The notes beneath the pieces are model-generated. The model saw only the letters and a list, made by a program, of their open reading frames with translations, had not been told where the DNA came from and made no database searches. From the NCBI RefSeq assembly GCF_000372885.1, contig NZ_KB889967.1:1856655-1920654 (forward strand): a stretch of DNA of 64,000 nt, in the 5' to 3' direction. Each line of letters begins with the position of its first letter. Positions within the stretch are counted from its first letter, which is position 1. This DNA is from Methyloversatilis thermotolerans. Its GTDB lineage: Bacteria; Pseudomonadota; Gammaproteobacteria; Burkholderiales; Rhodocyclaceae. Shown piece after piece: positions 1 through 64,000 of this stretch. The position numbers and the translations under genes are program-made.

Positions 1-975
1 GAGATCGTTGTCGTGCCGACACGCTATCCTGCGGGCGGCGCCAAGCAGCTCATACGCGTGCTCACCGGCATCGAGGTACCGCATGGCAGCCGCTCCACCG
101 ATTACGGCGTGCAGTGCTTCAACGTGGCCACCGCGCTGGCGGTACTCAACGCGCTGGAGCGCGGCGAGCCGCTGGTCCGCCGCATCGTGACGGTCGCCGG
201 CAATGTCGAGAGGCCGCGCAATTTCGACGTCGCCATCGGCACCCCCATCGGTTTCGTGTTCCAGCATGCCGGTCTGAAGCCGGATACCGACAAGCTCATC
301 ATGGGCGGGCCCATGATGGGCATTCCTCTGCCGGACATGGATGCGCCCGTGGTGAAGGCCACCAACTGCCTGCTGGCCTCGTCGCCGGCGCTGTTCCCGC
401 CACCGCAACCCGAACTCCCCTGCATACGCTGCGGCGAATGCGCGCGCGCCTGTCCGGCCGACCTGCAGCCGTTCGAGCTGTACTGGCATTCGCGCGCGCG
501 CAACTTCGGCCGCGCGCAGGAATATCACCTGTTCGATTGCATAGAATGCGGTTGTTGCGCCTACGTATGTCCGTCGCACATTCCGCTGGTCGACTATTAC
601 CGCTACGCCAAGAGCGAAATCTGGGCGCGCGAGCGCGACAAGGATGCGGCCGACTCGGCACGCGAGCGTTTCGAGTTCCGCAACTGGCGCGCCGAGCGGG
701 AACGGGAAGAAAAAGCGGCAAAGCTTGCGGCGCGCAGCGCCGCCGCGGCAAGACCGGCCGCCGCCGCGACCGGTGCCGAAGCGGACGATCCGAAGAAGGC
801 ACTGATCGAAGCCGCGCTTGCGCGTGCCCGCGCGCAGAAGGATGCGGCGGCCGCGCGTGCCACGGACGAGCTTGCGCCAGCCGGAGGACAGCAGGCCGGC
901 ACGGGCGGATTGCAGCAGGCACAGGCAGGTGGCGAATTGGTCCAGGCCGCGCCCTCCGACAAACAAGTGGAATGA
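1..975 (+). CDS. rnfC: Electron transport complex subunit RnfC (5' end outside window)
   Basis: This is the C-terminal part of RnfC, the peripheral iron-sulfur subunit of the membrane Rnf complex that links NADH and ferredoxin to ion transport. The frame is open from base 1, so the start lies upstream. Two ferredoxin-type [4Fe-4S] motifs are visible: CIRCGECARACP beginning at base 421 and CIECGCCAYVCP at about base 538. The GGPMMG motif (about 303-320) precedes them, as in the family. After the clusters comes a roughly 120-residue tail very rich in Ala, Arg, Glu and Gln, typical of RnfC tails in proteobacteria. rnfD begins 31 bases downstream on the same strand, so this is the middle of an rnf operon. 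The identity is secure; only the truncation limits it. Confidence 0.95.
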   Translation, partial: EIVVVPTRYPAGGAKQLIRVLTGIEVPHGSRSTDYGVQCFNVATALAVLNALERGEPLVRRIVTVAGNVERPRNFDVAIGTPIGFVFQHAGLKPDTDKLIMGGPMMGIPLPDMDAPVVKATNCLLASSPALFPPPQPELPCIRCGECARACPADLQPFELYWHSRARNFGRAQEYHLFDCIECGCCAYVCPSHIPLVDYYRYAKSEIWARERDKDAADSARERFEFRNWRAEREREEKAAKLAARSAAAARPAAAATGAEADDPKKALIEAALARARAQKDAAAARATDELAPAGGQQAGTGGLQQAQAGGELVQAAPSDKQVE

Positions 976-1006
976 ACCGGCCGGCACGCCCGGTCTGGCA
1001 TCGACG

Positions 1007-2011
1007 ATGTACAACTCGCCCTATCTGCGCAAGAACGCCAGCGTAAGACGCGTCATGAGCACGGTCCTGGTCGCGATGCTCCCCGCCATCGCGCTGCAGT
1101 GCTGGCTGTTCGGCAGCGCGCTGCTGGTGCACATCGCACTCGCCAGCGTCACCGCCCTGCTGTGCGAGGCCGCGATGCTGGCGTTGCGCCACCGTCCGGT
1201 CGCACCCGCCCTGGGCGACATGAGCGCCCTGGTCACCGCCTGGCTCATCGCGGTCTGTCTGCCGCCCCTGCTGCCGTGGTGGGCCACGGTGATCGGTACC
1301 GCATTTGCGCTGGTGATCGGCAAGCATCTGTATGGGGGGCTTGGTCAGAATCCTTTCAATCCGGCCATGCTGGCCTATGCCCTGCTCATCGTGTGCTTTC
1401 CCGCGCTGATGGCCCAGTGGCCGGGACTGGGCGTCGGCGATTTCGCGAGCCAGATGGACTGGGTGTTCGGAGGCGCCCGCGCGGTGGACGCCATGACCGG
1501 CGCAACGCCGCTGGATGCGCTGCGCACCGGACTGATGACCGGCCAGCACGCCGACGCGGTGCTGCACACCACGCCCTTCGGTCATGTCGCAGGCGCCGGC
1601 TGGGAGTGGGTGTCCCTGGCCTGGGCATTGGGCGGACTGCTGCTTCTGGCGCTGCGCGTCATCACCTGGCACGTGCCGGTGGCTTTCATCGTTGCGGTCG
1701 CACTGGTGGCAACGATTGCCTCTGCCATCGATCCGGCGCGTTTCGCCGGGCCGGATTTCCACCTGCTGGCCGGTGGCACGCTGATGGGCGCCTTTTTCAT
1801 CGCAACCGACCCGGTGTCGGGCGCCACCACGCCGCGCGGAAAGCTCATCTTCGCCGCCGGCATCGCGCTCATCGCATGGTGCATACGCGCCTTCGGCGCC
1901 TATCCCGACGGTATCGCCTTCGCCGTGCTGCTGATGAATATCTGTGTACCGATGATAGACATGAAGACCCAGCCACCGGTATTCGGGCACAAGAACGGAG
2001 GCGCATCTTGA
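1007..2011 (+). CDS. rnfD: Rnf complex membrane subunit RnfD
   Basis: RnfD is an integral membrane subunit of the Rnf complex that carries a covalently bound flavin. The protein of 334 residues begins MYNSPYLRK and has multiple hydrophobic segments. The flavinylation motif is seen as MTGATPLDALRTG, with Thr near residue 167 as the expected FMN-bearing residue. GQNPFNPAM and the later TDPVSGATTPRGK motif are also typical of the RnfD/NqrB family. An ATG at 1007 is chosen because it matches the usual family N-terminus; the frame extends further upstream but into the rnfC tail. Its stop overlaps the TTG start of rnfG, indicating coupled translation. Confidence 0.95.
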   Translation: MYNSPYLRKNASVRRVMSTVLVAMLPAIALQCWLFGSALLVHIALASVTALLCEAAMLALRHRPVAPALGDMSALVTAWLIAVCLPPLLPWWATVIGTAFALVIGKHLYGGLGQNPFNPAMLAYALLIVCFPALMAQWPGLGVGDFASQMDWVFGGARAVDAMTGATPLDALRTGLMTGQHADAVLHTTPFGHVAGAGWEWVSLAWALGGLLLLALRVITWHVPVAFIVAVALVATIASAIDPARFAGPDFHLLAGGTLMGAFFIATDPVSGATTPRGKLIFAAGIALIAWCIRAFGAYPDGIAFAVLLMNICVPMIDMKTQPPVFGHKNGGAS

Positions 2012-2736
2012 GTACAGGAACGCCGCCGCCGGTGGACGATGCCATGGCAGCCGCCGACCTGCCGGCCGAACCGGTCCCGGTCAGTGCGGCGGGCAGCGCC
2101 GTGCGATCCGCCCTGCTGCTGGGCGGCTTCACCGTCGTGTTCACCGCGCTGATGGCGCTCACCTACGACGCCACACGCGAACCGATCAAGGCCTCGGTCG
2201 AAGCCCGCAGGCTCGAACTGATCGGTCAGGTGCTGCCACCGTCAGAGTACGACAATGTGCTGCTGCGCGACCGCGTCACGCTGCCGGCGCTTTCGGCGCT
2301 GGGCGTAAACGGGCCGGTCGATCTGTACCGCGCCAGGCTTGGCGAGCGACCGGTTGCACTGGTGTTCGAAACGCAGGCGCCCGATGGCTACAGCGGCGCG
2401 ATACGGCTGCTCATGGCTGTTCGCGCCGACGGCAACCTGGCCGGGGTGCGCGTGATCGCGCACAAGGAAACGCCGGGGCTGGGCGATTACATCGATCCGG
2501 CGAAAGACAGAAGCCGACCCGAGTGGATCAGGCAGTTCCAGGCGCGCAACACCACCGATGCGGCAAGCTGGACGGTGCGCAAGGACGGAGGCGATTTCAC
2601 CTACCGTGCCGGTGCCACCATTTCGGCTCGCGCTGTCATACGTGCCGCCGGTCGGGCGGCTGCGGCGATCGCGCCGATGCGCGATGCACTGTTCGCACTT
2701 CCCGCAGGCGCCGATGCACGCGAGGTTTTCCAATGA
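2008..2736 (+). CDS. rnfG: Rnf complex flavoprotein subunit RnfG
   Basis: RnfG is the periplasm-facing flavoprotein subunit of Rnf, anchored by one N-terminal membrane helix and carrying covalent FMN. The 242-residue product has a membrane segment around residues 32-55 and the C-terminal flavin motif region YRAGATISARAV, whose Thr after GA is the expected FMN attachment site. The start is a TTG at 2008 overlapping the rnfD stop and preceded by GGAG (1997-2000); no ATG in a sensible place fits better. About 25 residues precede the membrane helix. The stop codon overlaps an ATG at 2733 that opens a short extra frame instead of rnfE. Confidence 0.92.
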   Translation: MSTGTPPPVDDAMAAADLPAEPVPVSAAGSAVRSALLLGGFTVVFTALMALTYDATREPIKASVEARRLELIGQVLPPSEYDNVLLRDRVTLPALSALGVNGPVDLYRARLGERPVALVFETQAPDGYSGAIRLLMAVRADGNLAGVRVIAHKETPGLGDYIDPAKDRSRPEWIRQFQARNTTDAASWTVRKDGGDFTYRAGATISARAVIRAAGRAAAAIAPMRDALFALPAGADAREVFQ

Positions 2737-2867
2737 AAGGCATGGATTCCGGCTCGCAGCAGGATGTCTGCGCCATCACGCATCGCCCCTGTTACGGGGA
2801 GCCATCATGGCCACCTGCGGCCGATGATTGTTTCCCGCAAGGGCATGGCAGGAGAACGATGACATGA
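2733..2867 (+). CDS. Possible 44-residue small protein between rnfG and rnfE
   Basis: A short frame begins with an ATG that overlaps the rnfG stop in the pattern ATGA and ends in a TGA that overlaps the rnfE start region (ATGACATGAATG). It encodes about 44 residues, starting MKGMDSGSQQDVC, with three Cys, four Pro and no hydrophobic segment. I do not recognise it. Overlap at both ends is what a translated coupling frame would look like. The rnfG-rnfE gap is about 127 bases, whereas the other junctions here are overlaps or short gaps, so this stretch is unusual. It may be a real small protein, a translational relay for rnfE, or chance. Confidence 0.35.
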   Translation: MKGMDSGSQQDVCAITHRPCYGEPSWPPAADDCFPQGHGRRTMT

Positions 2868-3553
2868 ATGCAGCAGAACGCGCGCTCTATCGCGACATCG
2901 GTCACAAGGGGCTGTGGGAAAACAATACGGCGCTGGTGCAGTTGCTTGGCCTGTGCCCGCTGCTCGCGGTCAGCACCACCTTCGTCAATGCGGTGAGCCT
3001 GTCACTGGCCACCGTACTGGTGATGGCGCTGTCCAGCGCGGCGGTTGCGGCGCTGCGTACGCTCATCCCGCACGAAATCCGCATTCCGGTATTCATCCTC
3101 ATCATCGCCGCGCTGGTGACCTGTTTCGATCTTGCGTTCAACGCATGGCTGCACGAGCTCTACCTCGTGCTCGGCATTTTCATTCCGCTCATCGTCACCA
3201 ACTGCATCGTGCTGGCGCGTGTGGAAGCCTTTGCCGCGAAGAATTCGCCGCTGGCCGCCGCCTGGGACGGCGTGGCGATGGGCGCCGGACTGCTGTGGGT
3301 GCTTGCGCTGCTGGGTGCGGCGCGCGAACTGATCGGCACCGGACACCTGTTCACCGGCATCGACATGGTCATTCCGGGCCTGCACGCGATCCAGGTATTC
3401 GGCGACGAATACCGCGGATTGCTGATCGCCATCCTGCCGCCCGGCGCATTCATCCTGCTCGGCCTGCTCATTGCGGCGCGCAATGCGTGGGTTGCGCGTC
3501 AGGCGGTACCCGGGCCGCTGCCGCAGCGCGGCGGCGAAGCGGTATCGGCGTGA
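2864..3553 (+). CDS. rnfE: Rnf complex membrane subunit RnfE
   Basis: RnfE is a small integral membrane subunit of Rnf in the RnfA/RnfE, NqrD/NqrE family. The 229-residue protein has about six hydrophobic helices and the family signature NTALVQLLGLCPLLAV near residue 25, followed by FIPLIVTNCIVLARVEAFAAK in the middle. The ATG at 2864 is supported by GGAG at 2851-2854. The stop overlaps the ATG of nth by one base, so rnfE and nth are co-translated, an arrangement also known from other proteobacteria. Confidence 0.95.
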   Translation: MNAAERALYRDIGHKGLWENNTALVQLLGLCPLLAVSTTFVNAVSLSLATVLVMALSSAAVAALRTLIPHEIRIPVFILIIAALVTCFDLAFNAWLHELYLVLGIFIPLIVTNCIVLARVEAFAAKNSPLAAAWDGVAMGAGLLWVLALLGAARELIGTGHLFTGIDMVIPGLHAIQVFGDEYRGLLIAILPPGAFILLGLLIAARNAWVARQAVPGPLPQRGGEAVSA

Positions 3554-4212
3554 TGGCGGGTCGCGCCAGCCGGCTCGGCCGCGCCGACATCCAGCTCATG
3601 TTCGAGCGCTTCCGCGCCGCCAATCCTCATCCGAAGAGCGATCTGGAGTACGGCTCGCCCTACCAGCTCCTGGTGGCGGTGGTGCTGTCGGCCCAGGCCA
3701 CCGACAAGGGCGTGAATGTCGCCACGCGCAAGCTGTTCCCGGTTGCGCCGACTCCGGAAGCCATGGTGAGCCTGGGTGTGGAGGGCGTCGCGGATTACAT
3801 CAGGACAATAGGTCTGTACCGCGCCAAGGCGAAGAACGTGGTGGCGCTGTCACACCAGTTGCTGGAGAGGCACGGGGGCGAGGTACCGAATGACCGTGCG
3901 GCGCTCGAAGCGCTCCCCGGCGTCGGGCGCAAGACCGCCAACGTGGTACTGAACATCGTGTTCGGCGAGCCGACCATGGCGGTGGACACCCACATCTTCC
4001 GCATTTCCAACCGCATGGGCCTGGCGCCCGGCAAGGACGTGCTGGCGGTGGAACAGGCACTGCTCAAGGTGGTGCCGAAGGAATTCATGCAGCACGCCCA
4101 TCACTGGCTCATCCTGCATGGCCGCTATGTATGCACCGCGCGCAAGCCCCTGTGCGCGCAATGCGGCGTGGCCGACCTGTGCCGCTACAAAGACAAGCTG
4201 CTGCCGGCCTGA
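3553..4212 (+). CDS. nth: Endonuclease III (DNA glycosylase/AP lyase)
   Basis: Endonuclease III removes oxidised pyrimidines from DNA and cleaves the abasic site in base excision repair. The 219-residue protein has the helix-hairpin-helix LPGVGRKTANVV with the catalytic Lys, the catalytic Asp in AVDTHIFRISNR, and the C-terminal [4Fe-4S] ligands with exact spacing C-x6-C-x2-C-x5-C (CTARKPLCAQCGVADLC). The length is normal for the family. It follows rnfE with a one-base overlap and is convergent with the signalling operon on the other strand, only 18 bases away. Confidence 0.97.
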   Translation: MAGRASRLGRADIQLMFERFRAANPHPKSDLEYGSPYQLLVAVVLSAQATDKGVNVATRKLFPVAPTPEAMVSLGVEGVADYIRTIGLYRAKAKNVVALSHQLLERHGGEVPNDRAALEALPGVGRKTANVVLNIVFGEPTMAVDTHIFRISNRMGLAPGKDVLAVEQALLKVVPKEFMQHAHHWLILHGRYVCTARKPLCAQCGVADLCRYKDKLLPA

Positions 4213-4230
4213 GCGGGGGAGACCGCAGGT

Positions 4231-7200
4231 TCAGGTCTGCAGGAAGCGGCGTTCGAATTCGTCGGCCGGAACCGGTTTGCTGCACAGATAGCCCTGCCAG
4301 GCATCGCACTGGCGCTCTTTCAGGAAGGCGAGCTGCTCCGCCGTTTCCACGCCTTCGGCCACCACGCGAAGTTTCAGCGTATGGGCCATGGCGATGATGG
4401 TGGCCGCGATTTCCATGTCGTTGCGATCCTGCGGAATGTCGCGCACGAAGCCCTGGTCGATCTTCAGAACATCGATGGGAAAGCGCTTCAGATAGGCGAG
4501 CGACGAATAGCCGGTGCCGAAGTCGTCGATCGATAGTTCGACGCCCAGAGCCTTCAGTGCCTGCAGCCGGGCTTCGGTCTGCACATGGTCCTGCGCGAGC
4601 ATGGATTCGGTCAGTTCCAGTTCGAGCGCGCCCGGTCGCAAGCCGTGCCGTTGCAGCACCCCGGCGAGCTGTTCGGCCACGTCATGGTTCTGCAACTGAC
4701 GCGCGGACAGGTTCACCGCGATGCACAGTGCGTAACCGGCGTCCTGCCAGATGCGCGCCTGGGCACAGGCGGTGTTGAGCACCCATTCGCCTATCGGCAC
4801 GATGAGGCCGGATTCCTCGGCCACCGGAATGAAGCGCGCCGGAGAAATGAGTCCCTCTTCCGGATCCATCCAGCGGATGAGCGCCTCGGCACCGATCACC
4901 CGGCCGCTGGCCATGTCGATCTGCGGCTGGTAATAAAGCGTGAATTCGCTGCGCTCCAGCGCACCGCGCAGCCGGGTATCCAGATGCAGCTTGTCCTGGG
5001 CCATGCGGCTCATCGCTTCGGTGTAGTAGCGGAAGGCACCACGACCGGATTCCTTGGCCTGGTACATCGCCACATCGGAATGCTGCACCAGCTCGGTCAC
5101 CGTGCTGCCGTCCTCCGGATACACGGCAATGCCTATGCTGGCGCCGATGTAGATCTCGCGGACCAGTTCCAGCTCGAACGGCGCCTGCATGAGGTCGAGC
5201 AGCATCTGCGCGACATGACCCGCGTATTCGGGGGCCGCAATGTTCTCCAGCAGCAGCACGAATTCGTCGCCACCGAGCCGGGCCAGCGTGTCCGCCTCGC
5301 GCAGACGGGCACGCAGGCGGCGGGCGATGGACTTCAGCAGCTCATCCCCCACCGGATGACCCAGACTGTCGTTGATGTTCTTGAAACGGTCCAGATCGAT
5401 GAACAGCAGCGCAAAACGGGAAGGCTCCCGCTCGGCGCATTCGATGGCGTGCTGCACACGCGACTGCAGCAGCAGGCGATTGGGCAGATCGGTCAGCGGA
5501 TCGTGGTGCGCCAGATAGTCGAGCTGCGCCTCGGAGCGCTTGAGCTGGCTGATGTCGGTCATGACCGCCACGTAATGCACAGCCTGGCCGGCTTCGTCAT
5601 GCACCGTGCTGATGGTGAGCAACTGCTCGTACGGCTCGCCGCTGCGACGCCGGTTCCACACCTCGCCCTGCCAGTATCCGACAGTGCGGATCGATGCCCA
5701 CATTGCCTGGTAGAAGGACGGATCGTGTCGGCCGGAACGCAATATGCGCGGCGAGTTGCCCAGCGCGTCGGATTCGGGGTAGCCGCTGATTTCGGTGAAG
5801 GCACGGTTGACCGCGACGATGCGACCTTCGAGGTCGGTGATGATGACGCCGTCGCGCGTGCTCTCGAACACGGCCGCCGCCTGGCGCAACGCCAGGCTGG
5901 CCCTCACCTTCTGCACCGCGAGACCGGCGATGCGGGCGAATTCCACGATCTGCGAAAGAAGCACCGGGCCGGGCAGACCCGGCTTGTCCCTGTACACCGC
6001 GAAAGTGCCCAGAACCTTGCCGTCCTCGCGCTTGAACGGCACCGACCAGCAGGCGCGGAAGCCTCCGATGTCCACCAGCGCCTGGTAGGGCGCCCAATAG
6101 GGATGGGTCCGCACATCCTCCACCAGTACCATTTCGCCGGTCGCCGCTGCCGTCCCGCATGAGCCGGCGCCGACGGCCGGCACGATGCCGTCGATGGCAG
6201 CGTTGTAGGTCGGTGGAAGAGCGGGCGCGACACCGTTGCGCAACTGACCGGTATGTTCGTCCAGCAACAGCACGGATACCCGCATTTCGGGATCTATGCC
6301 CTGCATGCGATGCACGATGGCTTCAAGTATCGTTTCCAGCGGCGCCCCCTGGATCACGCGGTCAAGCACATCGGCGCGCGCATCGCTGACCAGTTCGCCC
6401 TGCTTGTCCCGTGTGATGTCGGTCCAGGAACCCACTGCCTCGACCACCGACGCATGAGCATCGCCGACGCGGCGCAATTCGTCGCGCAACCAGATTTCCC
6501 GTCCATCCTTGCAACGGAAGCGATACTCGCTGCTCAGATTCTCGTTCTGGAGCAGACAGGCGTGGCAGACCCCGCAGCCTTCAACATCCTGGGGATGCAC
6601 ATTGGCCTGCCACCAGCCCGCGCGCAACACCTCGTCCACCGGATAGCCCAGAATGCGTTGCACGTTCTCGCTGACCCAGGTGATGCGCTGCTCGCCATCC
6701 CGTGCCTGCAGGCTGTACACGATGGTGGGACTGGCCGCCAGCAACTGTTCCATGCGCAGGTTGGTTTCCCGCAGCCGGCGTTCCTCGCGCACCAGTTCGG
6801 CGCGCCGGTGCACCTTTTCCAGCGTGGATGGCAGTTCGTACAGCCAGCCCTCGTGGCGTATGAGGTAATCGTCCACGCCAAGATGCAGCGCGCTCGAAGC
6901 CAGTTCCTCGCTGTCGCGACTGCCCACCATCACGACCGGGAATTCGAGCTGTCGCTCGGAGCGTATCAGCTTCACCAGTTCCAGCGCCTCGGCAGGGCTG
7001 TTGCCTGCGTCGATCAGCAGCACGTCGAACTGGACCCGGCCACCCTGCGCCGGCAGTCGCGCCGCCATCTCGTCCACGGTAATCACCGCGTCCAGGTGGA
7101 TATGGGGCGCGCCGCGCTCCAGGTGACGTCGCATGGCATCGGCATCGCCACCGCCGACTGCCACCGCGAGCAGGCGTATCGGCCGCGCCCGCTGCGCCTT

Positions 7201-7575
7201 CATGGAACGATGCCGTGCGAGTGCCGCCTCGAGTACGCGCGGCAGCCGCTCGAGATAGCTGTCGCGCTTGATCAGATAGTCGTCGGCACCCGCCTTGAGC
7301 GCAGCAATCGCGGAATCGCCGTCGCCGGAGCCGGTCAGCACGACAACGGCCAAGGGCCAGCGGTGCTCTCGCACATGGGCGAGCAGTTCGAGACCGGTGC
7401 CATCCGGCAGCTTCAGGTCGGTCAGCAGCACCTGGAAGCGGCCACTTTCGAGCAGCACGCGCGCCTGTGCGACCGTAGTCGCGATCTCCAGTTCGATGTC
7501 GGCGCCGGAACGGCGCAGCGCCCGCTCGGTAAGGTCGACATCGAAGGCCGAATCTTCGGTGTAGAGGACACGCAT
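4231..7575 (-). CDS. REC-REC-PAS-GAF-PAS-GGDEF-EAL cyclic-di-GMP regulator
   Basis: This 1,114-residue cytoplasmic protein makes and/or degrades cyclic di-GMP under phosphorelay and ligand control. The first receiver domain (about 1-120) has acceptor Asp53 in LLTDLKLPDGTG and the conserved Lys103. The second receiver (about 132-255) keeps an Asp near 189 (LLIDAGNSP), but the acidic pocket, the Thr and the Lys are altered, so it may be inactive. A PAS domain (about 290-410), a GAF domain (about 430-570) and a second PAS domain (about 580-700) follow. The GGDEF domain is intact (LARLGGDEFVLLLE) with an inhibitory-site RxxD (READ) exactly five residues upstream. The EAL domain has EALIRW, LELELTES and IDDFGTGYSSLAYL, so both activities look possible. 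The ATG at 7575 overlaps the stop of the upstream response regulator by one base; a start nine codons earlier is possible. Confidence 0.93.
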   Translation of the reverse strand: MRVLYTEDSAFDVDLTERALRRSGADIELEIATTVAQARVLLESGRFQVLLTDLKLPDGTGLELLAHVREHRWPLAVVVLTGSGDGDSAIAALKAGADDYLIKRDSYLERLPRVLEAALARHRSMKAQRARPIRLLAVAVGGGDADAMRRHLERGAPHIHLDAVITVDEMAARLPAQGGRVQFDVLLIDAGNSPAEALELVKLIRSERQLEFPVVMVGSRDSEELASSALHLGVDDYLIRHEGWLYELPSTLEKVHRRAELVREERRLRETNLRMEQLLAASPTIVYSLQARDGEQRITWVSENVQRILGYPVDEVLRAGWWQANVHPQDVEGCGVCHACLLQNENLSSEYRFRCKDGREIWLRDELRRVGDAHASVVEAVGSWTDITRDKQGELVSDARADVLDRVIQGAPLETILEAIVHRMQGIDPEMRVSVLLLDEHTGQLRNGVAPALPPTYNAAIDGIVPAVGAGSCGTAAATGEMVLVEDVRTHPYWAPYQALVDIGGFRACWSVPFKREDGKVLGTFAVYRDKPGLPGPVLLSQIVEFARIAGLAVQKVRASLALRQAAAVFESTRDGVIITDLEGRIVAVNRAFTEISGYPESDALGNSPRILRSGRHDPSFYQAMWASIRTVGYWQGEVWNRRRSGEPYEQLLTISTVHDEAGQAVHYVAVMTDISQLKRSEAQLDYLAHHDPLTDLPNRLLLQSRVQHAIECAEREPSRFALLFIDLDRFKNINDSLGHPVGDELLKSIARRLRARLREADTLARLGGDEFVLLLENIAAPEYAGHVAQMLLDLMQAPFELELVREIYIGASIGIAVYPEDGSTVTELVQHSDVAMYQAKESGRGAFRYYTEAMSRMAQDKLHLDTRLRGALERSEFTLYYQPQIDMASGRVIGAEALIRWMDPEEGLISPARFIPVAEESGLIVPIGEWVLNTACAQARIWQDAGYALCIAVNLSARQLQNHDVAEQLAGVLQRHGLRPGALELELTESMLAQDHVQTEARLQALKALGVELSIDDFGTGYSSLAYLKRFPIDVLKIDQGFVRDIPQDRNDMEIAATIIAMAHTLKLRVVAEGVETAEQLAFLKERQCDAWQGYLCSKPVPADEFERRFLQT

Positions 7576-8024
7576 CAGAGCGGGTGCTGGTTCAGCTCGC
7601 ACCAGTAGCGTTCGATCTGACCGGCCGCCTCGACGAAACGATCGAAATCGACCGGCTTGACGATGAAGGAGTTCACGCCCAGCGAATAGGCATCGCGCAG
7701 GTCACGATCCTCCGACGACGAGGTAAGCACCACCACCGGAATGCGACGATAGCGGGGGTGCGACTTGAGGTGGCGCAACACCTCGATGCCATTCACGCGA
7801 GGCAGATTGATATCGAGCAATATCAGGGAAGGAGGGGGTTCCTGGCCTTGCTCCCAGCGCGCGATGCAACCCAGTGCCTCTTCACCATCGCGTGCCACGG
7901 CGATCGGGTTGTTCATCTGGCTGCGCGCGAAGGCACGACAGGTGAGATCGATGTCGACCGGGTTGTCCTCTACCAGCAGGATGGGAAGCGTGAATGGCTG
8001 CGCTTGATTGACTGCTGTGCTCAT
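7575..8024 (-). CDS. Single-domain response regulator (Rcp1-like)
   Basis: A 149-residue stand-alone receiver domain that should accept phosphate from the kinase encoded just upstream. The acidic pair is in LLVEDNPVDIDL, the acceptor Asp is in LILLDINLPRVNG, the switch Thr is in VVVLTSSSEDRD and the Lys is in FIVKPVDFD. The NPVDIDLTCRAF pattern is typical of Rcp1-type regulators paired with multi-PAS or phytochrome-like kinases. The ATG at 8024 overlaps the kinase stop codon (ATGA), and its own stop overlaps the next gene's ATG. The frame runs about 73 codons further upstream inside the kinase gene but those codons do not look like protein. With no output domain, it probably acts on the downstream GGDEF-EAL protein or another partner (inference). 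Confidence 0.92.
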   Translation of the reverse strand: MSTAVNQAQPFTLPILLVEDNPVDIDLTCRAFARSQMNNPIAVARDGEEALGCIARWEQGQEPPPSLILLDINLPRVNGIEVLRHLKSHPRYRRIPVVVLTSSSEDRDLRDAYSLGVNSFIVKPVDFDRFVEAAGQIERYWCELNQHPL

Positions 8025-11000
8025 GCAGGAAACTCCAGATAGAAGCAGGCGCCCTCGCCCGGTGTACTGTCTGCCCAGACGCGTCCCCCCATACGCTGCA
8101 TCGCCTTGCGTACGAGAGCAAGACCCACACCGGTACCGGAGAATTCCTCGACGCGATGCAGGCGCTGGAAAATCTCGAAAATCCTCTCGTGATACTTCAT
8201 GTCGAAGCCTATGCCATTGTCCCTTATCGCGAGCACGATGCACGATCCCTGCTCCGCCGCGCTGATGGTGATGACCGGCGGATGCGCATCGCGGCTGAAC
8301 TTCAGCGCATTGTCAAACAGGTTGCGCAGGATGAGATCAAGCCCCTGACGGTCGGCACGTACCACCAGGGGCGGCACCTGCTGTATCACCTGCGCGGCGG
8401 CAGCCCTGATCTCGTCCACGCGGCGGCTCACCACACTCTGTACCAGTTCGCACAGGTCCACACGCTGCGATTCGAGGGCGCGCCTTTCCATGCGCGAATA
8501 GGCCAGCAGATCCTCGATCAAGGCGTGCATCTGGGCGGTGCCGGCCCGGATGTTGCCGAGGAAACGCACCGCCTGGGGATCGAGCACATCGCCATAGTCC
8601 TCGAGCAGAATCTTGCTGTAGCCGTCTATGCCGCGCAGCGGCGCTTTCAGGTCGTGCGACACCGCGTAGGAGAAGGATTCCAGTTCCTTCATGGCTGACG
8701 TGAGCGCCTCGGTGCGCTCGGCCACACGGCGTTCGAGGTCTGCATTCAGCGCGCGCAGCTCTTCCTGCGCATTCTTCAGGTCGGTGATGTTGCGCGCGAT
8801 GCCAAGCACGCCGATCAACCTGCCGTTGCTGGTACGCATCGGAACCTTGATGGTCTGCAGCAATATGCGCTCGCCGGACGCCTGGGAAACGAGCCATTCC
8901 TCGGTCACGTCGGGAAGTCCGCCCCGTGCGGCGATCTGATCGTGGGCACGGAAGCTGTCGGCCTGCTCGGGACTGACCAGGTCGTAGTCTGTCTTGCCCA
9001 CCAGGTCCGCTTCACGGATGTCCAGGACCTGCTCGAAGACCGGGTTGCAGGACATGAAATGTCCGTCCGGCGACTTGACCCACACCATGTCTGGCAAGGC
9101 AGCGAACAGCGTTCGGAGGTAGGTGCGCTCCTGCTCCGCCGCGCGCTCGGCATGGCGACGCGCCGTGATATCGACCGCCATGAACACGAAAATGCGCGCG
9201 CCATCCGGTGCCGGTATCGAGAAACTGCTTGCTTCGACCGCCAGCGTTCGCCCGCTGCGATGCTGCACCTCGTACTCGGCCGGCCCGAACGCGGTGCGTT
9301 CGCGCTCGAGATGTCTGAGGTGCTCGACGAATACCTGCGCCTGTGCCGCATCCAGCATGAGTTCGTCGCAGCGGCGCCCCATGGCCTCGTCCACCGACCA
9401 GCCGAACAGGCGGCTGGACGCATGATTCCAGTACAGCACACGCCCTTCGCGGTCGAACCACTGCACCGCCACATTGGGCGCGTGTTCCAGCGTTGCGCGC
9501 AGGCGCTCCTCGGATGCGCGCAAGGCCTGCTCCGCCTTGACCGTGTGGCTGACGTCCAGCAGCGTCCCCGCGTAGTGGATCACCGAGCCCGTGTCATCGG
9601 TTTCGTAGGCTGCGGTCGGCCGCAGATAGCGCACCGGTCCGCGATCCGGCGCAGTGCGGTAAAGGTAGGGCCCGCTGATGCGCTGACCCGCATCCATCTC
9701 GCGCACCGCGGTGCGCACCGCATCGCGGTCGTCCGGGTGGATAAGCGCCAGATAACCGGCCTCGTCCGGTGCCTCGTCACCCGGTTCGAGATGGAACAGC
9801 CGGAACATCTGCTCCGACCACCAGGCCCGGCGCGTGCTTGGACTGTACTCCCAGGACCCAAGGCCGGAAATGCGTTCGGCGGCATTGAGCCGGTTGCGCT
9901 CATGTTCCAGCGCCTGCTCCGCGAGGCGGCGCGAGGTGATGTCCTGCAGCACGGCAATGCAGAAATCCGGTGCCGCGCCGGGGCGCCACAGCGGTGTCAC
10001 GCTCAGGCTGACCCACACCACATGCCCGTCCCGGTGCAGCAGGCGCTTGTCGATCTGGAACTCACGCTGCCGGCCGCCGCGCAGCGCCTCCCGGCCAGCC
10101 ATGTCCGCGGCGACATCGTCCGGATGCGTGAGCTGCACGAAGTCCATCTGCAGCATTTCGCTTTGCGTGAATCCGGTGATTTCGCAGTACTTGGCATTCA
10201 CCTCGACGAATCGACCGGTGTGCGCATCCACGCGGGCGACACCGACTCCGGCCTGCTCGAATACGGCGCGCATGCGCTGTTCGCTGTCGCGCAGCGCGGC
10301 ATGCTGGGCCTGCAAGCGTATGGTCATGTCGTTGAAGGCATCGGCGATCCGCGCGAGCTCGTCGCGGCCGCCGATATCGAGCCGCGTGTCGAGCCGCCCC
10401 TCGCCCACCTGACGTGCCGCCTCCGCCAGGCTCTGCGCGCGCCTGAACCAGAACAGGTGGAGGAACAGAGCCAGCAGAAAGGCGGACAGCAATACGAAAA
10501 GCGCATCCCGTTGCAACTCGCCGCGACTTGCGTGCAACCTTTCGGCGACCGGCAGTTCAAGGTCGGAGCGTGCATAGAGCCGATGGCCGGACACCAGCGT
10601 CATGACCGCATAGACCGATTGTCCGTCCGCCGAGGTCGTCACGTTCAACGAGCGATCCATCGGCACCGGCTGTTCCAGCAGCGCGGAAGCCAGGCCACCA
10701 TCGGCAAGTTCGCTGACATGGCGCCCTATGCCCGCGCGATCCAGCGTGCCGAGCACGAGGCCACCGGGCGCGATCAGGAATACGTCGGTCAGATAGGGCC
10801 GCAAGCCCAGTTCCGCGACCGACCTGCGCAGGCGGGTCAGGTTGCGGTTGCTGATATCTTCGTCGAGCTGGGCCTGCATGCCGCCCAGCCGCTCGGCCAG
10901 CGAGCTGGTCTGTTCATGTTCCACCAGGCTGCGGTACTCGCGCAGCCGCAGCGCGTTGTTGGTCAGGGTCACCAGCAGCGCGAACACGGTGAGCAGAAGA

Positions 11001-11038
11001 GGCACCAGGGTGCGTGCGGGCAGGACCGGTCGCCTCAC
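8021..11038 (-). CDS. Membrane sensor histidine kinase with HAMP and several PAS domains
   Basis: A 1,005-residue inner-membrane sensor kinase. A first membrane helix lies near residues 8-28, a periplasmic sensing region follows to about 172, and a second helix spans about 175-198. Next come a HAMP linker (about 198-250) and about four PAS/PAC modules (about 255-760). The dimerisation/phosphoacceptor region contains SYAVSHDLKAPLRGIDG with His near residue 795. The ATPase domain has NLFDNALKFS, DNGIGFD and GTGVGLALV. It starts with GTG at 11038, overlapping the stop of the binding-protein gene (GTGA). The HisKA type and the Rcp1-like regulator downstream make a matched pair. The periplasmic loop may read the state of the co-encoded binding protein (inference). 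Confidence 0.93.
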   Translation of the reverse strand: MRRPVLPARTLVPLLLTVFALLVTLTNNALRLREYRSLVEHEQTSSLAERLGGMQAQLDEDISNRNLTRLRRSVAELGLRPYLTDVFLIAPGGLVLGTLDRAGIGRHVSELADGGLASALLEQPVPMDRSLNVTTSADGQSVYAVMTLVSGHRLYARSDLELPVAERLHASRGELQRDALFVLLSAFLLALFLHLFWFRRAQSLAEAARQVGEGRLDTRLDIGGRDELARIADAFNDMTIRLQAQHAALRDSEQRMRAVFEQAGVGVARVDAHTGRFVEVNAKYCEITGFTQSEMLQMDFVQLTHPDDVAADMAGREALRGGRQREFQIDKRLLHRDGHVVWVSLSVTPLWRPGAAPDFCIAVLQDITSRRLAEQALEHERNRLNAAERISGLGSWEYSPSTRRAWWSEQMFRLFHLEPGDEAPDEAGYLALIHPDDRDAVRTAVREMDAGQRISGPYLYRTAPDRGPVRYLRPTAAYETDDTGSVIHYAGTLLDVSHTVKAEQALRASEERLRATLEHAPNVAVQWFDREGRVLYWNHASSRLFGWSVDEAMGRRCDELMLDAAQAQVFVEHLRHLERERTAFGPAEYEVQHRSGRTLAVEASSFSIPAPDGARIFVFMAVDITARRHAERAAEQERTYLRTLFAALPDMVWVKSPDGHFMSCNPVFEQVLDIREADLVGKTDYDLVSPEQADSFRAHDQIAARGGLPDVTEEWLVSQASGERILLQTIKVPMRTSNGRLIGVLGIARNITDLKNAQEELRALNADLERRVAERTEALTSAMKELESFSYAVSHDLKAPLRGIDGYSKILLEDYGDVLDPQAVRFLGNIRAGTAQMHALIEDLLAYSRMERRALESQRVDLCELVQSVVSRRVDEIRAAAAQVIQQVPPLVVRADRQGLDLILRNLFDNALKFSRDAHPPVITISAAEQGSCIVLAIRDNGIGFDMKYHERIFEIFQRLHRVEEFSGTGVGLALVRKAMQRMGGRVWADSTPGEGACFYLEFPA

Positions 11039-12045
11039 CGGATACTCCTTCCGGCGGCTGCGGGCAGACGCTTGTCGAACAGGTCATTCCAGTCCGGATC
11101 GGCCATCAGCCGCCCGGCCGCCTTCAGGTCGGCGCTCACGCGCTCCAGATCGAGCAGGCCCACCGATGGCGCGGCATCGATCAGCGCGCGGCTTTCGTGT
11201 GCCGAGAACAGCCGGATTCCCTTGAGCGCATCCAGATACTCGCCGGCGCTCAGGCCAAGGCCGGGTGCCAGCAGCCCGGCCGCGGCGTCGACTTCGGACA
11301 GCAGGGCGCGACGGCCGTCGTCGAAGGCACTGAGCAGAAGGGTGACATCGTGCCATCGCGCTTCGGCCACCTCGCCACGTACCACCAGTACGTCGATCAC
11401 CTCGCCCTGGATATGGGCGCTGTCAAGCACGTTGCTGAAGCCCGCGGCAAGCAGCCGGGAAATGACCGGTTCGAAGGTGATCACGGCATCCACCTGCCCC
11501 CGGCGCATCATGTCCTCGTGCATGACCGCCGGCGCATAGACCAGCGTCAGCTCTTCGCTGCGCAACCGTCCCTCCTCGCTCAGGCGCGCAAGCATGGTGG
11601 AGGCAAGGGCGGTGTCCTCGAGGCCAAGGCGAACACCGCGCAGATCGGAAGGCTGACGCAGGTGCGGCGCGGCAATCACCGCATCTCCGCCCTTGGACTG
11701 GCTCAGGATGGCGACGATGCGGATGTCGGTGCCGGTCGCCGCCAGCTCTATCGCCTCGGGCAAGGTCAGTCCTGCCGCGTCGATCAGCCCGTTGCGCAAC
11801 TGGCGAGCGCTGTCCGCGGTGCTCTCCAGTTCCACCACCTTGAGCACGTCGCGATCGACCAGCTCCATCTCGCGTGCGAACACCAGCGGGTCATAGCCGA
11901 TCCACGGGTTCAGCCCGACCGTCAGCGGCGCGCGTGGAGGCGCCTCGCAACCGCCTGCCCCGATGAGCAGGATGGCCGCGAGGGTCAGGCGGACCACGTG
12001 TCGAAATACTCGAAAAAGCGGTTTTGCGGTGTTCTTGTATGCCAT
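11035..12045 (-). CDS. NMT1/TauA-type periplasmic substrate-binding lipoprotein, first gene of a signalling operon
   Basis: A 336-residue binding protein of the nitrate/taurine/NMT1 class. The N-terminus is basic and then hydrophobic, ending in LIGAGGC, a plausible although not perfect lipobox with Cys near residue 33. The mature part starts with LTVGLNPWIGYDPLVFARE and has PSDLRGVRLGLEDTALAS, typical of this fold. No ABC permease or ATPase is adjacent. Instead it heads an operon with a sensor kinase, a response regulator and a cyclic-di-GMP enzyme, all overlapping. The likely role is ligand capture for signalling rather than transport (inference). The ligand cannot be read from the sequence. 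Confidence 0.85.
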   Translation of the reverse strand: MAYKNTAKPLFRVFRHVVRLTLAAILLIGAGGCEAPPRAPLTVGLNPWIGYDPLVFAREMELVDRDVLKVVELESTADSARQLRNGLIDAAGLTLPEAIELAATGTDIRIVAILSQSKGGDAVIAAPHLRQPSDLRGVRLGLEDTALASTMLARLSEEGRLRSEELTLVYAPAVMHEDMMRRGQVDAVITFEPVISRLLAAGFSNVLDSAHIQGEVIDVLVVRGEVAEARWHDVTLLLSAFDDGRRALLSEVDAAAGLLAPGLGLSAGEYLDALKGIRLFSAHESRALIDAAPSVGLLDLERVSADLKAAGRLMADPDWNDLFDKRLPAAAGRSIR

Positions 12046-12081
12046 GCGACCATCGCCGGGACAGTCCTGCGCAAACAGCGA

Positions 12082-12097
12082 CTCCGGAAGTCCGGAG
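12082..12097. promoter_or_regulatory. Inverted repeat upstream of the signalling operon
   Basis: CTCCGGA and TCCGGAG form a perfect 7-bp inverted repeat around a 2-base centre, 37 bases upstream of the binding-protein start. Position and symmetry suit an operator, but no regulator is identified. Another short palindrome, GAGAAC-C-GTTCTC, lies at 12177-12189. The rest of 12046-12380 shows no gene I can support. Confidence 0.3.
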
Positions 12098-12384
12098 CCA
12101 TGGACATCCTACAGCGAGCCAGGGGCGTCGTGCAGCCCTCCGCATGTCATGCAGCCTGCCGGACTGTCGCATGATCGAGAACCGTTCTCATGCGCCGCGC
12201 GAAAGAAGGGCGCGCCGGCCGTAGCGCTGCGCGGCCTGCGGGAGAGGACGCGGAACGTGGCGCGCGCGGCCGAGCAGCGGACTCGCTTCACTCCGTCCGC
12301 GTGCGTGCAGCCGCACAGGCCGCGGAGCTGCGACAGGGCGCACGAACACCGGCTCGACCCGGTGTGAGCGGGTCACTCCGCCTT

Positions 12385-12411
12385 ATTGCGAACGATTCTT
12401 GTTTACATTGC
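12385..12411. promoter_or_regulatory. Putative Fur box
   Basis: This A/T-rich island in a GC-rich context contains TGCGAACGATTCTTGTTTAC, close to Fur sites in betaproteobacteria. It shares TGCGAAC-A/G-ATT with the complementary strand of the site upstream of the FecI sigma gene at 55211-55235. It lies 84 bases before the start of the 146-residue gene at 12495, with a possible -10 (TAGAGT) at about 12425. Iron control of that gene is inferred. Confidence 0.55.
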
Positions 12412-12494
12412 ACCGCGTACGCGCTAGAGTCACCGCTGCACCCGGCGGATCCTTCTTCTGGAAGCGCGCCGCCTTCACGAAGAAGGTACCGAGC

Positions 12495-12935
12495 ATGACC
12501 GTCCCCTACCGAAGCCGGAAGCCCGCTGCCCTCCTCCGCTCACGCGTGCCGTCCGGTGCGGATGACGATGCATGCGCGCTCGAACTGCTGTCGTCGGCGC
12601 ATGAGCATGGCGCCCTGGTGCGCCATCTCGCCCTCGTGCAGCGCCGCTGCTCGGCGCTGGTCGCCGAACAGGCCCGGCTCATCGAACGTCAGGAGGCGGA
12701 ACTGATGCGGCTGCGTGGCGAACTGATCCGGCACTGCACGCGCGCCTGGCTCACCCATGCCTATTCGGCCGAAAAGCTGCCGCAGGCGGACGCGCTGGTC
12801 TGCCTCACCGGCTGCCTGAGCCAGGGTGGCCACTGGCTGGACGAGCACTACTGCCGCCGCAAGGCACAGCCCTGCGACAGGCTCACGACCTTCGTCAGCC
12901 TCGCAGGCCTGCGCGGCATGCCGGCCGATGCCTGA
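12495..12935 (+). CDS. Conserved-looking hypothetical protein, Cys/His-containing, behind a Fur-like site
   Basis: I do not recognise this 146-residue protein. The ATG at 12495 begins MTVPYRSRKPAALL and is preceded by GAAGG (12482-12486). The frame extends upstream but through the promoter-like region. Residues of about 30-80 form a likely amphipathic or coiled-coil helix (QARLIERQEAELMRLRGELI). The C-terminal half has HCTRAW, VCLTGCLSQGGHW and CRRKAQPC, giving several Cys and His that could bind metal, although the spacing fits no motif I can name. It stands alone between two minus-strand operons. The Fur-like site upstream suggests expression under iron limitation. Confidence 0.7.
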   Translation: MTVPYRSRKPAALLRSRVPSGADDDACALELLSSAHEHGALVRHLALVQRRCSALVAEQARLIERQEAELMRLRGELIRHCTRAWLTHAYSAEKLPQADALVCLTGCLSQGGHWLDEHYCRRKAQPCDRLTTFVSLAGLRGMPADA

Positions 12936-12982
12936 GCGTCACCGATCGCCGATGCCGCGCGGCGATCGGGTGGTGAAAACGC

Positions 12983-13789
12983 TCATACGATCACGCCGCC
13001 ATCGACCACGATTTCCTGACCGGTAATGTTGCGCCCGCCCTCGCCCGCGAGAAAGCGCACCGTCGCCACCACATCCGCCGTTTCGTTGGGGCGGCGCAAT
13101 GCCATGCCCATGGCCTGTACGTAGCGATCGAGCACCTGCTCCTCGCTGATGCCTTCCGCCTCCGCCTGCGCCGCCCAGCGGTTGCGCATGCGTTCGACCG
13201 CGATCGCGCCCGGCGCCACCACGTTGGCGGTCACGCCATGCGGGCCTACCTCGAGTGCGGCACTGCGGGTGAGACCGCGCAGCGCCCACTTGGATGTGGC
13301 GTAGCCGGCGCGACCGGCGCGGCCACGCATGCCGTGCGTGCCGCCGATATTGATCACCCGTCCGCTGCCCTGCCGGCACATCACGGGCAGCAACAGGGAC
13401 ATGGTGAGGAAGGGCCCGCGCAGATTGGTCGCCATGACCTGGTCGAAATCGCGCACCTGCAACTGCCCGACCGGGTCACCCAGCGGCCCTGGAATGCCGG
13501 CCGCATTGACCAGCACGTCGGCGCGGCCGCCGGACCACTGCAGAAAGGCTTCGACGGCGGATGCCAGCGCATCCTCGTCGCACACATCGGCCGGCAGCAC
13601 GCAGGCGGCGCGTCCGAGCGCACGTATGCGGCCGGCGGTCGCCTCCAGTGCCTCGATGCGGCGGCCCAGCACGCCGACATCGTAGCCATCCTCCGCCAGC
13701 GCAATCGCCACATCCCGCCCGGTACCGCTGCTGGCGCCGGTCACCAGCGCCACCGGCGCCGACCGGTCAGAACCGTGCGTGTCCATCAT
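12983..13789 (-). CDS. Short-chain dehydrogenase/reductase (first of four related copies)
   Basis: A 268-residue classical SDR that should oxidise a hydroxyl or reduce a carbonyl using NAD(P). The cofactor motif is VTGASSGTGRDV, NAAG follows near residue 95, and the active-site pair is Tyr163/Lys167 in YATSKW. The usual catalytic Ser-Ser is replaced by Gly149-Gly150-Thr151 (INIGGTHGMRGRAG), a change shared by all four SDRs in this region. The ATG at 13789 overlaps the PhyH stop (ATGA); a second ATG follows immediately. It is the last gene of the TonB receptor operon, so it probably acts on the product of the neighbouring PhyH oxygenase (inference). Confidence 0.9.
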   Translation of the reverse strand: MMDTHGSDRSAPVALVTGASSGTGRDVAIALAEDGYDVGVLGRRIEALEATAGRIRALGRAACVLPADVCDEDALASAVEAFLQWSGGRADVLVNAAGIPGPLGDPVGQLQVRDFDQVMATNLRGPFLTMSLLLPVMCRQGSGRVINIGGTHGMRGRAGRAGYATSKWALRGLTRSAALEVGPHGVTANVVAPGAIAVERMRNRWAAQAEAEGISEEQVLDRYVQAMGMALRRPNETADVVATVRFLAGEGGRNITGQEIVVDGGVIV

Positions 13790-14658
13790 GCCTTCACCGT
13801 GCGGTCGAACTGGCGTTCGCGCGCCAGCGCCTGGGCCTTGTAGATGGAGCTGCCGGCACGCGACGGCCACGGCAGCTTGATGAAATTCGGCTCGCAGCGC
13901 ACATGGCTGGTTTCCGGGCCGCTCAGGATGCGGCTGTTGTACTCGTCCCAGTCCACGTCGTAGAACAGCGGATAGGCGTCGCTTGCCGCGTACTCGAGGA
14001 AGAGGATGCGGCGCGGATGGCCGGACTTGTTGGCACCCGATCCGTGCATGGTCATCGGGTGGTGCAGCGACACCGTACCGGCCGGACCGGTCAGCGACAC
14101 CGCCTGCGACAGATCCACTTCCTGGCCGATCACGTCGACCGCGCCGACAAAGCCCATGCCCGGTTCATGATGTTCGAACAGAGGTCCCTTGTGGCTGCCC
14201 GGCAGCACATGCATCGGGCCGTTGTCCGGCGTCACGTCGTCGATCATGACCGAGGCGACGCAGGTGGACATATTGGTGTGCGGCGCGAATGCCCAGTCCT
14301 GATGCCATTCCAGCGGCGAACCGGCGCGCGCCGCCTTCATGTTGATCTTGCTGTGGTTGAGCCGGACGTGTTCGCCGCAGATGCGCTGCACCAGTTCGAA
14401 AATGGCCGGATGACGAGCCAGGTTGAAATAGAACGCATCCACGCGATGCGGCTTCTTGATGCGCTGGACCAGCGGCTGGTCAGGCGTGTGATCCGACTCG
14501 AAGTCGAATATCGCGTTGTCCTCGGCCACGCCGCGCGCCTGCGCGGCCACGCGGTCGGTGACCGCGCGCAGTTCGGCCACCTCGGCCGGGCTCAGCGCGC
14601 CCTCGATCAGCGCATAGCCTTGTTCCTGGTATTGCTGGTACAGCTTGTCGGTACTCAT
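13786..14658 (-). CDS. Phytanoyl-CoA dioxygenase (PhyH) family Fe(II)/2-oxoglutarate oxygenase
   Basis: A 290-residue non-haem iron oxygenase of the PhyH family, which hydroxylates substrates using 2-oxoglutarate and O2. The iron ligands are visible as His119 and Asp121 (EWHQDWAF) and His205 (MTMHGSG). Arg216/Arg217 in GHPRR is the likely 2-oxoglutarate contact. The family contains both CoA-ester and small-molecule hydroxylases, so the substrate is open. The start at 14658 has a strong AAGAGGA site upstream; an alternative ATG at 14688 overlaps the stop of the preceding gene (ATGA). It lies between a hydro-lyase and an SDR in the TonB receptor operon, fitting oxidation of an imported compound. 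Confidence 0.88.
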   Translation of the reverse strand: MSTDKLYQQYQEQGYALIEGALSPAEVAELRAVTDRVAAQARGVAEDNAIFDFESDHTPDQPLVQRIKKPHRVDAFYFNLARHPAIFELVQRICGEHVRLNHSKINMKAARAGSPLEWHQDWAFAPHTNMSTCVASVMIDDVTPDNGPMHVLPGSHKGPLFEHHEPGMGFVGAVDVIGQEVDLSQAVSLTGPAGTVSLHHPMTMHGSGANKSGHPRRILFLEYAASDAYPLFYDVDWDEYNSRILSGPETSHVRCEPNFIKLPWPSRAGSSIYKAQALARERQFDRTVKA

Positions 14659-14684
14659 GTCGATGTCCTCTTGTGAAACTCTGT

Positions 14685-15506
14685 TCATGTCCGTATGCCG
14701 GTATCCGACCGGTGCGGCAGGTCGGTGACCGGGACGTCGGTCACCACCATGTGTGCCTTGTGATGCGTAATGCAAAGCGGCAGCCGTGCCGCGCGCGCAG
14801 CAAGCTGCGCGGTCGCGCCACAGGCCCAGAAGACGGGCAGTTCGTCCGGCATGAGCGTGGTCAGCCCGTGACCGCCATAGGGCGCCGACAGATCCGCGAT
14901 GCCTATCAGTTCCGGGGCGCCCAGATGTACCGGCTCGCCGTGGAACATCGGGTAGTGCTGCGACACCGTGATGGCGCGTATCGCGTCGGCAGCGCGCAAG
15001 GCGCGCATCGACACCACGAGCGGACCGGCAAAGGGCCCGGCCGCCTCGGTCTGCAGACCGGTCACATACATGGCCGACACCGTGCCCTCGTCCAGATGCC
15101 TGAGCCGCACGCCTGCCCGTTGCAGCACGGCCTCGAACGAGAACGAGCAGCCCAGAACAAAGGCGACCAGGTCGTCCCGCCACAGATCGGCGATGGACAC
15201 CGGCGTGGCCACCGGTTCGCCGTCGCGGAACACGGTGTAGCCGCCGACATCGGTGCGCAGATCCATATCGGCGGCCAGTTCGGAAACGCGAGGCTCGCCC
15301 GGCCGGCTGCGCCCGAGCACCGGCAGCGCACGCGGGTTGCGCTGGCAGTAGCGCTCGAAATCGTCGGCATGTGCGCGTGGCACGATCATCAGGTTGCCCT
15401 GCACGTGGTCCGGCGCCAGCCCGCTGGTGAAGCCGCGGTAACGACCGTCGCGTATCGCACGCCTGACCGCCGCCGGCGACCGGATATCGAAATCGTATGT
15501 GCTCAT
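14685..15506 (-). CDS. DUF1445/YcsI-type putative hydro-lyase (D-glutamate cyclase family)
   Basis: This 273-residue protein matches the DUF1445 putative hydro-lyase family by SPAAVRRAIRDGRYRGFTSG, APDHVQGNLMIVPR, FVLGCSFSFE and FWACGATAQ. The family includes the mammalian mitochondrial D-glutamate cyclase and bacterial YcsI, which is often near 5-oxoprolinase genes. Reactions known or proposed for the family are dehydration or lactam formation on small acids. It follows tonB by 10 bases. Its presence on the same chromosome segment as HyuA/HyuB (5-oxoprolinase superfamily) is suggestive of lactam or hydantoin chemistry, but this is inference. Confidence 0.85.
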   Translation of the reverse strand: MSTYDFDIRSPAAVRRAIRDGRYRGFTSGLAPDHVQGNLMIVPRAHADDFERYCQRNPRALPVLGRSRPGEPRVSELAADMDLRTDVGGYTVFRDGEPVATPVSIADLWRDDLVAFVLGCSFSFEAVLQRAGVRLRHLDEGTVSAMYVTGLQTEAAGPFAGPLVVSMRALRAADAIRAITVSQHYPMFHGEPVHLGAPELIGIADLSAPYGGHGLTTLMPDELPVFWACGATAQLAARAARLPLCITHHKAHMVVTDVPVTDLPHRSDTGIRT

Positions 15507-15516
15507 CCGGTCAGTC

Positions 15517-16233
15517 TCAGGGCGATACGAACTGCACCGTCACGGTAAACACGTGCTCGTCGCTGCCGGCCCACGCCTCGGCCGGCCACGCCGGGTAACG
15601 GCCGCCACGCACGATGGACAGCGCCTGCTTGTCGAGTATCGGCGAACCGGACCCGCGCTCCACCTCGACATTGCGCACCTGGCCGGACCGCGTGAGCGAG
15701 AAGCGCACGACAGTGGCGCCTTCCGGACGCAGGCGACGCGCATCGCCGGAGGTCGGATACTCGGTGATGCTGCGGATGTAGCCGCGCAGGCGGTCCACAT
15801 AGCCGGCCTGTATCGCCGCCGTATTGACCTGGGGCACCGCAGGTGCCGGTGCCGGCGCGGGCGGCGGCGGCGGTGCCGGGGGCGGAGGCTCGGGTGCCGG
15901 CGGCGGCGCCTCAGGTTGAACGGGCACAGGAGGCGGCGGCGGCTCCACCGCGGGCGTTGGCAAGGGGGCGGGGGGCGGCAGCGGCCTGGGCGGCGCCTGC
16001 TTCGGCGGCGGCACCGGTGCCGGAGGTGGCGGCGGCACCGGCTGCGGCGGCGGTGGTGGCGCCTCGGGCGGCGCCTCTTCCGCCAGCAGCATCACCACCG
16101 GTGGCTCCTCGACCGGCGGCGTCACCTCGGCAGGCCGGATCGCCGGCGCGAAAACGATGGCGAGGACGGCGGCGGCGGTGCCGAGCAGCCCCAGGCTGCC
16201 GGACACCTTCTCGAATGGATCTCGGGTGCTCAC
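15517..16233 (-). CDS. tonB: TonB energy-transducing protein
   Basis: A 238-residue periplasm-spanning TonB that couples the ExbB/ExbD proton motor to an outer-membrane receptor. It has a short cytoplasmic start, one membrane helix (about residues 13-31), a very long Pro-rich spacer (about 38-135) and a C-terminal TonB domain with YPTSGDARRLRPEGATVVRFSLTRSG split over about residues 158-185. The start is a GTG at 16233, 10 bases after the exbD stop. Together with exbB, exbD and a receptor in one operon it forms a dedicated uptake machine. Confidence 0.93.
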   Translation of the reverse strand: MSTRDPFEKVSGSLGLLGTAAAVLAIVFAPAIRPAEVTPPVEEPPVVMLLAEEAPPEAPPPPPQPVPPPPPAPVPPPKQAPPRPLPPPAPLPTPAVEPPPPPVPVQPEAPPPAPEPPPPAPPPPPAPAPAPAVPQVNTAAIQAGYVDRLRGYIRSITEYPTSGDARRLRPEGATVVRFSLTRSGQVRNVEVERGSGSPILDKQALSIVRGGRYPAWPAEAWAGSDEHVFTVTVQFVSP

Positions 16234-16243
16234 GATGGGCCGC

Positions 16244-16654
16244 TCAGGATCGGTGCTTGGCGATGATGGATGCCGCCGGCATGCCTGCCATCTTCAATTG
16301 ATCCAGCAGTTCGACCAGGGTCTGCAGGTTGGAACCGCCGTCTCCGGCGATGATCACCTGCGCCTTCCGGTCACCCGCCCGCTGCTTCAGTCGATCCGCC
16401 ACCGATGCCATCGGCGTGGCTTCGCCATCGACATACACCGCGCCATCGCTGTCCACGGTGAGCGTGATGCGCAATGGCTCGTCCTTCACCGGGTCGGGCG
16501 CAGCCGACCCCGGCAACGCCACGTTCAGGCCCAGCGCCGGCAGCACATTGGTACTGATGAGCACGAAGAACACCAGCAGGAACATCATCACATCGATCAT
16601 CGGAATGATTTCGATGCGCGCCTGGCGCTGCTTGCGTTGGGGAAAGGATCTCAT
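16244..16654 (-). CDS. exbD: ExbD-type biopolymer transport protein
   Basis: A 136-residue ExbD with one N-terminal membrane helix. The essential membrane Asp is in IPMIDVMMFLLVFFVL, and the periplasmic domain ends with VELLDQLKMAGM. A strong AAGGAG site lies 8 bases before the ATG. It works with ExbB as a proton-driven motor for TonB. It sits 12 bases after exbB and 10 before tonB. Confidence 0.95.
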   Translation of the reverse strand: MRSFPQRKQRQARIEIIPMIDVMMFLLVFFVLISTNVLPALGLNVALPGSAAPDPVKDEPLRITLTVDSDGAVYVDGEATPMASVADRLKQRAGDRKAQVIIAGDGGSNLQTLVELLDQLKMAGMPAASIIAKHRS

Positions 16655-16666
16655 GGTCGGCGCTCC

Positions 16667-17257
16667 TTACCGCGTGGTCTCGAGCAGGAAGCTCTTGAAG
16701 TCCTCGGTGATGCATTCGCCGAGCCGGTGCAGGATGTTGTGGCCCACCAGACCGTACAGCGCGGTACCGATGCCGATGGCGGTGGCCAGCAGTGCCGAGC
16801 CGATGCCGCGGCTGACCGCGGACGGGTCGGATACCCCGCCCGCGGACAGCGCCTGGAAGGTGTCCATGATGCCCAGGATGGTGCCGAGCAGACCGAGCAG
16901 CGGCGCGGCGGTCACGATGGTGTCGAGTATCCACAGCCCGCGGTTGATGCTGCCGTCGACGCGCAGGAAAAGCGCCGCCGACAGATCCTCGATGCGGCTG
17001 CGCGTGACCTCGCCCTTGCGCTGCACGTCCACATACTCCTGCATGGCGCGCGTGAGCACGTCATTGCCCGGAGGCAGATCGGGCAGCGGGCTGCCGGCGT
17101 CGGCCTTCACTGCCGCCTCGATCGACTTCGCGATACGCGCGCGCCTGCGGGTCAGATGACCGTAGTAGGCCATGCGTTCGATGATGACGAAGGTGAGCAC
17201 CGCAACGCAGGCGTACAGCACGTTGATGGTAACGGCATGAAGGAAATCCTGGCTCAT
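16667..17257 (-). CDS. exbB: ExbB-type (MotA/TolQ/ExbB) proton channel protein
   Basis: A 196-residue ExbB with three membrane helices: one near the N-terminus (about 8-26) and two in the C-terminal half. The family core is visible in APLLGLLGTILGIMDTF and GIGSALLATAIGIGTALYGL. Two adjacent ATG codons are available at 17260 and 17257; the GAGGA upstream is better placed for 17257. It begins about 10 bases after the receptor stop and forms the motor with ExbD. Confidence 0.94.
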   Translation of the reverse strand: MSQDFLHAVTINVLYACVAVLTFVIIERMAYYGHLTRRRARIAKSIEAAVKADAGSPLPDLPPGNDVLTRAMQEYVDVQRKGEVTRSRIEDLSAALFLRVDGSINRGLWILDTIVTAAPLLGLLGTILGIMDTFQALSAGGVSDPSAVSRGIGSALLATAIGIGTALYGLVGHNILHRLGECITEDFKSFLLETTR

Positions 17258-17267
17258 CATGAAATCC

Positions 17268-19655
17268 TCAGAAACCGACCGCGAAGGTGAGCATCGCGGT
17301 AAAGGGGTTGGCAATGAGATAGTTCGGTCCCGATGTCGGTGCGAGGATGGTCGTGCCGTTGACAGCCGTGGTCGTGACCGAATGAGTCGCGACACCATTC
17401 ACGCCTGACAGGTACTTGCGGTCGGTCACGTTCAGCAGGTTCAGTCGCAGTTCGGGCTTGGTGAAACGAGACCCTGTGGCACCGATGAAGCGATAACCCA
17501 TGCCGATGTCCACCGTGGTGTAGCTGGGAATCTCCTGATCGTTCATGAAGGTGGAGTACTGCTTGCCCACATACTTCAGGCCGACATTGCCGAAGAACAC
17601 GCCGTCGTCGTAATCGACCGCCAGCGCGCCCTGGAAGCGCGGCGCGCGCACTGCCTCCTTGCCGCTGGTGGGCAGGAAGTCATTGACCACTCCATTACTC
17701 ACTGCGATATCCGATTCAATTTCGGTGCGCAGGATTTCGAATGAAACATAGGGCCGGAAATGCTTGTACGGCCGCAGACCGGCTTCGAAATCCAGGCCAT
17801 AGGCCTTCTGCTTGCCGCCATTGATCGGCTCGCTGATGCAAGCGCCGCCGTCACAGACCGTGGACGAAATCTGGCGGTTCTTGAACTCGTAGTTGAACGC
17901 GGTGGCGGTCAGGCTGACCAGCGGCCCCTGATAGCGATAACCCAGTTCCAGCGCGACCGATTCTTCGGAGGGCTGATCCGGTTTCTCGCGTGTTGAAACC
18001 GCGCCGGTGGATGCGTTGTAACGCGGATACAAGGCGCCAGCGGGCAGGATGCGGAAGCCCTTGGATACGCTGGCGAACACGCTGTTCACCTCATCCAGCT
18101 TGTAACGCACCGCCAGCGTCGGAATGGTGGGATTGTCCTCGGCCGAAGTACGGGTGACCGTGCTCGGTACGCGGTTGATGCCGACGCGTTCCAGCCACAG
18201 TTGCTTCACGCCGACATCGATGGCCAGACGGTCTTCCATCAGGCTGATGGTGTCGCCGACGAAGAAGGAATAGAAGTTGTCGTGCGTGTCCTGGTTCCAG
18301 CCATTGATGACTTCGCCATCGGCATTGCGGATCAGGGCGGATTCACCGTTCTTGTCCACCGGCGTGCCATCGGCATTCATCCGGCTGTAGGGGCGATAGA
18401 GCTGATCGCGCGAATGCTGTGCCCACACACCGGCGACCAGGGTGTGGTTATCCATCTGGTAAGTGCCCTTCACCGTCATGCCGGTGCGGATGTTCTTTTC
18501 CAGGATGGGGTTGTAGATGAGCACATTGTTGTCGGTCGTCGTGCCATTGCCATTCAGGTCGACTGCGCTGACCGTATTGCCGAAGCCGACCGAAGGCTCG
18601 CTGATGCTTCGGGTGACAGAGCCCGAGCCGCCGTAGCCATAGTAGAGGTAGGGCGTCACGTTCACCGTGAGCTTGTCGTTCACGCGCAGTTCGGTCGGCA
18701 CCGATACCAGCAGGTTTTCCCACGGGTTCTCGAACATCTTGTAGTAGTTCGTGCTGCCCGGCGTGTAGGTCTTGTCGTAGTTGGTCTGCGCCCCGTCTAT
18801 GCCACCCTGGCGCCATTGGGCCAGGGTGGGATTGCGATAGGTCGCGCGATCGAACTTCGAATACGTGAGCGCGAACTTGGTGCGGCTGCCGCCGCCCCAT
18901 TCCTGCACCGCACCGAAAGCGACGTGCTGCTTGGTGTCGTGTCCGGGTCCGCGGAAGTGATCGGCATCGATCTGAGATACCGACACGAAGGCGCGGAAGC
19001 CGGTGTCACTGATTTCACCGGTTTCCAGCCGCAGGAAGTTGCGGCGCGCATTGTGCGAACCGACCGAACTGGTGAACAGGCCGCCCGCCTTCTTGGACGG
19101 CGTGTGCAGGAACAGATCGACGATGCCGCCGGTGGCGGTCACGTTGGGCGATGCAAGATCCGCCGAACCCTGATTGAGCGTCACCACGTCGGTGTTCTCG
19201 GTGTCGATGTACTGACCCGGAAACACCGACCAGTTGGATGCCACGTTCAGCGGCATGCCTTCGAAGTTGAAACCCATCTGCGTGCCATCCATGCCGCGCA
19301 CCGACAGCACGCCCGGGCTCAGGCCCCAGGCATCGCTGGTGGCGGAATTCGCACCCGGCGAATAGCGGATGAGCTGGAACACGTCGGCCGTCGGTGCCTG
19401 CTTCTGGATGAAGTCGCGCGTGACCGAGCTCTTGGACTTGGACACGTTCTCGTCGACCATCAGACCGCCGCCGATCTCCTTGCGCGTCACCCCGGTCGCC
19501 GACGGCGTCTCCACGGGATTCGCATTCGATGCGCCCGATGCACTGACACGACCGATGTCGGTCTTTTCCTGCTTCGTGGTCGCAGGATCGGTCGTCTGGG
19601 CTACCGCCGCCGTTGTTGCGGCGAGCAGGCAGGTCGCAAGCAAATCGTTTTTCAT
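17268..19655 (-). CDS. TonB-dependent outer-membrane receptor, first gene of a catabolic operon
   Basis: A 795-residue outer-membrane receptor for active import. A signal peptide of about 19 residues ends AVA-QT. The plug domain spans about 70-200 (DVFQLIRYSPGANS, LSVRGMDGTQMG, TATGGIVDLFLHTPSKK) and the rest is a beta-barrel ending in a terminal Phe (MLTFAVGF). There is no N-terminal signalling (STN) domain. The start is supported by AAAGG six bases upstream. Six genes follow with short gaps: exbB, exbD, tonB, a hydro-lyase, PhyH and an SDR. I see no Fur-type site in the 330 bases upstream, so an organic substrate other than an iron chelator is likely (inference). Confidence 0.93.
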   Translation of the reverse strand: MKNDLLATCLLAATTAAVAQTTDPATTKQEKTDIGRVSASGASNANPVETPSATGVTRKEIGGGLMVDENVSKSKSSVTRDFIQKQAPTADVFQLIRYSPGANSATSDAWGLSPGVLSVRGMDGTQMGFNFEGMPLNVASNWSVFPGQYIDTENTDVVTLNQGSADLASPNVTATGGIVDLFLHTPSKKAGGLFTSSVGSHNARRNFLRLETGEISDTGFRAFVSVSQIDADHFRGPGHDTKQHVAFGAVQEWGGGSRTKFALTYSKFDRATYRNPTLAQWRQGGIDGAQTNYDKTYTPGSTNYYKMFENPWENLLVSVPTELRVNDKLTVNVTPYLYYGYGGSGSVTRSISEPSVGFGNTVSAVDLNGNGTTTDNNVLIYNPILEKNIRTGMTVKGTYQMDNHTLVAGVWAQHSRDQLYRPYSRMNADGTPVDKNGESALIRNADGEVINGWNQDTHDNFYSFFVGDTISLMEDRLAIDVGVKQLWLERVGINRVPSTVTRTSAEDNPTIPTLAVRYKLDEVNSVFASVSKGFRILPAGALYPRYNASTGAVSTREKPDQPSEESVALELGYRYQGPLVSLTATAFNYEFKNRQISSTVCDGGACISEPINGGKQKAYGLDFEAGLRPYKHFRPYVSFEILRTEIESDIAVSNGVVNDFLPTSGKEAVRAPRFQGALAVDYDDGVFFGNVGLKYVGKQYSTFMNDQEIPSYTTVDIGMGYRFIGATGSRFTKPELRLNLLNVTDRKYLSGVNGVATHSVTTTAVNGTTILAPTSGPNYLIANPFTAMLTFAVGF

Positions 19656-19810
19656 GAATCACCTTTCTGTCGATGGGTGCGAGGGGATGAGCACGGCCCG
19701 CACGGCCATCGGATCGATGGACGCGTGCGGTTCGATCCCAATCTATCGAGAAGGCGGAGCGACAAGAATTGCTTTTTTCGTGGCGCCCTCTTGCGTGCTT
19801 CGCTACGTGG

Positions 19811-19826
19811 GCGCGGATTTCCGCGC
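19811..19826. repeat. Inverted repeat upstream of the TonB receptor operon (operator or REP-like)
   Basis: GCGCGGA-TT-TCCGCGC is a perfect 7-bp inverted repeat between the receptor start (19655) and the aldehyde dehydrogenase end (19985). Flanking CTACGT and CTACAG give it a REP-like look. It could be an operator for the receptor operon or an isolated REP-type element. The rest of 19656-19926 holds no gene; a weak promoter for the receptor may be TTCTTG/TAGATT on the minus strand (about 19745-19772). Confidence 0.35.
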
Positions 19827-19926
19827 TACAGCCGGTTATGGCGGGCAGCGTGCGCAGCACGCATCGACGGCGGTACAAAACAGCAACACGCAGGAGGCCT
19901 GCGCGCGCACGCGTGAGCGCGCCGAC

Positions 19927-19959
19927 AAAGAAAAAAAGGCCGCGCATCGCTGCGCGGCC
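19927..19959 (-). terminator. Rho-independent terminator after the aldehyde dehydrogenase
   Basis: On the minus strand GGCCGCGCA, a 4-base loop and TGCGCGGCC form a perfect 9-bp stem (19938-19959), followed by a T-rich run (19927-19937). It begins 26 bases after the aldehyde dehydrogenase stop, closing the ABC-SDR-lyase-dehydrogenase operon before the receptor promoter. Confidence 0.85.
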
Positions 19960-19984
19960 CTCTTACGGATCGTCACCCGGCGGC

Positions 19985-21472
19985 TCAGTCGTGCTGTATC
20001 CAGACGCCCTTCACATGCAGGTATTCGTCGAGCTGCTGCACACCGGATTCGCGGCCATAGCCACTCAGCTTGACGCCGCCGAAGGGCATGGATGGATCCA
20101 TCTGGTTGTAGCAGTTGATCCACACCGAGCCGGCGTGCAGACGGCGCGCGAGCGCATGCGCACGGCCGAGGTCGCGCGTCCACACGCCGGCACCCAGTCC
20201 GAACGGTGAATCGTTGGCACGGCCCACCACCTCATCCAGCGTGTCGAAGGGCATGACCGAAGCGACCGGGCCGAATATTTCCTCGCATGCGATACGCATG
20301 TCGTCCCGCACATCGGTGAAGATGGTCGGGGCGACGAAGTGGCCTTTGTCGCGCTCAGGGTCCTGGTAGCGATGGCCGCCGCATGTCAGTCGCGCCCCCT
20401 GCTCGAGCGCACTGTCGACATAACCCAGCACCCGTTCCATCTGCCGCGCCGATACCAGCGGACCGATGTCGCTGTCCGGATCGCAGCCCGGCCCGACGCG
20501 CAGCGATGTGGCGATGTCCGCCATGCGCTCGACCACCTCGTCATGGATGGCGCGCTGAACGTACACGCGGGTGCCTGCGGTGCAGATCTGTCCGGCGTTG
20601 GCGAACACGCCGTAGGCCGCCGCGGCGGCCGCCTGCCCGATGTCGGCATCGTCGAACAGGATGTGCGGAGATTTGCCGCCCAGTTCCAGCGACACCTTCT
20701 TCAGGTTGCCGGCCGATGCGCGCACGATGTCCTGCCCGGTCGCCACCGATCCGGTAAACGACACCTTGTCGACATCGGGATGCGCGGCCAGCGCCGCGCC
20801 CGCGGTGCGGCCGAAACCGGTCAAGACATTGATCACCCCGGGCGGCACGCCGGCTTCCAGCGCCAGTTCGGCGACGCGCAGCGGCGTCAGCGGCGCGTCC
20901 TCGGCCGGCTTGAGTACCAGCGTGCATCCGGTCGCAAGCACGGGTGCGGTCTTGAACACCATGGCCCAGAGCGGACCGTTCCACGGAATGATGGACGCCA
21001 CCACACCCACTGGCTCCTTCAGTGTGGCGGCGAACATGTCGCCATTCATCGACGTGCTCGCGGTCTGTCCGTAGAGCGCGGTGGCCTGCCCCGCGAAGAA
21101 GCGCATCAAGCCCACCAGGTGGCGGCGACTGCCGCGCGTGTGGCGGATCGGCGCGCCCATGTCCAGCGTATCCAGCCAGGCCAGTTCATCCCAGTGCGCA
21201 TCGAGCAGATCGGCGAACTTCAGCATGACCGCCTGACGCTCGTCCGGACGGAAGCGTCGCCAGGGACCTTCGAATGCCGCGCGAGCGGCGCGCACCGCGC
21301 GATCCACATCGTGCTGGTCGCCCTCAGGTACGCGCGCCAGCAGGCTGCCGTCCGCCGGATTGCGTGTTTCGAAACGGCGCCCCGACAGTGCATCGACCCA
21401 GTCGCCACCGATCAGCATGCGCTTGTCCGGTGCATGGAGAAAGGGATGGGTCTGTCCGCGTATATCCATCAT
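19985..21472 (-). CDS. NAD(P)-dependent aldehyde dehydrogenase
   Basis: A 495-residue aldehyde dehydrogenase that oxidises an aldehyde to an acid. The catalytic Cys297 is in FANAGQICTAGTR and the general base Glu264 is in SLELGGKSP. IIPWNGPLWA and KPAEDAPLTPL belong to the cofactor site. Length and motifs fit the betaine-aldehyde/phenylacetaldehyde-type class, which is broad. The ATG at 21472 (with another in tandem) lies 4 bases after the lyase stop. It is the last gene before a strong terminator, so it probably finishes the oxidation of an aldehyde made by the SDR or lyase of the same operon (inference). Confidence 0.93.
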   Translation of the reverse strand: MMDIRGQTHPFLHAPDKRMLIGGDWVDALSGRRFETRNPADGSLLARVPEGDQHDVDRAVRAARAAFEGPWRRFRPDERQAVMLKFADLLDAHWDELAWLDTLDMGAPIRHTRGSRRHLVGLMRFFAGQATALYGQTASTSMNGDMFAATLKEPVGVVASIIPWNGPLWAMVFKTAPVLATGCTLVLKPAEDAPLTPLRVAELALEAGVPPGVINVLTGFGRTAGAALAAHPDVDKVSFTGSVATGQDIVRASAGNLKKVSLELGGKSPHILFDDADIGQAAAAAAYGVFANAGQICTAGTRVYVQRAIHDEVVERMADIATSLRVGPGCDPDSDIGPLVSARQMERVLGYVDSALEQGARLTCGGHRYQDPERDKGHFVAPTIFTDVRDDMRIACEEIFGPVASVMPFDTLDEVVGRANDSPFGLGAGVWTRDLGRAHALARRLHAGSVWINCYNQMDPSMPFGGVKLSGYGRESGVQQLDEYLHVKGVWIQHD

Positions 21473-21476
21473 GACC

Positions 21477-22673
21477 TCACGCCGCCGCGGCAAGCCGCTG
21501 GAATCCGCGCTCGAGATCGCGGATCAGATCATCCGGATCCTCCAGCCCTGCATGCAGACGCAGCGAAGGTCCGGGTTCGGTCCACGGCCGCGCGCTGCGC
21601 AGCGTCGACGGATAGGTGGGCACGACCAGGCTTTCGAAACCGCCCCAGGAATAGCCCATCTGGAACAGTTCGAGATGATCCAGCATGGCGGCGAACTGAC
21701 GTTCGCTGCACGGCCTGAGCACGGCGCCGAACAGGCCGCTGGCGCCGGTGAAATCGCGCTTCCAGATGGCGTGACCGGGGTCATCCGGCAGCGCCGGATA
21801 CATGACACGCGCCACCTCCGGCCGCTGCTGCAGCCAGCGCGCCAGCACGGTCGCGGTTTCCTGGTGGCGGGGCATGCGCACGCCCAGCGTGCGCATGCCC
21901 CGCAGTGCCATGTAGACATCGTCCGGCCCGCCGCAATAGCCCGATCCGGAAGCGGTCTTCTTGACCGGGATGAAACTCTGTTCGGTGCACACCGCGATGC
22001 CCAGCATCAGGTCGGAGTGGCCGGAGATGTACTTGGTCGCGGCATGGATGGACACATCGATGCCGTGCTCGAGCGGGCGGAAGCACAGCGGCGACGCCCA
22101 GGTGTTGTCCATGATGGTGGTGATGCCGCGCGCGCGCGCCACCTTCGCGATGGCCGGCACATCGGTCATTTCGAAGGTGAGCGAGCACGGCGACTCGAGA
22201 TAGATGACCCGCGTGTTCGGCTGCACAAGATGCGCGATATCGGCGCCGATCAGCGGATCGTAATAGGTCACCTGCACGCCGAACTTGATCAGGAACTCGT
22301 CGCAGAACTGGCGCACCGGACCATACAGGCTGTCCACGATGAGCAGGTGGTCGCCGGCCGACAGGAAGGCAGTGAGCGACGCACAGATGGCGCCCAGGCC
22401 ACACGAGGTCACCACCGCGCGATAGCCGCCCTCCAGCCGGGTGACCGCATCTTCCAGCGCGCGCGTGGTGGGCGTGCCTTCACGCCCGTAGGTGAATTGT
22501 TCGAAGGCGCCGCTGGCGCGGTCGCGACGCGTTTCCAGCAGTTGCTCCACCGACTCGAAAATGAAGGTGGATGCGTGATAGACAGGCGGATTGACGATGC
22601 CGTGGTTGGCGGCGGGATCGCGTCCGAGGTGAACCAGTTGCGTGTCGCGTGCGAACAGATCGGTGGATTTCAT
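21477..22673 (-). CDS. Cys/Met-metabolism PLP enzyme (cystathionine beta-lyase-like)
   Basis: A 398-residue PLP enzyme of the trans-sulfuration family. The PLP Lys214 is in AATKYISGHSD, Asp189 (TIMDNTWASP) contacts the pyridine nitrogen and Tyr118 is in DSLYGPV. YSWGGFESL near the C-terminus is typical of MetC-type beta-lyases. The known family reactions cleave C-S or related bonds in amino acids. Here it sits in a catabolic operon rather than with met genes, so the natural substrate may be a different beta- or gamma-substituted amino acid. It follows the SDR by 12 bases. Confidence 0.88.
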   Translation of the reverse strand: MKSTDLFARDTQLVHLGRDPAANHGIVNPPVYHASTFIFESVEQLLETRRDRASGAFEQFTYGREGTPTTRALEDAVTRLEGGYRAVVTSCGLGAICASLTAFLSAGDHLLIVDSLYGPVRQFCDEFLIKFGVQVTYYDPLIGADIAHLVQPNTRVIYLESPCSLTFEMTDVPAIAKVARARGITTIMDNTWASPLCFRPLEHGIDVSIHAATKYISGHSDLMLGIAVCTEQSFIPVKKTASGSGYCGGPDDVYMALRGMRTLGVRMPRHQETATVLARWLQQRPEVARVMYPALPDDPGHAIWKRDFTGASGLFGAVLRPCSERQFAAMLDHLELFQMGYSWGGFESLVVPTYPSTLRSARPWTEPGPSLRLHAGLEDPDDLIRDLERGFQRLAAAA

Positions 22674-22685
22674 GTGCGATGGAGG

Positions 22686-23465
22686 TCAGATCAGCATGCC
22701 GGCATCGACCACCAGATCCTGCCCGGTGATCAGTCGGCCGCCTTCGGAAAACAGATGGATGACGGCGCGCGCGATATCGTCGCTATCGACCAGGCGGCCG
22801 AGCGCGGTGCGCGACGTGAAGCGCTGCAGCACCGCCTCGTAAGGAATGCCCTCGCGCTGCGCCGACGCTTCGAACAGCCGGGTGAGACGCGGGCCGGCGA
22901 CGCCGCCGGGCGCCACCACGTTCACCGTCACGTTGTGCGGGCCGGCTTCCAGCGCGGCCGACTTGGCGAGCCCGCGCACCGCCCACTTGGACGCCGCATA
23001 GAGCGCCGCGTCGGCCACGCCCTTGTGGCCATAGGTGCCGCCTATGATGACGACACGACCCTCGCGGCGCGCGATCATGTGCGGCATGACACTGCGCAGC
23101 GCCAGCATGACGCCGAGCACATTGATGTCGAAACAGGCGCGGTAATCGTCGACCGAGCTGGCCCAGACCGGCTGGCGCGGACTGCCGACACCGGCCGCGC
23201 ACCCCAGCCGGTCGATGCGGCCGAAGTGTTCGAGCGTGCGCGTGGCCGCGTCCTGCAGCGCCGCGGCGTCGGCCACATCGGCCGGCAGCACCAGCGCGCC
23301 GCGGCCCAGCTCGCGTATGGAGGCGGCGACCGCCTCGCCCGCGGCGCCGTCGCGGCCCACGATGGCCAGGTCGGCGCCCGCGCGCGCCAGCGCGATCGCG
23401 ATATCGGCGCCCAACCCCTTGGTCGCACCGGTGGCGAACACCACCTGTCCGGACAGACTGCTCAT
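22686..23465 (-). CDS. Short-chain dehydrogenase/reductase (second related copy)
   Basis: A 259-residue SDR. The cofactor motif is ATGATKGLGADI. The active-site pair is Tyr156/Lys160 (YAASKW), and Gly142-Gly143-Thr144 stands in place of the Ser-Ser motif (VIIGGTYGHKG). The NAG motif is changed to CAAG. It ends LITGQDLVVDAGMLI, close to SDR copies one, three and four. It lies 3 bases after the second permease gene and 12 before the lyase, so it is part of the uptake and degradation operon. Confidence 0.9.
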   Translation of the reverse strand: MSSLSGQVVFATGATKGLGADIAIALARAGADLAIVGRDGAAGEAVAASIRELGRGALVLPADVADAAALQDAATRTLEHFGRIDRLGCAAGVGSPRQPVWASSVDDYRACFDINVLGVMLALRSVMPHMIARREGRVVIIGGTYGHKGVADAALYAASKWAVRGLAKSAALEAGPHNVTVNVVAPGGVAGPRLTRLFEASAQREGIPYEAVLQRFTSRTALGRLVDSDDIARAVIHLFSEGGRLITGQDLVVDAGMLI

Positions 23466-23468
23466 GGT

Positions 23469-24296
23469 TCAGCGGCTCCAGTCCTGCACTGCGCGTTCCA
23501 GTGCGAGGGTGAGTGTGAAGAAGATGTAGGACACCGTGGTGCCGGCGCCGACGGCCGCCCACATGAGCGCGAAAAACTGGCGCGAGTGGGCATCGAGGAT
23601 GAGGCTGCCCAGGCCGGGCGCACCCGACAGCCATTCGGCAAACATCGCGCACAGGATGGCCGAGGCGGACGCGATGCGCAGACCGGTGAACAGATGGGTC
23701 AGTGCGCACGGCAGGCGCAGCTTGAACAGCGTGTGCAGGAAGCCGGCGCCACAGCAGTGCATCAGTTCCAGCATGTGCCGTGTCGGTGCGCTGAAGCCTT
23801 TTCTGGCCGCCAGCATGATCTGGAAGAAGGACAGCAGCGCGACCATGCCTACGCCATTCCACCGGTCGCGTCCGAATATGAGCACCAGTACCGGCGCGAT
23901 CGCGATCATGGGCACGGTGCGCACGAACACGATGAGCGGCATCAGTGCGCGGTCGGCCAGAGGCGAGGCGATGAACAGCATGGCAAGCAGCAGCGCCACC
24001 GCGGTTGCCACGCACATGCCGATCACCGTGCTCAGCACGGTACTCCACGCGGCAGCGCCGATTTCATGAGCATGGGCGAGCGAGGCCTCGGCCACGGCGG
24101 CCGGGCCCGGCAACAGATAGGGCGGGATGTCGAAGGCCGCGATGACCGCCTGCCACACGATCAGGATGCTCACGATCACCAGGCCATAGCCGGCCAGGCG
24201 CTGCGCCATCAGGGCCAGCGCTCCGCGCAGTGGCCAGCCACGTCGGCGCGGGCCGATCTGCTCGGGCGCCGCCGGTCGGGAAAGGGGAAGGTCCAT
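23469..24296 (-). CDS. ABC transporter permease (SsuC/TauC/ThiX type)
   Basis: A 275-residue inner-membrane permease of the NitT/TauT/THI5-linked class with about six helices. The cytoplasmic coupling region is present as FQIMLAARKGFSAPTRHMLE and continues to the conserved LPCALTHLFTGLRIASASA. The start MDLPLSRPA at 24296 lies 5 bases after the previous permease stop; longer upstream versions would overlap that gene. It should pair with the next permease and the ATPase as the membrane channel. Confidence 0.9.
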   Translation of the reverse strand: MDLPLSRPAAPEQIGPRRRGWPLRGALALMAQRLAGYGLVIVSILIVWQAVIAAFDIPPYLLPGPAAVAEASLAHAHEIGAAAWSTVLSTVIGMCVATAVALLLAMLFIASPLADRALMPLIVFVRTVPMIAIAPVLVLIFGRDRWNGVGMVALLSFFQIMLAARKGFSAPTRHMLELMHCCGAGFLHTLFKLRLPCALTHLFTGLRIASASAILCAMFAEWLSGAPGLGSLILDAHSRQFFALMWAAVGAGTTVSYIFFTLTLALERAVQDWSR

Positions 24297-24301
24297 GCCG
24301 C

Positions 24302-25087
24302 TCACGTCGCTTCCTGGGCGGTGCGGTCGAAGCCGGCCACCCGTTCGATGACACAGATGTAGGCGTAGGTCAGCGACGACACGATGCAGGCGACGACCAC
24401 CGTGGCCCACAGGCGCTGCACCTGCAGCCCGAACATCGCATTGAGCATGATCACGCCCAGCCCCTCCTCCGCGCCATTCCATTCACCGATCAGCGCGCCC
24501 AGCACCGCCAGCGGCGCCGCGATCTTCAGGCCGACGAACAGGAAGGGCATGGCGCTGGGCAGCGCCAGCAGGCGGAAGCGCTGCAGCGGTGTCGCCGCCA
24601 GCACGGTGAACAGCTCCTGCTCGCTGGCGCGGCTTTCGCGCAAGCCCTGCAGGATGGCGACCAGCAGCGGAAAGAAGCAGATGGCCACGGTGATGAGCAC
24701 GCGCGTGCCCAGCGTCAGGCCCAGCCACACGCTGAGGATGGGCGCGATGGCGATCATGGGCACGCTGCTCAGCACCGCGCCATAGCCGAGCAGCGGCTGT
24801 TCGACACGCGGCCAGGCATAGGCGGCGACGCCGATCACCAGCGCGAGCAGCAGCGCACCGAGCAGGCCATAGCCGGCGGTCAGCACGGTGAAGCCCAGGT
24901 GATGCAGCAAGGTGGCCTGTTCGCGCAGCAGCAGATGCAGCACATCGAGCGGGCGCGGAATGGTCATCGGCGCACCGCCGCGCGCCACCCACTGATCCAG
25001 CGCGAGCGCCAGCGCAAGAAACACCGCGGCCGGCGCCAACCAGCGCGACGCCGCCTCGAGCACACGCCGCTCAGACGTTCTCGGCAT
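24302..25087 (-). CDS. ABC transporter permease (SsuC/TauC/ThiX type)
   Basis: A 261-residue permease homologous to its neighbour, with an N-terminal helix near residues 18-35 and further helices to the end. Core motifs include SSVPMIAIAPILSVWLGL and the coupling segment LPSAMPFLFVGLKIAAPLA. The ATG at 25087 (MPRTSERRV) overlaps the end of the ATPase gene by 17 bases. Two different permeases in tandem suggest a heterodimeric channel. Confidence 0.9.
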   Translation of the reverse strand: MPRTSERRVLEAASRWLAPAAVFLALALALDQWVARGGAPMTIPRPLDVLHLLLREQATLLHHLGFTVLTAGYGLLGALLLALVIGVAAYAWPRVEQPLLGYGAVLSSVPMIAIAPILSVWLGLTLGTRVLITVAICFFPLLVAILQGLRESRASEQELFTVLAATPLQRFRLLALPSAMPFLFVGLKIAAPLAVLGALIGEWNGAEEGLGVIMLNAMFGLQVQRLWATVVVACIVSSLTYAYICVIERVAGFDRTAQEAT

Positions 25088-25874
25088 GCGCCACCTCGTG
25101 ATCGATTTCGTGCGGAAGCTGGCTGAACAGCGCGTGACGCGCGTGATCGACCAGGGCATTGAAACGCGGATCATCCATCGTGCCGAGACGGCGCGGCCGC
25201 GGCAGATCGACCTCCAGCGTGTCCACGATGCGCCCGGGCTTTGCGGCGAACACGAACACGCGGTCGGCCATGAGCACCGCCTCCTCGATCGAGTGCGTCA
25301 CCATCAGGGCGGTGGTGCGCGTCTGCGCGCGGATGCGCAACAGTTCGAAATTCATGCGGTAGCGCATCACTTCATCGAGCGCCCCGAAGGGCTCGTCCAG
25401 CAGCAGGATGCGTGGCGAAGCCACCAGTGCGCGGGCGATCGCGCAGCGCTGCTGCATGCCGCCGGACAGTTGCGACGGCGAGGCATGCTCATAGCCGCCC
25501 AGTCCGACCAGGCGCACCAGTTCTTCCGGCGAGCGCGCCGGCACGTGTCCCGGCCCGAGAATCTCGAGCGGCAGGCGGACATTGTCCAGCACACTGCGCC
25601 AGGGCAGCAGCGTGGCCTCCTGGAACACGAAACCGATCTGGTGATCGCGCCTGGCCTGCTGGGGCGGCGCGCCATTGATGGCGATGTGGCCGGCAGTCGG
25701 CGCGAACACGTCGGCCACCATGCGCAGCAAGGTGGACTTGCCGCAGCCGGAGGGCCCGATCAGGGCGCCGAACTGCCCTTCCTCCAGCTCCAGGCTCACC
25801 CCGTCGAGCGCAGGCACGCTGCGCCCGTCGAGCTGGAAGGACTTGGAAACGTTCTGGATGCTGAGACCCGCCAT
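25071..25874 (-). CDS. ABC transporter ATP-binding protein
   Basis: A 267-residue ATPase of the nitrate/sulfonate/thiamine-precursor importer class. Walker A is GPSGCGKSTLL, the Q-loop is VFQEATLLPW, the signature is LSGGMQQRCAIARAL, Walker B is ILLLDEPFGALD and the switch His is in VTHSIEEA. All are intact. It follows the binding-protein gene after a 125-base gap and precedes the permeases with overlap. Confidence 0.95.
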   Translation of the reverse strand: MAGLSIQNVSKSFQLDGRSVPALDGVSLELEEGQFGALIGPSGCGKSTLLRMVADVFAPTAGHIAINGAPPQQARRDHQIGFVFQEATLLPWRSVLDNVRLPLEILGPGHVPARSPEELVRLVGLGGYEHASPSQLSGGMQQRCAIARALVASPRILLLDEPFGALDEVMRYRMNFELLRIRAQTRTTALMVTHSIEEAVLMADRVFVFAAKPGRIVDTLEVDLPRPRRLGTMDDPRFNALVDHARHALFSQLPHEIDHEVAHAENV

Positions 25875-25999
25875 GGAAAGCCTTCGGGTTGCGTCGCGTT
25901 GCGGCGACGGTTGGATGATGCGATCCAGCCTATCGGATCGACGAAGGGCGCGGGGTGCTGTTCGCTATCGGCGCCGTTGCAGGAATGTCACCGGGTCGC

Positions 26000-27052
26000 T
26001 CAGATCGCGGCCCGGACCACCTCCTGTGTCACCAGCCGCGACAGATCGATGTCGGCATCGGGCGGCACGCTGCCCGCTTCCCGACCCATATCCACCGCCT
26101 TCTGGAACACCGCGGGATCTATCCACAGCAGCCCGTGGGTGAGCGCATCGCCGACCATGATGTAGTCGCGCATCATGTCCGCCTGCGCCTTCTGTTCCTC
26201 CAGGTCGGTACCGGGCGGCGCATATTTGCGTACCACCATCTCGGCTGCCTCGGCCGGGTTCTGGATCACCCAGCTCCAGCCGCGTATCAGCGCACGCGTG
26301 TAGCGCACCAGCACGTCGCCGTGCTGCGCCAGCGTGTCGCGATGCGCGATCAGCACCTGGCCGTAGCCCGGCACGCCCAGGTCGGACACGTGCAGCCAGT
26401 GCGGTTCGAAGCCGATCTTGCGCAGCGCGGGCACGGCGGTACTCGACCAGCTGTAGTAGCCATCCACCTGACCGGAGGCGAGCAGCGACGGATCGCTGCC
26501 CACCGGCACCAGCCGGATGCTGTCCGGATCGATGCCGGCGCGCCGTATCAGCGGCAGCAGTTGCGCCCGCACGCTGTTGGGCACGCCCAGCGTCTTGCCC
26601 ACCATGTCGTGCACGCTGCGTATCGGCCGGTCGGCCGGGCTCATGATGGCGCCGGGATCGCGCTGCATGACCGCAGCGAAGGCCACCAGGGGCTGACCGC
26701 GCAGCGCGCCATCTATCATGCCCGCCACATTGCTTTCGCTGACGAAGGCGCGACCGCTGGACACCAGGGTGCGGTAATCGGTACCCGAGCCGCCGGCGAT
26801 CATGTTCACGTCCAGCCCCTCCTGCGCGAGATAGCCGCGGTCGAGCGCGGCCAGATAGCCGCCGAACTGGATGCCCTTGACCCAGCCGAGCTGGTGATCG
26901 AATTTCATGAGACCTCTGGAAGGGGCACCCGGCGACACGGCACCGGGCAGACGGATGGACAAGGCCCCCAGGCCCAGCAGCGGCAGCGCGCCGAGCGCGG
27001 CCAGCGCACTGCGCCGCGCCGGACGCCTGACGGATAACACGGTGGAGGACAT
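26000..27052 (-). CDS. THI5/NMT1-like periplasmic substrate-binding protein
   Basis: A 350-residue binding protein with a probable Tat-style export signal (RRPARRSALAALGALPLLG). The mature domain has the THI5/ThiY-like stretch LGWVKGIQFGGYLAALDRGY followed by a glycine-rich GGSGTDYRTLVSSG. Relatives bind pyrimidine precursors of thiamine, riboflavin-like molecules and other small heterocycles. It heads the minus-strand operon SBP-ATPase-permease-permease-SDR-lyase-aldehyde dehydrogenase and is divergent from the 2OG oxygenase operon across 199 bases. A heterocyclic ligand is a fair guess, but not shown. Confidence 0.88.
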   Translation of the reverse strand: MSSTVLSVRRPARRSALAALGALPLLGLGALSIRLPGAVSPGAPSRGLMKFDHQLGWVKGIQFGGYLAALDRGYLAQEGLDVNMIAGGSGTDYRTLVSSGRAFVSESNVAGMIDGALRGQPLVAFAAVMQRDPGAIMSPADRPIRSVHDMVGKTLGVPNSVRAQLLPLIRRAGIDPDSIRLVPVGSDPSLLASGQVDGYYSWSSTAVPALRKIGFEPHWLHVSDLGVPGYGQVLIAHRDTLAQHGDVLVRYTRALIRGWSWVIQNPAEAAEMVVRKYAPPGTDLEEQKAQADMMRDYIMVGDALTHGLLWIDPAVFQKAVDMGREAGSVPPDADIDLSRLVTQEVVRAAI

Positions 27053-27251
27053 GGCTGGCCCGAGGATGTGATTGCTCTGGATGCAATCTTGCTCCGTCTT
27101 GCGTCGGGACCTTGTAGCCGTTTGCGCAAGGGGGCGTGACTCAAATGGCACCCCATCGCATGCCCGCTTGTCGGTACCTTTTTGTGTACGCGCTCAGCCT
27201 GGCCGCCGTGTGGCGCCCGGGCCGAACCCATCCAGAAAGGACACGATCTCC

Positions 27252-28256
27252 ATGAGTCGCAGCAGCGAAAGCATCGAGGACAGCGTGGTCGCGCAAGCGG
27301 TCGAACTGTCCGAAATCCCCATCATCGATTTCTCGCCGTTCCGCCATGGCGGCCAGGCGGGCAAGCAGGCCGTGGCGGCGCAGATCGCGCACGCATGCGA
27401 GCACATCGGCTTTTTCTACCTGAAGGGCCACGACGTGCCGGAACAGGTGCTGCACGACACTTTCGAACAGTCGCGCGCCTTCTTCCACCTGCCGGTCGCG
27501 GAAAGGCAGAAGGCGGCCGCCACGCTGGCGTGGTACCGCGGCTGGATCCCGATGCCGAAGCAGGAAGGCGCCCTCGACCGCAACAGCCGCCTGTTCGAGC
27601 AGTACCGCATCCAGGCCGACTTCCCCGACGTGCCGGAGCCGGATCCGGTATTCAACCGCCCCAATCGCTGGCCCGAGGACATGCCGGCCTTCCGCGAGGC
27701 GTGCGAACGCTACTACACGGCCATGCTGGCCCTCGGCCGTGATCTGCTGCGCGCATTCGCGCTCGGTCTGGGCCTGCCGGAAGACCGCTTCGACAGCCAC
27801 TTCAACCTGCCGATCTGCCAGCTCAGCCTGCTCTACTACATTCCGATTCCGGACGGCTCCGACATCGAGGTGTCCAACACGGTGTCGCACACCGACGAAG
27901 GCCCGCTCACCATCCTGGCGCAGGACTCGATCGGCGGCCTGGAGGTGAAGCGCCGCGACGGCACCTGGATTTCCGCGCCACCGGTACCCGGCGCCTACAC
28001 GATCAACATCGGCGACATGATGATGTGGTGGTCGAACGGCCAGTTCGTGTCCAACTACCATCGCGTGCGCAACCGCGCCGGCGTCGAGCGCTTTTCCATC
28101 CCCTTCTTCCTGAACCCGGACCAGGAAACGGTGATCGCCCCGCTGCCCGAACTGGTGGCCCGCGACGGCGTGGCGCGCTTCGAGCCGGTCCATGTGGGCA
28201 CGCATCTGAAACGCTTCTACGCCCGCCTTGAAAAGACGGCCGGCGATTTCCTGTGA
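27252..28256 (+). CDS. Isopenicillin-N-synthase-like Fe(II)/2-oxoglutarate oxygenase
   Basis: A 334-residue soluble oxygenase of the 2OG-Fe(II)/IPNS superfamily. The iron ligands are His213 and Asp215 (VSHTDEGPLTIL) and His270 (NYHRVRN). The 2-oxoglutarate motif Arg280-x-Ser282 is in VERFSIPFF, so it should use 2-oxoglutarate. The N-terminal DIOX_N part begins IPIIDFSPF. The ATG at 27252 is the first of a good family N-terminus and has AGAAAGGA upstream, slightly far away. The stop overlaps the GTG start of hydantoinase A. It probably hydroxylates or demethylates the imported compound before ring opening (inference). Confidence 0.9.
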   Translation: MSRSSESIEDSVVAQAVELSEIPIIDFSPFRHGGQAGKQAVAAQIAHACEHIGFFYLKGHDVPEQVLHDTFEQSRAFFHLPVAERQKAAATLAWYRGWIPMPKQEGALDRNSRLFEQYRIQADFPDVPEPDPVFNRPNRWPEDMPAFREACERYYTAMLALGRDLLRAFALGLGLPEDRFDSHFNLPICQLSLLYYIPIPDGSDIEVSNTVSHTDEGPLTILAQDSIGGLEVKRRDGTWISAPPVPGAYTINIGDMMMWWSNGQFVSNYHRVRNRAGVERFSIPFFLNPDQETVIAPLPELVARDGVARFEPVHVGTHLKRFYARLEKTAGDFL

Positions 28257-30319
28257 ACCGCATCGGCGCCGACATCGGCGGCACCTTCACCGATGTCGTG
28301 CTGGAAACATCGTCGCAGCGCTATTCGACCAAGGTACTCACCACCTACGACGCGCCGGAGCGCGCCCTGCTGGATGGCATCGCCATCCTGCTCGAGCAGG
28401 CGCGTCTGACCGCCTCCGACATCGGTCTCATCGTGCACGGCACGACGCTGGCCACCAATGCGCTGATCGAACGCCGCGGCGCGCGCACCGGTCTGCTCAC
28501 CACGCAGGGCTTCCGCGATGTGCTGGAGATGGGCAGTGAAAGCCGCTTCGACCAGTACGACCTGGCGATGGACAAGCCGCCCGCCCTGGTGCCGCGCAGA
28601 TGGCGGCTCACCGTACCCGAGCGCGTGGCGGCCGACGGCGGCGTCCTGCTGCCCCTGGATGAACAGGCGGTGCGCGCGGCGGCAGCGACCTTCGCCGCCG
28701 AAGGTGTCGACAGCATCGCCATCGCCTTCCTGCACAGCTATGTGAATCCGGCGCACGAACAGCGCGCCGCCGCCATACTGACCGAATGCCTGCCGGGAGT
28801 CGCGCTGTCGCTGTCGTCCGAGGTGTCGCCGGAAATGCGCGAATACGAGCGCTTTTCCACCACAGCGGCGAACGCCTACGTGCAGCCCATCGTCGCCAGC
28901 TATCTGAACCGGCTGGAACAGAAGCTGCAGACGCTGGGCTTCGGCTGTCCGCTCTACCTCATGCTGTCCTCCGGCGGTCTCACCACGCTGCAGGTGGCCG
29001 CGCAGTTTCCGGTACGGCTGGTCGAATCCGGCCCGGCCGGTGGCGCCTTGTTCGCCGCCGGTGTCGCGGCGGAACGCGGAGTCGAGCACATGCTGGCGCT
29101 CGATGTCGGCGGTACCACCGCCAAGATCTGTTTCATCGACCGCGGCGAACCGCAGCGTTCGCAGATGTTCGAGGTCGCCCGCGTGCACCGCTTCCGCAAG
29201 GGCAGTGGCCTGCCGCTGCGCATTCCGGTAGTGGAAATGGTGGAGATCGGCGCCGGCGGCGGATCGATCGCGCGCATCGACGGCGCGGGCCGGCTCGCGG
29301 TCGGCCCGCGCAGCGCCGCGTCCGAACCGGGACCGGCCTGCTACGGCCGCGGCGGACGCGACGCCACGGTCACCGATGCCGACCTTGCCCTCGGCCGCAT
29401 CGCGCCGGACAGCTTCGCCGGCGGACGCATCCGGCTGGACATCGACGCCACGCGGCAGGCGCTGTCGGCGCTGCCCGGGCTCGGCGATGCCGATGCCGCG
29501 ACACGCGCTCTGGGCATCAGCGAAATCGTGGACGAAGCCATGGCCAGCGCCGCACGCGTACATGCCGTGGAACTGGGCCTGGCGATGGAAGGCCGCACGC
29601 TGGTGGCCTTCGGTGGCTGCGCACCGCTGCATGCGGCGCGCGTCGCGGAAAAGCTGGGCATTGCCGAGGTGGTCGTCCCGCGCAGCGCGGGTGTCGGCTC
29701 CGCGGTCGGCTTCCTGCGCGCGCCGATTTCCTACGAACTGGCGCGCAGCCTGCACCAGTCGCTGGACAGCCTGGATACGGTCGCGGTGAATGCGTTGCTG
29801 GCCGACATGATCGGCCAGGCGCAGAACATCGTGCGGCACGGTGCCGGCGACGCGCCGCTCGCCGTGCGCTGCAATGCCTTCGCCCGCTACCGCGGCCAGG
29901 GCCACGAAATCGCCATCGACGTACCGGCCCGCCCGCTCGGCGTCGACGATGCGCCGGCGCTGGTGGCGGCATTCGAGCACGCCTATCGCGCGCACTACGG
30001 CGGCATCGCGGTCAGCCTGCCGATCGAGATCACCACCTGGCGCGTATCGGTCGCCACGCGCGGCGAGCCGGTCAGCCACGCTGCGACGCCCGCGACGCGC
30101 ACGCCGGCCACGCCCTGGGGTCGGCGCGCGGTGCTGGACCCCGGTCTGGGAGAAACGCGCGAGTACGCGCTGTATGCCCGCACCGCGCTGCGACCGGGCG
30201 ACAGCCTGGCCGGGCCGGCGCTCATCATCGAGGACGAAACCACCACCGTGGTGTCGCCCAGTTTCGACGCGCACATCGATGGTCATGGCTATATCGTCAT
30301 GACGCGTCGCGCCGAATGA
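28253..30319 (+). CDS. hyuA: Hydantoinase/oxoprolinase subunit A (HyuA family)
   Basis: A 688-residue subunit of an ATP-dependent amidohydrolase of the N-methylhydantoinase/5-oxoprolinase/acetone-carboxylase superfamily. The N-terminal phosphate-binding motif is GADIGGTFTDVVLE, VHGTTLATNALIERRGA follows, and a second nucleotide motif is LDVGGTTAKICF. The GTG start overlaps the stop of the oxygenase gene (GTGA), and its own stop overlaps or nearly abuts the HyuB start. It works with HyuB to open a cyclic amide using ATP. The ring substrate may be a hydantoin, oxoproline or similar lactam. Confidence 0.92.
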   Translation: MNRIGADIGGTFTDVVLETSSQRYSTKVLTTYDAPERALLDGIAILLEQARLTASDIGLIVHGTTLATNALIERRGARTGLLTTQGFRDVLEMGSESRFDQYDLAMDKPPALVPRRWRLTVPERVAADGGVLLPLDEQAVRAAAATFAAEGVDSIAIAFLHSYVNPAHEQRAAAILTECLPGVALSLSSEVSPEMREYERFSTTAANAYVQPIVASYLNRLEQKLQTLGFGCPLYLMLSSGGLTTLQVAAQFPVRLVESGPAGGALFAAGVAAERGVEHMLALDVGGTTAKICFIDRGEPQRSQMFEVARVHRFRKGSGLPLRIPVVEMVEIGAGGGSIARIDGAGRLAVGPRSAASEPGPACYGRGGRDATVTDADLALGRIAPDSFAGGRIRLDIDATRQALSALPGLGDADAATRALGISEIVDEAMASAARVHAVELGLAMEGRTLVAFGGCAPLHAARVAEKLGIAEVVVPRSAGVGSAVGFLRAPISYELARSLHQSLDSLDTVAVNALLADMIGQAQNIVRHGAGDAPLAVRCNAFARYRGQGHEIAIDVPARPLGVDDAPALVAAFEHAYRAHYGGIAVSLPIEITTWRVSVATRGEPVSHAATPATRTPATPWGRRAVLDPGLGETREYALYARTALRPGDSLAGPALIIEDETTTVVSPSFDAHIDGHGYIVMTRRAE

Positions 30320-30333
30320 ACGGAGTGAAACAG

Positions 30334-31962
30334 ATGAATGCCTCCCGTGACGCCCTCGACGACCTGCGCATGCAGGTCATGTGGACCCGCCTCGTATCGG
30401 TGGTGGAGGAAGCGGCTCAAGCGCTCATGCGCACCGCGTTCTCGACCACGGTACGCGACGCCGGCGATCTGTCGGCCGCGGTGTTCGACACGCAGGGACG
30501 ACTGATCGCCGAAGCCGTGACCGGCACGCCCGGTCACGTCAATTCGATGGCCGTCGGCGTGCGCCACTTCCTGGCGCGCTTCCCGATCGCCACCATGCAG
30601 GACGGCGATCACTACATCACCAACGATCCCTGGCTCACCGCCGGCCATCTGCACGATGTGACGGTGGTGAGCCCGGTGGTGATGGACGGTCGCGTGGTCG
30701 GCCTGCTCGGCTGCTGCTGCCACCAGCTCGACATCGGCGGACTCGGCCAGGGGCCGGATGGCCGCTCGATCTATGAGGAAGGGCTGCAGATCCCGCTGCT
30801 GAAACTGGCATCGGCCGGACGTCTGAACGAAGACCTGATGGCCGTGCTGAAGCAGAACGTGCGCACGCCGCAGCAGGTCGAGGGCGACGTGCTGTCCTAT
30901 ATCGCCAGCAACGAAACCGGCGCGCGGCGGCTGAGGGCCATGCTGGCCGAATTCGGCCAGAGCAGCCTGGATGCGCTGGGCCAGTACATCCTCGAACAGT
31001 CGGAGCGCGCCACCCGGGCCGCCATCGCGAAACTGCCGCGCGGTACCTGGCGGCACACGCTGGTGATCGACGGCTACGATGCGCCGATCACGCTGCGCGC
31101 CGCGCTCACCATCCACGCCGACCGCATCGAGGTGGATTACGCCGGCAGCGACGGCGCGGTGCCTCAGGGCATCAACGTGGTGCTGAATTACTGCCGCGCC
31201 TATACGGTGTTCGGCCTCAAGTGCCTGGTGAACCCGGAGGTGCCGAACAATCACGGCGCCCTGCTCCCGTTCGACGTGAGCGCGCCGGAAGGCAGCATCC
31301 TGAATGCGCAGCGCCCGTCACCGGTGGCGGCGCGCCATGTGATCGGCCAGATGCTGCCCGACCTGGTGTTCGGCTGCCTCGACCAGGCGCTGCCCGGGCG
31401 CGTGCCGGCCGAAGGCTCGTCCTGCCTGTGGAGCGTTCAATTGCGCGGCCGCCGGTCGGGCCATGTCGCCGACACCTTCGAAACCGTGTTCTTCAACAGC
31501 GGCGGATCCGGCGCACGCCCCGATCGCGACGGGCTGGATGCGACCGCCTTCCCGAGCGGCGTGCGTGCGATGCCGGTCGAAGTGACCGAGCATGGCGCGC
31601 CCATCGTGATCTGGAAGAAGGAACTGCGTCCGGACAGCGGCGGCGCCGGACGCCATCGCGGCGGACTTGGACAGAGCGTGGAAGTGGCCATGCGCGACGG
31701 CAGCGGCTTCGAAGTGCTCGCCATGTACGAGCGTGTCGCCACGCCGGCACGCGGCCGGGCGGGTGGCGGCGACGGCGCGGCTGGCGTGGTCAGGCTGGCG
31801 TCCGGCAAGACCCTGCGCGCCAAGGGTCTGCAGGCCATTCCGGCCGGCGACCGCCTGGTGCTGGAACTGCCCGGCGGCGCCGGCCTGGGCGATCCCGCGC
31901 TGCGCGCGCCGGATGCGATCGCCGCCGACGTCGACGCCGGCACCCTGACGCCGGCGCGCTGA
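30334..31962 (+). CDS. hyuB: Hydantoinase/oxoprolinase subunit B (HyuB family)
   Basis: A 542-residue HyuB partner of the preceding subunit. Family segments include TPGHVNSMAVGVRHFL, YITNDPWLTAGHLHDV and RHRGGLGQSVEV. Two starts are possible: an ATG at 30316 overlapping the hyuA stop, and an ATG at 30334 with GGAG eight bases upstream, which I prefer. The gene ends 40 bases before a convergent gene, with a strong hairpin between them. Confidence 0.92.
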   Translation: MNASRDALDDLRMQVMWTRLVSVVEEAAQALMRTAFSTTVRDAGDLSAAVFDTQGRLIAEAVTGTPGHVNSMAVGVRHFLARFPIATMQDGDHYITNDPWLTAGHLHDVTVVSPVVMDGRVVGLLGCCCHQLDIGGLGQGPDGRSIYEEGLQIPLLKLASAGRLNEDLMAVLKQNVRTPQQVEGDVLSYIASNETGARRLRAMLAEFGQSSLDALGQYILEQSERATRAAIAKLPRGTWRHTLVIDGYDAPITLRAALTIHADRIEVDYAGSDGAVPQGINVVLNYCRAYTVFGLKCLVNPEVPNNHGALLPFDVSAPEGSILNAQRPSPVAARHVIGQMLPDLVFGCLDQALPGRVPAEGSSCLWSVQLRGRRSGHVADTFETVFFNSGGSGARPDRDGLDATAFPSGVRAMPVEVTEHGAPIVIWKKELRPDSGGAGRHRGGLGQSVEVAMRDGSGFEVLAMYERVATPARGRAGGGDGAAGVVRLASGKTLRAKGLQAIPAGDRLVLELPGGAGLGDPALRAPDAIAADVDAGTLTPAR

Positions 31963-31972
31963 CGCGCGACGG

Positions 31973-31999
31973 CGCGGCCCGGCCCGGCGCCGGGCCGCG
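31973..31999. terminator. GC-only hairpin between convergent genes
   Basis: CGCGGCCCGGC and GCCGGGCCGCG form a perfect 11-bp stem with a 5-base loop between the convergent hyuB and TolB-amidohydrolase stops. There is no T-run on either side, so it is not a standard intrinsic terminator. It may still stop or protect both transcripts. Confidence 0.5.
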
Positions 32000-32001
32000 G
32001 T

Positions 32002-35000
32002 TCAAACCGACTGCACGCAGCAGCTCGCGCGCACGTCGGCCACCCAGTGTTCGTCGTGCCACCAGTGCGGATCGCGCCCCGGGCGCCACGCCGCATGCGC
32101 GGCCGCGTCATGTTCCTCGGCATGGCCGTCCGCATGCGCGCCGGCTGCGTCGTCCTTGCCCGGCACGCGCCGCTCCGCCGCGCGGAACGGCTCGATGAGT
32201 TCATCGACCGTATGATCGACCCCGCCCACCATCACCCGCCTCACCCGTGCGGCGGCGGCGATGTCGCGCAGCGGATCGCCCTCGACCATGATCAGATCGG
32301 CCAGTTGTCCGCGCCGGATCGTGCCCAGGTCGTGGCCGAGCACGCGCCCCGCATCCACCGTCGCACTGCGCAAGGCCTGCAGCGGCGTCATGCCGTGACG
32401 CACCATGGCGCGCAGATTCAGATGCAGGCTCAGACCGGGGGTGACGATGGGAAAGTCGCTGCCGCACACCACGGTCACGCCTGCCGCCTGCTGGGCCATC
32501 AGGGTGCGCACCTGGTGGGCGACCATGCGCACCGGCGCAGCCGGACCGCTGCGCGCAGCGCGCTCCAGCGGCGCACGCTGATCGCCGGGCAGCAGCACCT
32601 GCACGCGCTGGTCCTTCAGCACTTCGTCCGGGTTGTCGCCCAGCATGCCCTCCAGCCCGAATATCGTCGGCACGCGGTAGGACCGGCTGGCGCCGGATAT
32701 CGCGACCACATCCTGGTAGCCGATGCCCAGCGCGCTGCCGGTGCGCGAATAGCCGAAGCGACTGGTGCCGCCCATGTGCTCGTGCCCGGATGCGCCGAAG
32801 GCCACCGCCGGGAACAGGTAGTGCGAAGTGATCGGAATGCCCAGCTTCTGCGCCATGCGCGTGGCGCGTGCCTGCAGGTCCAGCGGCAGGCGCACATAGC
32901 ACTTGAGCAGATCGTAGTCGAGCGCCCGCGCGCGCCTGAATTCCCGCGCGAGCTGGGCCGGCGTGCGGACGGGATGCATGCCGTCGTAGAACACGCGCGC
33001 GCCGTCCAGCGCTTCGCCGGTGCCGAAGTGACGCGGCCCGATGCGCCAGCCGCCATCCACCGATTCCTTGTTCTCGAGCGCCAGATAGGCGTTGTCCGAC
33101 AGGCCGCGCGTACACGTGATGCCCCAGGCCAGGAACAGCCGCGGCTCGCGCGCGCCCAGCCGTATGCCCATTTCACGGTGGGTGTGCATGTCGATCAGGC
33201 CGGGCATGACCGACAGCGCGCGGGCATCGATCCAGCGCACGCCGCGACGGTCCGGCCGGTGCGCTTCGATGGCGGCGATGCGGTGCCCGTGTATCACGAT
33301 ATCGACATTGTCGCGCCAGCCCTCGGACAGACCATCCCACATGCGTCCGGCGTGCACGACGGTCACACCGGCCGGCCGTGACACACGCCACGTGAGCTCG
33401 CAGGGCACTGCCTGCACGGTGCCGCTCGCCAGGTCGCGCAATTTGAGTCGGGCTTCCGACAGATAGAGCAGACGGCGTCCGCCCGCATCCACGCTCAGCG
33501 CGTCGGCGCTGTCGTCGCCCAGCGCTTCCGGCGCGCCGGTGATGCGGCCGTGCGCATCGATGGGCGAGCGCCACAGCGTGCCGCCCAGCGTGTAGATGAA
33601 ATGACGGCCATCGGGTGACCACAAGGGACCGTTCACATTGCGCACGTCCAGCGACATGCCCGGCGCGACGAGCTGGTAATGCGCGCGACCGCTGTCCACG
33701 TGCACGATGAGGATGGCAGTAAGGCCCTCGCGGTAGCGCGCCGAAGACGGCATGACCGCGGCCAGCGCGACATGGCGGCCATCGGGCGACCAGCTCGGGC
33801 GGCCCGACCACACGGTCTGCGGCGCAACCCGGCTCACGCTCCCGTCCGCAGGATCCACCCGGCACAGCCAGCCATCCTCGCTGGCGCAGAGAATGCGCTG
33901 GCCGTCGGGCGACCACGCCGCCTGCTTGAGCGGCTGGCCGTAGTGCGTCAGTTGCCGGCTGCTGCGCTGCGCCACATCGAACAGCCACAACTGCATGTCG
34001 CCGCCGCGATCGCAGGCGCACACCAGATACCGCCCGTCGGGCGACCAGGCCGGTCCGAGCTTGGCACTCGCATCGTGGCTCAGTTGCCGCGGATGCGGAT
34101 TGCCCACCTGCAGCAGCCAGAGTTGACCGAGCGCGGTGAAGGCCACCGCGCCGCCATCCGGTGACAGGACCGGCAGAGAGATGCCTTTCACCGGACGCGG
34201 CGACACGCTGTCGAAATCGCGCCGGCTGCGCATCGGCGGCCGCGCGGCCTGTACGCGCACCGTGGCGGCGAAGGGAATGTGCCCGACGATGCGCCCGTCC
34301 GGCAGCCGTCGCCTGATCGCACCATCGACCGTATGCAACAGACTGCCGTCGCGCAACCACACCGCCGGCAGCGGAAACACGTCTTCCGCCGCATCGCTGA
34401 TGACGCGACCGTCCACCATGAGGGTGCTGGCGCGCACATCGCGCGGCGAGCCATCGACCGCGCGCCAGCTCAGTTTGCCGCCGTCGCTCGACCAGGCGGG
34501 CGCGCTGGCGCCCGGTCCCGCGAACACCTCGCGCAGGTCGCTGGCGTCGCGCGCACCGACCGTCAGGATGCGGCCGCTGCTGGAAAAGGCGATGCGTTGT
34601 CCATCCGGCGACCACGCCGGCTCTGCATCCTCGCCATCGGTGTCGGCGATGAACCGGGTGTGTCCGGTCGCCAGGTCCACCGCATGCAGCGCGTAGTGAC
34701 CGCTGCGGTCGGTGGAAAACGCGATCTCGCGTCCGTCGGGCGACCATTTCGGTTCGCGGCAATCGAAGGCGCCTTCGGTGATCTGCCGCAGTCCGCTGCC
34801 ATCGGCGCCGATGCACCACAGATGGAAATGACCGTCGCGATAGGACTGGAAGGCGATCGTCCGTCCGTCAGGCGACCAGTCGGGCCGCGCCACATCGTGC
34901 AGATAGCCGGTGAGCCGCCGCGCAACGCCCCCTTCGAAGGGCACGATCCACAACAGCCCCTGCAGATCCATCGCCAGCATGCGCCCGTCCGGAGACAGCG

Positions 35001-35229
35001 CGATGGCGAGATTGGTGCCCTGGGTCAGCGTAACCGCAGTATCGCCCCAGCCGTCGCCCTCATCCACCGGGCCGAACGGATCCTGCGCGTCGGCAGATGC
35101 CGCTGCGGCGAGTGCGGGCAGTTGCCAGGGTTCCAGCGCGGAAGCGGCCAGTGCGCCACCGCTCATTTTCAGGAAGGTGCGTCGGGCCGGCGCTGCGGCG
35201 CCGGCGGGTCGGTGTGTGCGACGATGCAT
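32002..35229 (-). CDS. Exported TolB-propeller/amidohydrolase fusion protein
   Basis: A 1,075-residue two-part protein. A Tat-type signal (RRTFLKMSGGALAASAL) opens it. Residues of about 60-610 are repeated beta-propeller blades of the TolB/PD40 kind, each with a WSPDGR-like motif. Residues of about 620-1030 are a metal-dependent amidohydrolase with DMHTH, a candidate bridging Lys in LLKCYVRLP, His in ITSHYLFP and GHEHMGG, and Asp in CGSDFPI. The C-terminal 45 residues are unusually rich in His and Trp and end CCVQSV. Family members include imidazolonepropionase-like enzymes and prolidases. It lies convergent to hyuB and 100 bases upstream of the LysR gene's end, so it probably acts in the periplasm on a cyclic or amide substrate. 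Confidence 0.88.
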   Translation of the reverse strand: MHRRTHRPAGAAAPARRTFLKMSGGALAASALEPWQLPALAAAASADAQDPFGPVDEGDGWGDTAVTLTQGTNLAIALSPDGRMLAMDLQGLLWIVPFEGGVARRLTGYLHDVARPDWSPDGRTIAFQSYRDGHFHLWCIGADGSGLRQITEGAFDCREPKWSPDGREIAFSTDRSGHYALHAVDLATGHTRFIADTDGEDAEPAWSPDGQRIAFSSSGRILTVGARDASDLREVFAGPGASAPAWSSDGGKLSWRAVDGSPRDVRASTLMVDGRVISDAAEDVFPLPAVWLRDGSLLHTVDGAIRRRLPDGRIVGHIPFAATVRVQAARPPMRSRRDFDSVSPRPVKGISLPVLSPDGGAVAFTALGQLWLLQVGNPHPRQLSHDASAKLGPAWSPDGRYLVCACDRGGDMQLWLFDVAQRSSRQLTHYGQPLKQAAWSPDGQRILCASEDGWLCRVDPADGSVSRVAPQTVWSGRPSWSPDGRHVALAAVMPSSARYREGLTAILIVHVDSGRAHYQLVAPGMSLDVRNVNGPLWSPDGRHFIYTLGGTLWRSPIDAHGRITGAPEALGDDSADALSVDAGGRRLLYLSEARLKLRDLASGTVQAVPCELTWRVSRPAGVTVVHAGRMWDGLSEGWRDNVDIVIHGHRIAAIEAHRPDRRGVRWIDARALSVMPGLIDMHTHREMGIRLGAREPRLFLAWGITCTRGLSDNAYLALENKESVDGGWRIGPRHFGTGEALDGARVFYDGMHPVRTPAQLAREFRRARALDYDLLKCYVRLPLDLQARATRMAQKLGIPITSHYLFPAVAFGASGHEHMGGTSRFGYSRTGSALGIGYQDVVAISGASRSYRVPTIFGLEGMLGDNPDEVLKDQRVQVLLPGDQRAPLERAARSGPAAPVRMVAHQVRTLMAQQAAGVTVVCGSDFPIVTPGLSLHLNLRAMVRHGMTPLQALRSATVDAGRVLGHDLGTIRRGQLADLIMVEGDPLRDIAAAARVRRVMVGGVDHTVDELIEPFRAAERRVPGKDDAAGAHADGHAEEHDAAAHAAWRPGRDPHWWHDEHWVADVRASCCVQSV

Positions 35230-35329
35230 GCGGGTCGATCCGTAATGCCGGAGCAGCGCATGCTAGTCGGCCCCCGGACTGCTTCGTGTGGCCGTTTTCG
35301 TGCGCCCTCGCCGCAGGTCCGGCTACGGC

Positions 35330-36325
35330 TCAGTCAATCTCGCCTTCCGTCTCCATGTCCTTCAGCGTGATCGGCCGCACACTGCGGCTGGCTTTGGCGG
35401 CGGCGTCATCCAGCGGCAGCGAGCGCATGTCGTCCAGCGTGCGCGCGACCTGTTCCGCGAAACGCGCGGCTGGCAACGGCAGCGCACGTCCCTTCAACTG
35501 ACCGAGCACCAGCGGACCGTAGGCCCCATCGGCCTCGTCGATCGGACGCACCGCCAGCCCGGGATCGTCACGCCAGCGCGCCGCGCCGATATCGACCTGG
35601 AAACAGATGATTTCAGTGCCCTTCACCAGCTCGGCCATCAGTTCGAAGGAATTCGACTCGATCACCGGATTGGGCTGCAGCGAACCGCCGGCCAGCACCT
35701 GGTCTATCAGTTCGCGACCGGAATAGCTCGGCTCGGGCAACGCCAGGTCGTACATGAGACAGTCGCGGATGCGCACGCGCTGCCGCTGCGCGAGCGGATG
35801 CTGTGCATCCATCACCGCCACCATGCCCTGTCCTATGGACATGATGGGCTGCAGTTCGGCCGCATGCGGCGGGCGGAACACCAGCAGCAGATCCACCTCG
35901 TAGGCGATCAGGTGGCGCATCGCGGTCGTGTGGTCGCATACCGTGATCGACAGCTTCACCAGCGGATGCTTTTCGCGGAAAGCCACCACCTCCTTCATCA
36001 GGAAGCCATTCACCACCGCCTGGCTGGCCGCGATGCGTATTTCGCCGCGACGCAGGCCGTTAAGCGCCTCGATCTGCGAATACACGCGGCGCAGATCGGC
36101 GTTCTGCCGCTTGATCCAGCCGATGAACAACTCGCCGGCCGCAGTGAGCTGCACGCCGGAAGACGTGCGCTCGAACAGCGTCGCGCCGATGTCGAACTCG
36201 ACGTCCTGTATGCGCCGAAGCAGCGCCGATGGCGTCAGGTGGAGCTGTTCCGCCGCGTGACGCACCGAGCCGAAGCGGGCCACTTCTTCCAGATAACGCA
36301 GCACGCGCATATTACGTAAGGCCAT
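35330..36325 (-). CDS. LysR-type transcriptional regulator
   Basis: A 331-residue LysR regulator. The N-terminal winged helix begins MALRNMRVLRYLEEVARFGSV and has AAEQLHLTPSALLRRIQDVE, followed by the effector-binding domain (about 92-300). It is divergent from the SDR-deaminase pair, with 262 bases between the starts, the usual arrangement for a LysR activator and its target. It may govern part or all of the surrounding catabolic region. No T-N11-A box is clear enough in 36326-36587 to report. Confidence 0.92.
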   Translation of the reverse strand: MALRNMRVLRYLEEVARFGSVRHAAEQLHLTPSALLRRIQDVEFDIGATLFERTSSGVQLTAAGELFIGWIKRQNADLRRVYSQIEALNGLRRGEIRIAASQAVVNGFLMKEVVAFREKHPLVKLSITVCDHTTAMRHLIAYEVDLLLVFRPPHAAELQPIMSIGQGMVAVMDAQHPLAQRQRVRIRDCLMYDLALPEPSYSGRELIDQVLAGGSLQPNPVIESNSFELMAELVKGTEIICFQVDIGAARWRDDPGLAVRPIDEADGAYGPLVLGQLKGRALPLPAARFAEQVARTLDDMRSLPLDDAAAKASRSVRPITLKDMETEGEID

Positions 36326-36587
36326 GACGGCTCCTCGATCACGATTGGTCAACACTTGCGCGCGGATTTGGCACCACGGTGATTCGCGCACGACACGTAG
36401 CATGGGGTCGTACCGGATGCGACGGATGCGCCCCGCGCGGGCATGGGGACAACCGAAGCAAACGCGGTGCCAACACGACGACGCCGATCGTGGATGCGTG
36501 CGCACACCCGCCTCGCGCACGGGCATCCCGGCCGATACGGCGTCCCATCGAACGACAGTGCATGCGCCTCGGCCGACAGGAGACAAC

Positions 36588-37379
36588 ATGGATCTGGATC
36601 TGCAAGGAAAGGTGATCATCGTGACCGGCCCCACCCGGGGACTGGGGCCTGCCATCACGATGGCATTCGCGCGCGAAGGCTGCAAACTGGTGCTGGCGAG
36701 CCGCGACATCGAGGCGATCGAGGCGATCGCCATGAAGACGGAAAGCGATGGCGGTGCCGCACTGCCGGTGCGCTGCGACATCACGAGTCCGACCGAAACC
36801 GATCGCATGGCCGAACTGGCGGTGAAGCGGTTCGGCCAGATCGACGGGCTGATCAATGTCGCGAGCGACACCGGTCCGATCGGTGACGCGACCTGGAACA
36901 CCTCGCCGGCGGAATTCGAGCACACCATGCAGGTGAACCTGCTCGGATGCTTCAACACCATGCGGGCCGTGCTTCCGCGCATGATTGCGCGCCGCTACGG
37001 CAAGATCGTGAACGTCGGTGGAACCTATGGCATGCGCGCCCGCGCCGGGCGCATGGCCTACTCGACATCCAAGTGGGGCTTGCGCGGTCTGACCAAGTCG
37101 GCCGCCATCGAAGCCGGTCAGCACAATGTCAATGTCAATCTCGTGGCGCCGGGCATGGTCGATGACGAACGCTTCCGATCGAAATGGATTCCGGAAGCGA
37201 TGAGCAAGTACGGGCTGAACGAGGAGCAGGCCGAACTGCGGCATGCGGAGGAATACGCGATGCGCCGCATCACGACCATGAATGACGTGGCGAATGCCTG
37301 TCTGTTCCTCGCCTCCGACGCGTCGCGCCAGATCACCGGTGTGGACCTGCCGGTCGACGGCGGGTGGGCTTCGCTGTGA
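36588..37379 (+). CDS. Short-chain dehydrogenase/reductase (third related copy)
   Basis: A 263-residue SDR with cofactor motif VTGPTRGLGPAI, Tyr158/Lys162 in YSTSKW and Gly144-Gly145-Thr146 in NVGGTYGMRARAG where Ser-Ser is usual. It ends QITGVDLPVDGGWASL. By eye it is very close to the copy at 43730 over the full length, including CFNTM-AVLP and ASKWGLRG-like blocks. The ATG has AGGAG upstream. It overlaps the next gene by one base and is divergent from the LysR regulator. Confidence 0.92.
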   Translation: MDLDLQGKVIIVTGPTRGLGPAITMAFAREGCKLVLASRDIEAIEAIAMKTESDGGAALPVRCDITSPTETDRMAELAVKRFGQIDGLINVASDTGPIGDATWNTSPAEFEHTMQVNLLGCFNTMRAVLPRMIARRYGKIVNVGGTYGMRARAGRMAYSTSKWGLRGLTKSAAIEAGQHNVNVNLVAPGMVDDERFRSKWIPEAMSKYGLNEEQAELRHAEEYAMRRITTMNDVANACLFLASDASRQITGVDLPVDGGWASL

Positions 37380-38854
37380 TGACCACGGCGCCGACGACAC
37401 TGCTCAACGTAGCAAAAGTTTTCACTTCGCCCGGTGCGGAGGCACCGCTCGGGCCACAGCGCCTCCATCTGAAGCAGGGGCGCATCGCCGCACTAGAGCC
37501 GCTCGCGCACATCAATGGGGCGGCCATGCACCATGTCGTGCTGCCGGCGCCGAGCAATGCACACGATCATGGCCGCGGCCTGCGCACGCTCGCTTTCGGT
37601 GCACGCGACCAGTCGCTGGAAACATGGCTGCCCGAACTGGCGTACGAACCGCAGGTCGATCCCTACCTGCGCGCCGCAGTGGCGTTCGCGCGCATGGCCG
37701 AGGGCGGCATTGCCGCGGCGAATCACTGCCACAACACGCAGGACGGCCGGGCGCTGCTGAAGGAAGCACGCGGTGTCGCGCGCGCCGCACGCGATGTCGG
37801 CGTGCGCATCGCGTTCGCCGTGCCCTTCGCCGGTCTCAACAGCGTGGTGTACGGCGATCTCGATCCGCTGCTGCAGCGGCTGCCACACACCGACCACGCG
37901 CGCATCCGCGCGCAGCGCGTGCCGACGCGCAGCAGCGACGAGAACTTCGCGCTGGTGGAGGCCATCGCCGAACTGGAGCATGAAGGCTTCACCGTGCAAT
38001 ACGGCCCGGTCGGTCCGCAATGGGTGGACGACGACACGCTGGCGCGCATCGCGCAGGCAAGCGCGGACTCCGGCCGGCGCGTGCACATGCATCTGTTCGA
38101 GACGCAGCGTCAGCGGGCATGGGCCGACGCCCGTTACCCGGGCGGCCTGCTCAGGCACCTCGATGCGCTCGGCTTGTTGTCGCCCCGCCTCACCGTCGCG
38201 CACGCGGTCTGGCTCGATGCCGACGACTGTGCGCTGCTGGCCGAACGCGGCGTAACCCTCAGCGCCAATGTGTCGTCCAATCTGCGCCTGCGTTCAGGCG
38301 TGGCGCCGTGGTCGCACTATCTGGACAGTGGCGTGCGCTTCGGATTCGGACTCGACGGCATGAGCCTGGATGATGACGACGACATATTGCGTGAAACGCG
38401 CCTCGCCTGGCACCTGCTCGCCGCGAGCGACCGCCGCGGTCGCTTCGCGCACGCCGACCTGTTCCGCGCGCTGTGCGTCGACGGCCGGCGCAGCGTGCTG
38501 GGCGACGATGGCGGCGGCACGCTGCGCGTCGGCGCGCCCGCCGATCTGCTGGTGCTCGATACCCGGCGCCTGACGCGCGACCGCATCGCCGACGACCGCC
38601 CGGCCCTGCTCGACCTCATCATCGGTCGCGCCACGCGTCGCGACATCAGCCAGCTCGTCGTCGCCGGTCGCACCGTGGTGGACAACGGCCACTGCTGCAG
38701 CGTAGACCTGCCTTCACTGGAAGCGGAACTGATCGCGCAGGCCAAACAGGCGGCGCGCGACAATCCGCCGGACGCGGATGCCATCGGCCGTCTGCACGCG
38801 GCGGTGCGGGCGCACTACGGCTGCGCCTGTACCGGGCACGAAGACGACCGTTGA
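37379..38854 (+). CDS. TRZ/ATZ-cytosine-deaminase-like amidohydrolase
   Basis: A 491-residue metal-dependent hydrolase of the ATZ/TRZ/cytosine-deaminase group, which deaminate or dechlorinate heterocycles. Metal ligands are His62 and His64 (SNAHDHGRG), His in HMHLFETQ, His in TVAHAVWLD and Asp in FGLDGMSLD. The ATG overlaps the SDR stop (TGATG). A Cys-containing tail (CACTGHEDDR) closes it. A ring amino group is the likely target, judged from the family. About 200 bases without a gene separate it from the convergent ferredoxin reductase. Confidence 0.87.
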   Translation: MTTAPTTLLNVAKVFTSPGAEAPLGPQRLHLKQGRIAALEPLAHINGAAMHHVVLPAPSNAHDHGRGLRTLAFGARDQSLETWLPELAYEPQVDPYLRAAVAFARMAEGGIAAANHCHNTQDGRALLKEARGVARAARDVGVRIAFAVPFAGLNSVVYGDLDPLLQRLPHTDHARIRAQRVPTRSSDENFALVEAIAELEHEGFTVQYGPVGPQWVDDDTLARIAQASADSGRRVHMHLFETQRQRAWADARYPGGLLRHLDALGLLSPRLTVAHAVWLDADDCALLAERGVTLSANVSSNLRLRSGVAPWSHYLDSGVRFGFGLDGMSLDDDDDILRETRLAWHLLAASDRRGRFAHADLFRALCVDGRRSVLGDDGGGTLRVGAPADLLVLDTRRLTRDRIADDRPALLDLIIGRATRRDISQLVVAGRTVVDNGHCCSVDLPSLEAELIAQAKQAARDNPPDADAIGRLHAAVRAHYGCACTGHEDDR

Positions 38855-39051
38855 ACGCATGCACCTCGGTCGATCACCGTTGCGTGCACGGCCGGCGGGG
38901 TGTACGGCAAAGCGCGAAAGCGCGGTCGCCTGGCGCCCTGCAAGGACGGGCCGGACGGTGTCACCCCGAGCGTGAGCGATGCATGCGGGCGACGTTTTCA
39001 TGAAGCGCCTGAGCGCAATCCGGCGCCCCGGGGCCGGATTGCTGCATGCGG

Positions 39052-40290
39052 TCAGGGATCCAGGGTGCGCGCGAGATCGAAGGACAGGTCGGCGACACTG
39101 TGGGCGTCGACCTGCGCGCGGGCGGCGACCAGCTTGCGTGCCAGCAGGTGTTCGGCCGGGCGGTTCACCGAGTGCACCGCGGCGATGCGTCCCGCGCGCA
39201 GCATGAAAAGGCTGAAGCCCTTGTCCGCGGTGCGGCCTCTCAGCACGACCTCGTCGTCCGCCGCGGGCAATCCGGCCATCTGCAGCCGTACGCCGTGCTG
39301 GTCGCTCCAGAACCATGGCACGGCCCCGCACGGTAATGGCCGGCCGACCAGGCAGGACGCGATGGCGCGCGCGCCGTCGTTGGCCGCCTGTATGCTTTCC
39401 AGGCACACCGGCTGGTCTGGCTGCGGCGCGTGCGGGCTGGGCATCGCGGCGCAGTCGCCGGCGGCAAACACATCGCTCGCAGCGGTGCGGCCCAGCGTGT
39501 CGACCATGATCCTGCCGGCGGCATCGGCCGGCAGGCCCGCCTGCAGCGCCCACTCGGTATTCGGCAGGACACCGATGCCGGCCACCACCAGATCGCACTC
39601 GATGGCCGTGCCATCGTCCAGGCCGACACCGCACACCCGCCCCTGCCATCCACGCAGCTCGCGCACCTGACGGCCGCACAGCAGCTCGACGCCGCGCGTG
39701 CGATGCAGCTCGGCGATGTATGCGGACAGCAAGGGCGGCACGCTGCGCGCGAGCAGACGCGGCTGCGCCTCGATCACGCTCACCGCGATGCCGCGCTCGG
39801 CAAGCGCCGCCGCCACCTCCAGACCGATGAAGCCGCCGCCGATGACGGCGACGCGCTGCGCGCGCTCCGTCGCGGCGATCAGGGCCAGCGCATCGTCCAG
39901 GGTGCGCAGTGCGTGCACACCGGCCAGATCGGCCCCGGGCAGTGCGAGCGGGCGCGCGCGCGCGCCGGTGGTGATCGCCAGCACGCCATAGCGCAGCGCG
40001 CTGCCATCGGCCAGGCCGAGCGAGCGCTGGCCGATGTCGAGTGACTCGACCCGGCAGCCCAGGCGCAGTTCGATGCGCTGTTCGTCGTAGAAGGACGGCG
40101 CACGCAAGGGCAATTGCCCGGGCGCGGTCTTCCCGCTCAGCAGGCCCTTGGACAGCGGCGGTCTCTGGTACGGTGCGTGCGCCTCGTCGCCCAGCATCAC
40201 GATGGGGCCGTCATACCCCAGTTCGCGTGCGCTGGCGGCGATCTGCAGACCAGCGTAGGACGCGCCGACTATGGTCAGCGGAGCATTCAT
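39052..40290 (-). CDS. FAD-dependent ferredoxin reductase
   Basis: A 412-residue flavoprotein that passes electrons from NAD(P)H to a [2Fe-2S] ferredoxin. The FAD fold begins TIVGASYAGLQIAASA, PYQRPPLSK is present, the NAD fold is AVIGGGFIGLEVAAAL and the second FAD motif is VFAAGDCAAMP. This is the class that serves Rieske oxygenases and P450s (BphA4, PuR). It starts one base after the ferredoxin stop and closes the Rieske operon. Confidence 0.93.
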   Translation of the reverse strand: MNAPLTIVGASYAGLQIAASARELGYDGPIVMLGDEAHAPYQRPPLSKGLLSGKTAPGQLPLRAPSFYDEQRIELRLGCRVESLDIGQRSLGLADGSALRYGVLAITTGARARPLALPGADLAGVHALRTLDDALALIAATERAQRVAVIGGGFIGLEVAAALAERGIAVSVIEAQPRLLARSVPPLLSAYIAELHRTRGVELLCGRQVRELRGWQGRVCGVGLDDGTAIECDLVVAGIGVLPNTEWALQAGLPADAAGRIMVDTLGRTAASDVFAAGDCAAMPSPHAPQPDQPVCLESIQAANDGARAIASCLVGRPLPCGAVPWFWSDQHGVRLQMAGLPAADDEVVLRGRTADKGFSLFMLRAGRIAAVHSVNRPAEHLLARKLVAARAQVDAHSVADLSFDLARTLDP

Positions 40291-40291
40291 G

Positions 40292-40615
40292 TCAGCTCTG
40301 GGTGTGCGGCACGCGCACGGTGAGCCCGTCGAGTTCCGCACTCATCGCGATCTGGCAGGCCAGCCGGCTGCAAGCCAGACGCTCGGCCGCCACCGCCGAC
40401 AGCATGTCGGTTTCCATGTCGTCGGGGGGCGCCAGGCGGTCGACATCCGCGTCGGCGACATAGACGTGGCAGGTCGCGCAGGCACAGGAGCCGCCGCACT
40501 CGCCGGCGATGCCCGGCACATTGCCCAGTACCGCGATCTCCATCACCGACGCGCCGTGGCGTGCCTGCAGGGTCCGCGTGCTGCCATCCTTCAGGATGAA
40601 ATGTATGACACTCAT
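40292..40615 (-). CDS. [2Fe-2S] ferredoxin (putidaredoxin type)
   Basis: A 107-residue ferredoxin with cluster ligands Cys40, Cys46 and Cys49 (ECGGSCACATCH) and Cys87 (RLACQIA), the spacing of adrenodoxin/putidaredoxin-type proteins. It should carry electrons from the reductase downstream to the Rieske oxygenase of the same operon. Confidence 0.95.
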   Translation of the reverse strand: MSVIHFILKDGSTRTLQARHGASVMEIAVLGNVPGIAGECGGSCACATCHVYVADADVDRLAPPDDMETDMLSAVAAERLACSRLACQIAMSAELDGLTVRVPHTQS

Positions 40616-40632
40616 GGCTTGCTGGAATCCGC

Positions 40633-42069
40633 TCAGAACAGGTCGAAATACTCGCGGTGCTCCCATTCGGTCACCTCGAGGTTGAAGCGGGCGATTTCCG
40701 CCTCCTTGATGTGCGACAGATAGTCCACGAAGCCGCGCCCGAGCGCGGTGCACAGCCCCTCGTCCTCGCGCAGGCACTGCATGGCTTCCTGCAGCGAACG
40801 CGGCAAGGGCTCGGCCGGCGACTCGTACGGAACATCCGCCGAGGGTCCCGGATCGAGGCGGCGCGCGATGCCATCCATGCCGGAAAACAGTTGCGAGGCA
40901 AGATACAGATAGGGATTGGCGGTCGGTTCGCCGATGCGGTTCTCGATGCGCGAGCGCGCATCGCCCGCCGCACCGAGCACGCGCAGCATGGCGCCTCGGT
41001 TGTCGCAGGCCCAGCTCGCGCGGTCCGGCGCCAGCGACATCGGCCGGTAGCGGCGATAGCCGTTCAGCGTCGGGCTGGCCAGCGCAGCGGATGCGCGTGC
41101 GTGGGCCTTGAGCCCGGCGAGATAGTGCATGCCGAGCGGACTGAGCGGCGCGCCCTCGCACTCGGGCATGAAAGCGTTGCGGCCGTCGGCGCGCCTGCGC
41201 AGCGACTGATGCAGATGCCAGCCGCTGGACATGACGTTGGGAATGCGCGGCCGGCACATGAAGGTGGCGTGATAGCCGTTGCGCTGGCAGATCTGCTTGA
41301 TCGCCGCGCGCAGCAGCACCATATTGTCGGCCGGCGCCAGCCCGGCCGCAGGGCCGAAGGTGAGCTCGAACTGGCTGGGCCCGAATTCGATCTCCAGCGA
41401 GCGCAGCGGCAGTCCGAGCGCCATCAGATGCGCGCGCAGAAGCTCCATCAGCGCATCCACGCGGTCATAGCGCTGCTCGGTCAGGTACTGGTGTCCGTGC
41501 GTGAGCAGGGACACCTCGGGCGGCGTGCCCGGCTGGCCGGAATCGGACAGGCGCATGCGCGCATCGTCGACGCGGAACACATGGAATTCCACCTCCAGGC
41601 CGGCGATGAAGTCCATGTCTTGCTTCGCCAGTTCATCCACCGCGCGCTGCAGGATGCGCCGCGTCGACAGCGGCGAAGGCGTGCCATCGCCCATGAAGGC
41701 ATCGCACAGCAGCCAGGCGGTGCGCGGTGCCCAGGGCAGGACGCGGAAGGAACCGGGGTCGGGCACGATGACGAAATCGGCGCCGCCACGCATGCCCGCA
41801 AAGTCGAAGCCGCCGTTGTCCGAAAACACCGGAAACACGGTGCGGTGCGAAGTGTCCTTGGCCAGCAGTGTGGTGGTCATGTTCACGCCGGCGCGCAGAC
41901 AGGACAGCGCCTCCGCGGCCACCAGCGTCTTGCCCCGGAGCACACCGTGCTGGTCGGGAAACGAGAAGCGCACGGTGTCGATGTCGCCGGACGCGATATG
42001 CGCCTCGACCTCGCGCGCGCGCGCATGCTGTTCGTCCGACCACAGGCCGTGCCGCTCGACGAAACTCAT
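40633..42069 (-). CDS. Glutamine synthetase-like gamma-glutamyl ligase
   Basis: A 478-residue member of the glutamine synthetase superfamily, more like the amine-glutamylating or catabolic branch (PuuA, FluG, aniline type) than housekeeping GlnA. Active-site blocks are GLEVEFHVF, GPSQFELTFGP, GWHLHQS, LNGYRRYRP and SRIENRIGEPTANPY. It is encoded between a Rieske oxygenase and its ferredoxin. In known pathways for anilines, a ligase of this superfamily glutamylates the amine before a Rieske oxygenase acts, so a similar pairing is possible here. The start at 42069 lies 8 bases after the oxygenase stop. Confidence 0.85.
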   Translation of the reverse strand: MSFVERHGLWSDEQHARAREVEAHIASGDIDTVRFSFPDQHGVLRGKTLVAAEALSCLRAGVNMTTTLLAKDTSHRTVFPVFSDNGGFDFAGMRGGADFVIVPDPGSFRVLPWAPRTAWLLCDAFMGDGTPSPLSTRRILQRAVDELAKQDMDFIAGLEVEFHVFRVDDARMRLSDSGQPGTPPEVSLLTHGHQYLTEQRYDRVDALMELLRAHLMALGLPLRSLEIEFGPSQFELTFGPAAGLAPADNMVLLRAAIKQICQRNGYHATFMCRPRIPNVMSSGWHLHQSLRRRADGRNAFMPECEGAPLSPLGMHYLAGLKAHARASAALASPTLNGYRRYRPMSLAPDRASWACDNRGAMLRVLGAAGDARSRIENRIGEPTANPYLYLASQLFSGMDGIARRLDPGPSADVPYESPAEPLPRSLQEAMQCLREDEGLCTALGRGFVDYLSHIKEAEIARFNLEVTEWEHREYFDLF

Positions 42070-42077
42070 CGCGACAC

Positions 42078-43400
42078 TCACCCGGCCAGTCGCGCCGATG
42101 CCCAGTCCGACTTGCGCCGGCGCTCCAGGTCGGCCTCGCGCCAGTACACGTCGGGATCGACCTTGCGGCCGATGCCGTCGATGGACGGCGGGCCGCTGAA
42201 CGACGATGCCTGTTCGCGCGATATCAGCATCGGCGCACCCTGCCCGGCGCGCGTCGCTTCGATGGCCGCGACCAGCATGCGCCGGTAGGCGATGATGCCC
42301 TTGTCGGTGGTGCCCAGGTGTTCGCGCGTGCGGTCCTGTATGCGGCCCTGCGACTCGACCGCCCACTGGTCGTGCACATTGATGTCCATGCCCATGCCGG
42401 TATAGGTTTCGCTGGCCTGCTCGCGCACGTCATAGCCGTAGTTGTTGGCGCGGTTGCGGCGCGGCATGTAGTCGGGCAGCTCGTACAGCTCCAGCCGCTG
42501 CGCGCGCATCTGCGCCTTGTCCACCGGACCGGTGAAACTGGTGAAGATGGCGTACCAGTAACAGCTCGTGTCGTCGATCGGCACGTGCCACTGGGATATC
42601 GTCATTTCCGAACTCATCGGAATCACGAAGGCCTGCGGGAACACCACATTGGTCACGCGCACATGGGTGAGATCCTCGCTGATGTGGCGCAGCGCGGTCA
42701 GCCGCATGCCGTAGTCGGTGTTCTCGACCCGGATGTCGGGCCGGCCGTACTCGCGCAGCACCTGGGTGATCGGCATGCTGGAATCGGCGGATGGGCCGCG
42801 GAACTGCTTGCCATAGCTCGCCGAGGTGTCCTCGTCCTGGAAGAAGCGGTGCAGATAGGAGGCATGCGCCGGATCCATGCCCACTTCCAGCGCCTGCAGC
42901 CAGTTGCAGTCGAAATGCCCCTTGAATGCGAACACATGGCTGTCCGGCGCGACGAAACAGTCGAATTCCGGAAAGGCCGGCGCTTCGCCCTCGCCCAGAT
43001 AGCCGAACACGATGCCGCCACGCAACTGCACCGGATAGGCGCGCTGGCGGATGCGCGTACACAGGCGGCTGCCTTCCGGCTCGGCCGGCGTGTCGATGCA
43101 CTGGCCAGTCGCGTCGAACAGCCAGCCATGGAAAGGACAGCGCAGCCCGCCGTCCTCGAGACGGCCGAATGCGAGGTCGGCACCGCGATGCGGACAGTCG
43201 CGGTCGATCAGGGCCAGTCGCCCCTGCTCGTCGCGGAACAGCACGAGGTCCTGCCCGAGCACGCGCACCGCGCGCACCGGTCGCGGCCCGGCCAGTTCGT
43301 CCTCCAGCGCAACCGGTTGCCAGTAACGGCGCAGCAGGTCGCCGGCCGGTGTTCCCGGGCCGACCCGGGTCATCAAGTCATTCTGTTCCGCACTGATCAT
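42078..43400 (-). CDS. Rieske non-haem iron oxygenase (phthalate/vanillate family)
   Basis: A 440-residue oxygenase component. The Rieske cluster ligands are Cys69/His71 and Cys88/His91 (DCPHRGADL and RCPFHGWLF). The mononuclear iron site has Asp176, His179 and His184 (GMDPAHASYLHRFF). Layout and length fit the one-component alpha-only group (phthalate, vanillate demethylase, LigXa-type), which hydroxylate rings or remove methyl groups. It is the first gene of the operon oxygenase-ligase-ferredoxin-reductase, so the electron chain is complete. Confidence 0.93.
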   Translation of the reverse strand: MISAEQNDLMTRVGPGTPAGDLLRRYWQPVALEDELAGPRPVRAVRVLGQDLVLFRDEQGRLALIDRDCPHRGADLAFGRLEDGGLRCPFHGWLFDATGQCIDTPAEPEGSRLCTRIRQRAYPVQLRGGIVFGYLGEGEAPAFPEFDCFVAPDSHVFAFKGHFDCNWLQALEVGMDPAHASYLHRFFQDEDTSASYGKQFRGPSADSSMPITQVLREYGRPDIRVENTDYGMRLTALRHISEDLTHVRVTNVVFPQAFVIPMSSEMTISQWHVPIDDTSCYWYAIFTSFTGPVDKAQMRAQRLELYELPDYMPRRNRANNYGYDVREQASETYTGMGMDINVHDQWAVESQGRIQDRTREHLGTTDKGIIAYRRMLVAAIEATRAGQGAPMLISREQASSFSGPPSIDGIGRKVDPDVYWREADLERRRKSDWASARLAG

Positions 43401-43516
43401 TGAGCGCTCCGGCCATGCGCCGGTCGGTGTTCATCACGCAAGCAGTATCGGGCGATTGCCGCCACCACCCCGTTGCCAATCGCGGCACGGGCAAACGCGA
43501 AGATGGAAACACCCGT

Positions 43517-43534
43517 GGTCGCGCACGCGCGACC
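43517..43534. promoter_or_regulatory. Perfect inverted repeat in the divergent Rieske/SDR promoter region
   Basis: GGTCGCGC-AC-GCGCGACC is an 8-bp perfect inverted repeat in the 329-base space (43401-43729) between two divergent operons. This is a good place for a shared operator. A possible -10 (TAGACT) for the rightward operon lies at about 43612. The rest of the space holds nothing I recognise. Confidence 0.4.
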
Positions 43535-43729
43535 TTGCGCGCCCGCGCACGTAGCCATCCGCGCGCCGTGCGCTGACGAAAAAAGCACCCCGGACGGGTG
43601 GGCCGGCTGGCTAGACTCGGCTGACACCTGAGCCACCGAGAACGCGCTCTCACCGACTTCAGCAGGCGGCCGCACAGCGGACCGCGCTGCCACCGAAAGC
43701 CCGCAAACCCTCTCTGGAACATCTATCCC

Positions 43730-44521
43730 ATGGATCTGAAACTCAGGCAGAAAGTGGCCCTCATCACCGGCCCCGCAAAAGGCATGGGACGCGCCATCAC
43801 GCTGGCGTTCGCGCAGGAAGGCTGCGACCTGGTGCTGGCCGGCCGCGACGTCGCCGCCATCGACACGGTGGCCACCGAGGCCGCGGCGCTCGGCGTCGGC
43901 ACGCTGGTGGTGGCCTGCGACCTGACCGACGCGGCGCAGACCGAGGCGCTGGCGCAGGCGGCGCTGGCGCGCTACGGGCGCATCGACATCCTGGTGAACG
44001 TGGCCGGCGGTTCCGGTCCGATCGGCAAGACCGGCTGGGAAACCACAGCCGAGGAATTCAATGACATCGTCGAACTGAACATGACCGGCTGCTTCAACAC
44101 CATGCACGCGGTGCTGCCGGCGATGATCGCGCAGGGCGGCGGCAAGGTGGTGAACGTGGGTGGCACCTTCGGCATGCGCGGGCGCGCCGGGCGGGTGGCC
44201 TATTCCGCGTCCAAGTGGGGATTGCGCGGTATCACCAAGAGCTTCGCGCTGGAAGCCGGCGCGCACAACATCAATGTCAATTGCGTGGCGCCGGGCATGG
44301 TCGACGGCCCGCGCTTCCGCGAGAAGGTGTGCGCCAACATGGCCGACAAGCTGGGCATCACGCTGGAGGAAGCGATGCGCCGCCACGCCGAGGACTATGC
44401 GCTGAAGCGGGTGAGCCTGGACGAGGATGTGGCGCACGCCTGCCTCTTCCTCGCCAGCGAGGTGTCGCGCCAGATCACCGGCGTGGACCTGCCGGTCGAT
44501 GGCGGCTGGGCCGCGCTTTGA
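43730..44521 (+). CDS. Short-chain dehydrogenase/reductase (fourth related copy)
   Basis: A 263-residue SDR, close in sequence to the copy at 36588. The cofactor motif is ITGPAKGMGRAI. The catalytic pair is Tyr158/Lys162 (YSASKW), with Gly144-Gly145-Thr146 (NVGGTFGMRGRAG) replacing Ser-Ser. It ends QITGVDLPVDGGWAAL. It opens the rightward operon SDR-dihydropyrimidinase-LOG-DUF3830 and is divergent from the Rieske operon. Confidence 0.92.
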   Translation: MDLKLRQKVALITGPAKGMGRAITLAFAQEGCDLVLAGRDVAAIDTVATEAAALGVGTLVVACDLTDAAQTEALAQAALARYGRIDILVNVAGGSGPIGKTGWETTAEEFNDIVELNMTGCFNTMHAVLPAMIAQGGGKVVNVGGTFGMRGRAGRVAYSASKWGLRGITKSFALEAGAHNINVNCVAPGMVDGPRFREKVCANMADKLGITLEEAMRRHAEDYALKRVSLDEDVAHACLFLASEVSRQITGVDLPVDGGWAAL

Positions 44522-44594
44522 TCCGCACACACACCCTTCCGCCGGCGTCCGGTCACGACCGGACCGTCGCATACACATTTCCAGGAGTCCATCC

Positions 44595-46052
44595 ATGAGC
44601 AAGGCGGATCTCGTCATCCGCGGCGGCAGCATCGTGTCGCCCGAACAGATCATCGACGCGTCCATCGCCATCGCCGATGGCGTCATCGTCGCCATCGGTC
44701 ACGACGACCTGATGCCGCCGGCGCGCGAGGAACTGCGCGCCGACGGGCAGTACGTGCTGCCGGGCGCCATCGACAGCCATGTGCACTTCCGCGACCCGGG
44801 CTATCCGCACAAGGAAACCTGGAAGACCGGCTCGGCGGCGGCCGCCTGCGGCGGCGTCACCACGGTGTTCGAAATGCCCAACACGAATCCGCCGACCGGC
44901 ACGCTGGAAGCGCTGCGCATGAAGCAGCAGGCGGCCGCATCGTCCTATGTCGACTACGGCATACACGGCCTGCTCGGCGACGACACGATAGACCGGCTGG
45001 AAGAACTGCTCGAGGGCGGCGTCACCAGCTTCAAGGCCTTCGTCGGCAACACCTTCGGCAATCTGCCCGCACCCACCGATGGCGCGCTGCTGGAAGGCTT
45101 CGAAAAGCTGGCGCCGCTGGGCATACGCACCGTCGTCCACGCCGAGAACTCGTCCATCATGGCGCGGCGCCAGCAGCGCATGCAGGCCGCCGGCCGCATC
45201 GATGCGCTGGCCCACCTCGCGGCGCGGCCCGAGGTATGCGAGATCGAAGCCATCGGTCGCGTGCTCGCGCTCGCCGAATGGACCGGCGCGCGGGTGCACA
45301 TCGCGCATCACAGCGCCGCCGATTCGCTGTTCGTGATCCGCGACGCCAAGCGCCGTGGCGTGGACGTGACGGTGGAAACCTGTCCGCAGTACCTGCTGCT
45401 CAATACCGACGACATGCGCCGGCTGGGCGGCATCCTGAGGCTGAATCCGCCGATACGCGAGCCGCGCCACAACCAGCCGCTGTGGGATGCGCTGATGGAT
45501 GGCACGATAGACATGATCGCCACCGACCACGCGCCGCACGCCCCGGAAGAAAAGACACGCGAGGACATCTGGACCTGCGACTGCGGCTTCCCCGGCGTGG
45601 AAACGCAGATGCCGGTCATGCTGACCGAAATCAGCCGCCAGCGCGCCACCCTGATGGATTACGTGAAATGGACCGCGGCCGCGCCCGCCCGTGCCTGGGG
45701 TCTGTATGGCACCAAGGGCGTGCTGGCGGTGGGCGCGCATGCCGACATCGCCGTGGTGGACATGGGGCTGAAGTCGCTGGTGTCGCAGAAATCGCTGCAG
45801 TCGGTGAGCAAGATTTCGCCCTGGCACGGCCGCCCGGTGCAGGGAGCGCCGGTGCACACCCTGGTGCGCGGCCGCTTCGTGATGCGCAACCGCAGTCTGA
45901 TCGAGGATGCCGCCGGCTGGGGCGTGTCGGTGAAGGGCATACAGAAGATGCCGACGCCGCGGCCCCGCCACACCGAGCACTACACCTCGGCCATCCTGGA
46001 AACGCCGGCGGGTGTTGCGCCCACGGCGAAGCCACAGGAACCGTGGGAGTGA
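44595..46052 (+). CDS. Dihydropyrimidinase/dihydroorotase-type cyclic amidohydrolase
   Basis: A 485-residue cyclic-amide hydrolase. Metal ligands are His62 and His64 (IDSHVHFRDPG), the bridging Lys147 (TSFKAFVG), His182 (VVHAENSS), a His in HIAHHSA and an Asp in ATDHAPHAPEEK. It belongs to the dihydroorotase/allantoinase/hydantoinase group. The pyr operon is absent around it, so a catabolic role is more likely. The ATG has AGGAG in CCAGGAGTCC nearby. It lies 73 bases after the SDR. Confidence 0.9.
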   Translation: MSKADLVIRGGSIVSPEQIIDASIAIADGVIVAIGHDDLMPPAREELRADGQYVLPGAIDSHVHFRDPGYPHKETWKTGSAAAACGGVTTVFEMPNTNPPTGTLEALRMKQQAAASSYVDYGIHGLLGDDTIDRLEELLEGGVTSFKAFVGNTFGNLPAPTDGALLEGFEKLAPLGIRTVVHAENSSIMARRQQRMQAAGRIDALAHLAARPEVCEIEAIGRVLALAEWTGARVHIAHHSAADSLFVIRDAKRRGVDVTVETCPQYLLLNTDDMRRLGGILRLNPPIREPRHNQPLWDALMDGTIDMIATDHAPHAPEEKTREDIWTCDCGFPGVETQMPVMLTEISRQRATLMDYVKWTAAAPARAWGLYGTKGVLAVGAHADIAVVDMGLKSLVSQKSLQSVSKISPWHGRPVQGAPVHTLVRGRFVMRNRSLIEDAAGWGVSVKGIQKMPTPRPRHTEHYTSAILETPAGVAPTAKPQEPWE

Positions 46053-46088
46053 TGCCGGCATGAAGCGCATACGACAGGGAACACGCCA

Positions 46089-46694
46089 ATGAGCAACGGA
46101 CAGACGACGGCGCTGCGCAGCGTGGCGGTGTTCTGCGGATCGAATTTCGGCGTGTCGCCGGAATACACCGACGCGGCGCGCGCGCTCGGCGCAGCCATCG
46201 CCGCACGCGGCATCACGCTGATCTACGGCGGCACCAGCAAGGGCCTGATGGGCGTACTGGCGGATGCCGCGCTGGCCGCCGGCGGCAGCGTGACCGGCGT
46301 GATCAACCAGCGGCTGCATGACCGTGGACATCTTCATCCCGGCCTGAGCCGCCACGAGATCGCCCCCCACATGCGCGAACGCAAGGCGCGCATGGCCGAA
46401 CTGGCCGACGCCTTCATCGCGCTGCCGGGCGGTCTGGGCACGCTGGAAGAACTGCTGGAAGCGGCCACCCTCACCCAGCTCGGCGACCATGAGAAAGCCT
46501 ATGGCGTACTGGATACACGCGGCTTCTACCAGCCGCTGGTCGCCATGCTGGCGCTCGCCACCCGCGAAGGATTCCTGAAACCGGAACACCGGGACATGCT
46601 GCAGATCGAGTCCGATCCGCACGCCCTGCTCGACCGCCTGGCCGGCTGGCGCCGGCCCGACGTGAGCAAATGGATAGGCCAGCCCGGCTCCTGA
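46089..46694 (+). CDS. LOG family protein (nucleoside monophosphate phosphoribohydrolase-like)
   Basis: A 201-residue Rossmann-type protein of the LOG/TIGR00730 family. The signature PGGLGTLEELLE and the early VFCGSNFG are intact, as is the Arg-Lys pair in MRERKARMAEL. Family members split ribose-5-phosphate from nucleotides such as cytokinin or AMP; they were once called lysine decarboxylases. In this operon a role in removing ribose phosphate from a nucleotide-like intermediate is possible (inference). Confidence 0.88.
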   Translation: MSNGQTTALRSVAVFCGSNFGVSPEYTDAARALGAAIAARGITLIYGGTSKGLMGVLADAALAAGGSVTGVINQRLHDRGHLHPGLSRHEIAPHMRERKARMAELADAFIALPGGLGTLEELLEAATLTQLGDHEKAYGVLDTRGFYQPLVAMLALATREGFLKPEHRDMLQIESDPHALLDRLAGWRRPDVSKWIGQPGS

Positions 46695-46716
46695 CACCCA
46701 CTCACACGGACATCAC

Positions 46717-47148
46717 ATGGCCCGCATACGCATCACCGCAGGCGGCGACAGCTTCGTCGCCGAAACCCACGACCAGGCCCCGCGCACCGTCGCCGCCTTC
46801 CTGAAAATGCTGCCCTACCGGCAGAAGCTCATCCATGTGCGCTGGAGCGGCGAAGGCTGCTGGGTGCCGATGGGCGATTTCGTGCTCGAGCACGAGGGCG
46901 AGACGGTGGGCTACGAGAACCACACCTGCCACCCCTCGGTCGGCGACATCCTGTTCTACCCGGGCGGCTACAGCGAAACCGAAATCATCATGGCCTACGG
47001 AAGCTGCAGCTTCTCGAGCAAGGTCGGCCCGCTGGCCGGCAACCACTTCCTCACCATCGTCGACGGCCGCGAAAAGCTGCACGCGCTGGGCGTGCGCACG
47101 CTGTGGCAGGGCGCGCAGGACGTATCGTTCGAACTGATCGAGGGCTGA
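46717..47148 (+). CDS. DUF3830 family cyclophilin-like protein
   Basis: A 143-residue protein that I place in DUF3830, a family with a cyclophilin-like fold and no settled function. Typical segments are IHVRWSGEGCWVPMGD, VGDILFYPGG and LAGNHFLTIVDG. DUF3830 genes are known to accompany amidohydrolase and hydantoinase genes, as here. It is the last gene of the rightward operon. About 110 bases without a recognised feature follow before the convergent HxlR gene. Confidence 0.75.
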   Translation: MARIRITAGGDSFVAETHDQAPRTVAAFLKMLPYRQKLIHVRWSGEGCWVPMGDFVLEHEGETVGYENHTCHPSVGDILFYPGGYSETEIIMAYGSCSFSSKVGPLAGNHFLTIVDGREKLHALGVRTLWQGAQDVSFELIEG

Positions 47149-47259
47149 GCGGCGCGCGCCTGTCGCGGAGCGCCAGCGGCCACCGCAACGAAACAGCTCC
47201 TCAGCCTCACGCCTGTCGGGAAGCGGCGTGCCGGATGTCCGGCGTCCCGGATTGCGCTT

Positions 47260-47628
47260 TCAGCCCGCCCCGGCCCGCACCGCATTTGCGGTGCTTTCGA
47301 CATGGGCGTCGCCCCACGCCTTCAGCGCATGAATGACGGGGGCCAGCGTCTGACCGTAATCCGTCAGCCGGTATTCCACCTTGGGCGGTACCTCGGGATA
47401 GACCTTGCGTGCGATCAGCCCGTCGCCCTCCAGTTCGCGGAGCTGGTTGGTGAGCATGCGCTGGGTAATGTTGGGCAGCAGGCGACGCAGTTCGTTGAAG
47501 CGCAACACCTGTTCGGTGAGCAGACGGTAGAGGATCACGCCTTTCCACTTGCCGCCGATCAGGTTGAGCGTGGCCTCGACCGTGCAGCCAGCGGCGCAGG
47601 TGAAGGTCGGGTGGGGAACGCGGGCCAT
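47260..47628 (-). CDS. HxlR-family transcriptional regulator
   Basis: A 122-residue winged-helix regulator of the HxlR/MarR-like class. It has [26 protein letters not shown], split here as an N-terminal Cys-containing segment and the conserved [12 protein letters not shown], followed by [17 protein letters not shown] and YRLTDYG. A conserved N-terminal Cys is the redox or electrophile sensor in several relatives. The ATG at 47628 has AAAGG seven bases upstream; a GTG at 47646 is less likely. It is divergent from the oxidoreductase gene, across an inverted repeat. Confidence 0.9.
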
Positions 47629-47639
47629 GACAGTACCTT

Positions 47640-47658
47640 TTTGCACACTATATGCAAA
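47640..47658. promoter_or_regulatory. Putative HxlR operator
   Basis: TTTGCA-CACTATA-TGCAAA is a 6-bp inverted repeat with a 7-base A/T-rich centre between the divergent HxlR and oxidoreductase genes. Its location over the HxlR start region and the promoter fits an autoregulatory operator. Confidence 0.6.
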
Positions 47659-47730
47659 GTATCTGCGTTCTTACGATGATCGGCAATAAAGGCAAGAATG
47701 GCATGCATCATTCACTGAACGGAGTACGCC

Positions 47731-48768
47731 ATGAGGGCCGTCGGTTTCAACACACCGCTACCGATTTCTGATCCCCGATCCCTGCTCGATCTCGACCTGC
47801 CCGACCCTGAATGCGGCGAGCAAGATCTGCTGGTCGAAGTGCTTGCCGTCGCCGTCAATCCGGCCGATACGAAGGTGCGTGCTTCCGCGCGGCCTGCCGC
47901 CGGGACCTGGCGCATCCTCGGCTGGGATGCCGTGGGTCGCGTGCGGGCTGTCGGTTCTCGCGTGACGGGATTCAAGCCCGGAGACCGCGTGTTCTATGCA
48001 GGCGCGATCGACCGGCCTGGCTCTTACGCCGAGTTGCAGGCTGTGGACGCGCGCATCGCGGCCCCTGCACCCGCCACGCTGGACGACGAGCAGGCCGCGG
48101 CGCTGCCGCTGACCGCGCTGACGGCCTGGGAAACCCTGTTCGACCGCTTGCACGTTGATCGGCCCGTACCGGGCGCCTCCGATGCCCTCGTCGTGATCGG
48201 CGGCGCAGGCGGCGTAGGTTCCATCACGATCCAGCTGGCGCGTGCCCTGACCGGCCTGACCGTCATCGCAACCGCCTCTCGCCCTGAAACCGTCGAATGG
48301 GTCACGAAGCTTGGGGCCCATCACGTCATCGACCATACACAGCCGATGGCGCCACAGGTCGAAGCGCTCGGCTTGAGCGCGCCGCCGGCCTTCGTGTTCT
48401 CCACGAACCAGACCGATCGCTACCTCGAGGACATCGTGACGCTGATTGCCCCGCAAGGACGCATCGCACTCATCGACGATCCCGCGTCGCTCGATATCGT
48501 GTCGCTCAAGCGCAAGAGCCTGTCGATCCATTGGGAGTTCATGTTCACCCGCCCCTTGCTGGGAACGGCAGACATCGCCCGACAGCAGGAGATCCTGAGC
48601 AACGTCGCCGATCTGGCCAGCCAGGGGAAGATCGCGACAACCCGTACCCAGTCCCTCGGCTCGCTCAACGCCGAGAACCTGCGCAAGGCCCATGCCCTGC
48701 TGGAAAGCGGTCGGGCCATCGGCAAGATCACGCTGGCGGGCTTCCCTCGGCAGGAGCAAGGCGCATGA
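47731..48768 (+). CDS. Zinc-type alcohol dehydrogenase/quinone-reductase-like (MDR) oxidoreductase
   Basis: A 345-residue member of the medium-chain reductase family. Family motifs include VNPADTKVR, ILGWDAVGRVRAVG, PLTALTAWETLFDRL and the NADPH site VVIGGAGGVGSITIQLAR. No structural zinc Cys cluster is seen, so it is probably NADPH-dependent and zinc-free, acting on quinones or enones. CGGAG precedes the ATG. It is divergent from HxlR, a common pairing for electrophile responses, and overlaps the next gene (ATGA). Confidence 0.9.
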   Translation: MRAVGFNTPLPISDPRSLLDLDLPDPECGEQDLLVEVLAVAVNPADTKVRASARPAAGTWRILGWDAVGRVRAVGSRVTGFKPGDRVFYAGAIDRPGSYAELQAVDARIAAPAPATLDDEQAAALPLTALTAWETLFDRLHVDRPVPGASDALVVIGGAGGVGSITIQLARALTGLTVIATASRPETVEWVTKLGAHHVIDHTQPMAPQVEALGLSAPPAFVFSTNQTDRYLEDIVTLIAPQGRIALIDDPASLDIVSLKRKSLSIHWEFMFTRPLLGTADIARQQEILSNVADLASQGKIATTRTQSLGSLNAENLRKAHALLESGRAIGKITLAGFPRQEQGA

Positions 48769-49895
48769 CGATCCGAGCCTTCTCCAGAACGCTTGCCGCG
48801 CTCCTGCTGACATCGATCTCCGGCGCTGCCTGCGCGGTTGAGGTTCAGACCGCCGAAGTCGTTGCCGAACTGCCGGAGGCCGTTGGCAACATCGGCTTCA
48901 CGCCGGACAACCGCGTGATCTACAGCCACCATCCGTTCTTCTCGCCGGCCGTCCGCGTTGCCGAACTCGATGCGGACCGGCGCTCCGGGCGCCCGTTTCC
49001 GAACCTGGCCTGGAACACGCCGCGAAAGGACAACGACCATTACCTGGATTCGGTGCTCGGTCTGCGCGGCGACGCCCAAGGTGTGATCTGGATGCTGGAC
49101 ATGGGCACGCGCAGTGGCATCACGCCCAAGCTTGTCGGCTGGAACACGCGCACGGACCGGCTGGAGCGCATCTACCACATCCCCTCGCCCGCCTCGCGAC
49201 CGGAGTCACAGCTCAACGATTTCGCTATCGACGCCGCGCACGGCGCTTTCTATATTGCCGACGAAGGCATCGGGCCTGGCGGAGACGGTACGCAGGCTGC
49301 GCTGGTAGTAGTGGACATGCGCACAGGCGCCTCGCGCCGACTGCTGGAAGGCCATGCGAGCGTATTGCCGGAAGACGTGCCGATTGCCCCGGATGGCCGT
49401 GAACTGCGCGTGCCGGCTGGCGACGGCAAGCCGGTGCGCCTGCGCGTCGGTGCCGATGGCATCGCGCTCGACCGACGGGCCGAGTGGCTGTATTTCGGCC
49501 CGCTCAACGGTGGCTGGCTCTATCGGGTACGCACGGCGGACTTGCTCGACTCAACACTGAGTGCCCGGGAACTGGGCCAGCGCGTGGAACGCTACGCGCG
49601 CAAACCCAACAACGGCGGCCTGTCCATCGACGACGAGGGAAACCTGTACCTGACCGAGGTCGAACAGCGCGCTGTCGGCGTCATTGCTGCGAGCGACCGC
49701 CAGTATCGGCGCCTGGCCGCACACCCTGATCTGATCTGGCCCGACGGAGTCAGCCATTCGCCCGATGGATGGCTGTACGTCTCGGCCGCGCAGCTTTCGG
49801 AGGTTCCGATCTTCAACAACGGCAAGGCGCTGCATAAGCCGCCCTACTACATCTTCCGGTTCAAGCCGCTTGCCCGGGGGCGACTGGGAAACTGA
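48765..49895 (+). CDS. Major royal jelly/Yellow-type secreted beta-propeller protein
   Basis: A 376-residue protein with a signal peptide of about 24 residues (GAACA-VE). The body resembles the Yellow/major royal jelly family, a six-bladed propeller, by SQLNDFAIDAAHGAFYIADE, YFGPLNGGWLYRV and IWPDGVSHSPDGWLYV. The bacterial role is not known; lactonase-like or binding roles have been suggested for related folds. It overlaps the oxidoreductase gene by 4 bases, so the two are co-expressed. A non-coding stretch with IS-like debris follows. Confidence 0.8.
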   Translation: MTIRAFSRTLAALLLTSISGAACAVEVQTAEVVAELPEAVGNIGFTPDNRVIYSHHPFFSPAVRVAELDADRRSGRPFPNLAWNTPRKDNDHYLDSVLGLRGDAQGVIWMLDMGTRSGITPKLVGWNTRTDRLERIYHIPSPASRPESQLNDFAIDAAHGAFYIADEGIGPGGDGTQAALVVVDMRTGASRRLLEGHASVLPEDVPIAPDGRELRVPAGDGKPVRLRVGADGIALDRRAEWLYFGPLNGGWLYRVRTADLLDSTLSARELGQRVERYARKPNNGGLSIDDEGNLYLTEVEQRAVGVIAASDRQYRRLAAHPDLIWPDGVSHSPDGWLYVSAAQLSEVPIFNNGKALHKPPYYIFRFKPLARGRLGN

Positions 49896-50008
49896 CAGGC
49901 CGGCTTGCGCTGGTCGGGGGTCGGATCGAGCGCGGCCTGCGCCACCGACGCGGCTCGCACCCTCACGAGCCTGACTGCTTCAGCTTGAACTCTCGACTGA
50001 ATCTGCTG

Positions 50009-50046
50009 GTGCCGACCGAATTCTTACCACCCGTGCCGATCGAATT
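50009..50046. repeat. Pair of 14-base direct repeats with 24-base period
   Basis: GTGCCGACCGAATT (50009-50022) and GTGCCGATCGAATT (50033-50046) repeat with one mismatch, 24 bases apart. They lie in the 419-base space (49896-50314) that otherwise holds a transposase remnant. They may be part of the end of a lost insertion sequence. Confidence 0.45.
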
Positions 50047-50094
50047 TTGGAGTTGGAGTGGCCCCCATCCGGTGGACGTCTTGTGGCCTGAGAG

Positions 50095-50295
50095 TCAAGC
50101 CATGTGATCGCAGTCAATAGCAGGGTTATCCAGGGCGCCGCAGCCGGCCCCATCCAGGCCGGGGGCGCGCGGCCCGGTGGGTAACCCGGGCTTGTCGTGA
50201 GGCGGCTCGACCCCGCGGTGTTTCTCCGCATCGTTCATCGGCGAGAGGCCGTCCGGCGGCGAATGTCGCCGGCGCGGGTCGTACCGGCTGTCCAC
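50095..50295 (-). pseudogene. IS3-family transposase C-terminal remnant
   Basis: On the minus strand the frame reads DSRYDPRRRHSPPDGLSPMN, matching the hallmark end of IS3-group transposases (Y-N-x-R-R-R-H-S-x4-LSP). The rest of the transposase is missing and nothing recognisable lies on either side, so this is a fragment. CGAAAAGGGGCCACTTCAG just to the right (about 50295-50315) may be a leftover terminus. It separates the HxlR cassette from the iron operon. Confidence 0.5.
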
Positions 50296-50314
50296 CGAAA
50301 AGGGGCCACTTCAG

Positions 50315-51046
50315 TCAGTCGGCGAGCGGCTTCAGCGCAAAGCTGAGGGTGGCGAAATGTTCGACCAGATCGACCTTGCCATCGGCATCGCCGCGTGCGA
50401 CGTATTCGGCGCGGATCACGTTGAGGCCCTGGTTACGCACCGTGACGGTGGCCAGTCCGTCGGCATCGGTCCGCACCGGGACGCCGTCCGGGTCATTGAC
50501 CAGGTCGGGCCACACCTCCGCGCCGGGCAGCGCTCGCCCTTCGTGCAGCACGCGCACCGTCAGCACGTCACCGCTGCGCTGCGGAAAGCGCTTCCCGACC
50601 GGCACGATCTGGAAGGCCATGCCGGCCACCGGCTGCATCCCGCCCGCCGGCGCCGCCAGAAGATGTATGCCGTACTTCAGGTAGCGGCCGGTGGTGGTGG
50701 CGCCGGCCACCGAGTCCTTCGTCCCCGCCATCCACTTGCCCGAAGGCATGCGCGACCAATGGCCGTTGTCCATCGTCGTCGCCAGCACGATGGCCGCAGC
50801 GTCGGCGCTGATGAACACCATGGGCTCGGCCGGCACGGTACGCACCTCCACCGGACGACCGGCCGCGTCGAAGGCCTGCAGCGCCGTGATGCGGTCACGG
50901 CGGCTGAACACCTCGACGTCCTCGGCGCCTTCGCCATAGACCAGCGCCAGCCGGCCGGCGCGCTGGGCGAACCAGATGCCGTGCGCCCAGCCGGGCGTTG
51001 CCATCGTCAGCAGCAGCAGCGCCGCCATCATGCGGAATGCCTTCAT
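50315..51046 (-). CDS. DUF4198-type periplasmic protein of an iron-uptake operon
   Basis: A 243-residue exported protein with a signal peptide ending PGWA-HGIWF. DUF4198 proteins begin their mature part with such an HG-x-W-x segment and have a C-terminal Ig-like region (LTVRVLHEGRALPGAEVWPD and DADGLATVTV). They accompany metal uptake receptors and may bind metal in the periplasm. It starts 14 bases after the receptor stop and ends the fecI-fecR-receptor operon. Confidence 0.8.
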   Translation of the reverse strand: MKAFRMMAALLLLTMATPGWAHGIWFAQRAGRLALVYGEGAEDVEVFSRRDRITALQAFDAAGRPVEVRTVPAEPMVFISADAAAIVLATTMDNGHWSRMPSGKWMAGTKDSVAGATTTGRYLKYGIHLLAAPAGGMQPVAGMAFQIVPVGKRFPQRSGDVLTVRVLHEGRALPGAEVWPDLVNDPDGVPVRTDADGLATVTVRNQGLNVIRAEYVARGDADGKVDLVEHFATLSFALKPLAD

Positions 51047-51060
51047 CGCGCTCCCCCCGC

Positions 51061-53532
51061 TCAGAAATCGACGGTGGCCGACAGCAACAGCGTGCGCGGC
51101 GCGCCCTGCACCAGGCTGCCGTATTGCCATACGCCGGCCCAGTAGCTGCGGTCGAAGGCATTGCGCAGCTGGGCGCGGAAGACGGTGGCCCGGCCGGCGA
51201 CCGTCGTGCGGTAGCGCGCGCCAAGGTCGACGGTGGTCCAGTCCGGTACGCGCAGCGTGTTGGCGCGGTCGACGTACTGGCTGCCGGTGTGCACCACGTT
51301 GCCGGTCAGCGTCACGCCGGGCAGGAAGGCGGCGTCCCACTCGGCGCCTATGTTGGCCATCAGCGACGGCACACCGACCGCGGTCCGGCCCAGCGTGGCG
51401 GCCGAATTGGTCTGTGTCAGGTCGGCGTCGAGCAGCGTGACGCCACCGAGCAGACGCAGGCCGGGCGCGGCTTCGCCGGACAGCGCCAGTTCGACGCCGC
51501 GATTGCGCTGTTCGCCATCGACCGCGAACACGGTGCCGGTCAGCTGGCCGCTCGGCTTGGTGATCTGGAATGCGCTCAGCGTGGCGATGACGCCGCCGAT
51601 CTCGGCCTTCACGCCGACCTCGTTCTGCCGCGCCTTGTACGGTGCGAACACCTCGCCGGCGTTGCTGGCCGACGGCGGCGCGATGTCGCCGCGGCTCAGG
51701 CCCTGGATGTGGTTGGCGTACAGCGCCACCCGCTGCCAGGGCTTGACGACGATGCCGACGAGCGGCGTCAGCGCGCTTTCGTCATAGGCCGTCGTCAACG
51801 CGCCGGTCAGCGGATCGAAGTTGTCGGTTTCCACCCGCTGGCGGCGCACGCCCAGCGTGAGCTGCAGCCGCTCGTCGTACATCGACAGTGTGTCGGACAG
51901 CGCGAAGCCGCTCAGCTCGGTATCGGAAACGCGCGGCACGCTGCTCGTAAGCTGCACGTCCTGCGCCGGGCTGTCGAAGGGCGCGTACAGATTGGACAGC
52001 ACCGCGGTACCGTTGGCCGAAATGCGGCCGAGGCGGTCCCGGTAGGTGCTGACCTGTGCGCTCACCACATGTCGCAGCGGCCCGGTTTCGAAGCGCGCGC
52101 GCAGACCCGCTTCGGCGGTACTGCGGTCGACGTCGAAGCGGAAGCGCTGCGGCACCGTGCTGGTGTCGCCGGCGGCATTCAGCACGGTCGGGTTGCCGAA
52201 CAGGCGATCGACCCGGGTGCGTCCGCCGCCGACGCTGGCGAACAGCGTGATCTGCTCGCTCGCCGCGTACTCGACGCGTGCGAGCACCGACTGGTCCTCG
52301 GTTTCGAAACGCTCCCAGCGCTGCGACACGTTGCGCCGACCATCGGGCGCCGACGGCACGGCCACGCCGGCGCCGAGGAAAGGACGGCGCGACGGCGCGT
52401 CGATGTCTTCCCGCTGATCGACGATGTCCAGCGTGGCGCGCAGCCTGTCGCCGCTGTAGTCGAGCGCCAGCGCGCCCACCGTGGCGGCGCGCGACTGCTT
52501 GTCGATGCCGGTGTCGCCGTCGTACGCGCTGCCGTTGAAACGGATGCCAAGGCGACGATCCGGGCCGAAACGGCGGCTCAGGTCGAGGTGGCCGCCGTAC
52601 TGCGCGTTGGGCGACGCGCTGGCGGTAAAGCGCGTGAGGTCGTCGGCGCCGGCGCGCTTGGGCACGATATTGATGGTGCCGCCCACGCTGCTGGCCGGCG
52701 ACATGCCGTAGAGCAGCGCGGTCGGCCCCTTGATCACCTCGATGCGCTCGGCGTAATCGACCAGCACGCGATAGTTCGGCGCCACGCCGTGCACGCCGTC
52801 GAAGGCGATCTCGCCCGAGTTCTGGTCGCCGATCGGGAAGCCGCGGATGAAGAAGGTGTCGAGGATGTCGCCCGGATGACCCGAAATGCGGATCGACGGG
52901 TCGTTGCCGACGACGTCGGCCACGCTGACCGCCTGCCTGTCCTCGATCATGCCGGCGCCATAGCTGCTGACGCTGAAGGGGGCGTCCATCACGTCGGCGT
53001 TGCCCAGCATGCCCAGGCGTCCGCCGCGCGACATCTGGCCGCCGGCCTGCATCGGCGGCAAGGGGTGGAGGGATTCGGCGTCGGCGCGCACGCGCACCGC
53101 GTTCAGCACCGGTACCTCCCCGCTGTCCGACGATGGACGCGCGGCGCCACGGCGCACGGCGTAGCCGCCGCCCCGCGCGACGGCCTCGAAACCGGTATCG
53201 AGCAGCAGCGCCTGCAGCGCGCCCTCGACCGTGTAGTCGCCCTCCAGCCCGCGCGAACGCACGCCGGCCAGCTGCGCCGCCTCATAGGACACATTGACGC
53301 CGGCGATGCGCGCGTAGCGGTCGAGCGTCGTCGCGAGCGGACCGGCAGACAGACTGAAGTGCAGCACGCTGGCCGCTGCCGGCGCGGCAGCCTCCTGCGC
53401 GCGAACGGTGTGCGGCAGCGCGGCTGCCGTCAGCGTCAGGCCCAGCAGGGCGATGCGCAACGCCGCAGCGAGCGTCTTCAGCGGGGGATGCGCGCACGCC
53501 GGCGACGCGAGAGCGGAAAGAGGAGCATTCAT
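51061..53532 (-). CDS. TonB-dependent siderophore-type receptor with STN signalling domain
   Basis: An 823-residue outer-membrane receptor. A signal peptide of about 45 residues ends VRA-QEA. A secretin/TonB N-terminal (STN) domain spans about 55-125 (FSLSAGPLATTLDRYARIAG), and the plug has ADVVGNDPSIRISG and VIKGPTALLYGMSPASSVGG. The barrel ends in Phe (LLLSATVDF). The STN domain, absent from the receptor at 17268, is what contacts FecR for cell-surface signalling. It follows fecI and fecR on the same strand under a Fur-type site, so it should import a ferric chelate. Confidence 0.95.
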   Translation of the reverse strand: MNAPLSALASPACAHPPLKTLAAALRIALLGLTLTAAALPHTVRAQEAAAPAAASVLHFSLSAGPLATTLDRYARIAGVNVSYEAAQLAGVRSRGLEGDYTVEGALQALLLDTGFEAVARGGGYAVRRGAARPSSDSGEVPVLNAVRVRADAESLHPLPPMQAGGQMSRGGRLGMLGNADVMDAPFSVSSYGAGMIEDRQAVSVADVVGNDPSIRISGHPGDILDTFFIRGFPIGDQNSGEIAFDGVHGVAPNYRVLVDYAERIEVIKGPTALLYGMSPASSVGGTINIVPKRAGADDLTRFTASASPNAQYGGHLDLSRRFGPDRRLGIRFNGSAYDGDTGIDKQSRAATVGALALDYSGDRLRATLDIVDQREDIDAPSRRPFLGAGVAVPSAPDGRRNVSQRWERFETEDQSVLARVEYAASEQITLFASVGGGRTRVDRLFGNPTVLNAAGDTSTVPQRFRFDVDRSTAEAGLRARFETGPLRHVVSAQVSTYRDRLGRISANGTAVLSNLYAPFDSPAQDVQLTSSVPRVSDTELSGFALSDTLSMYDERLQLTLGVRRQRVETDNFDPLTGALTTAYDESALTPLVGIVVKPWQRVALYANHIQGLSRGDIAPPSASNAGEVFAPYKARQNEVGVKAEIGGVIATLSAFQITKPSGQLTGTVFAVDGEQRNRGVELALSGEAAPGLRLLGGVTLLDADLTQTNSAATLGRTAVGVPSLMANIGAEWDAAFLPGVTLTGNVVHTGSQYVDRANTLRVPDWTTVDLGARYRTTVAGRATVFRAQLRNAFDRSYWAGVWQYGSLVQGAPRTLLLSATVDF

Positions 53533-53648
53533 GACGGTGTTCGAGTCCGGTTGGAAGAAGCGCCACCCAAACGGGCGCCTTCACTGCAGAGGCCGGACGA
53601 AACCGCGCATCCCCTCACTTCAGTCGAAAATTTCCTGGGTGGCCGTGT

Positions 53649-54656
53649 TCAGCCTGCCCGGTCCGCCTCGACGATGACCCAGTAGCGGGTGCGGTAGCGC
53701 ACGGTCACCGGCTGCACCTGCGTCAGGAAGCGCAGCGCGCGGTCGGTGTCGCGCACGTGGAACACGCCGGACACGCGCCAGTCCGCGATCTGCGGATCGC
53801 AGACGATGCGGCCGCTGCGATAGCGCGACAGTTCGTCCAGCAGGTCGGCCAGCCGCATGTCGCGGCCGGTGATCACGCCGTCCGTCCACGCATCGTCATC
53901 CACATCCGCCACGACCGGCGGCGAGGTGCCTGCCGGGCCCAGCGTGCTGCGCTCGCCGCTGTGGATGACGACCGACGCGCCGCCGTCGGCCGGATGCGCC
54001 TCGACTGCGCCCTCCTGCACGCTGACCCGCACCTCGGAGCGCTCCAGCCGCACGATGAAACGGGTGCCCAGCGCACGCAGCGCACCGAAGGGCGTGCTGA
54101 CCCAGAAGGGGCGCTTCGCGGCTGCCCCTGCGTCGTCGCCGGTGGTGATCATGATTTCGCCACGGTGCAGCACCAGCACACGGCGCTCGCCGGAAAAATC
54201 GCTGCTGATCGCGCTGTCCGTGTTCAGCATGACGACGCTGCCGTCGGCCAGACGCAGCGTACGCTGTTCGCCGACCGCCGTGCTCGCGTCGGCCAGCAGA
54301 CGCTGCCAGGGCGTCGCTTCGCGCACCGCCCATCCGCTTGCGAGCGCGGCGCCCGACAGCGACAGCACGCGCAGGGCGCGTCGCCGGCCGGCAGCGGCTC
54401 CTCGGCGCCCGGCCTCGGCGGCCTGCAGCACCTCCTGCGCCAACCTCGCCGGCAGGCCGGAGAAGTCGCTGCGCAGCGCCGCCACCCTGCTCCACGCCTG
54501 CGCATGCCGTGGATCGGCGTCAAGCCAGCGCGCGAAAGCCTGCTTCGCTGCAGGCGTCGCCGCGTTGTAGTCCAGCCGCACCGACCAGGCGATTGCCGCA
54601 TCGACGATGTCGTCCGGCAGGCGCTCGCCGGCTGCGGCAGACAGTCCGTCGCTCAC
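53649..54656 (-). CDS. fecR: FecR-type sigma regulator
   Basis: A 335-residue membrane anti-sigma/sigma-activator. The N-terminal cytoplasmic DUF4880 domain (about 15-60) has AIAWSVRLDYNAATPAAKQAF, split at its end by WLDADPRHAQAW. A weak membrane helix lies near 105-125 (RVLSLSGAALASGWAV). The periplasmic FecR domain has RTLRLADGSVVMLNTDS and RVLVLHRGEIMI. The start is GTG at 54656, overlapping the sigma stop (GTGA). It passes the signal from the STN domain of the receptor to the sigma factor. Confidence 0.93.
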   Translation of the reverse strand: MSDGLSAAAGERLPDDIVDAAIAWSVRLDYNAATPAAKQAFARWLDADPRHAQAWSRVAALRSDFSGLPARLAQEVLQAAEAGRRGAAAGRRRALRVLSLSGAALASGWAVREATPWQRLLADASTAVGEQRTLRLADGSVVMLNTDSAISSDFSGERRVLVLHRGEIMITTGDDAGAAAKRPFWVSTPFGALRALGTRFIVRLERSEVRVSVQEGAVEAHPADGGASVVIHSGERSTLGPAGTSPPVVADVDDDAWTDGVITGRDMRLADLLDELSRYRSGRIVCDPQIADWRVSGVFHVRDTDRALRFLTQVQPVTVRYRTRYWVIVEADRAG

Positions 54657-55165
54657 GATTCGAAACGCAGCGCGTAGCAGTGACGCAGCGCGCGGGCGAT
54701 GTAGCGCTCGGCGGTGGCCAGCGACACACCGAGCCGGCTGGCGATCTGCGGGCAACTGAGGCCTTCGAGCTGCGCCCACAGGAAGGCGGTGCGCACTTGC
54801 GGTTTCAGGCTGTCGAGCATGCGGTCGATCTCGATCAGCGCCTCCAGCACCAGCGCGCGGCTTTCCGGCGACGGCGCTTCGGCTTCCGGCAGCACGGCCA
54901 GCGTATCGAGCCAGGCGCGTTCGAGGGCGCGCCGGCGCCAATGGTCGATCACCAGACCGCGCGCAATGGTCGACAGATAGGCGCGCGGCTCATGCGCACG
55001 CACCGGCTGCTGCCGCGTCAGCACGCGGATGAACACGTCCTGCGCAATGTCCGCCGCCTCCATCGCGTCGCCCAGCTTGCGGCGCAGCCAGCCCTGCAGC
55101 CAGCCGTGGTGACCCCGGTAGAGATCCTCCGCCTCCCGCCGCAGCTCACATTCGACAGTCCGCAC
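54653..55165 (-). CDS. fecI: FecI-type ECF sigma factor
   Basis: A 170-residue extracytoplasmic-function sigma factor. Region 2 has EAADIAQDVFIRVL and PRAYLSTIARGLVIDHWRRR; region 4 has LEGLSCPQIASRLGVSLATAERYIARAL. It starts with GTG at 55165 and is preceded by a Fur-type site. It should direct transcription of the receptor gene when the ferric ligand is bound. Confidence 0.94.
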   Translation of the reverse strand: MRTVECELRREAEDLYRGHHGWLQGWLRRKLGDAMEAADIAQDVFIRVLTRQQPVRAHEPRAYLSTIARGLVIDHWRRRALERAWLDTLAVLPEAEAPSPESRALVLEALIEIDRMLDSLKPQVRTAFLWAQLEGLSCPQIASRLGVSLATAERYIARALRHCYALRFES

Positions 55166-55210
55166 AGCGCACTCCCCTCGCGCCCGGTCCGCTGCCGCAG
55201 ACAGGCATCA

Positions 55211-55235
55211 ATGCAATTGATAATTGTTCGCATTG
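55211..55235. promoter_or_regulatory. Putative Fur box upstream of fecI
   Basis: TGCAATTGATAATTGTTCGCATTG is rich in the GATAAT/ATTATC half-sites of Fur operators, in an otherwise GC-rich sequence, 46 bases upstream of the sigma start. A repressor site here would tie the operon to iron starvation. Confidence 0.75.
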
Positions 55236-55463
55236 TAGGGACAGAGGAGCAGGGCGGCAATCGGGCGTGGAATACGGCGCGCAAAAAAGGCCCGGCACAG
55301 TTCCCGGGGGATTCATGAAGTTTTCTCGTCCCCGCCTTTGATACTTGTCGGGTCCTGGTCCTGCCACCCGCCCACTGGCGAAGGACGCCTTCCTGCAGCC
55401 CGATGCGCGAATCCAGTTCATAGACCGGCGTCAGATCGTGAACCGTTGCGCCGGTGGCCTTCG

Positions 55464-56411
55464 TCATCTGGAGTCAGCGATCCGCGCCAGCGCGTCGTCA
55501 AGCAGCCGACGATCTGCCTCGCGCTTTGCCGCCGTGCGCTGCGCCATGTTCTGCAGCTTGCGTCGCACTCCCGGCAACTTAGCCGCATGGGCAAGTCCGA
55601 TCAAATTGAAATCCGGCTGCTCATCCTCGACTGAGTGCAGGAAGGCGCGCGACGGCTCATCCAGCCACGCCGCCACACGCGACAAAAGGCGCTCGCGGCT
55701 TTCCAGCAGCGCCCCTGCTTCAATAGGCTGCGTCGTCATGCCCTTGAAATGCGCCTCGAAGGTGGCCTCGAAATCTGCAGGCACGCGCGGCGCCAGCATT
55801 TCCCACGTCGGCTTGGGACTGCAGGTCAGGTACACGAGGAAGGTGTGCCAGAGCGCTTTGTCCGCCCGCGGGTCCTCCAGCAGCAGGCCAACGTCGAATA
55901 GATCGCGCGGGTGCTGCCGCGACAGCGCCGCCGCCAGCTTGCCGGCATAGAGGTCGGCGAAATCCAGCACCTGCGCCTCGGCGAAACCGAAAGCCTCCTC
56001 CACCCGTGGCCGCACGACCATGGTCCGCGCCGGATGCACCGTGCCGCGCATGACCGGCGTCGTCTCAATCTGCACGCGCGCACGGCCGCGACTGGCCACC
56101 AGCCGGGTGACCACCCCACCCTCGCCCGCCGAGGCCTGGACCTGCAATTGCAGAGGCCGGGCACGCAGTACATCCGCCAGTCGCCCCAGCGCTTCGGCAA
56201 TGAGCTTCGCATCCTCGGCATAGTCATGCACCGGCAGCCAGGCCAGGTCGATGTCAACCGACAGACGCGGCAGATCGTGTTCGAACAGGTTGATGGCGGT
56301 GCCGCCCTTGAGCGCAAAACGCGGCTCCTGCGCCAGCACCGGCAGGATGTCGACCAGCAAGCGCACCCTGTCCGTGTACCGCCGATCCCAATGGTCAAGC
56401 CAGGTGCTCAT
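55464..56411 (-). CDS. abiEii: AbiEii-family nucleotidyltransferase toxin
   Basis: A 315-residue member of the AbiEii toxin family, the toxin half of type IV toxin-antitoxin/abortive-infection systems. The nucleotidyltransferase core is ALKGGTAINLF (Gly36-Gly37) followed by RLSVDIDLAW with Asp53 and Asp55. FADLYAGKLAAALSRQHPRD is the second family block. Such toxins add nucleotides to tRNA ends in tested cases. The ATG at 56411 lies 17 bases inside the end of the AbiEi gene. Downstream, 55236-55463 holds no gene I can support. Confidence 0.92.
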   Translation of the reverse strand: MSTWLDHWDRRYTDRVRLLVDILPVLAQEPRFALKGGTAINLFEHDLPRLSVDIDLAWLPVHDYAEDAKLIAEALGRLADVLRARPLQLQVQASAGEGGVVTRLVASRGRARVQIETTPVMRGTVHPARTMVVRPRVEEAFGFAEAQVLDFADLYAGKLAAALSRQHPRDLFDVGLLLEDPRADKALWHTFLVYLTCSPKPTWEMLAPRVPADFEATFEAHFKGMTTQPIEAGALLESRERLLSRVAAWLDEPSRAFLHSVEDEQPDFNLIGLAHAAKLPGVRRKLQNMAQRTAAKREADRRLLDDALARIADSR

Positions 56412-57216
56412 CGAGGTTTCCCGGCAAGGTGATGTGGTAGGTCGGATGGAGGCGTCCGCCGGGCACCAGCGCGCGCTTGCCACGCCCCAGATCAACGCCA
56501 TCCAATGGCACGCGCGACAACCACGCATGCCGATGGCGATCGGCCAGGGCCAGGAACAGCCGCTTGGCCTTGATGCTGCGGCAGTGGCGCAACATCATGC
56601 CGACACGCTGCGGACGCAGCGTGGTCATGGCCTGCATCAGCGCATCGGCCTCGTAGACCCCTGCCGCGTCCGATATGCCATCACACAGTTCCAGCATGGC
56701 CCGCTCGGGCGTCGAGCAGACCAAGGCGTCGGTTCCCGACGCCACTGAATGCCAGGCCAGGCCCGCTTCCGACAACGCCTTGTCGGAGACTTCCGCCGTG
56801 ACGGGCACAGCCGGGAGATCAAGCAGATCCTTGCCCAGGTGCTCGAAGCGCTGCGCCAGTGGAAGCTTGCCCAGCCAGCCCGGCGGCCGCTGTGGCCCAT
56901 ACAGCGTGATCGTCCCGGCATCGCCCAGACGCAGGTAATGCTCGTGCCCCTGCAGAGCCAGTGCGAAGCGCCCTCCGACGTGCAGCGGCATGCCTTCCCC
57001 GACCTGCAGGCTGCGAACCACTCCATCCCATTGCAGCCGTCCGCCGGTGCGCATGTAGACGCCACGGGCCGGCGACACCAGCCATCCGCTGCCCACGTAG
57101 CGCGCGACCAGACTGTTGGAGTAGCCGTGCGCCCGTAGCCAGCGACTGGACACCAGGCGCGTATCGCCCAGCTCGGCCAGCAATCGGTTCAGCTTCCCTG
57201 AATTTTGAGCACTCAT
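56395..57216 (-). CDS. abiEi: AbiEi-family antitoxin/transcriptional autoregulator
   Basis: A 273-residue antitoxin with an N-terminal winged helix (about 1-55: LVSSRWLRAHGYSNSLVARY, GWLVSPARGVYMR) and a larger C-terminal domain. AbiEi proteins neutralise AbiEii and repress their own promoter. ATG at 57216 begins MSAQNSGKLN; an ATG at 57252 is possible. No clear ribosome site precedes 57216, and the -10 hexamer is only 9 bases upstream, so the message may be leaderless. The start codon sits inside one of two matching inverted repeats. Confidence 0.88.
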   Translation of the reverse strand: MSAQNSGKLNRLLAELGDTRLVSSRWLRAHGYSNSLVARYVGSGWLVSPARGVYMRTGGRLQWDGVVRSLQVGEGMPLHVGGRFALALQGHEHYLRLGDAGTITLYGPQRPPGWLGKLPLAQRFEHLGKDLLDLPAVPVTAEVSDKALSEAGLAWHSVASGTDALVCSTPERAMLELCDGISDAAGVYEADALMQAMTTLRPQRVGMMLRHCRSIKAKRLFLALADRHRHAWLSRVPLDGVDLGRGKRALVPGGRLHPTYHITLPGNLDEHLA

Positions 57217-57226
57217 GGTGCTCAAA
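57204..57226. promoter_or_regulatory. AbiE operator copy 1 (over the abiEi start)
   Basis: TTTGAGCAC-TCATG-GTGCTCAAA is a perfect 9-bp inverted repeat with a 5-base centre covering the abiEi ATG. Its core GAGCAC-N5-GTGCTC matches the copy at 57278-57302. Confidence 0.7.
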
Positions 57227-57231
57227 TTATC
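57226..57231 (-). promoter_or_regulatory. Likely -10 hexamer of the abiE promoter
   Basis: On the minus strand TGATAAT gives a good -10 (GATAAT) between the two inverted repeats. A -35 is less clear (TTGGTG, 15 bases away). Transcription would begin within a few bases of the ATG. Confidence 0.45.
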
Positions 57232-57277
57232 AGATAAACAAACCATCACCAAGGACGGGCAGTTTGTCAGAAGACAA

Positions 57278-57302
57278 GAATGATCACTTCCAGTGATCTT
57301 CT
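57278..57302. promoter_or_regulatory. AbiE operator copy 2
   Basis: AGAATGATCAC-TTCCA-GTGATCTTCT contains a GATCAC-N5-GTGATC inverted repeat with the same arm sequence pattern and spacer length as copy 1, about 75 bases away centre to centre. It lies upstream of the promoter. A paired-site arrangement is known for AbiEi autoregulation. Confidence 0.6.
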
Positions 57303-57442
57303 ATCTACTTATGCAAACCTTGTTATGCCGTCGATAGCGACGAGCCCCGACCGGGGCAAGCTGCGGCCGGCCCTCTCCTCAAACGGCCTTGTTGAGCACA
57401 GGGATTGAGGGGCTCTCAGACAGCACCTTCCGTATCTGGATC

Positions 57443-57470
57443 ACAAAAAAGCCCGCAGTTACGCGGGCTT
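57443..57470 (-). terminator. Rho-independent terminator after guaA
   Basis: On the minus strand AAGCCCGC, a 6-base loop and GCGGGCTT form an 8-bp stem followed by a T run (57445-57450). It begins 46 bases after the guaA stop and ends the guaB-guaA transcript. Confidence 0.9.
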
Positions 57471-57516
57471 GAATGTGCTTTCGTGCAACCGGCGCCAATC
57501 TGTGGCAAACGCCGAG

Positions 57517-59121
57517 TCACTCCCACTCTATCGTCGCCGGCGGCTTGCCCGAGATGTCGTACACCACGCGGTTGATGCCGCGCACCTCGTTGATGATGCG
57601 GTTGCTCACGCGGCCGAGCAGGCTGTGCGGCAGTTCGGCCCAGTGGGCGGTCATGAAGTCCTGGGTCTGCACCGCGCGCAGCGCGACGACCCATTCGTAG
57701 GTGCGGCCGTCGCCCATGACGCCGACCGACTTCACCGGCAGGAAGACGGCGAAGGCCTGGCTGGTGAGGTCGTACCAGCTCTTGCCGGTCTGCGGGTCGA
57801 TGGTGGCGCGCAGTTCCTCGATGAAGATGGCGTCCGCGCGGCGCAGCAGATCGGCGTATTCGCGGTGGATCTCGCCGAGGATGCGCACGCCCAGGCCCGG
57901 CCCCGGGAACGGGTGGCGGTACACCATTTCACGCGGCAGACCGAGCGCCACGCCCAGCTCGCGCACCTCGTCCTTGAACAGTTCGCGCAGCGGTTCCAGC
58001 AGCTTGAGTCCGAGCTGTTCCGGTAGGCCGCCGACATTGTGGTGGCTCTTGATGGTGGTGGCCTTCTTGCTCTTGGCGCCGCCGGATTCGATCACGTCCG
58101 GGTAGATGGTGCCCTGGGCGAGGAAGGTGGCGCCTTTGTGGCCCTGCCCGCCCGCCTTCAGCTTGGCGGCCTCCGCCTTGAACACCTCGACGAATTCGCG
58201 GCCGATGATCTTGCGCTTGGCTTCCGGGTCGGACACGCCCTTCAGGTGGCCGAGGAACTGTTCGCTGGCATCGACATGGATCACCCGCGCGTGCAGGCGG
58301 CCGGCAAACATGTCCATCACCATCTGCCCCTCGTTCAGACGCAGCAGGCCGTGATCGACGAACACGCAGGTGAGCTGGTCACCGATGGCGCGATGGATCA
58401 GTGCCGCGGCGACCGAGGAATCGACGCCGCCGGACAGGCCGAGAATGACCTCTTCGTCGCCCACCTGTTCGCGGATGCGCTCGACCGCTTCGGCGATGTA
58501 GTCGCCCATGATCCAGTCGCCCTGGCAGCCGCACACCTCGAGCACGAAGCGGCGCAGGATGTCGGCGCCGCGCGCGGTATGCGTGACTTCCGGGTGGAAC
58601 TGCACGGCATAGAAGCCGCGTGTCTCGTCCGCCATGCCGGCGATCGGACAACTGTCGGTGGATGCCATGAGCTTGAAGCCGGGCGGCAGCGCGGTCACCT
58701 TGTCGCCATGGCTCATCCACACCTTCAGGATGCCGTGACCGTCCTCGGTGCGGAAATCCTCGATGCCGTCGAGCAGCTTGGTGTGACCGCGGGCGCGCAC
58801 TTCGGCATAACCGAACTCGCGCACCGTGCCCGCTTCCACCTTGCCGCCGAGCTGCTGCGCCATGGTCTGCATGCCGTAGCAGATGCCCAGCACCGGCACG
58901 CCCAGTTCGAACACCGCCTGCGGCGCACGGTCGGTCGATTCCTCGTAGGCCGACATGTGGCTGCCGGACAGGATGACGCCCTGCGCGCCGAATGCGCGCA
59001 CGAAATCGTCACCCACGTCGCAGGGATGGATTTCGCAATAGACATGCGCCTCGCGCACGCGCCGCGCGATGAGCTGGGTGACCTGGGAGCCGAAATCGAG
59101 GATGAGGATCTTGTTGTGCAT
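57517..59121 (-). CDS. guaA: GMP synthase (glutamine-hydrolysing)
   Basis: A 534-residue enzyme converting XMP, glutamine and ATP to GMP, the last step of guanine nucleotide synthesis. The glutamine amidotransferase domain (about 1-200) has the catalytic Cys in [10 protein letters not shown] and His-x-Glu in VQFHPEVTH. The ATP-pyrophosphatase P-loop is [13 protein letters not shown]. The C-terminal domain has [15 protein letters not shown] and ends [19 protein letters not shown]. Length is standard. It lies downstream of guaB, separated by the S23-like gene, and is closed by a terminator. Confidence 0.98.
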
Positions 59122-59128
59122 GGCGCGT

Positions 59129-59161
59129 AAGGGGTAAGAGGCTAGGGACTGGGGACTAGGG
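59129..59161. repeat. Degenerate G-rich tract flanking the S23-like gene (left)
   Basis: A run of GGGG-TAAGAGGCTA-GGGACT-GGGGACT-AGGG-type units lies between guaA and the S23-like gene and includes that gene's stop codon. A C-rich counterpart lies at the other end (59545-59582), so the two flanks are inverted relative to each other. Confidence 0.55.
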
Positions 59162-59536
59162 CGCCGCAGCGATGCGCGACGCCAGTGAGGTTTGCAGGCC
59201 CCGGATCATCCGGCCTGTTTTTCCAGCAAGGACCAAGGTCGAATCAAGCCTGTCCTGATCAAGGCAGTCGAGACGGTGTGCAAGGATGAGCTGCGTTTCC
59301 GGTTCAGCAAGCGAACCCGGAGCGATCAAGAGAAAACGAAGTAAGTCGCGCGTCGAACTGCGCGCCTGCCCTTCCGCGCTATTCGGCGGAACGGGCACGG
59401 CTGCACGACGAAGCTGAGCAACCATAACGAAGCGCTCGCTATCCGGAAAGGAGCGACCCAGGGCATGGATGCCGAGCGCACGATCCATCGCTCGTTGCCA
59501 GACCCGCAGATCGCGATAACTGCGCACCTCGCTCAT
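59156..59536 (-). CDS. Four-helix-bundle protein of the 23S rRNA intervening-sequence (S23) family
   Basis: A 126-residue protein with the TIGR02436/S23 pattern: [58 protein letters not shown] and [16 protein letters not shown]. These proteins form a helical bundle, assemble as pentamers in solved cases and occur as odd insertions in rRNA genes or operons; the function is unknown. It sits between guaB and guaA, flanked by degenerate G/C-rich tracts, which looks like an insertion. The ATG at 59536 gives the usual family start. Confidence 0.9.
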
Positions 59537-59544
59537 CCAGCGCC

Positions 59545-59580
59545 GGCCCCTCCAGCCCCTGGCCCCTGTTCCCGAGCCCC

Positions 59581-59582
<2 letters not shown>
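59545..59582. repeat. Degenerate C-rich tract flanking the S23-like gene (right)
   Basis: Repeated CCCCT/CCCCTG units (five in about 38 bases) run from just before the S23-like start to the guaB stop. Read on the minus strand they are G-rich units like those at 59129-59161. Confidence 0.55.
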
Positions 59583-61614
<2,032 letters not shown>

Positions 61615-61623
61615 GGGTCGGCG

Positions 61624-61950
61624 TCAGCTTGCGGGCGCATCCACGTCGCCGCCGCCCTTTTTGAGCACCTTGCCCTCGGCGGCACGCTGCCGGCGTACCT
61701 CCTTCGGATCGGCGATCAGCGCGCGGTAGATTTCCACGCGGTCGCGATCGCGCAGCGGCTGATCGGCCTTCACCAGTTTCGAGAACACACCGATCTTGTT
61801 GCGCGCGAGATCGATGTCCGGATGCTTCTGCAACAGCCCCGATGCCTCGACCGCCTGCAGCGCGGTCGCACCGTCCGGCAGTTCGACCGTCACGATGTCC
61901 TGGCGGTCGGGCAGCGCGTAAGCCACCTGCACGCGGATGCGGCCGGCCAT
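61624..61950 (-). CDS. ratB: RnfH/RatB-family ubiquitin-like protein
   Basis: A 108-residue beta-grasp protein of the UPF0125/RnfH/RatB family: [45 protein letters not shown] split after KLV, and [14 protein letters not shown]. Despite the name RnfH, members usually sit next to ratA, as here, and not with the rnf genes, which lie at the other end of this window. The start overlaps the ratA stop by one base. The function is not settled. Confidence 0.9.
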
Positions 61951-62393
61951 CACTTCGGTTCCTGTCCGTCTAGGCGTTGCGCCTGCTTCACGAAGGCGTC
62001 GACGAAAGTATTGGCGATGTGACTGAACACGGGTCCGACCACTTTCTCGATCAGGCGGCTGGAAAATTCGTAGTGCAGATTGAATTCGATCTTGCACGCA
62101 TGCTCGCCCAGCGGCGTGAACAGCCAGGTGCCGTCGAGCCGGTTGAACGGTCCCTCGACCAGGCGGATGGTCATGCTGCGCGGAAACACCTTGTCGTTTG
62201 CGGTGGCGAAATGCGCCTTCACCCCGTGGTAATTGATGTCGATACGGGCGCGGGTCAAGGTGTCGGTGCGTTCCATCAGTTCGCTCCCGCCGCACCACGG
62301 CAGGAACTGCGGATACTGCTCGACGCCATCGACCAGCCGGAACATCAGTTCCGCGCTGCGCTCGATGAGCACGGTTTTTCGGACTTCGGCCAT
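61950..62393 (-). CDS. ratA: RatA/COQ10-type START-domain protein
   Basis: A 147-residue polyketide-cyclase/START-like protein. [13 protein letters not shown] and [16 protein letters not shown] are typical. Family members bind coenzyme Q or lipid; in Escherichia coli RatA was described as inhibiting ribosome subunit joining. It is divergent from smpB, the classical gene order. Confidence 0.92.
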
Positions 62394-62495
62394 GTCATCA
62401 GAAGGTAAAATCGCAATTTTAGCCGCGCAGCGCGGCGACTCGCAGCCCTTGTTTGGCTCGCGGGATGTTCGGCGCTGCCGTACCGGTTCCCCCAC

Positions 62496-62942
62496 ATGAG
62501 CATCGCCGACAACAAGAAGGCCTTTCACGACTATTTCATCGAGCAGCGCTACGAGGCCGGGCTGGTGCTCGAAGGCTGGGAGGTGAAGGCGATACGGGCC
62601 GGCCGCACCCAGCTCAAGGAAGCCTATGTGGTCCTGAAGGGCGAGGAGGTGTTCGTGATCGGCATGCATGTGTCGCCGCTGCCCACCGCGTCCACCCACA
62701 TCAAGCCGGATCCGACGCGCAGCCGCAAGCTGCTGCTCAAGGGCGAGGAAATCCGCAAGCTCATCGGTCTGGTCGAGCGTGCCGGCTACACGCTGGTGCC
62801 GCTGAACCTGCATTTCACGCGGGGCCGCATCAAGCTCGAGATCGGGCTGGCCAAGGGCAAGAAGCAGTACGACAAGCGCGAAACCGAGAAGAAGCGCGAC
62901 TGGGACCGCGAAAAGGCGCGGCTCATGCGCGACCGCGTGTGA
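62496..62942 (+). CDS. smpB: SsrA-binding protein SmpB
   Basis: A 148-residue tmRNA partner for trans-translation, which rescues stalled ribosomes. Motifs are [31 protein letters not shown], and a basic C-terminal tail ([20 protein letters not shown]). Length is standard. It is divergent from ratA; a TAAAAT-type -10 lies between them (about 62407). Confidence 0.97.
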
Positions 62943-62991
62943 TGCGCCGATGCGCGGGAGGCCCGCCGGCGGCGAACCGTCGCGGCCGGAC

Positions 62992-63423
62992 TCAGGCCGG
63001 TTGAAGCACCAGGCGCTCCAGCGTCGCCCGCGCAATGTATCCGCTGCGCGCTATGTGTTCCGCCAGCATGGCGTCCATGGTCGCCGCATGATGGGCGAAC
63101 CACTGCGGCAGTTCGCGCACCAGGCTGCGCACGATGCCGTGATCGCCGGCGGCTGCAAGGCGACGCACTTCGCGCACCACCTCGAGCACTCTTTCGTGTT
63201 CGCCGTGATGGCAATGGACGGGCGGAAAACCGCTCTCCTCCATCCACTGCTGTTCCTGCGCGAAATGGGCTTCGGTGTGCTCGATCAGCGCATCGAGACA
63301 GGCCATCATGTCGTCCCGCCCCGCGTCGTCGAGGCGCGCCATCAGGTGCATGAATTCGTGGTGGATGTCATCCATCGGTGCCAGGCCCAGGCGGTGGGCG
63401 TCGCTCAGTGCGATATCGGACAT
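62992..63423 (-). CDS. Bacteriohemerythrin
   Basis: A 143-residue hemerythrin-like protein, a four-helix bundle with a di-iron site that binds O2. Ligand-bearing segments are DDIHHEFMHLM, IEHTEAHFAQEQQWMEE, HCHHGEHERVLE and FAHHAATMDAMLAEH. The ATG at 63423 begins MSDIALSDAHRLGL. It could store or sense oxygen. It is convergent with smpB. Confidence 0.9.
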   Translation of the reverse strand: MSDIALSDAHRLGLAPMDDIHHEFMHLMARLDDAGRDDMMACLDALIEHTEAHFAQEQQWMEESGFPPVHCHHGEHERVLEVVREVRRLAAAGDHGIVRSLVRELPQWFAHHAATMDAMLAEHIARSGYIARATLERLVLQPA

Positions 63424-63513
63424 GATCGGTACTCGACAGTGGAAAGCCTGGACTGTGCCTGCGCCGGGGCGCACGCACATTGATCCAGATTAGGGTCTGT
63501 TGACATCGGATCG

Positions 63514-63533
63514 CGGGATGCGCGCGCATCCCG
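63514..63533. repeat. Perfect 20-bp palindrome between hemerythrin and folK
   Basis: CGGGATGCGC is followed at once by its exact reverse complement GCGCATCCCG, in the 291-base space between the divergent hemerythrin and folK genes. A TTGACA lies just to the left (about 63500). It may be an operator or a hairpin; the rest of the space shows nothing I recognise. Confidence 0.4.
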
Positions 63534-63714
63534 GAGCGTCCGGATCAGGGCGGACCCACGCAGGCAAACGGCCGTCCGGCCGGGAGGCCCGACGTGGCGC
63601 CGGGTGCATCGGGACGGGATCAGCCAACCCCGGGCTATCGCCGCACCGCAGCGCAGCGGGCGGACGGGGCACGGTCGGTGATACAGTTGCGCGCTCTGCA
63701 AAAAGGCTTCCCGC

Positions 63715-64000
63715 ATGACCCTCCCTGCCCTGCCCCACATCGCTCACATCGGACTGGGCGCCAACCTCGAGGATCCGCAACGCCAGGTGCGCGCGGCGCT
63801 GGACGAACTGGCCGCAACACCGGGTATCGCGCTGGAGCGTCGCTCCTCTCTATACCGCACGGCGCCTATCGGCTATGACGACCAGCCCGACTTCATCAAC
63901 GCGGTCGCCCGGGTGCGGACCTCGCTCGCACCGCAAGCCTTGCTCGATGCGCTGCTGGGCATAGAACTGAAGCACGGCCGCGTGCGCGAATTCCAGAACG
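63715..64000 (+). CDS. folK: 2-amino-4-hydroxy-6-hydroxymethyldihydropteridine pyrophosphokinase, 3' end outside window
   Basis: The first 95 codons of HPPK, a folate-synthesis enzyme that transfers pyrophosphate from ATP to the pterin. Visible motifs are HIGLGANLEDPQRQ near the N-terminus, SSLYRTAPIGYDDQPDFINA, and IELKHGRVRE at the edge. AAAAGG lies 9 bases before the ATG. The frame is open to the window end. Confidence 0.93.
   Translation, partial: MTLPALPHIAHIGLGANLEDPQRQVRAALDELAATPGIALERRSSLYRTAPIGYDDQPDFINAVARVRTSLAPQALLDALLGIELKHGRVREFQN

Follow-up and report, generated by a model that had tools for sequence, protein, structure and literature searches.

TonB is usually regarded as a common resource for which most TonB-dependent receptors compete. 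In haem loci such as hut and hmu the receptor gene lies beside its own tonB, exbB and exbD; these loci serve iron-controlled metal nutrition and carry no downstream carbon catabolism. Among catabolic receptors, DdvT of Sphingobium SYK-6 is encoded in the DDVA catabolic cluster with a LigXa-type Rieske oxygenase, is needed at low substrate concentration and is repressed, as is ligXa, by DdvR (PMC6874591; PMC8599685). DdvT is served by a general TonB1-ExbB1-ExbD operon that is encoded apart (PMC6874591). In Sphingobium SHPJ-2, PheR is reported to regulate a catabolic operon; when it is lost, TonB/ExbBD and receptor transcript levels rise about sevenfold, which is presented as a broader transcriptomic effect (PMC13273656). 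No closely matching published cluster was found in the literature searched.

The locus described here lies in a 64-kb window, the whole stretch of DNA that was analyzed. The unit is comparable to DdvT-type catabolic receptors in lying in a catabolic cluster with a LigXa-type Rieske oxygenase, a likeness of cluster setting. It differs from DdvT in that exbB, exbD and tonB lie inside the receptor unit. The regulators also differ (DdvR is of the MarR family, a LysR-type regulator is suspected in the window), as do the substrates. Unlike in the PheR regulon as there described, the Ton genes are physically part of the catabolic unit, which has an element in common with other units. The hut/hmu-type loci share the pairing of a receptor with its own Ton genes, whereas the window is without a Fur site.

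The receptor unit and the surrounding island

The sequence-only reading had placed receptor, exbB, exbD, tonB, DUF1445, PhyH and SDR genes in one tight run. This arrangement was confirmed: the seven genes follow one another in that order on the minus strand, spaced from receptor to SDR by 7, 12, 10, 10, 26 and −4 bp (Table 1). The interval proposed for the run, 13786-19655, missed the SDR, and the unit reaches 12983. An in-frame ATG near 14688 is an alternative PhyH start that would give an overlap with DUF1445. The PF01618, PF02472 and PF03544 matches were all above their cut-offs, which brings the three energising-complex families together in the unit. PhyH scored 77.5 bits against the ectoine hydroxylase model, far under the cut-off of 336.5. 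The region contains twelve terminator-like sites, where shuffled sequence would be expected to give 6.0. The hairpin between the ALDH and receptor genes has the longest stem listed and, as a predicted terminator, sets the receptor unit apart from the upstream ALDH.

Table 1. Positions of features in the window, with strand and supporting matches
Feature	Position	Strand	Evidence
SDR dehydrogenase, final gene of receptor unit	12983..13789	-	PF00106/PF13561
PhyH-family Fe(II)/2-oxoglutarate dioxygenase	13786..14658	-	PF05721 131.9 bits
DUF1445 / D-glutamate cyclase family, putative hydro-lyase PRK05463	14685..15506	-	PF07286 164 bits; NF003969 325 bits (cut-off 324)
tonB, proline-rich, GTG start	15517..16233	-	PF03544 44.2 bits (cut-off 24.6); TIGR01352 44.8 bits (cut-off 27.1)
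exbD	16244..16654	-	PF02472 89.8 bits; named-ExbD NCBIfam equivalog models not reached
exbB (MotA/TolQ/ExbB family)	16667..17260	-	PF01618 85.3 bits; under every NCBIfam equivalog cut-off
TonB-dependent receptor, 795 aa	17268..19655	-	Plug PF07715 35 bits (cut-off 23.9); barrel PF00593 126.5 bits (cut-off 27)
Conserved 44-bp element of receptor unit	19769..19812	-	ends 114 bp before start codon; aligned in 4 genomes; exact pattern match
Terminator-like hairpin, between ALDH and receptor	19933..19964	-	14 pairs, 8 GC, T run
Aldehyde dehydrogenase (ALDH)	19985..21493	-	PF00171
Cys/Met-metabolism PLP enzyme, cystathionine beta-lyase-like	21477..22673	-	TIGR01324 491.7 bits (cut-off 365.9)
SDR	22686..23465	-	
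ABC importer: two permeases, ATPase, NMT1/THI5 binding protein	23469..27052	-	PF00528 x2, PF00005, PF09084; start taken at ATG near 27052
Weak element copy before 2OG-oxygenase-HyuA-HyuB	27108..27151	+	15.9 bits
2OG-Fe(II) oxygenase, HyuA, HyuB (hydantoinase/oxoprolinase)	27255..31962	+	PF03171, PF01968, PF02538
PD40 + amidohydrolase protein	32002..35229	-	
Weaker element copy, from LysR stop codon to 60 bp before PD40-amidohydrolase gene	35289..35332	-	15.6 bits; exact pattern match
LysR-type regulator, candidate island regulator	35330..36339	-	PF03466, PF00126
SDR + TRZ/ATZ-type amidohydrolase	36588..38854	+	
Ferredoxin reductase-like, glutamine-synthetase-like (GS-like) ligase, Rieske oxygenase	39052..43400	-	LigXa_C (Rieske oxygenase)
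Strong second element copy, before SDR / hydantoinase-like unit, region divergent from Rieske	43545..43588	+	36.5 bits; exact pattern match
SDR, hydantoinase/allantoinase-like enzyme, LOG-family protein, DUF3830	43730..47148	+	

The seven-gene order was kept in all four genomes with a receptor at least 58% identical (own genome included; one of the other three is an alphaproteobacterium). Gaps across the four units ranged from −4 to 67 bp, the 67 bp lying before PhyH in L152. This conservation is taken to be more than chance.

In a context beyond that of the sequence-only reading, the unit belongs to a catabolic island of ~35 kb that extends to about 46-47 kb of the window. The GC profile showed no sharp island edge, and the island's Rieske marker was absent from 12 of 12 congeners. 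In Telmatospirillum a single ~31-kb run contains the receptor unit together with most of the island, and an Aquabacterium contig is organised likewise. The same pathway genes are present in G753, together with a receptor of 40% identity. The pair of Rieske and GS-like genes was present in 21 of 398 Pseudomonadota genomes, own genome included. The GS-like gene adjoined the Rieske gene in 20 of 20 other loci, and the window-type receptor family lay near the pair in one of these (G753) within the ~20 kb read. As a module of wide distribution, the pair is therefore a poor guide to the cargo. In 7 genomes with PhyH homologues of ~40% identity, the neighbouring genes were different.

Descent of the ExbB-ExbD-TonB cassette

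tonB adjoined the receptor gene in 46 of 46 receptor relatives, exbB in 38 and exbD in 37. Most were loci with other neighbours, and the proposal that an own TonB is peculiar to this operon was not upheld. In the ExbD tree the cassette ExbDs formed a clade (95/93) apart from the genome's 5 other ExbDs. In the ExbB tree the cassette ExbBs fell on one side (90/91) versus the genome's other copies, with the window ExbB among those of receptor relatives. By these trees ExbB and ExbD share descent with the receptor, and the cassette, to judge from its sequence relatives, was not assembled for the window pathway. It looks ancestral, with two apparent losses on the receptor tree. Since an own TonB is the rule in the family and no exb or ton genes were found on the 26.6-kb contig that carries the pathway in G753, the cassette appears to have been inherited with the receptor and to be optional for the pathway. 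The local TonB would be expected to pair with the receptor.

The common order in distant relatives was exbD-tonB-receptor-exbB, rotated with respect to the receptor-exbB-exbD-tonB of the window. Such loci (Collimonas, Herbaspirillum, Klebsiella, Acinetobacter, Sulfuricella and others) belong to the window receptor family at 28-32% identity and to the same ExbB/ExbD clade. They differ in having mostly phosphoester or nucleotide hydrolases as neighbours, and the 44-bp element was not found in them above 17.7 bits. A distant receptor match (27%) was also seen in G334.

A general Ton system might suffice for a pathway-specific receptor, with exbB-exbD-tonB as passengers kept by linkage alone, as would be consistent with the G753 contig, the two losses, the 4 other TonB-like and 5 other ExbD-like genes that the genome also encodes and the working of DdvT through the general TonB1 (PMC6874591). 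This possibility is made doubtful by the adjacency of the Ton genes to the receptor across several genera, and by the four close genomes, which hold the seven-gene order despite ~42% receptor divergence at the far end.

Candidate cargo

The cargo is probably a nitrogen heterocycle that contains a cyclic amide, imide or ureide group, and it is probably either scarce or poorly able to cross porins. Routes for folate, ergothioneine, indole-acetate and methylxanthine were weighed as candidates. The naming of one substrate from the nearest solved enzyme relatives was rejected because the matches were too scattered for one compound: hydantoinase/allantoinase for the hydantoinase-like enzyme, atrazine/SAH-deaminase-type amidohydrolases for the TRZ/ATZ-type amidohydrolase, phthalate-type Rieske oxygenases for the Rieske oxygenase, EvdO2/EctD-like enzymes for PhyH, ethylene-forming-enzyme/thymine-dioxygenase-like proteins for the 2OG oxygenase, and also two uncharacterised UPF0317 proteins.

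A somewhat improbable reading is that the cargo is a nucleotide, a nucleoside or a nucleobase-like compound, as is probable for the receptor's relatives, and that the island degrades a modified nucleobase or a purine/pyrimidine alkaloid. At 33 of 43 distant loci at least one queried gene (5'-nucleotidase, cyclic-nucleotide phosphodiesterase, PLD-like, phytase, metallophosphatase or nucleoside-hydrolase) lay within 10 kb, a raw count that comes from few genera; PLD-like genes, moreover, are not necessarily nucleases. L038 has a purine-type permease, a PfkB kinase and a nucleoside hydrolase, and on a Methylosinus plasmid a 2',3'-cyclic-nucleotide phosphodiesterase gene comes after the cassette. 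The hydantoinase/allantoinase-like, TRZ/ATZ and LOG genes of the window point the same way, but the distant relatives are ~30% identical to the window receptor, and no nucleosidase, phosphorylase or nucleotidase match was found in the window island.

Proposed common control, receptor class and proposed mechanism

The 44-bp element was found before the receptor in four of the four genomes with the conserved unit and, within the unit, before the receptor alone. The matrix was trained on these four receptor sites, one per genome. With the window left out of training, the 43545 copy scored 34.9 bits, the 35289-35332 copy 18.5 bits and the 27108 copy just 10.6 bits, the last ranking under a chance-like match at 63112 (11.5 bits). 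Equivalents of the 27108 copy were present at the same place in L152 (23.4 bits) and L115 (15.0 bits). Simulated DNA gave no match of at least 18 bits in ~4 Mb. The best scores in 68 other loci (1.25 Mb) were 17.7 and 16.5 bits, and the two weaker copies score near these chance matches. The exact pattern had just three matches in the 4.16-Mb genome, all in the island, and was derived from the same three sites.

LysR homologues occur in three related clusters (loci L119, L114, L150; genomes G428, G430, G753). No element site above 7.0 bits was found in L119, which has LysR, SDR, PD40 and Rieske genes, and none above 4.3 bits in G753. The LysR-type regulator may be the binding protein of the element. 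Common control of the receptor and the other catabolic units is suggested by the shared element. With one control sequence apparently in common, the units for import and for breakdown are probably turned on together.

One transcript from receptor to SDR is predicted, and the cargo would be oxidised by the co-encoded PhyH and SDR. Division into two transcripts, with receptor and Ton genes on one and the enzyme genes on another under different control, is unlikely: the 67-bp gap in L152 leaves room for a weak promoter and the sigma-70 scan is blind to other promoter types, but the window genes overlap or lie 7-26 bp apart, the element precedes the receptor alone, and the scan gave no sigma-70-like site inside the unit (just 1 in 15.5 kb overall, against 2.4 expected).

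The receptor model (AlphaFold2; pLDDT 76.1, pTM 0.80) resembles solved TonB-dependent receptors, a class defined by a plug and a 22-strand-type barrel. The best PDB match was PqqU-PQQ (9c4o; TM-score 0.86 by target length). PqqU/YncD (PDB 9c4o, 6v81), with an organic, non-siderophore ligand, is like the receptor in fold, at 14% identity and in a match that is generic for the fold class. A stretch TDxGxxxxxG follows the signal peptide region, with G35 and G41 nearly invariant in aligned relatives; it was labelled a TonB box from position alone, and pLDDT there is <50. No STN domain was matched at E≤0.001 (Pfam), and TIGR01783, the siderophore-receptor model, gave 76.4 bits (cut-off 223.5). No Fur-like site with ≤3 mismatches to a 19-bp consensus was found in the 64-kb window, a search that weak or divergent boxes would escape.

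The expectation of a receptor without STN, with no Fur-like site before it and in a catabolic setting unlike that of an ordinary siderophore receptor held, the last also in view of the conserved catabolic gene set and the element common to catabolic units. A Fur-controlled siderophore receptor was rejected on the Fur, STN and TIGR01783 results. A FecA-type transducing receptor, which would have an N-terminal STN domain and FecI/FecR next to it, was likewise rejected, as the receptor is without STN. Another receptor in the window (51061-54941) has STN, and the STN and FecR pair belongs to it. Transport of an iron or metal chelate, with the enzymes degrading or modifying the organic chelator, is very improbable: siderophore and haem receptor models are the best general sequence matches, and FhuA, FecA and FoxA are among the fold matches, but these matches are generic for TonB-dependent receptors, the model scores are all far under cut-offs, the top fold match is PqqU with PQQ, Fur box and STN are lacking, and the upstream element is common to catabolic units.

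We consider it fairly probable that the unit serves for entry across the outer membrane in a catabolic island induced by its substrate, with LysR acting at the 44-bp element, and that its module was redeployed from a nucleotide/phosphoester family. An inducer-responsive regulator, most likely the island LysR, would act at the element and activate the receptor gene along with those of its private ExbB-ExbD-TonB motor. Periplasmic/inner-membrane uptake through the NMT1-type ABC importer would be co-induced, as would the enzymes for oxidation and ring opening (PhyH, 2OG oxygenase, Rieske, HyuAB, amidohydrolases, SDRs and ALDH). Receptor and motor would have come as one module out of a family whose main neighbours are nucleotide/phosphoester hydrolases, the module being reordered from exbD-tonB-receptor-exbB to receptor-exbB-exbD-tonB and fused to catabolic genes. 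More tentatively, the receptor family may inherit ExbB-ExbD-TonB as one cassette insulated from the housekeeping Ton system, redeployed from nucleotide/phosphoester scavenging to nitrogen-heterocycle catabolism by gene reordering and capture of a pathway operator, such that the substrate itself switches on outer-membrane energisation.

The three oxygenases, HyuAB, the glutamine-synthetase-like ligase and the private import route mark the island as an undescribed catabolic pathway, and the wider receptor family suggests that nucleotide-type compounds are taken up by energised transport across the outer membrane. If true, a receptor with its own motor, under joint control with the enzymes breaking down its cargo, would permit a direct test of whether TonB pools limit uptake, and would also let one ask whether receptor-TonB pairs can be orthogonal.

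The seven-gene unit and its close counterparts

The receptor and six further genes were found tightly packed, as the sequence-only reading had proposed, in the order receptor-exbB-exbD-tonB-DUF1445-PhyH-SDR, with intergenic distances of 7, 12, 10, 10, 26 and −4 bp. The interval assigned by that reading (13786-19655) holds six of the genes but not the SDR, which lies beyond it and extends to 12983. A Pfam search returned a plug and a barrel for the receptor and confirmed the absence of an STN domain; the six genes that follow matched MotA_ExbB, ExbD, TonB_C, D-Glu_cyclase (DUF1445), PhyH and short-chain dehydrogenase. The upstream ALDH gene ends before a hairpin of 14 pairs with a T run, and because this separates the two, the receptor appears to head its own unit. 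A comparable hairpin was seen in the sequence upstream of the receptor at locus L041.

Positions of features in the window, with element matrix scores
Feature	Position	Score (bits)	Score, window left out of training (bits)	Remark
Receptor unit	19655-12983			minus strand
Hairpin	19964-19933
Element, receptor	19769-19812		37.7
Element, SDR 43730	43545-43588	36.5	34.9	exact ACGAAAAAAGCA match at 43576-43587
Element, 35332	35289-35332	15.6	18.5
Element, 27108	27108-27151	15.9	10.6
Site 63112	63112		11.5	probable chance match
Rieske-GS-like pair	40633-43400
4-kb block over receptor gene	16001-20000			G+C 62.7%, minimum of sixteen blocks (rest 64.3-69.7%)
Another receptor, with STN	51061-54941			adjoins FecR protein; FecA-type signalling set, unlike the studied receptor
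AbiEi/AbiEii	55464-57252			type IV toxin-antitoxin pair upstream of guaA
NMT1-like binding protein and multi-PAS histidine kinase	8021-12045			overlapping genes; possibly a ligand-sensing pair

An alignment of four receptors was scanned against 84,980 species genomes and 46 receptor loci were recovered. The gene order of the unit was kept in all three close loci, with gaps of −4 to 67 bp: Candidatus Aquabacterium excrementipullorum (receptor 78% identical), a Rhodoferax MAG (75%) and the alphaproteobacterium Telmatospirillum siberiense (58%). In Telmatospirillum the unit and island genes form a single run of ∼31 kb that holds, besides the receptor unit, LysR, SDR, hydantoinase-like enzyme, amidohydrolase, Rieske, GS-like, binding protein, 2OG oxygenase, HyuA, HyuB, PD40 protein, ALDH, PLP enzyme, ABC and a further SDR gene; no ferredoxin reductase, LOG or DUF3830 gene was seen there. 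Most of the same gene set is present on the Aquabacterium contig, where the hydantoinase-like gene and a counterpart of SDR 43730 were not seen in the stretches examined. In Rhodoferax, Rieske and GS directly follow the SDR.

Of 398 Pseudomonadota genomes, 21 (counting the own one) carry the Rieske (LigXa_C)-GS-like ligase pair, the other loci being L124-L143. The GS-like gene adjoins Rieske in 20/20 other loci examined, and an IclR regulator lies near some.

The private Ton cassette in the receptor family

Within 3 kb of the receptor and on the same strand, tonB was located at 46/46 loci, exbB at 38/46 and exbD at 37/46; of the loci lacking exbD (nine) or exbB (eight), L056, L059 and L070 have <725 bases of upstream contig. 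The private motor is thus, as judged from gene neighbourhoods, a trait of the receptor family, and the view that an own TonB is peculiar to this operon is not supported. Beyond the close clade, loci usually have the arrangement exbD-tonB-receptor-exbB.

In the ExbD tree, 21 cassette rows fell on one side and the genome's 5 other ExbDs on the other (support 95/93, long branches flagged); the ExbB tree separated the cassette side from the genome's 4 others with 90/91 (under the tool's star, long branches flagged). ExbB of the window, L040-L042 and Methylosinus clustered together (99/100). In the receptor tree (29 rows), exbBD presence requires two changes, both of them losses provided that rooting on the enteric/Acinetobacter group holds; one loss group comprises the G753, Novosphingobium and Gluconobacter receptors. 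Genome G753, with a 40% identical receptor, carries LysR, SDR, hydantoinase-like, amidohydrolase, DUF1445, PhyH, SDR and 2OG oxygenase genes as well as HyuAB, SDR, PLP enzyme, ALDH, Rieske and GS; exbB, exbD and tonB were not found on its 26.6-kb contig at E≤0.05. Linkage of the pathway with the receptor is thus older or wider than its linkage with the cassette.

The receptor was modelled with AlphaFold2 from a 22-row alignment (mean pLDDT 76.1, pTM 0.80; residues 1-63 under pLDDT 50). The top solved-structure match was PqqU with PQQ, followed by FhuA and others at ∼14% identity, a result compatible with an organic cargo.

Neighbours of the 43 distant receptors were queried for 5'-nucleotidase, cyclic-nucleotide phosphodiesterase, PLD-like, nucleoside hydrolase, phytase, phytase-like and metallophosphatase genes. 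At least one lay within 10 kb at 33/43 loci, a raw count in which many loci come from few genera; none lay within 10 kb at the other ten, some on short contigs (L045, L056, L059, L066, L068, L070, L071, L079, L081, L084). By annotation, the cassette is followed by a 2',3'-cyclic-nucleotide phosphodiesterase on Methylosinus plasmid pMSC49a and by a PLD-like gene on a Chimaeribacter plasmid, and the Uliginosibacterium locus holds thymidine phosphorylase, phosphopentomutase, S1/P1-nuclease-nucleotidase and exo/endonuclease. Receptors of the family with an own exbD-tonB-exbB and with nucleotidase, PLD-like, phytase or nucleoside hydrolase neighbours (L036-L085, L122, L123) are candidates for energised uptake of what nucleotide or organophosphate breakdown yields. 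The L120 receptor, 38% identical and carried on Novosphingobium plasmid pSA1, has neighbours that by eye resemble amino-sugar genes (SIS, deacetylase, PTS).

A shared upstream element

Several blocks are common to the receptor upstream regions of the window, L040 and L041, one of them also in Telmatospirillum. The block ACGAAAAAAGCA has two exact window matches, before the receptor and ahead of SDR 43730, and 4 matches at ≤2 mismatches against 1.19 expected. It was extended to a 44-bp element, with CGTAG 26-27 bp before ACGAAAA at both sites, and a matrix was trained on four receptor sites. Simulated sequence gave 0.03 matches of ≥15 bits per 64 kb (both strands) and 0 of ≥18 in 4 Mb. Sites ahead of 2OG oxygenase were located at L152 (23.4 bits) and L115 (15.0). 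The receptor, 43545 and L152 sites stand clear, as the top scores in 68 other loci (1.25 Mb) were 17.7 and 16.5. The 27108 and 35332 sites rest on position, each lying upstream of a gene start and pointing at the gene from 60-142 bp; for 27108 to be intergenic, the binding protein must begin at the ATG near 27052, not the GTG of the longest frame. A pattern from the three best sites, run over the whole genome, matched exactly at those three alone; three sites with 2 mismatches came next, and 3-mismatch counts equalled the reversed control. The matrix scan gave no site >7.0 bits in L119 and none >4.3 bits in G753. The island LysR is the natural candidate for the regulator acting at the element.

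Rarity and known systems

The own genome (4.16 Mb) holds 22 receptor barrels above the Pfam cut-off, 5 TonB C-terminal domains and 6 ExbD; by coordinate comparison, an ExbD gene lies within 5 kb of 2/22 barrels, the studied receptor and one at 1149235. A search of 61 genomes taken as relatives (own included) gave receptor matches at E≤0.001 in 19, the only long ones besides own being in G043 (two copies, ∼32%) and G022 (31%); the best match in 12 congeners had E=8.6e-9. In a class-wide sample of 369 genomes, matches past 1e-40 occurred only in the own genome and G334 (27%). The island appears rare and has probably moved horizontally, because its Rieske marker was absent from 12/12 congeners at E≤1e-40 and PhyH of >50% identity occurred in 2/398 Pseudomonadota genomes (own and G753).

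DdvT of Sphingobium SYK-6 is a receptor from a catabolic cluster whose products include a LigXa Rieske enzyme; DdvR represses both, and the receptor relies on the general TonB1 (PMC6874591, PMC8599685). The window Rieske protein matches LigXa_C (96.7 bits). PheR ties phenanthrene catabolism to TonB/ExbBD transcripts (PMC13273656). A literature search, covering few subscription papers, found no cluster with a Ton motor in a catabolic-enzyme unit. The unusual trait here, unlike in the DdvT and PheR systems, is that the Ton motor sits in one unit with catabolic enzymes and, it appears, under control of the pathway's element. The arrangement is real, conserved and rare; its components are ordinary and their combination is new.
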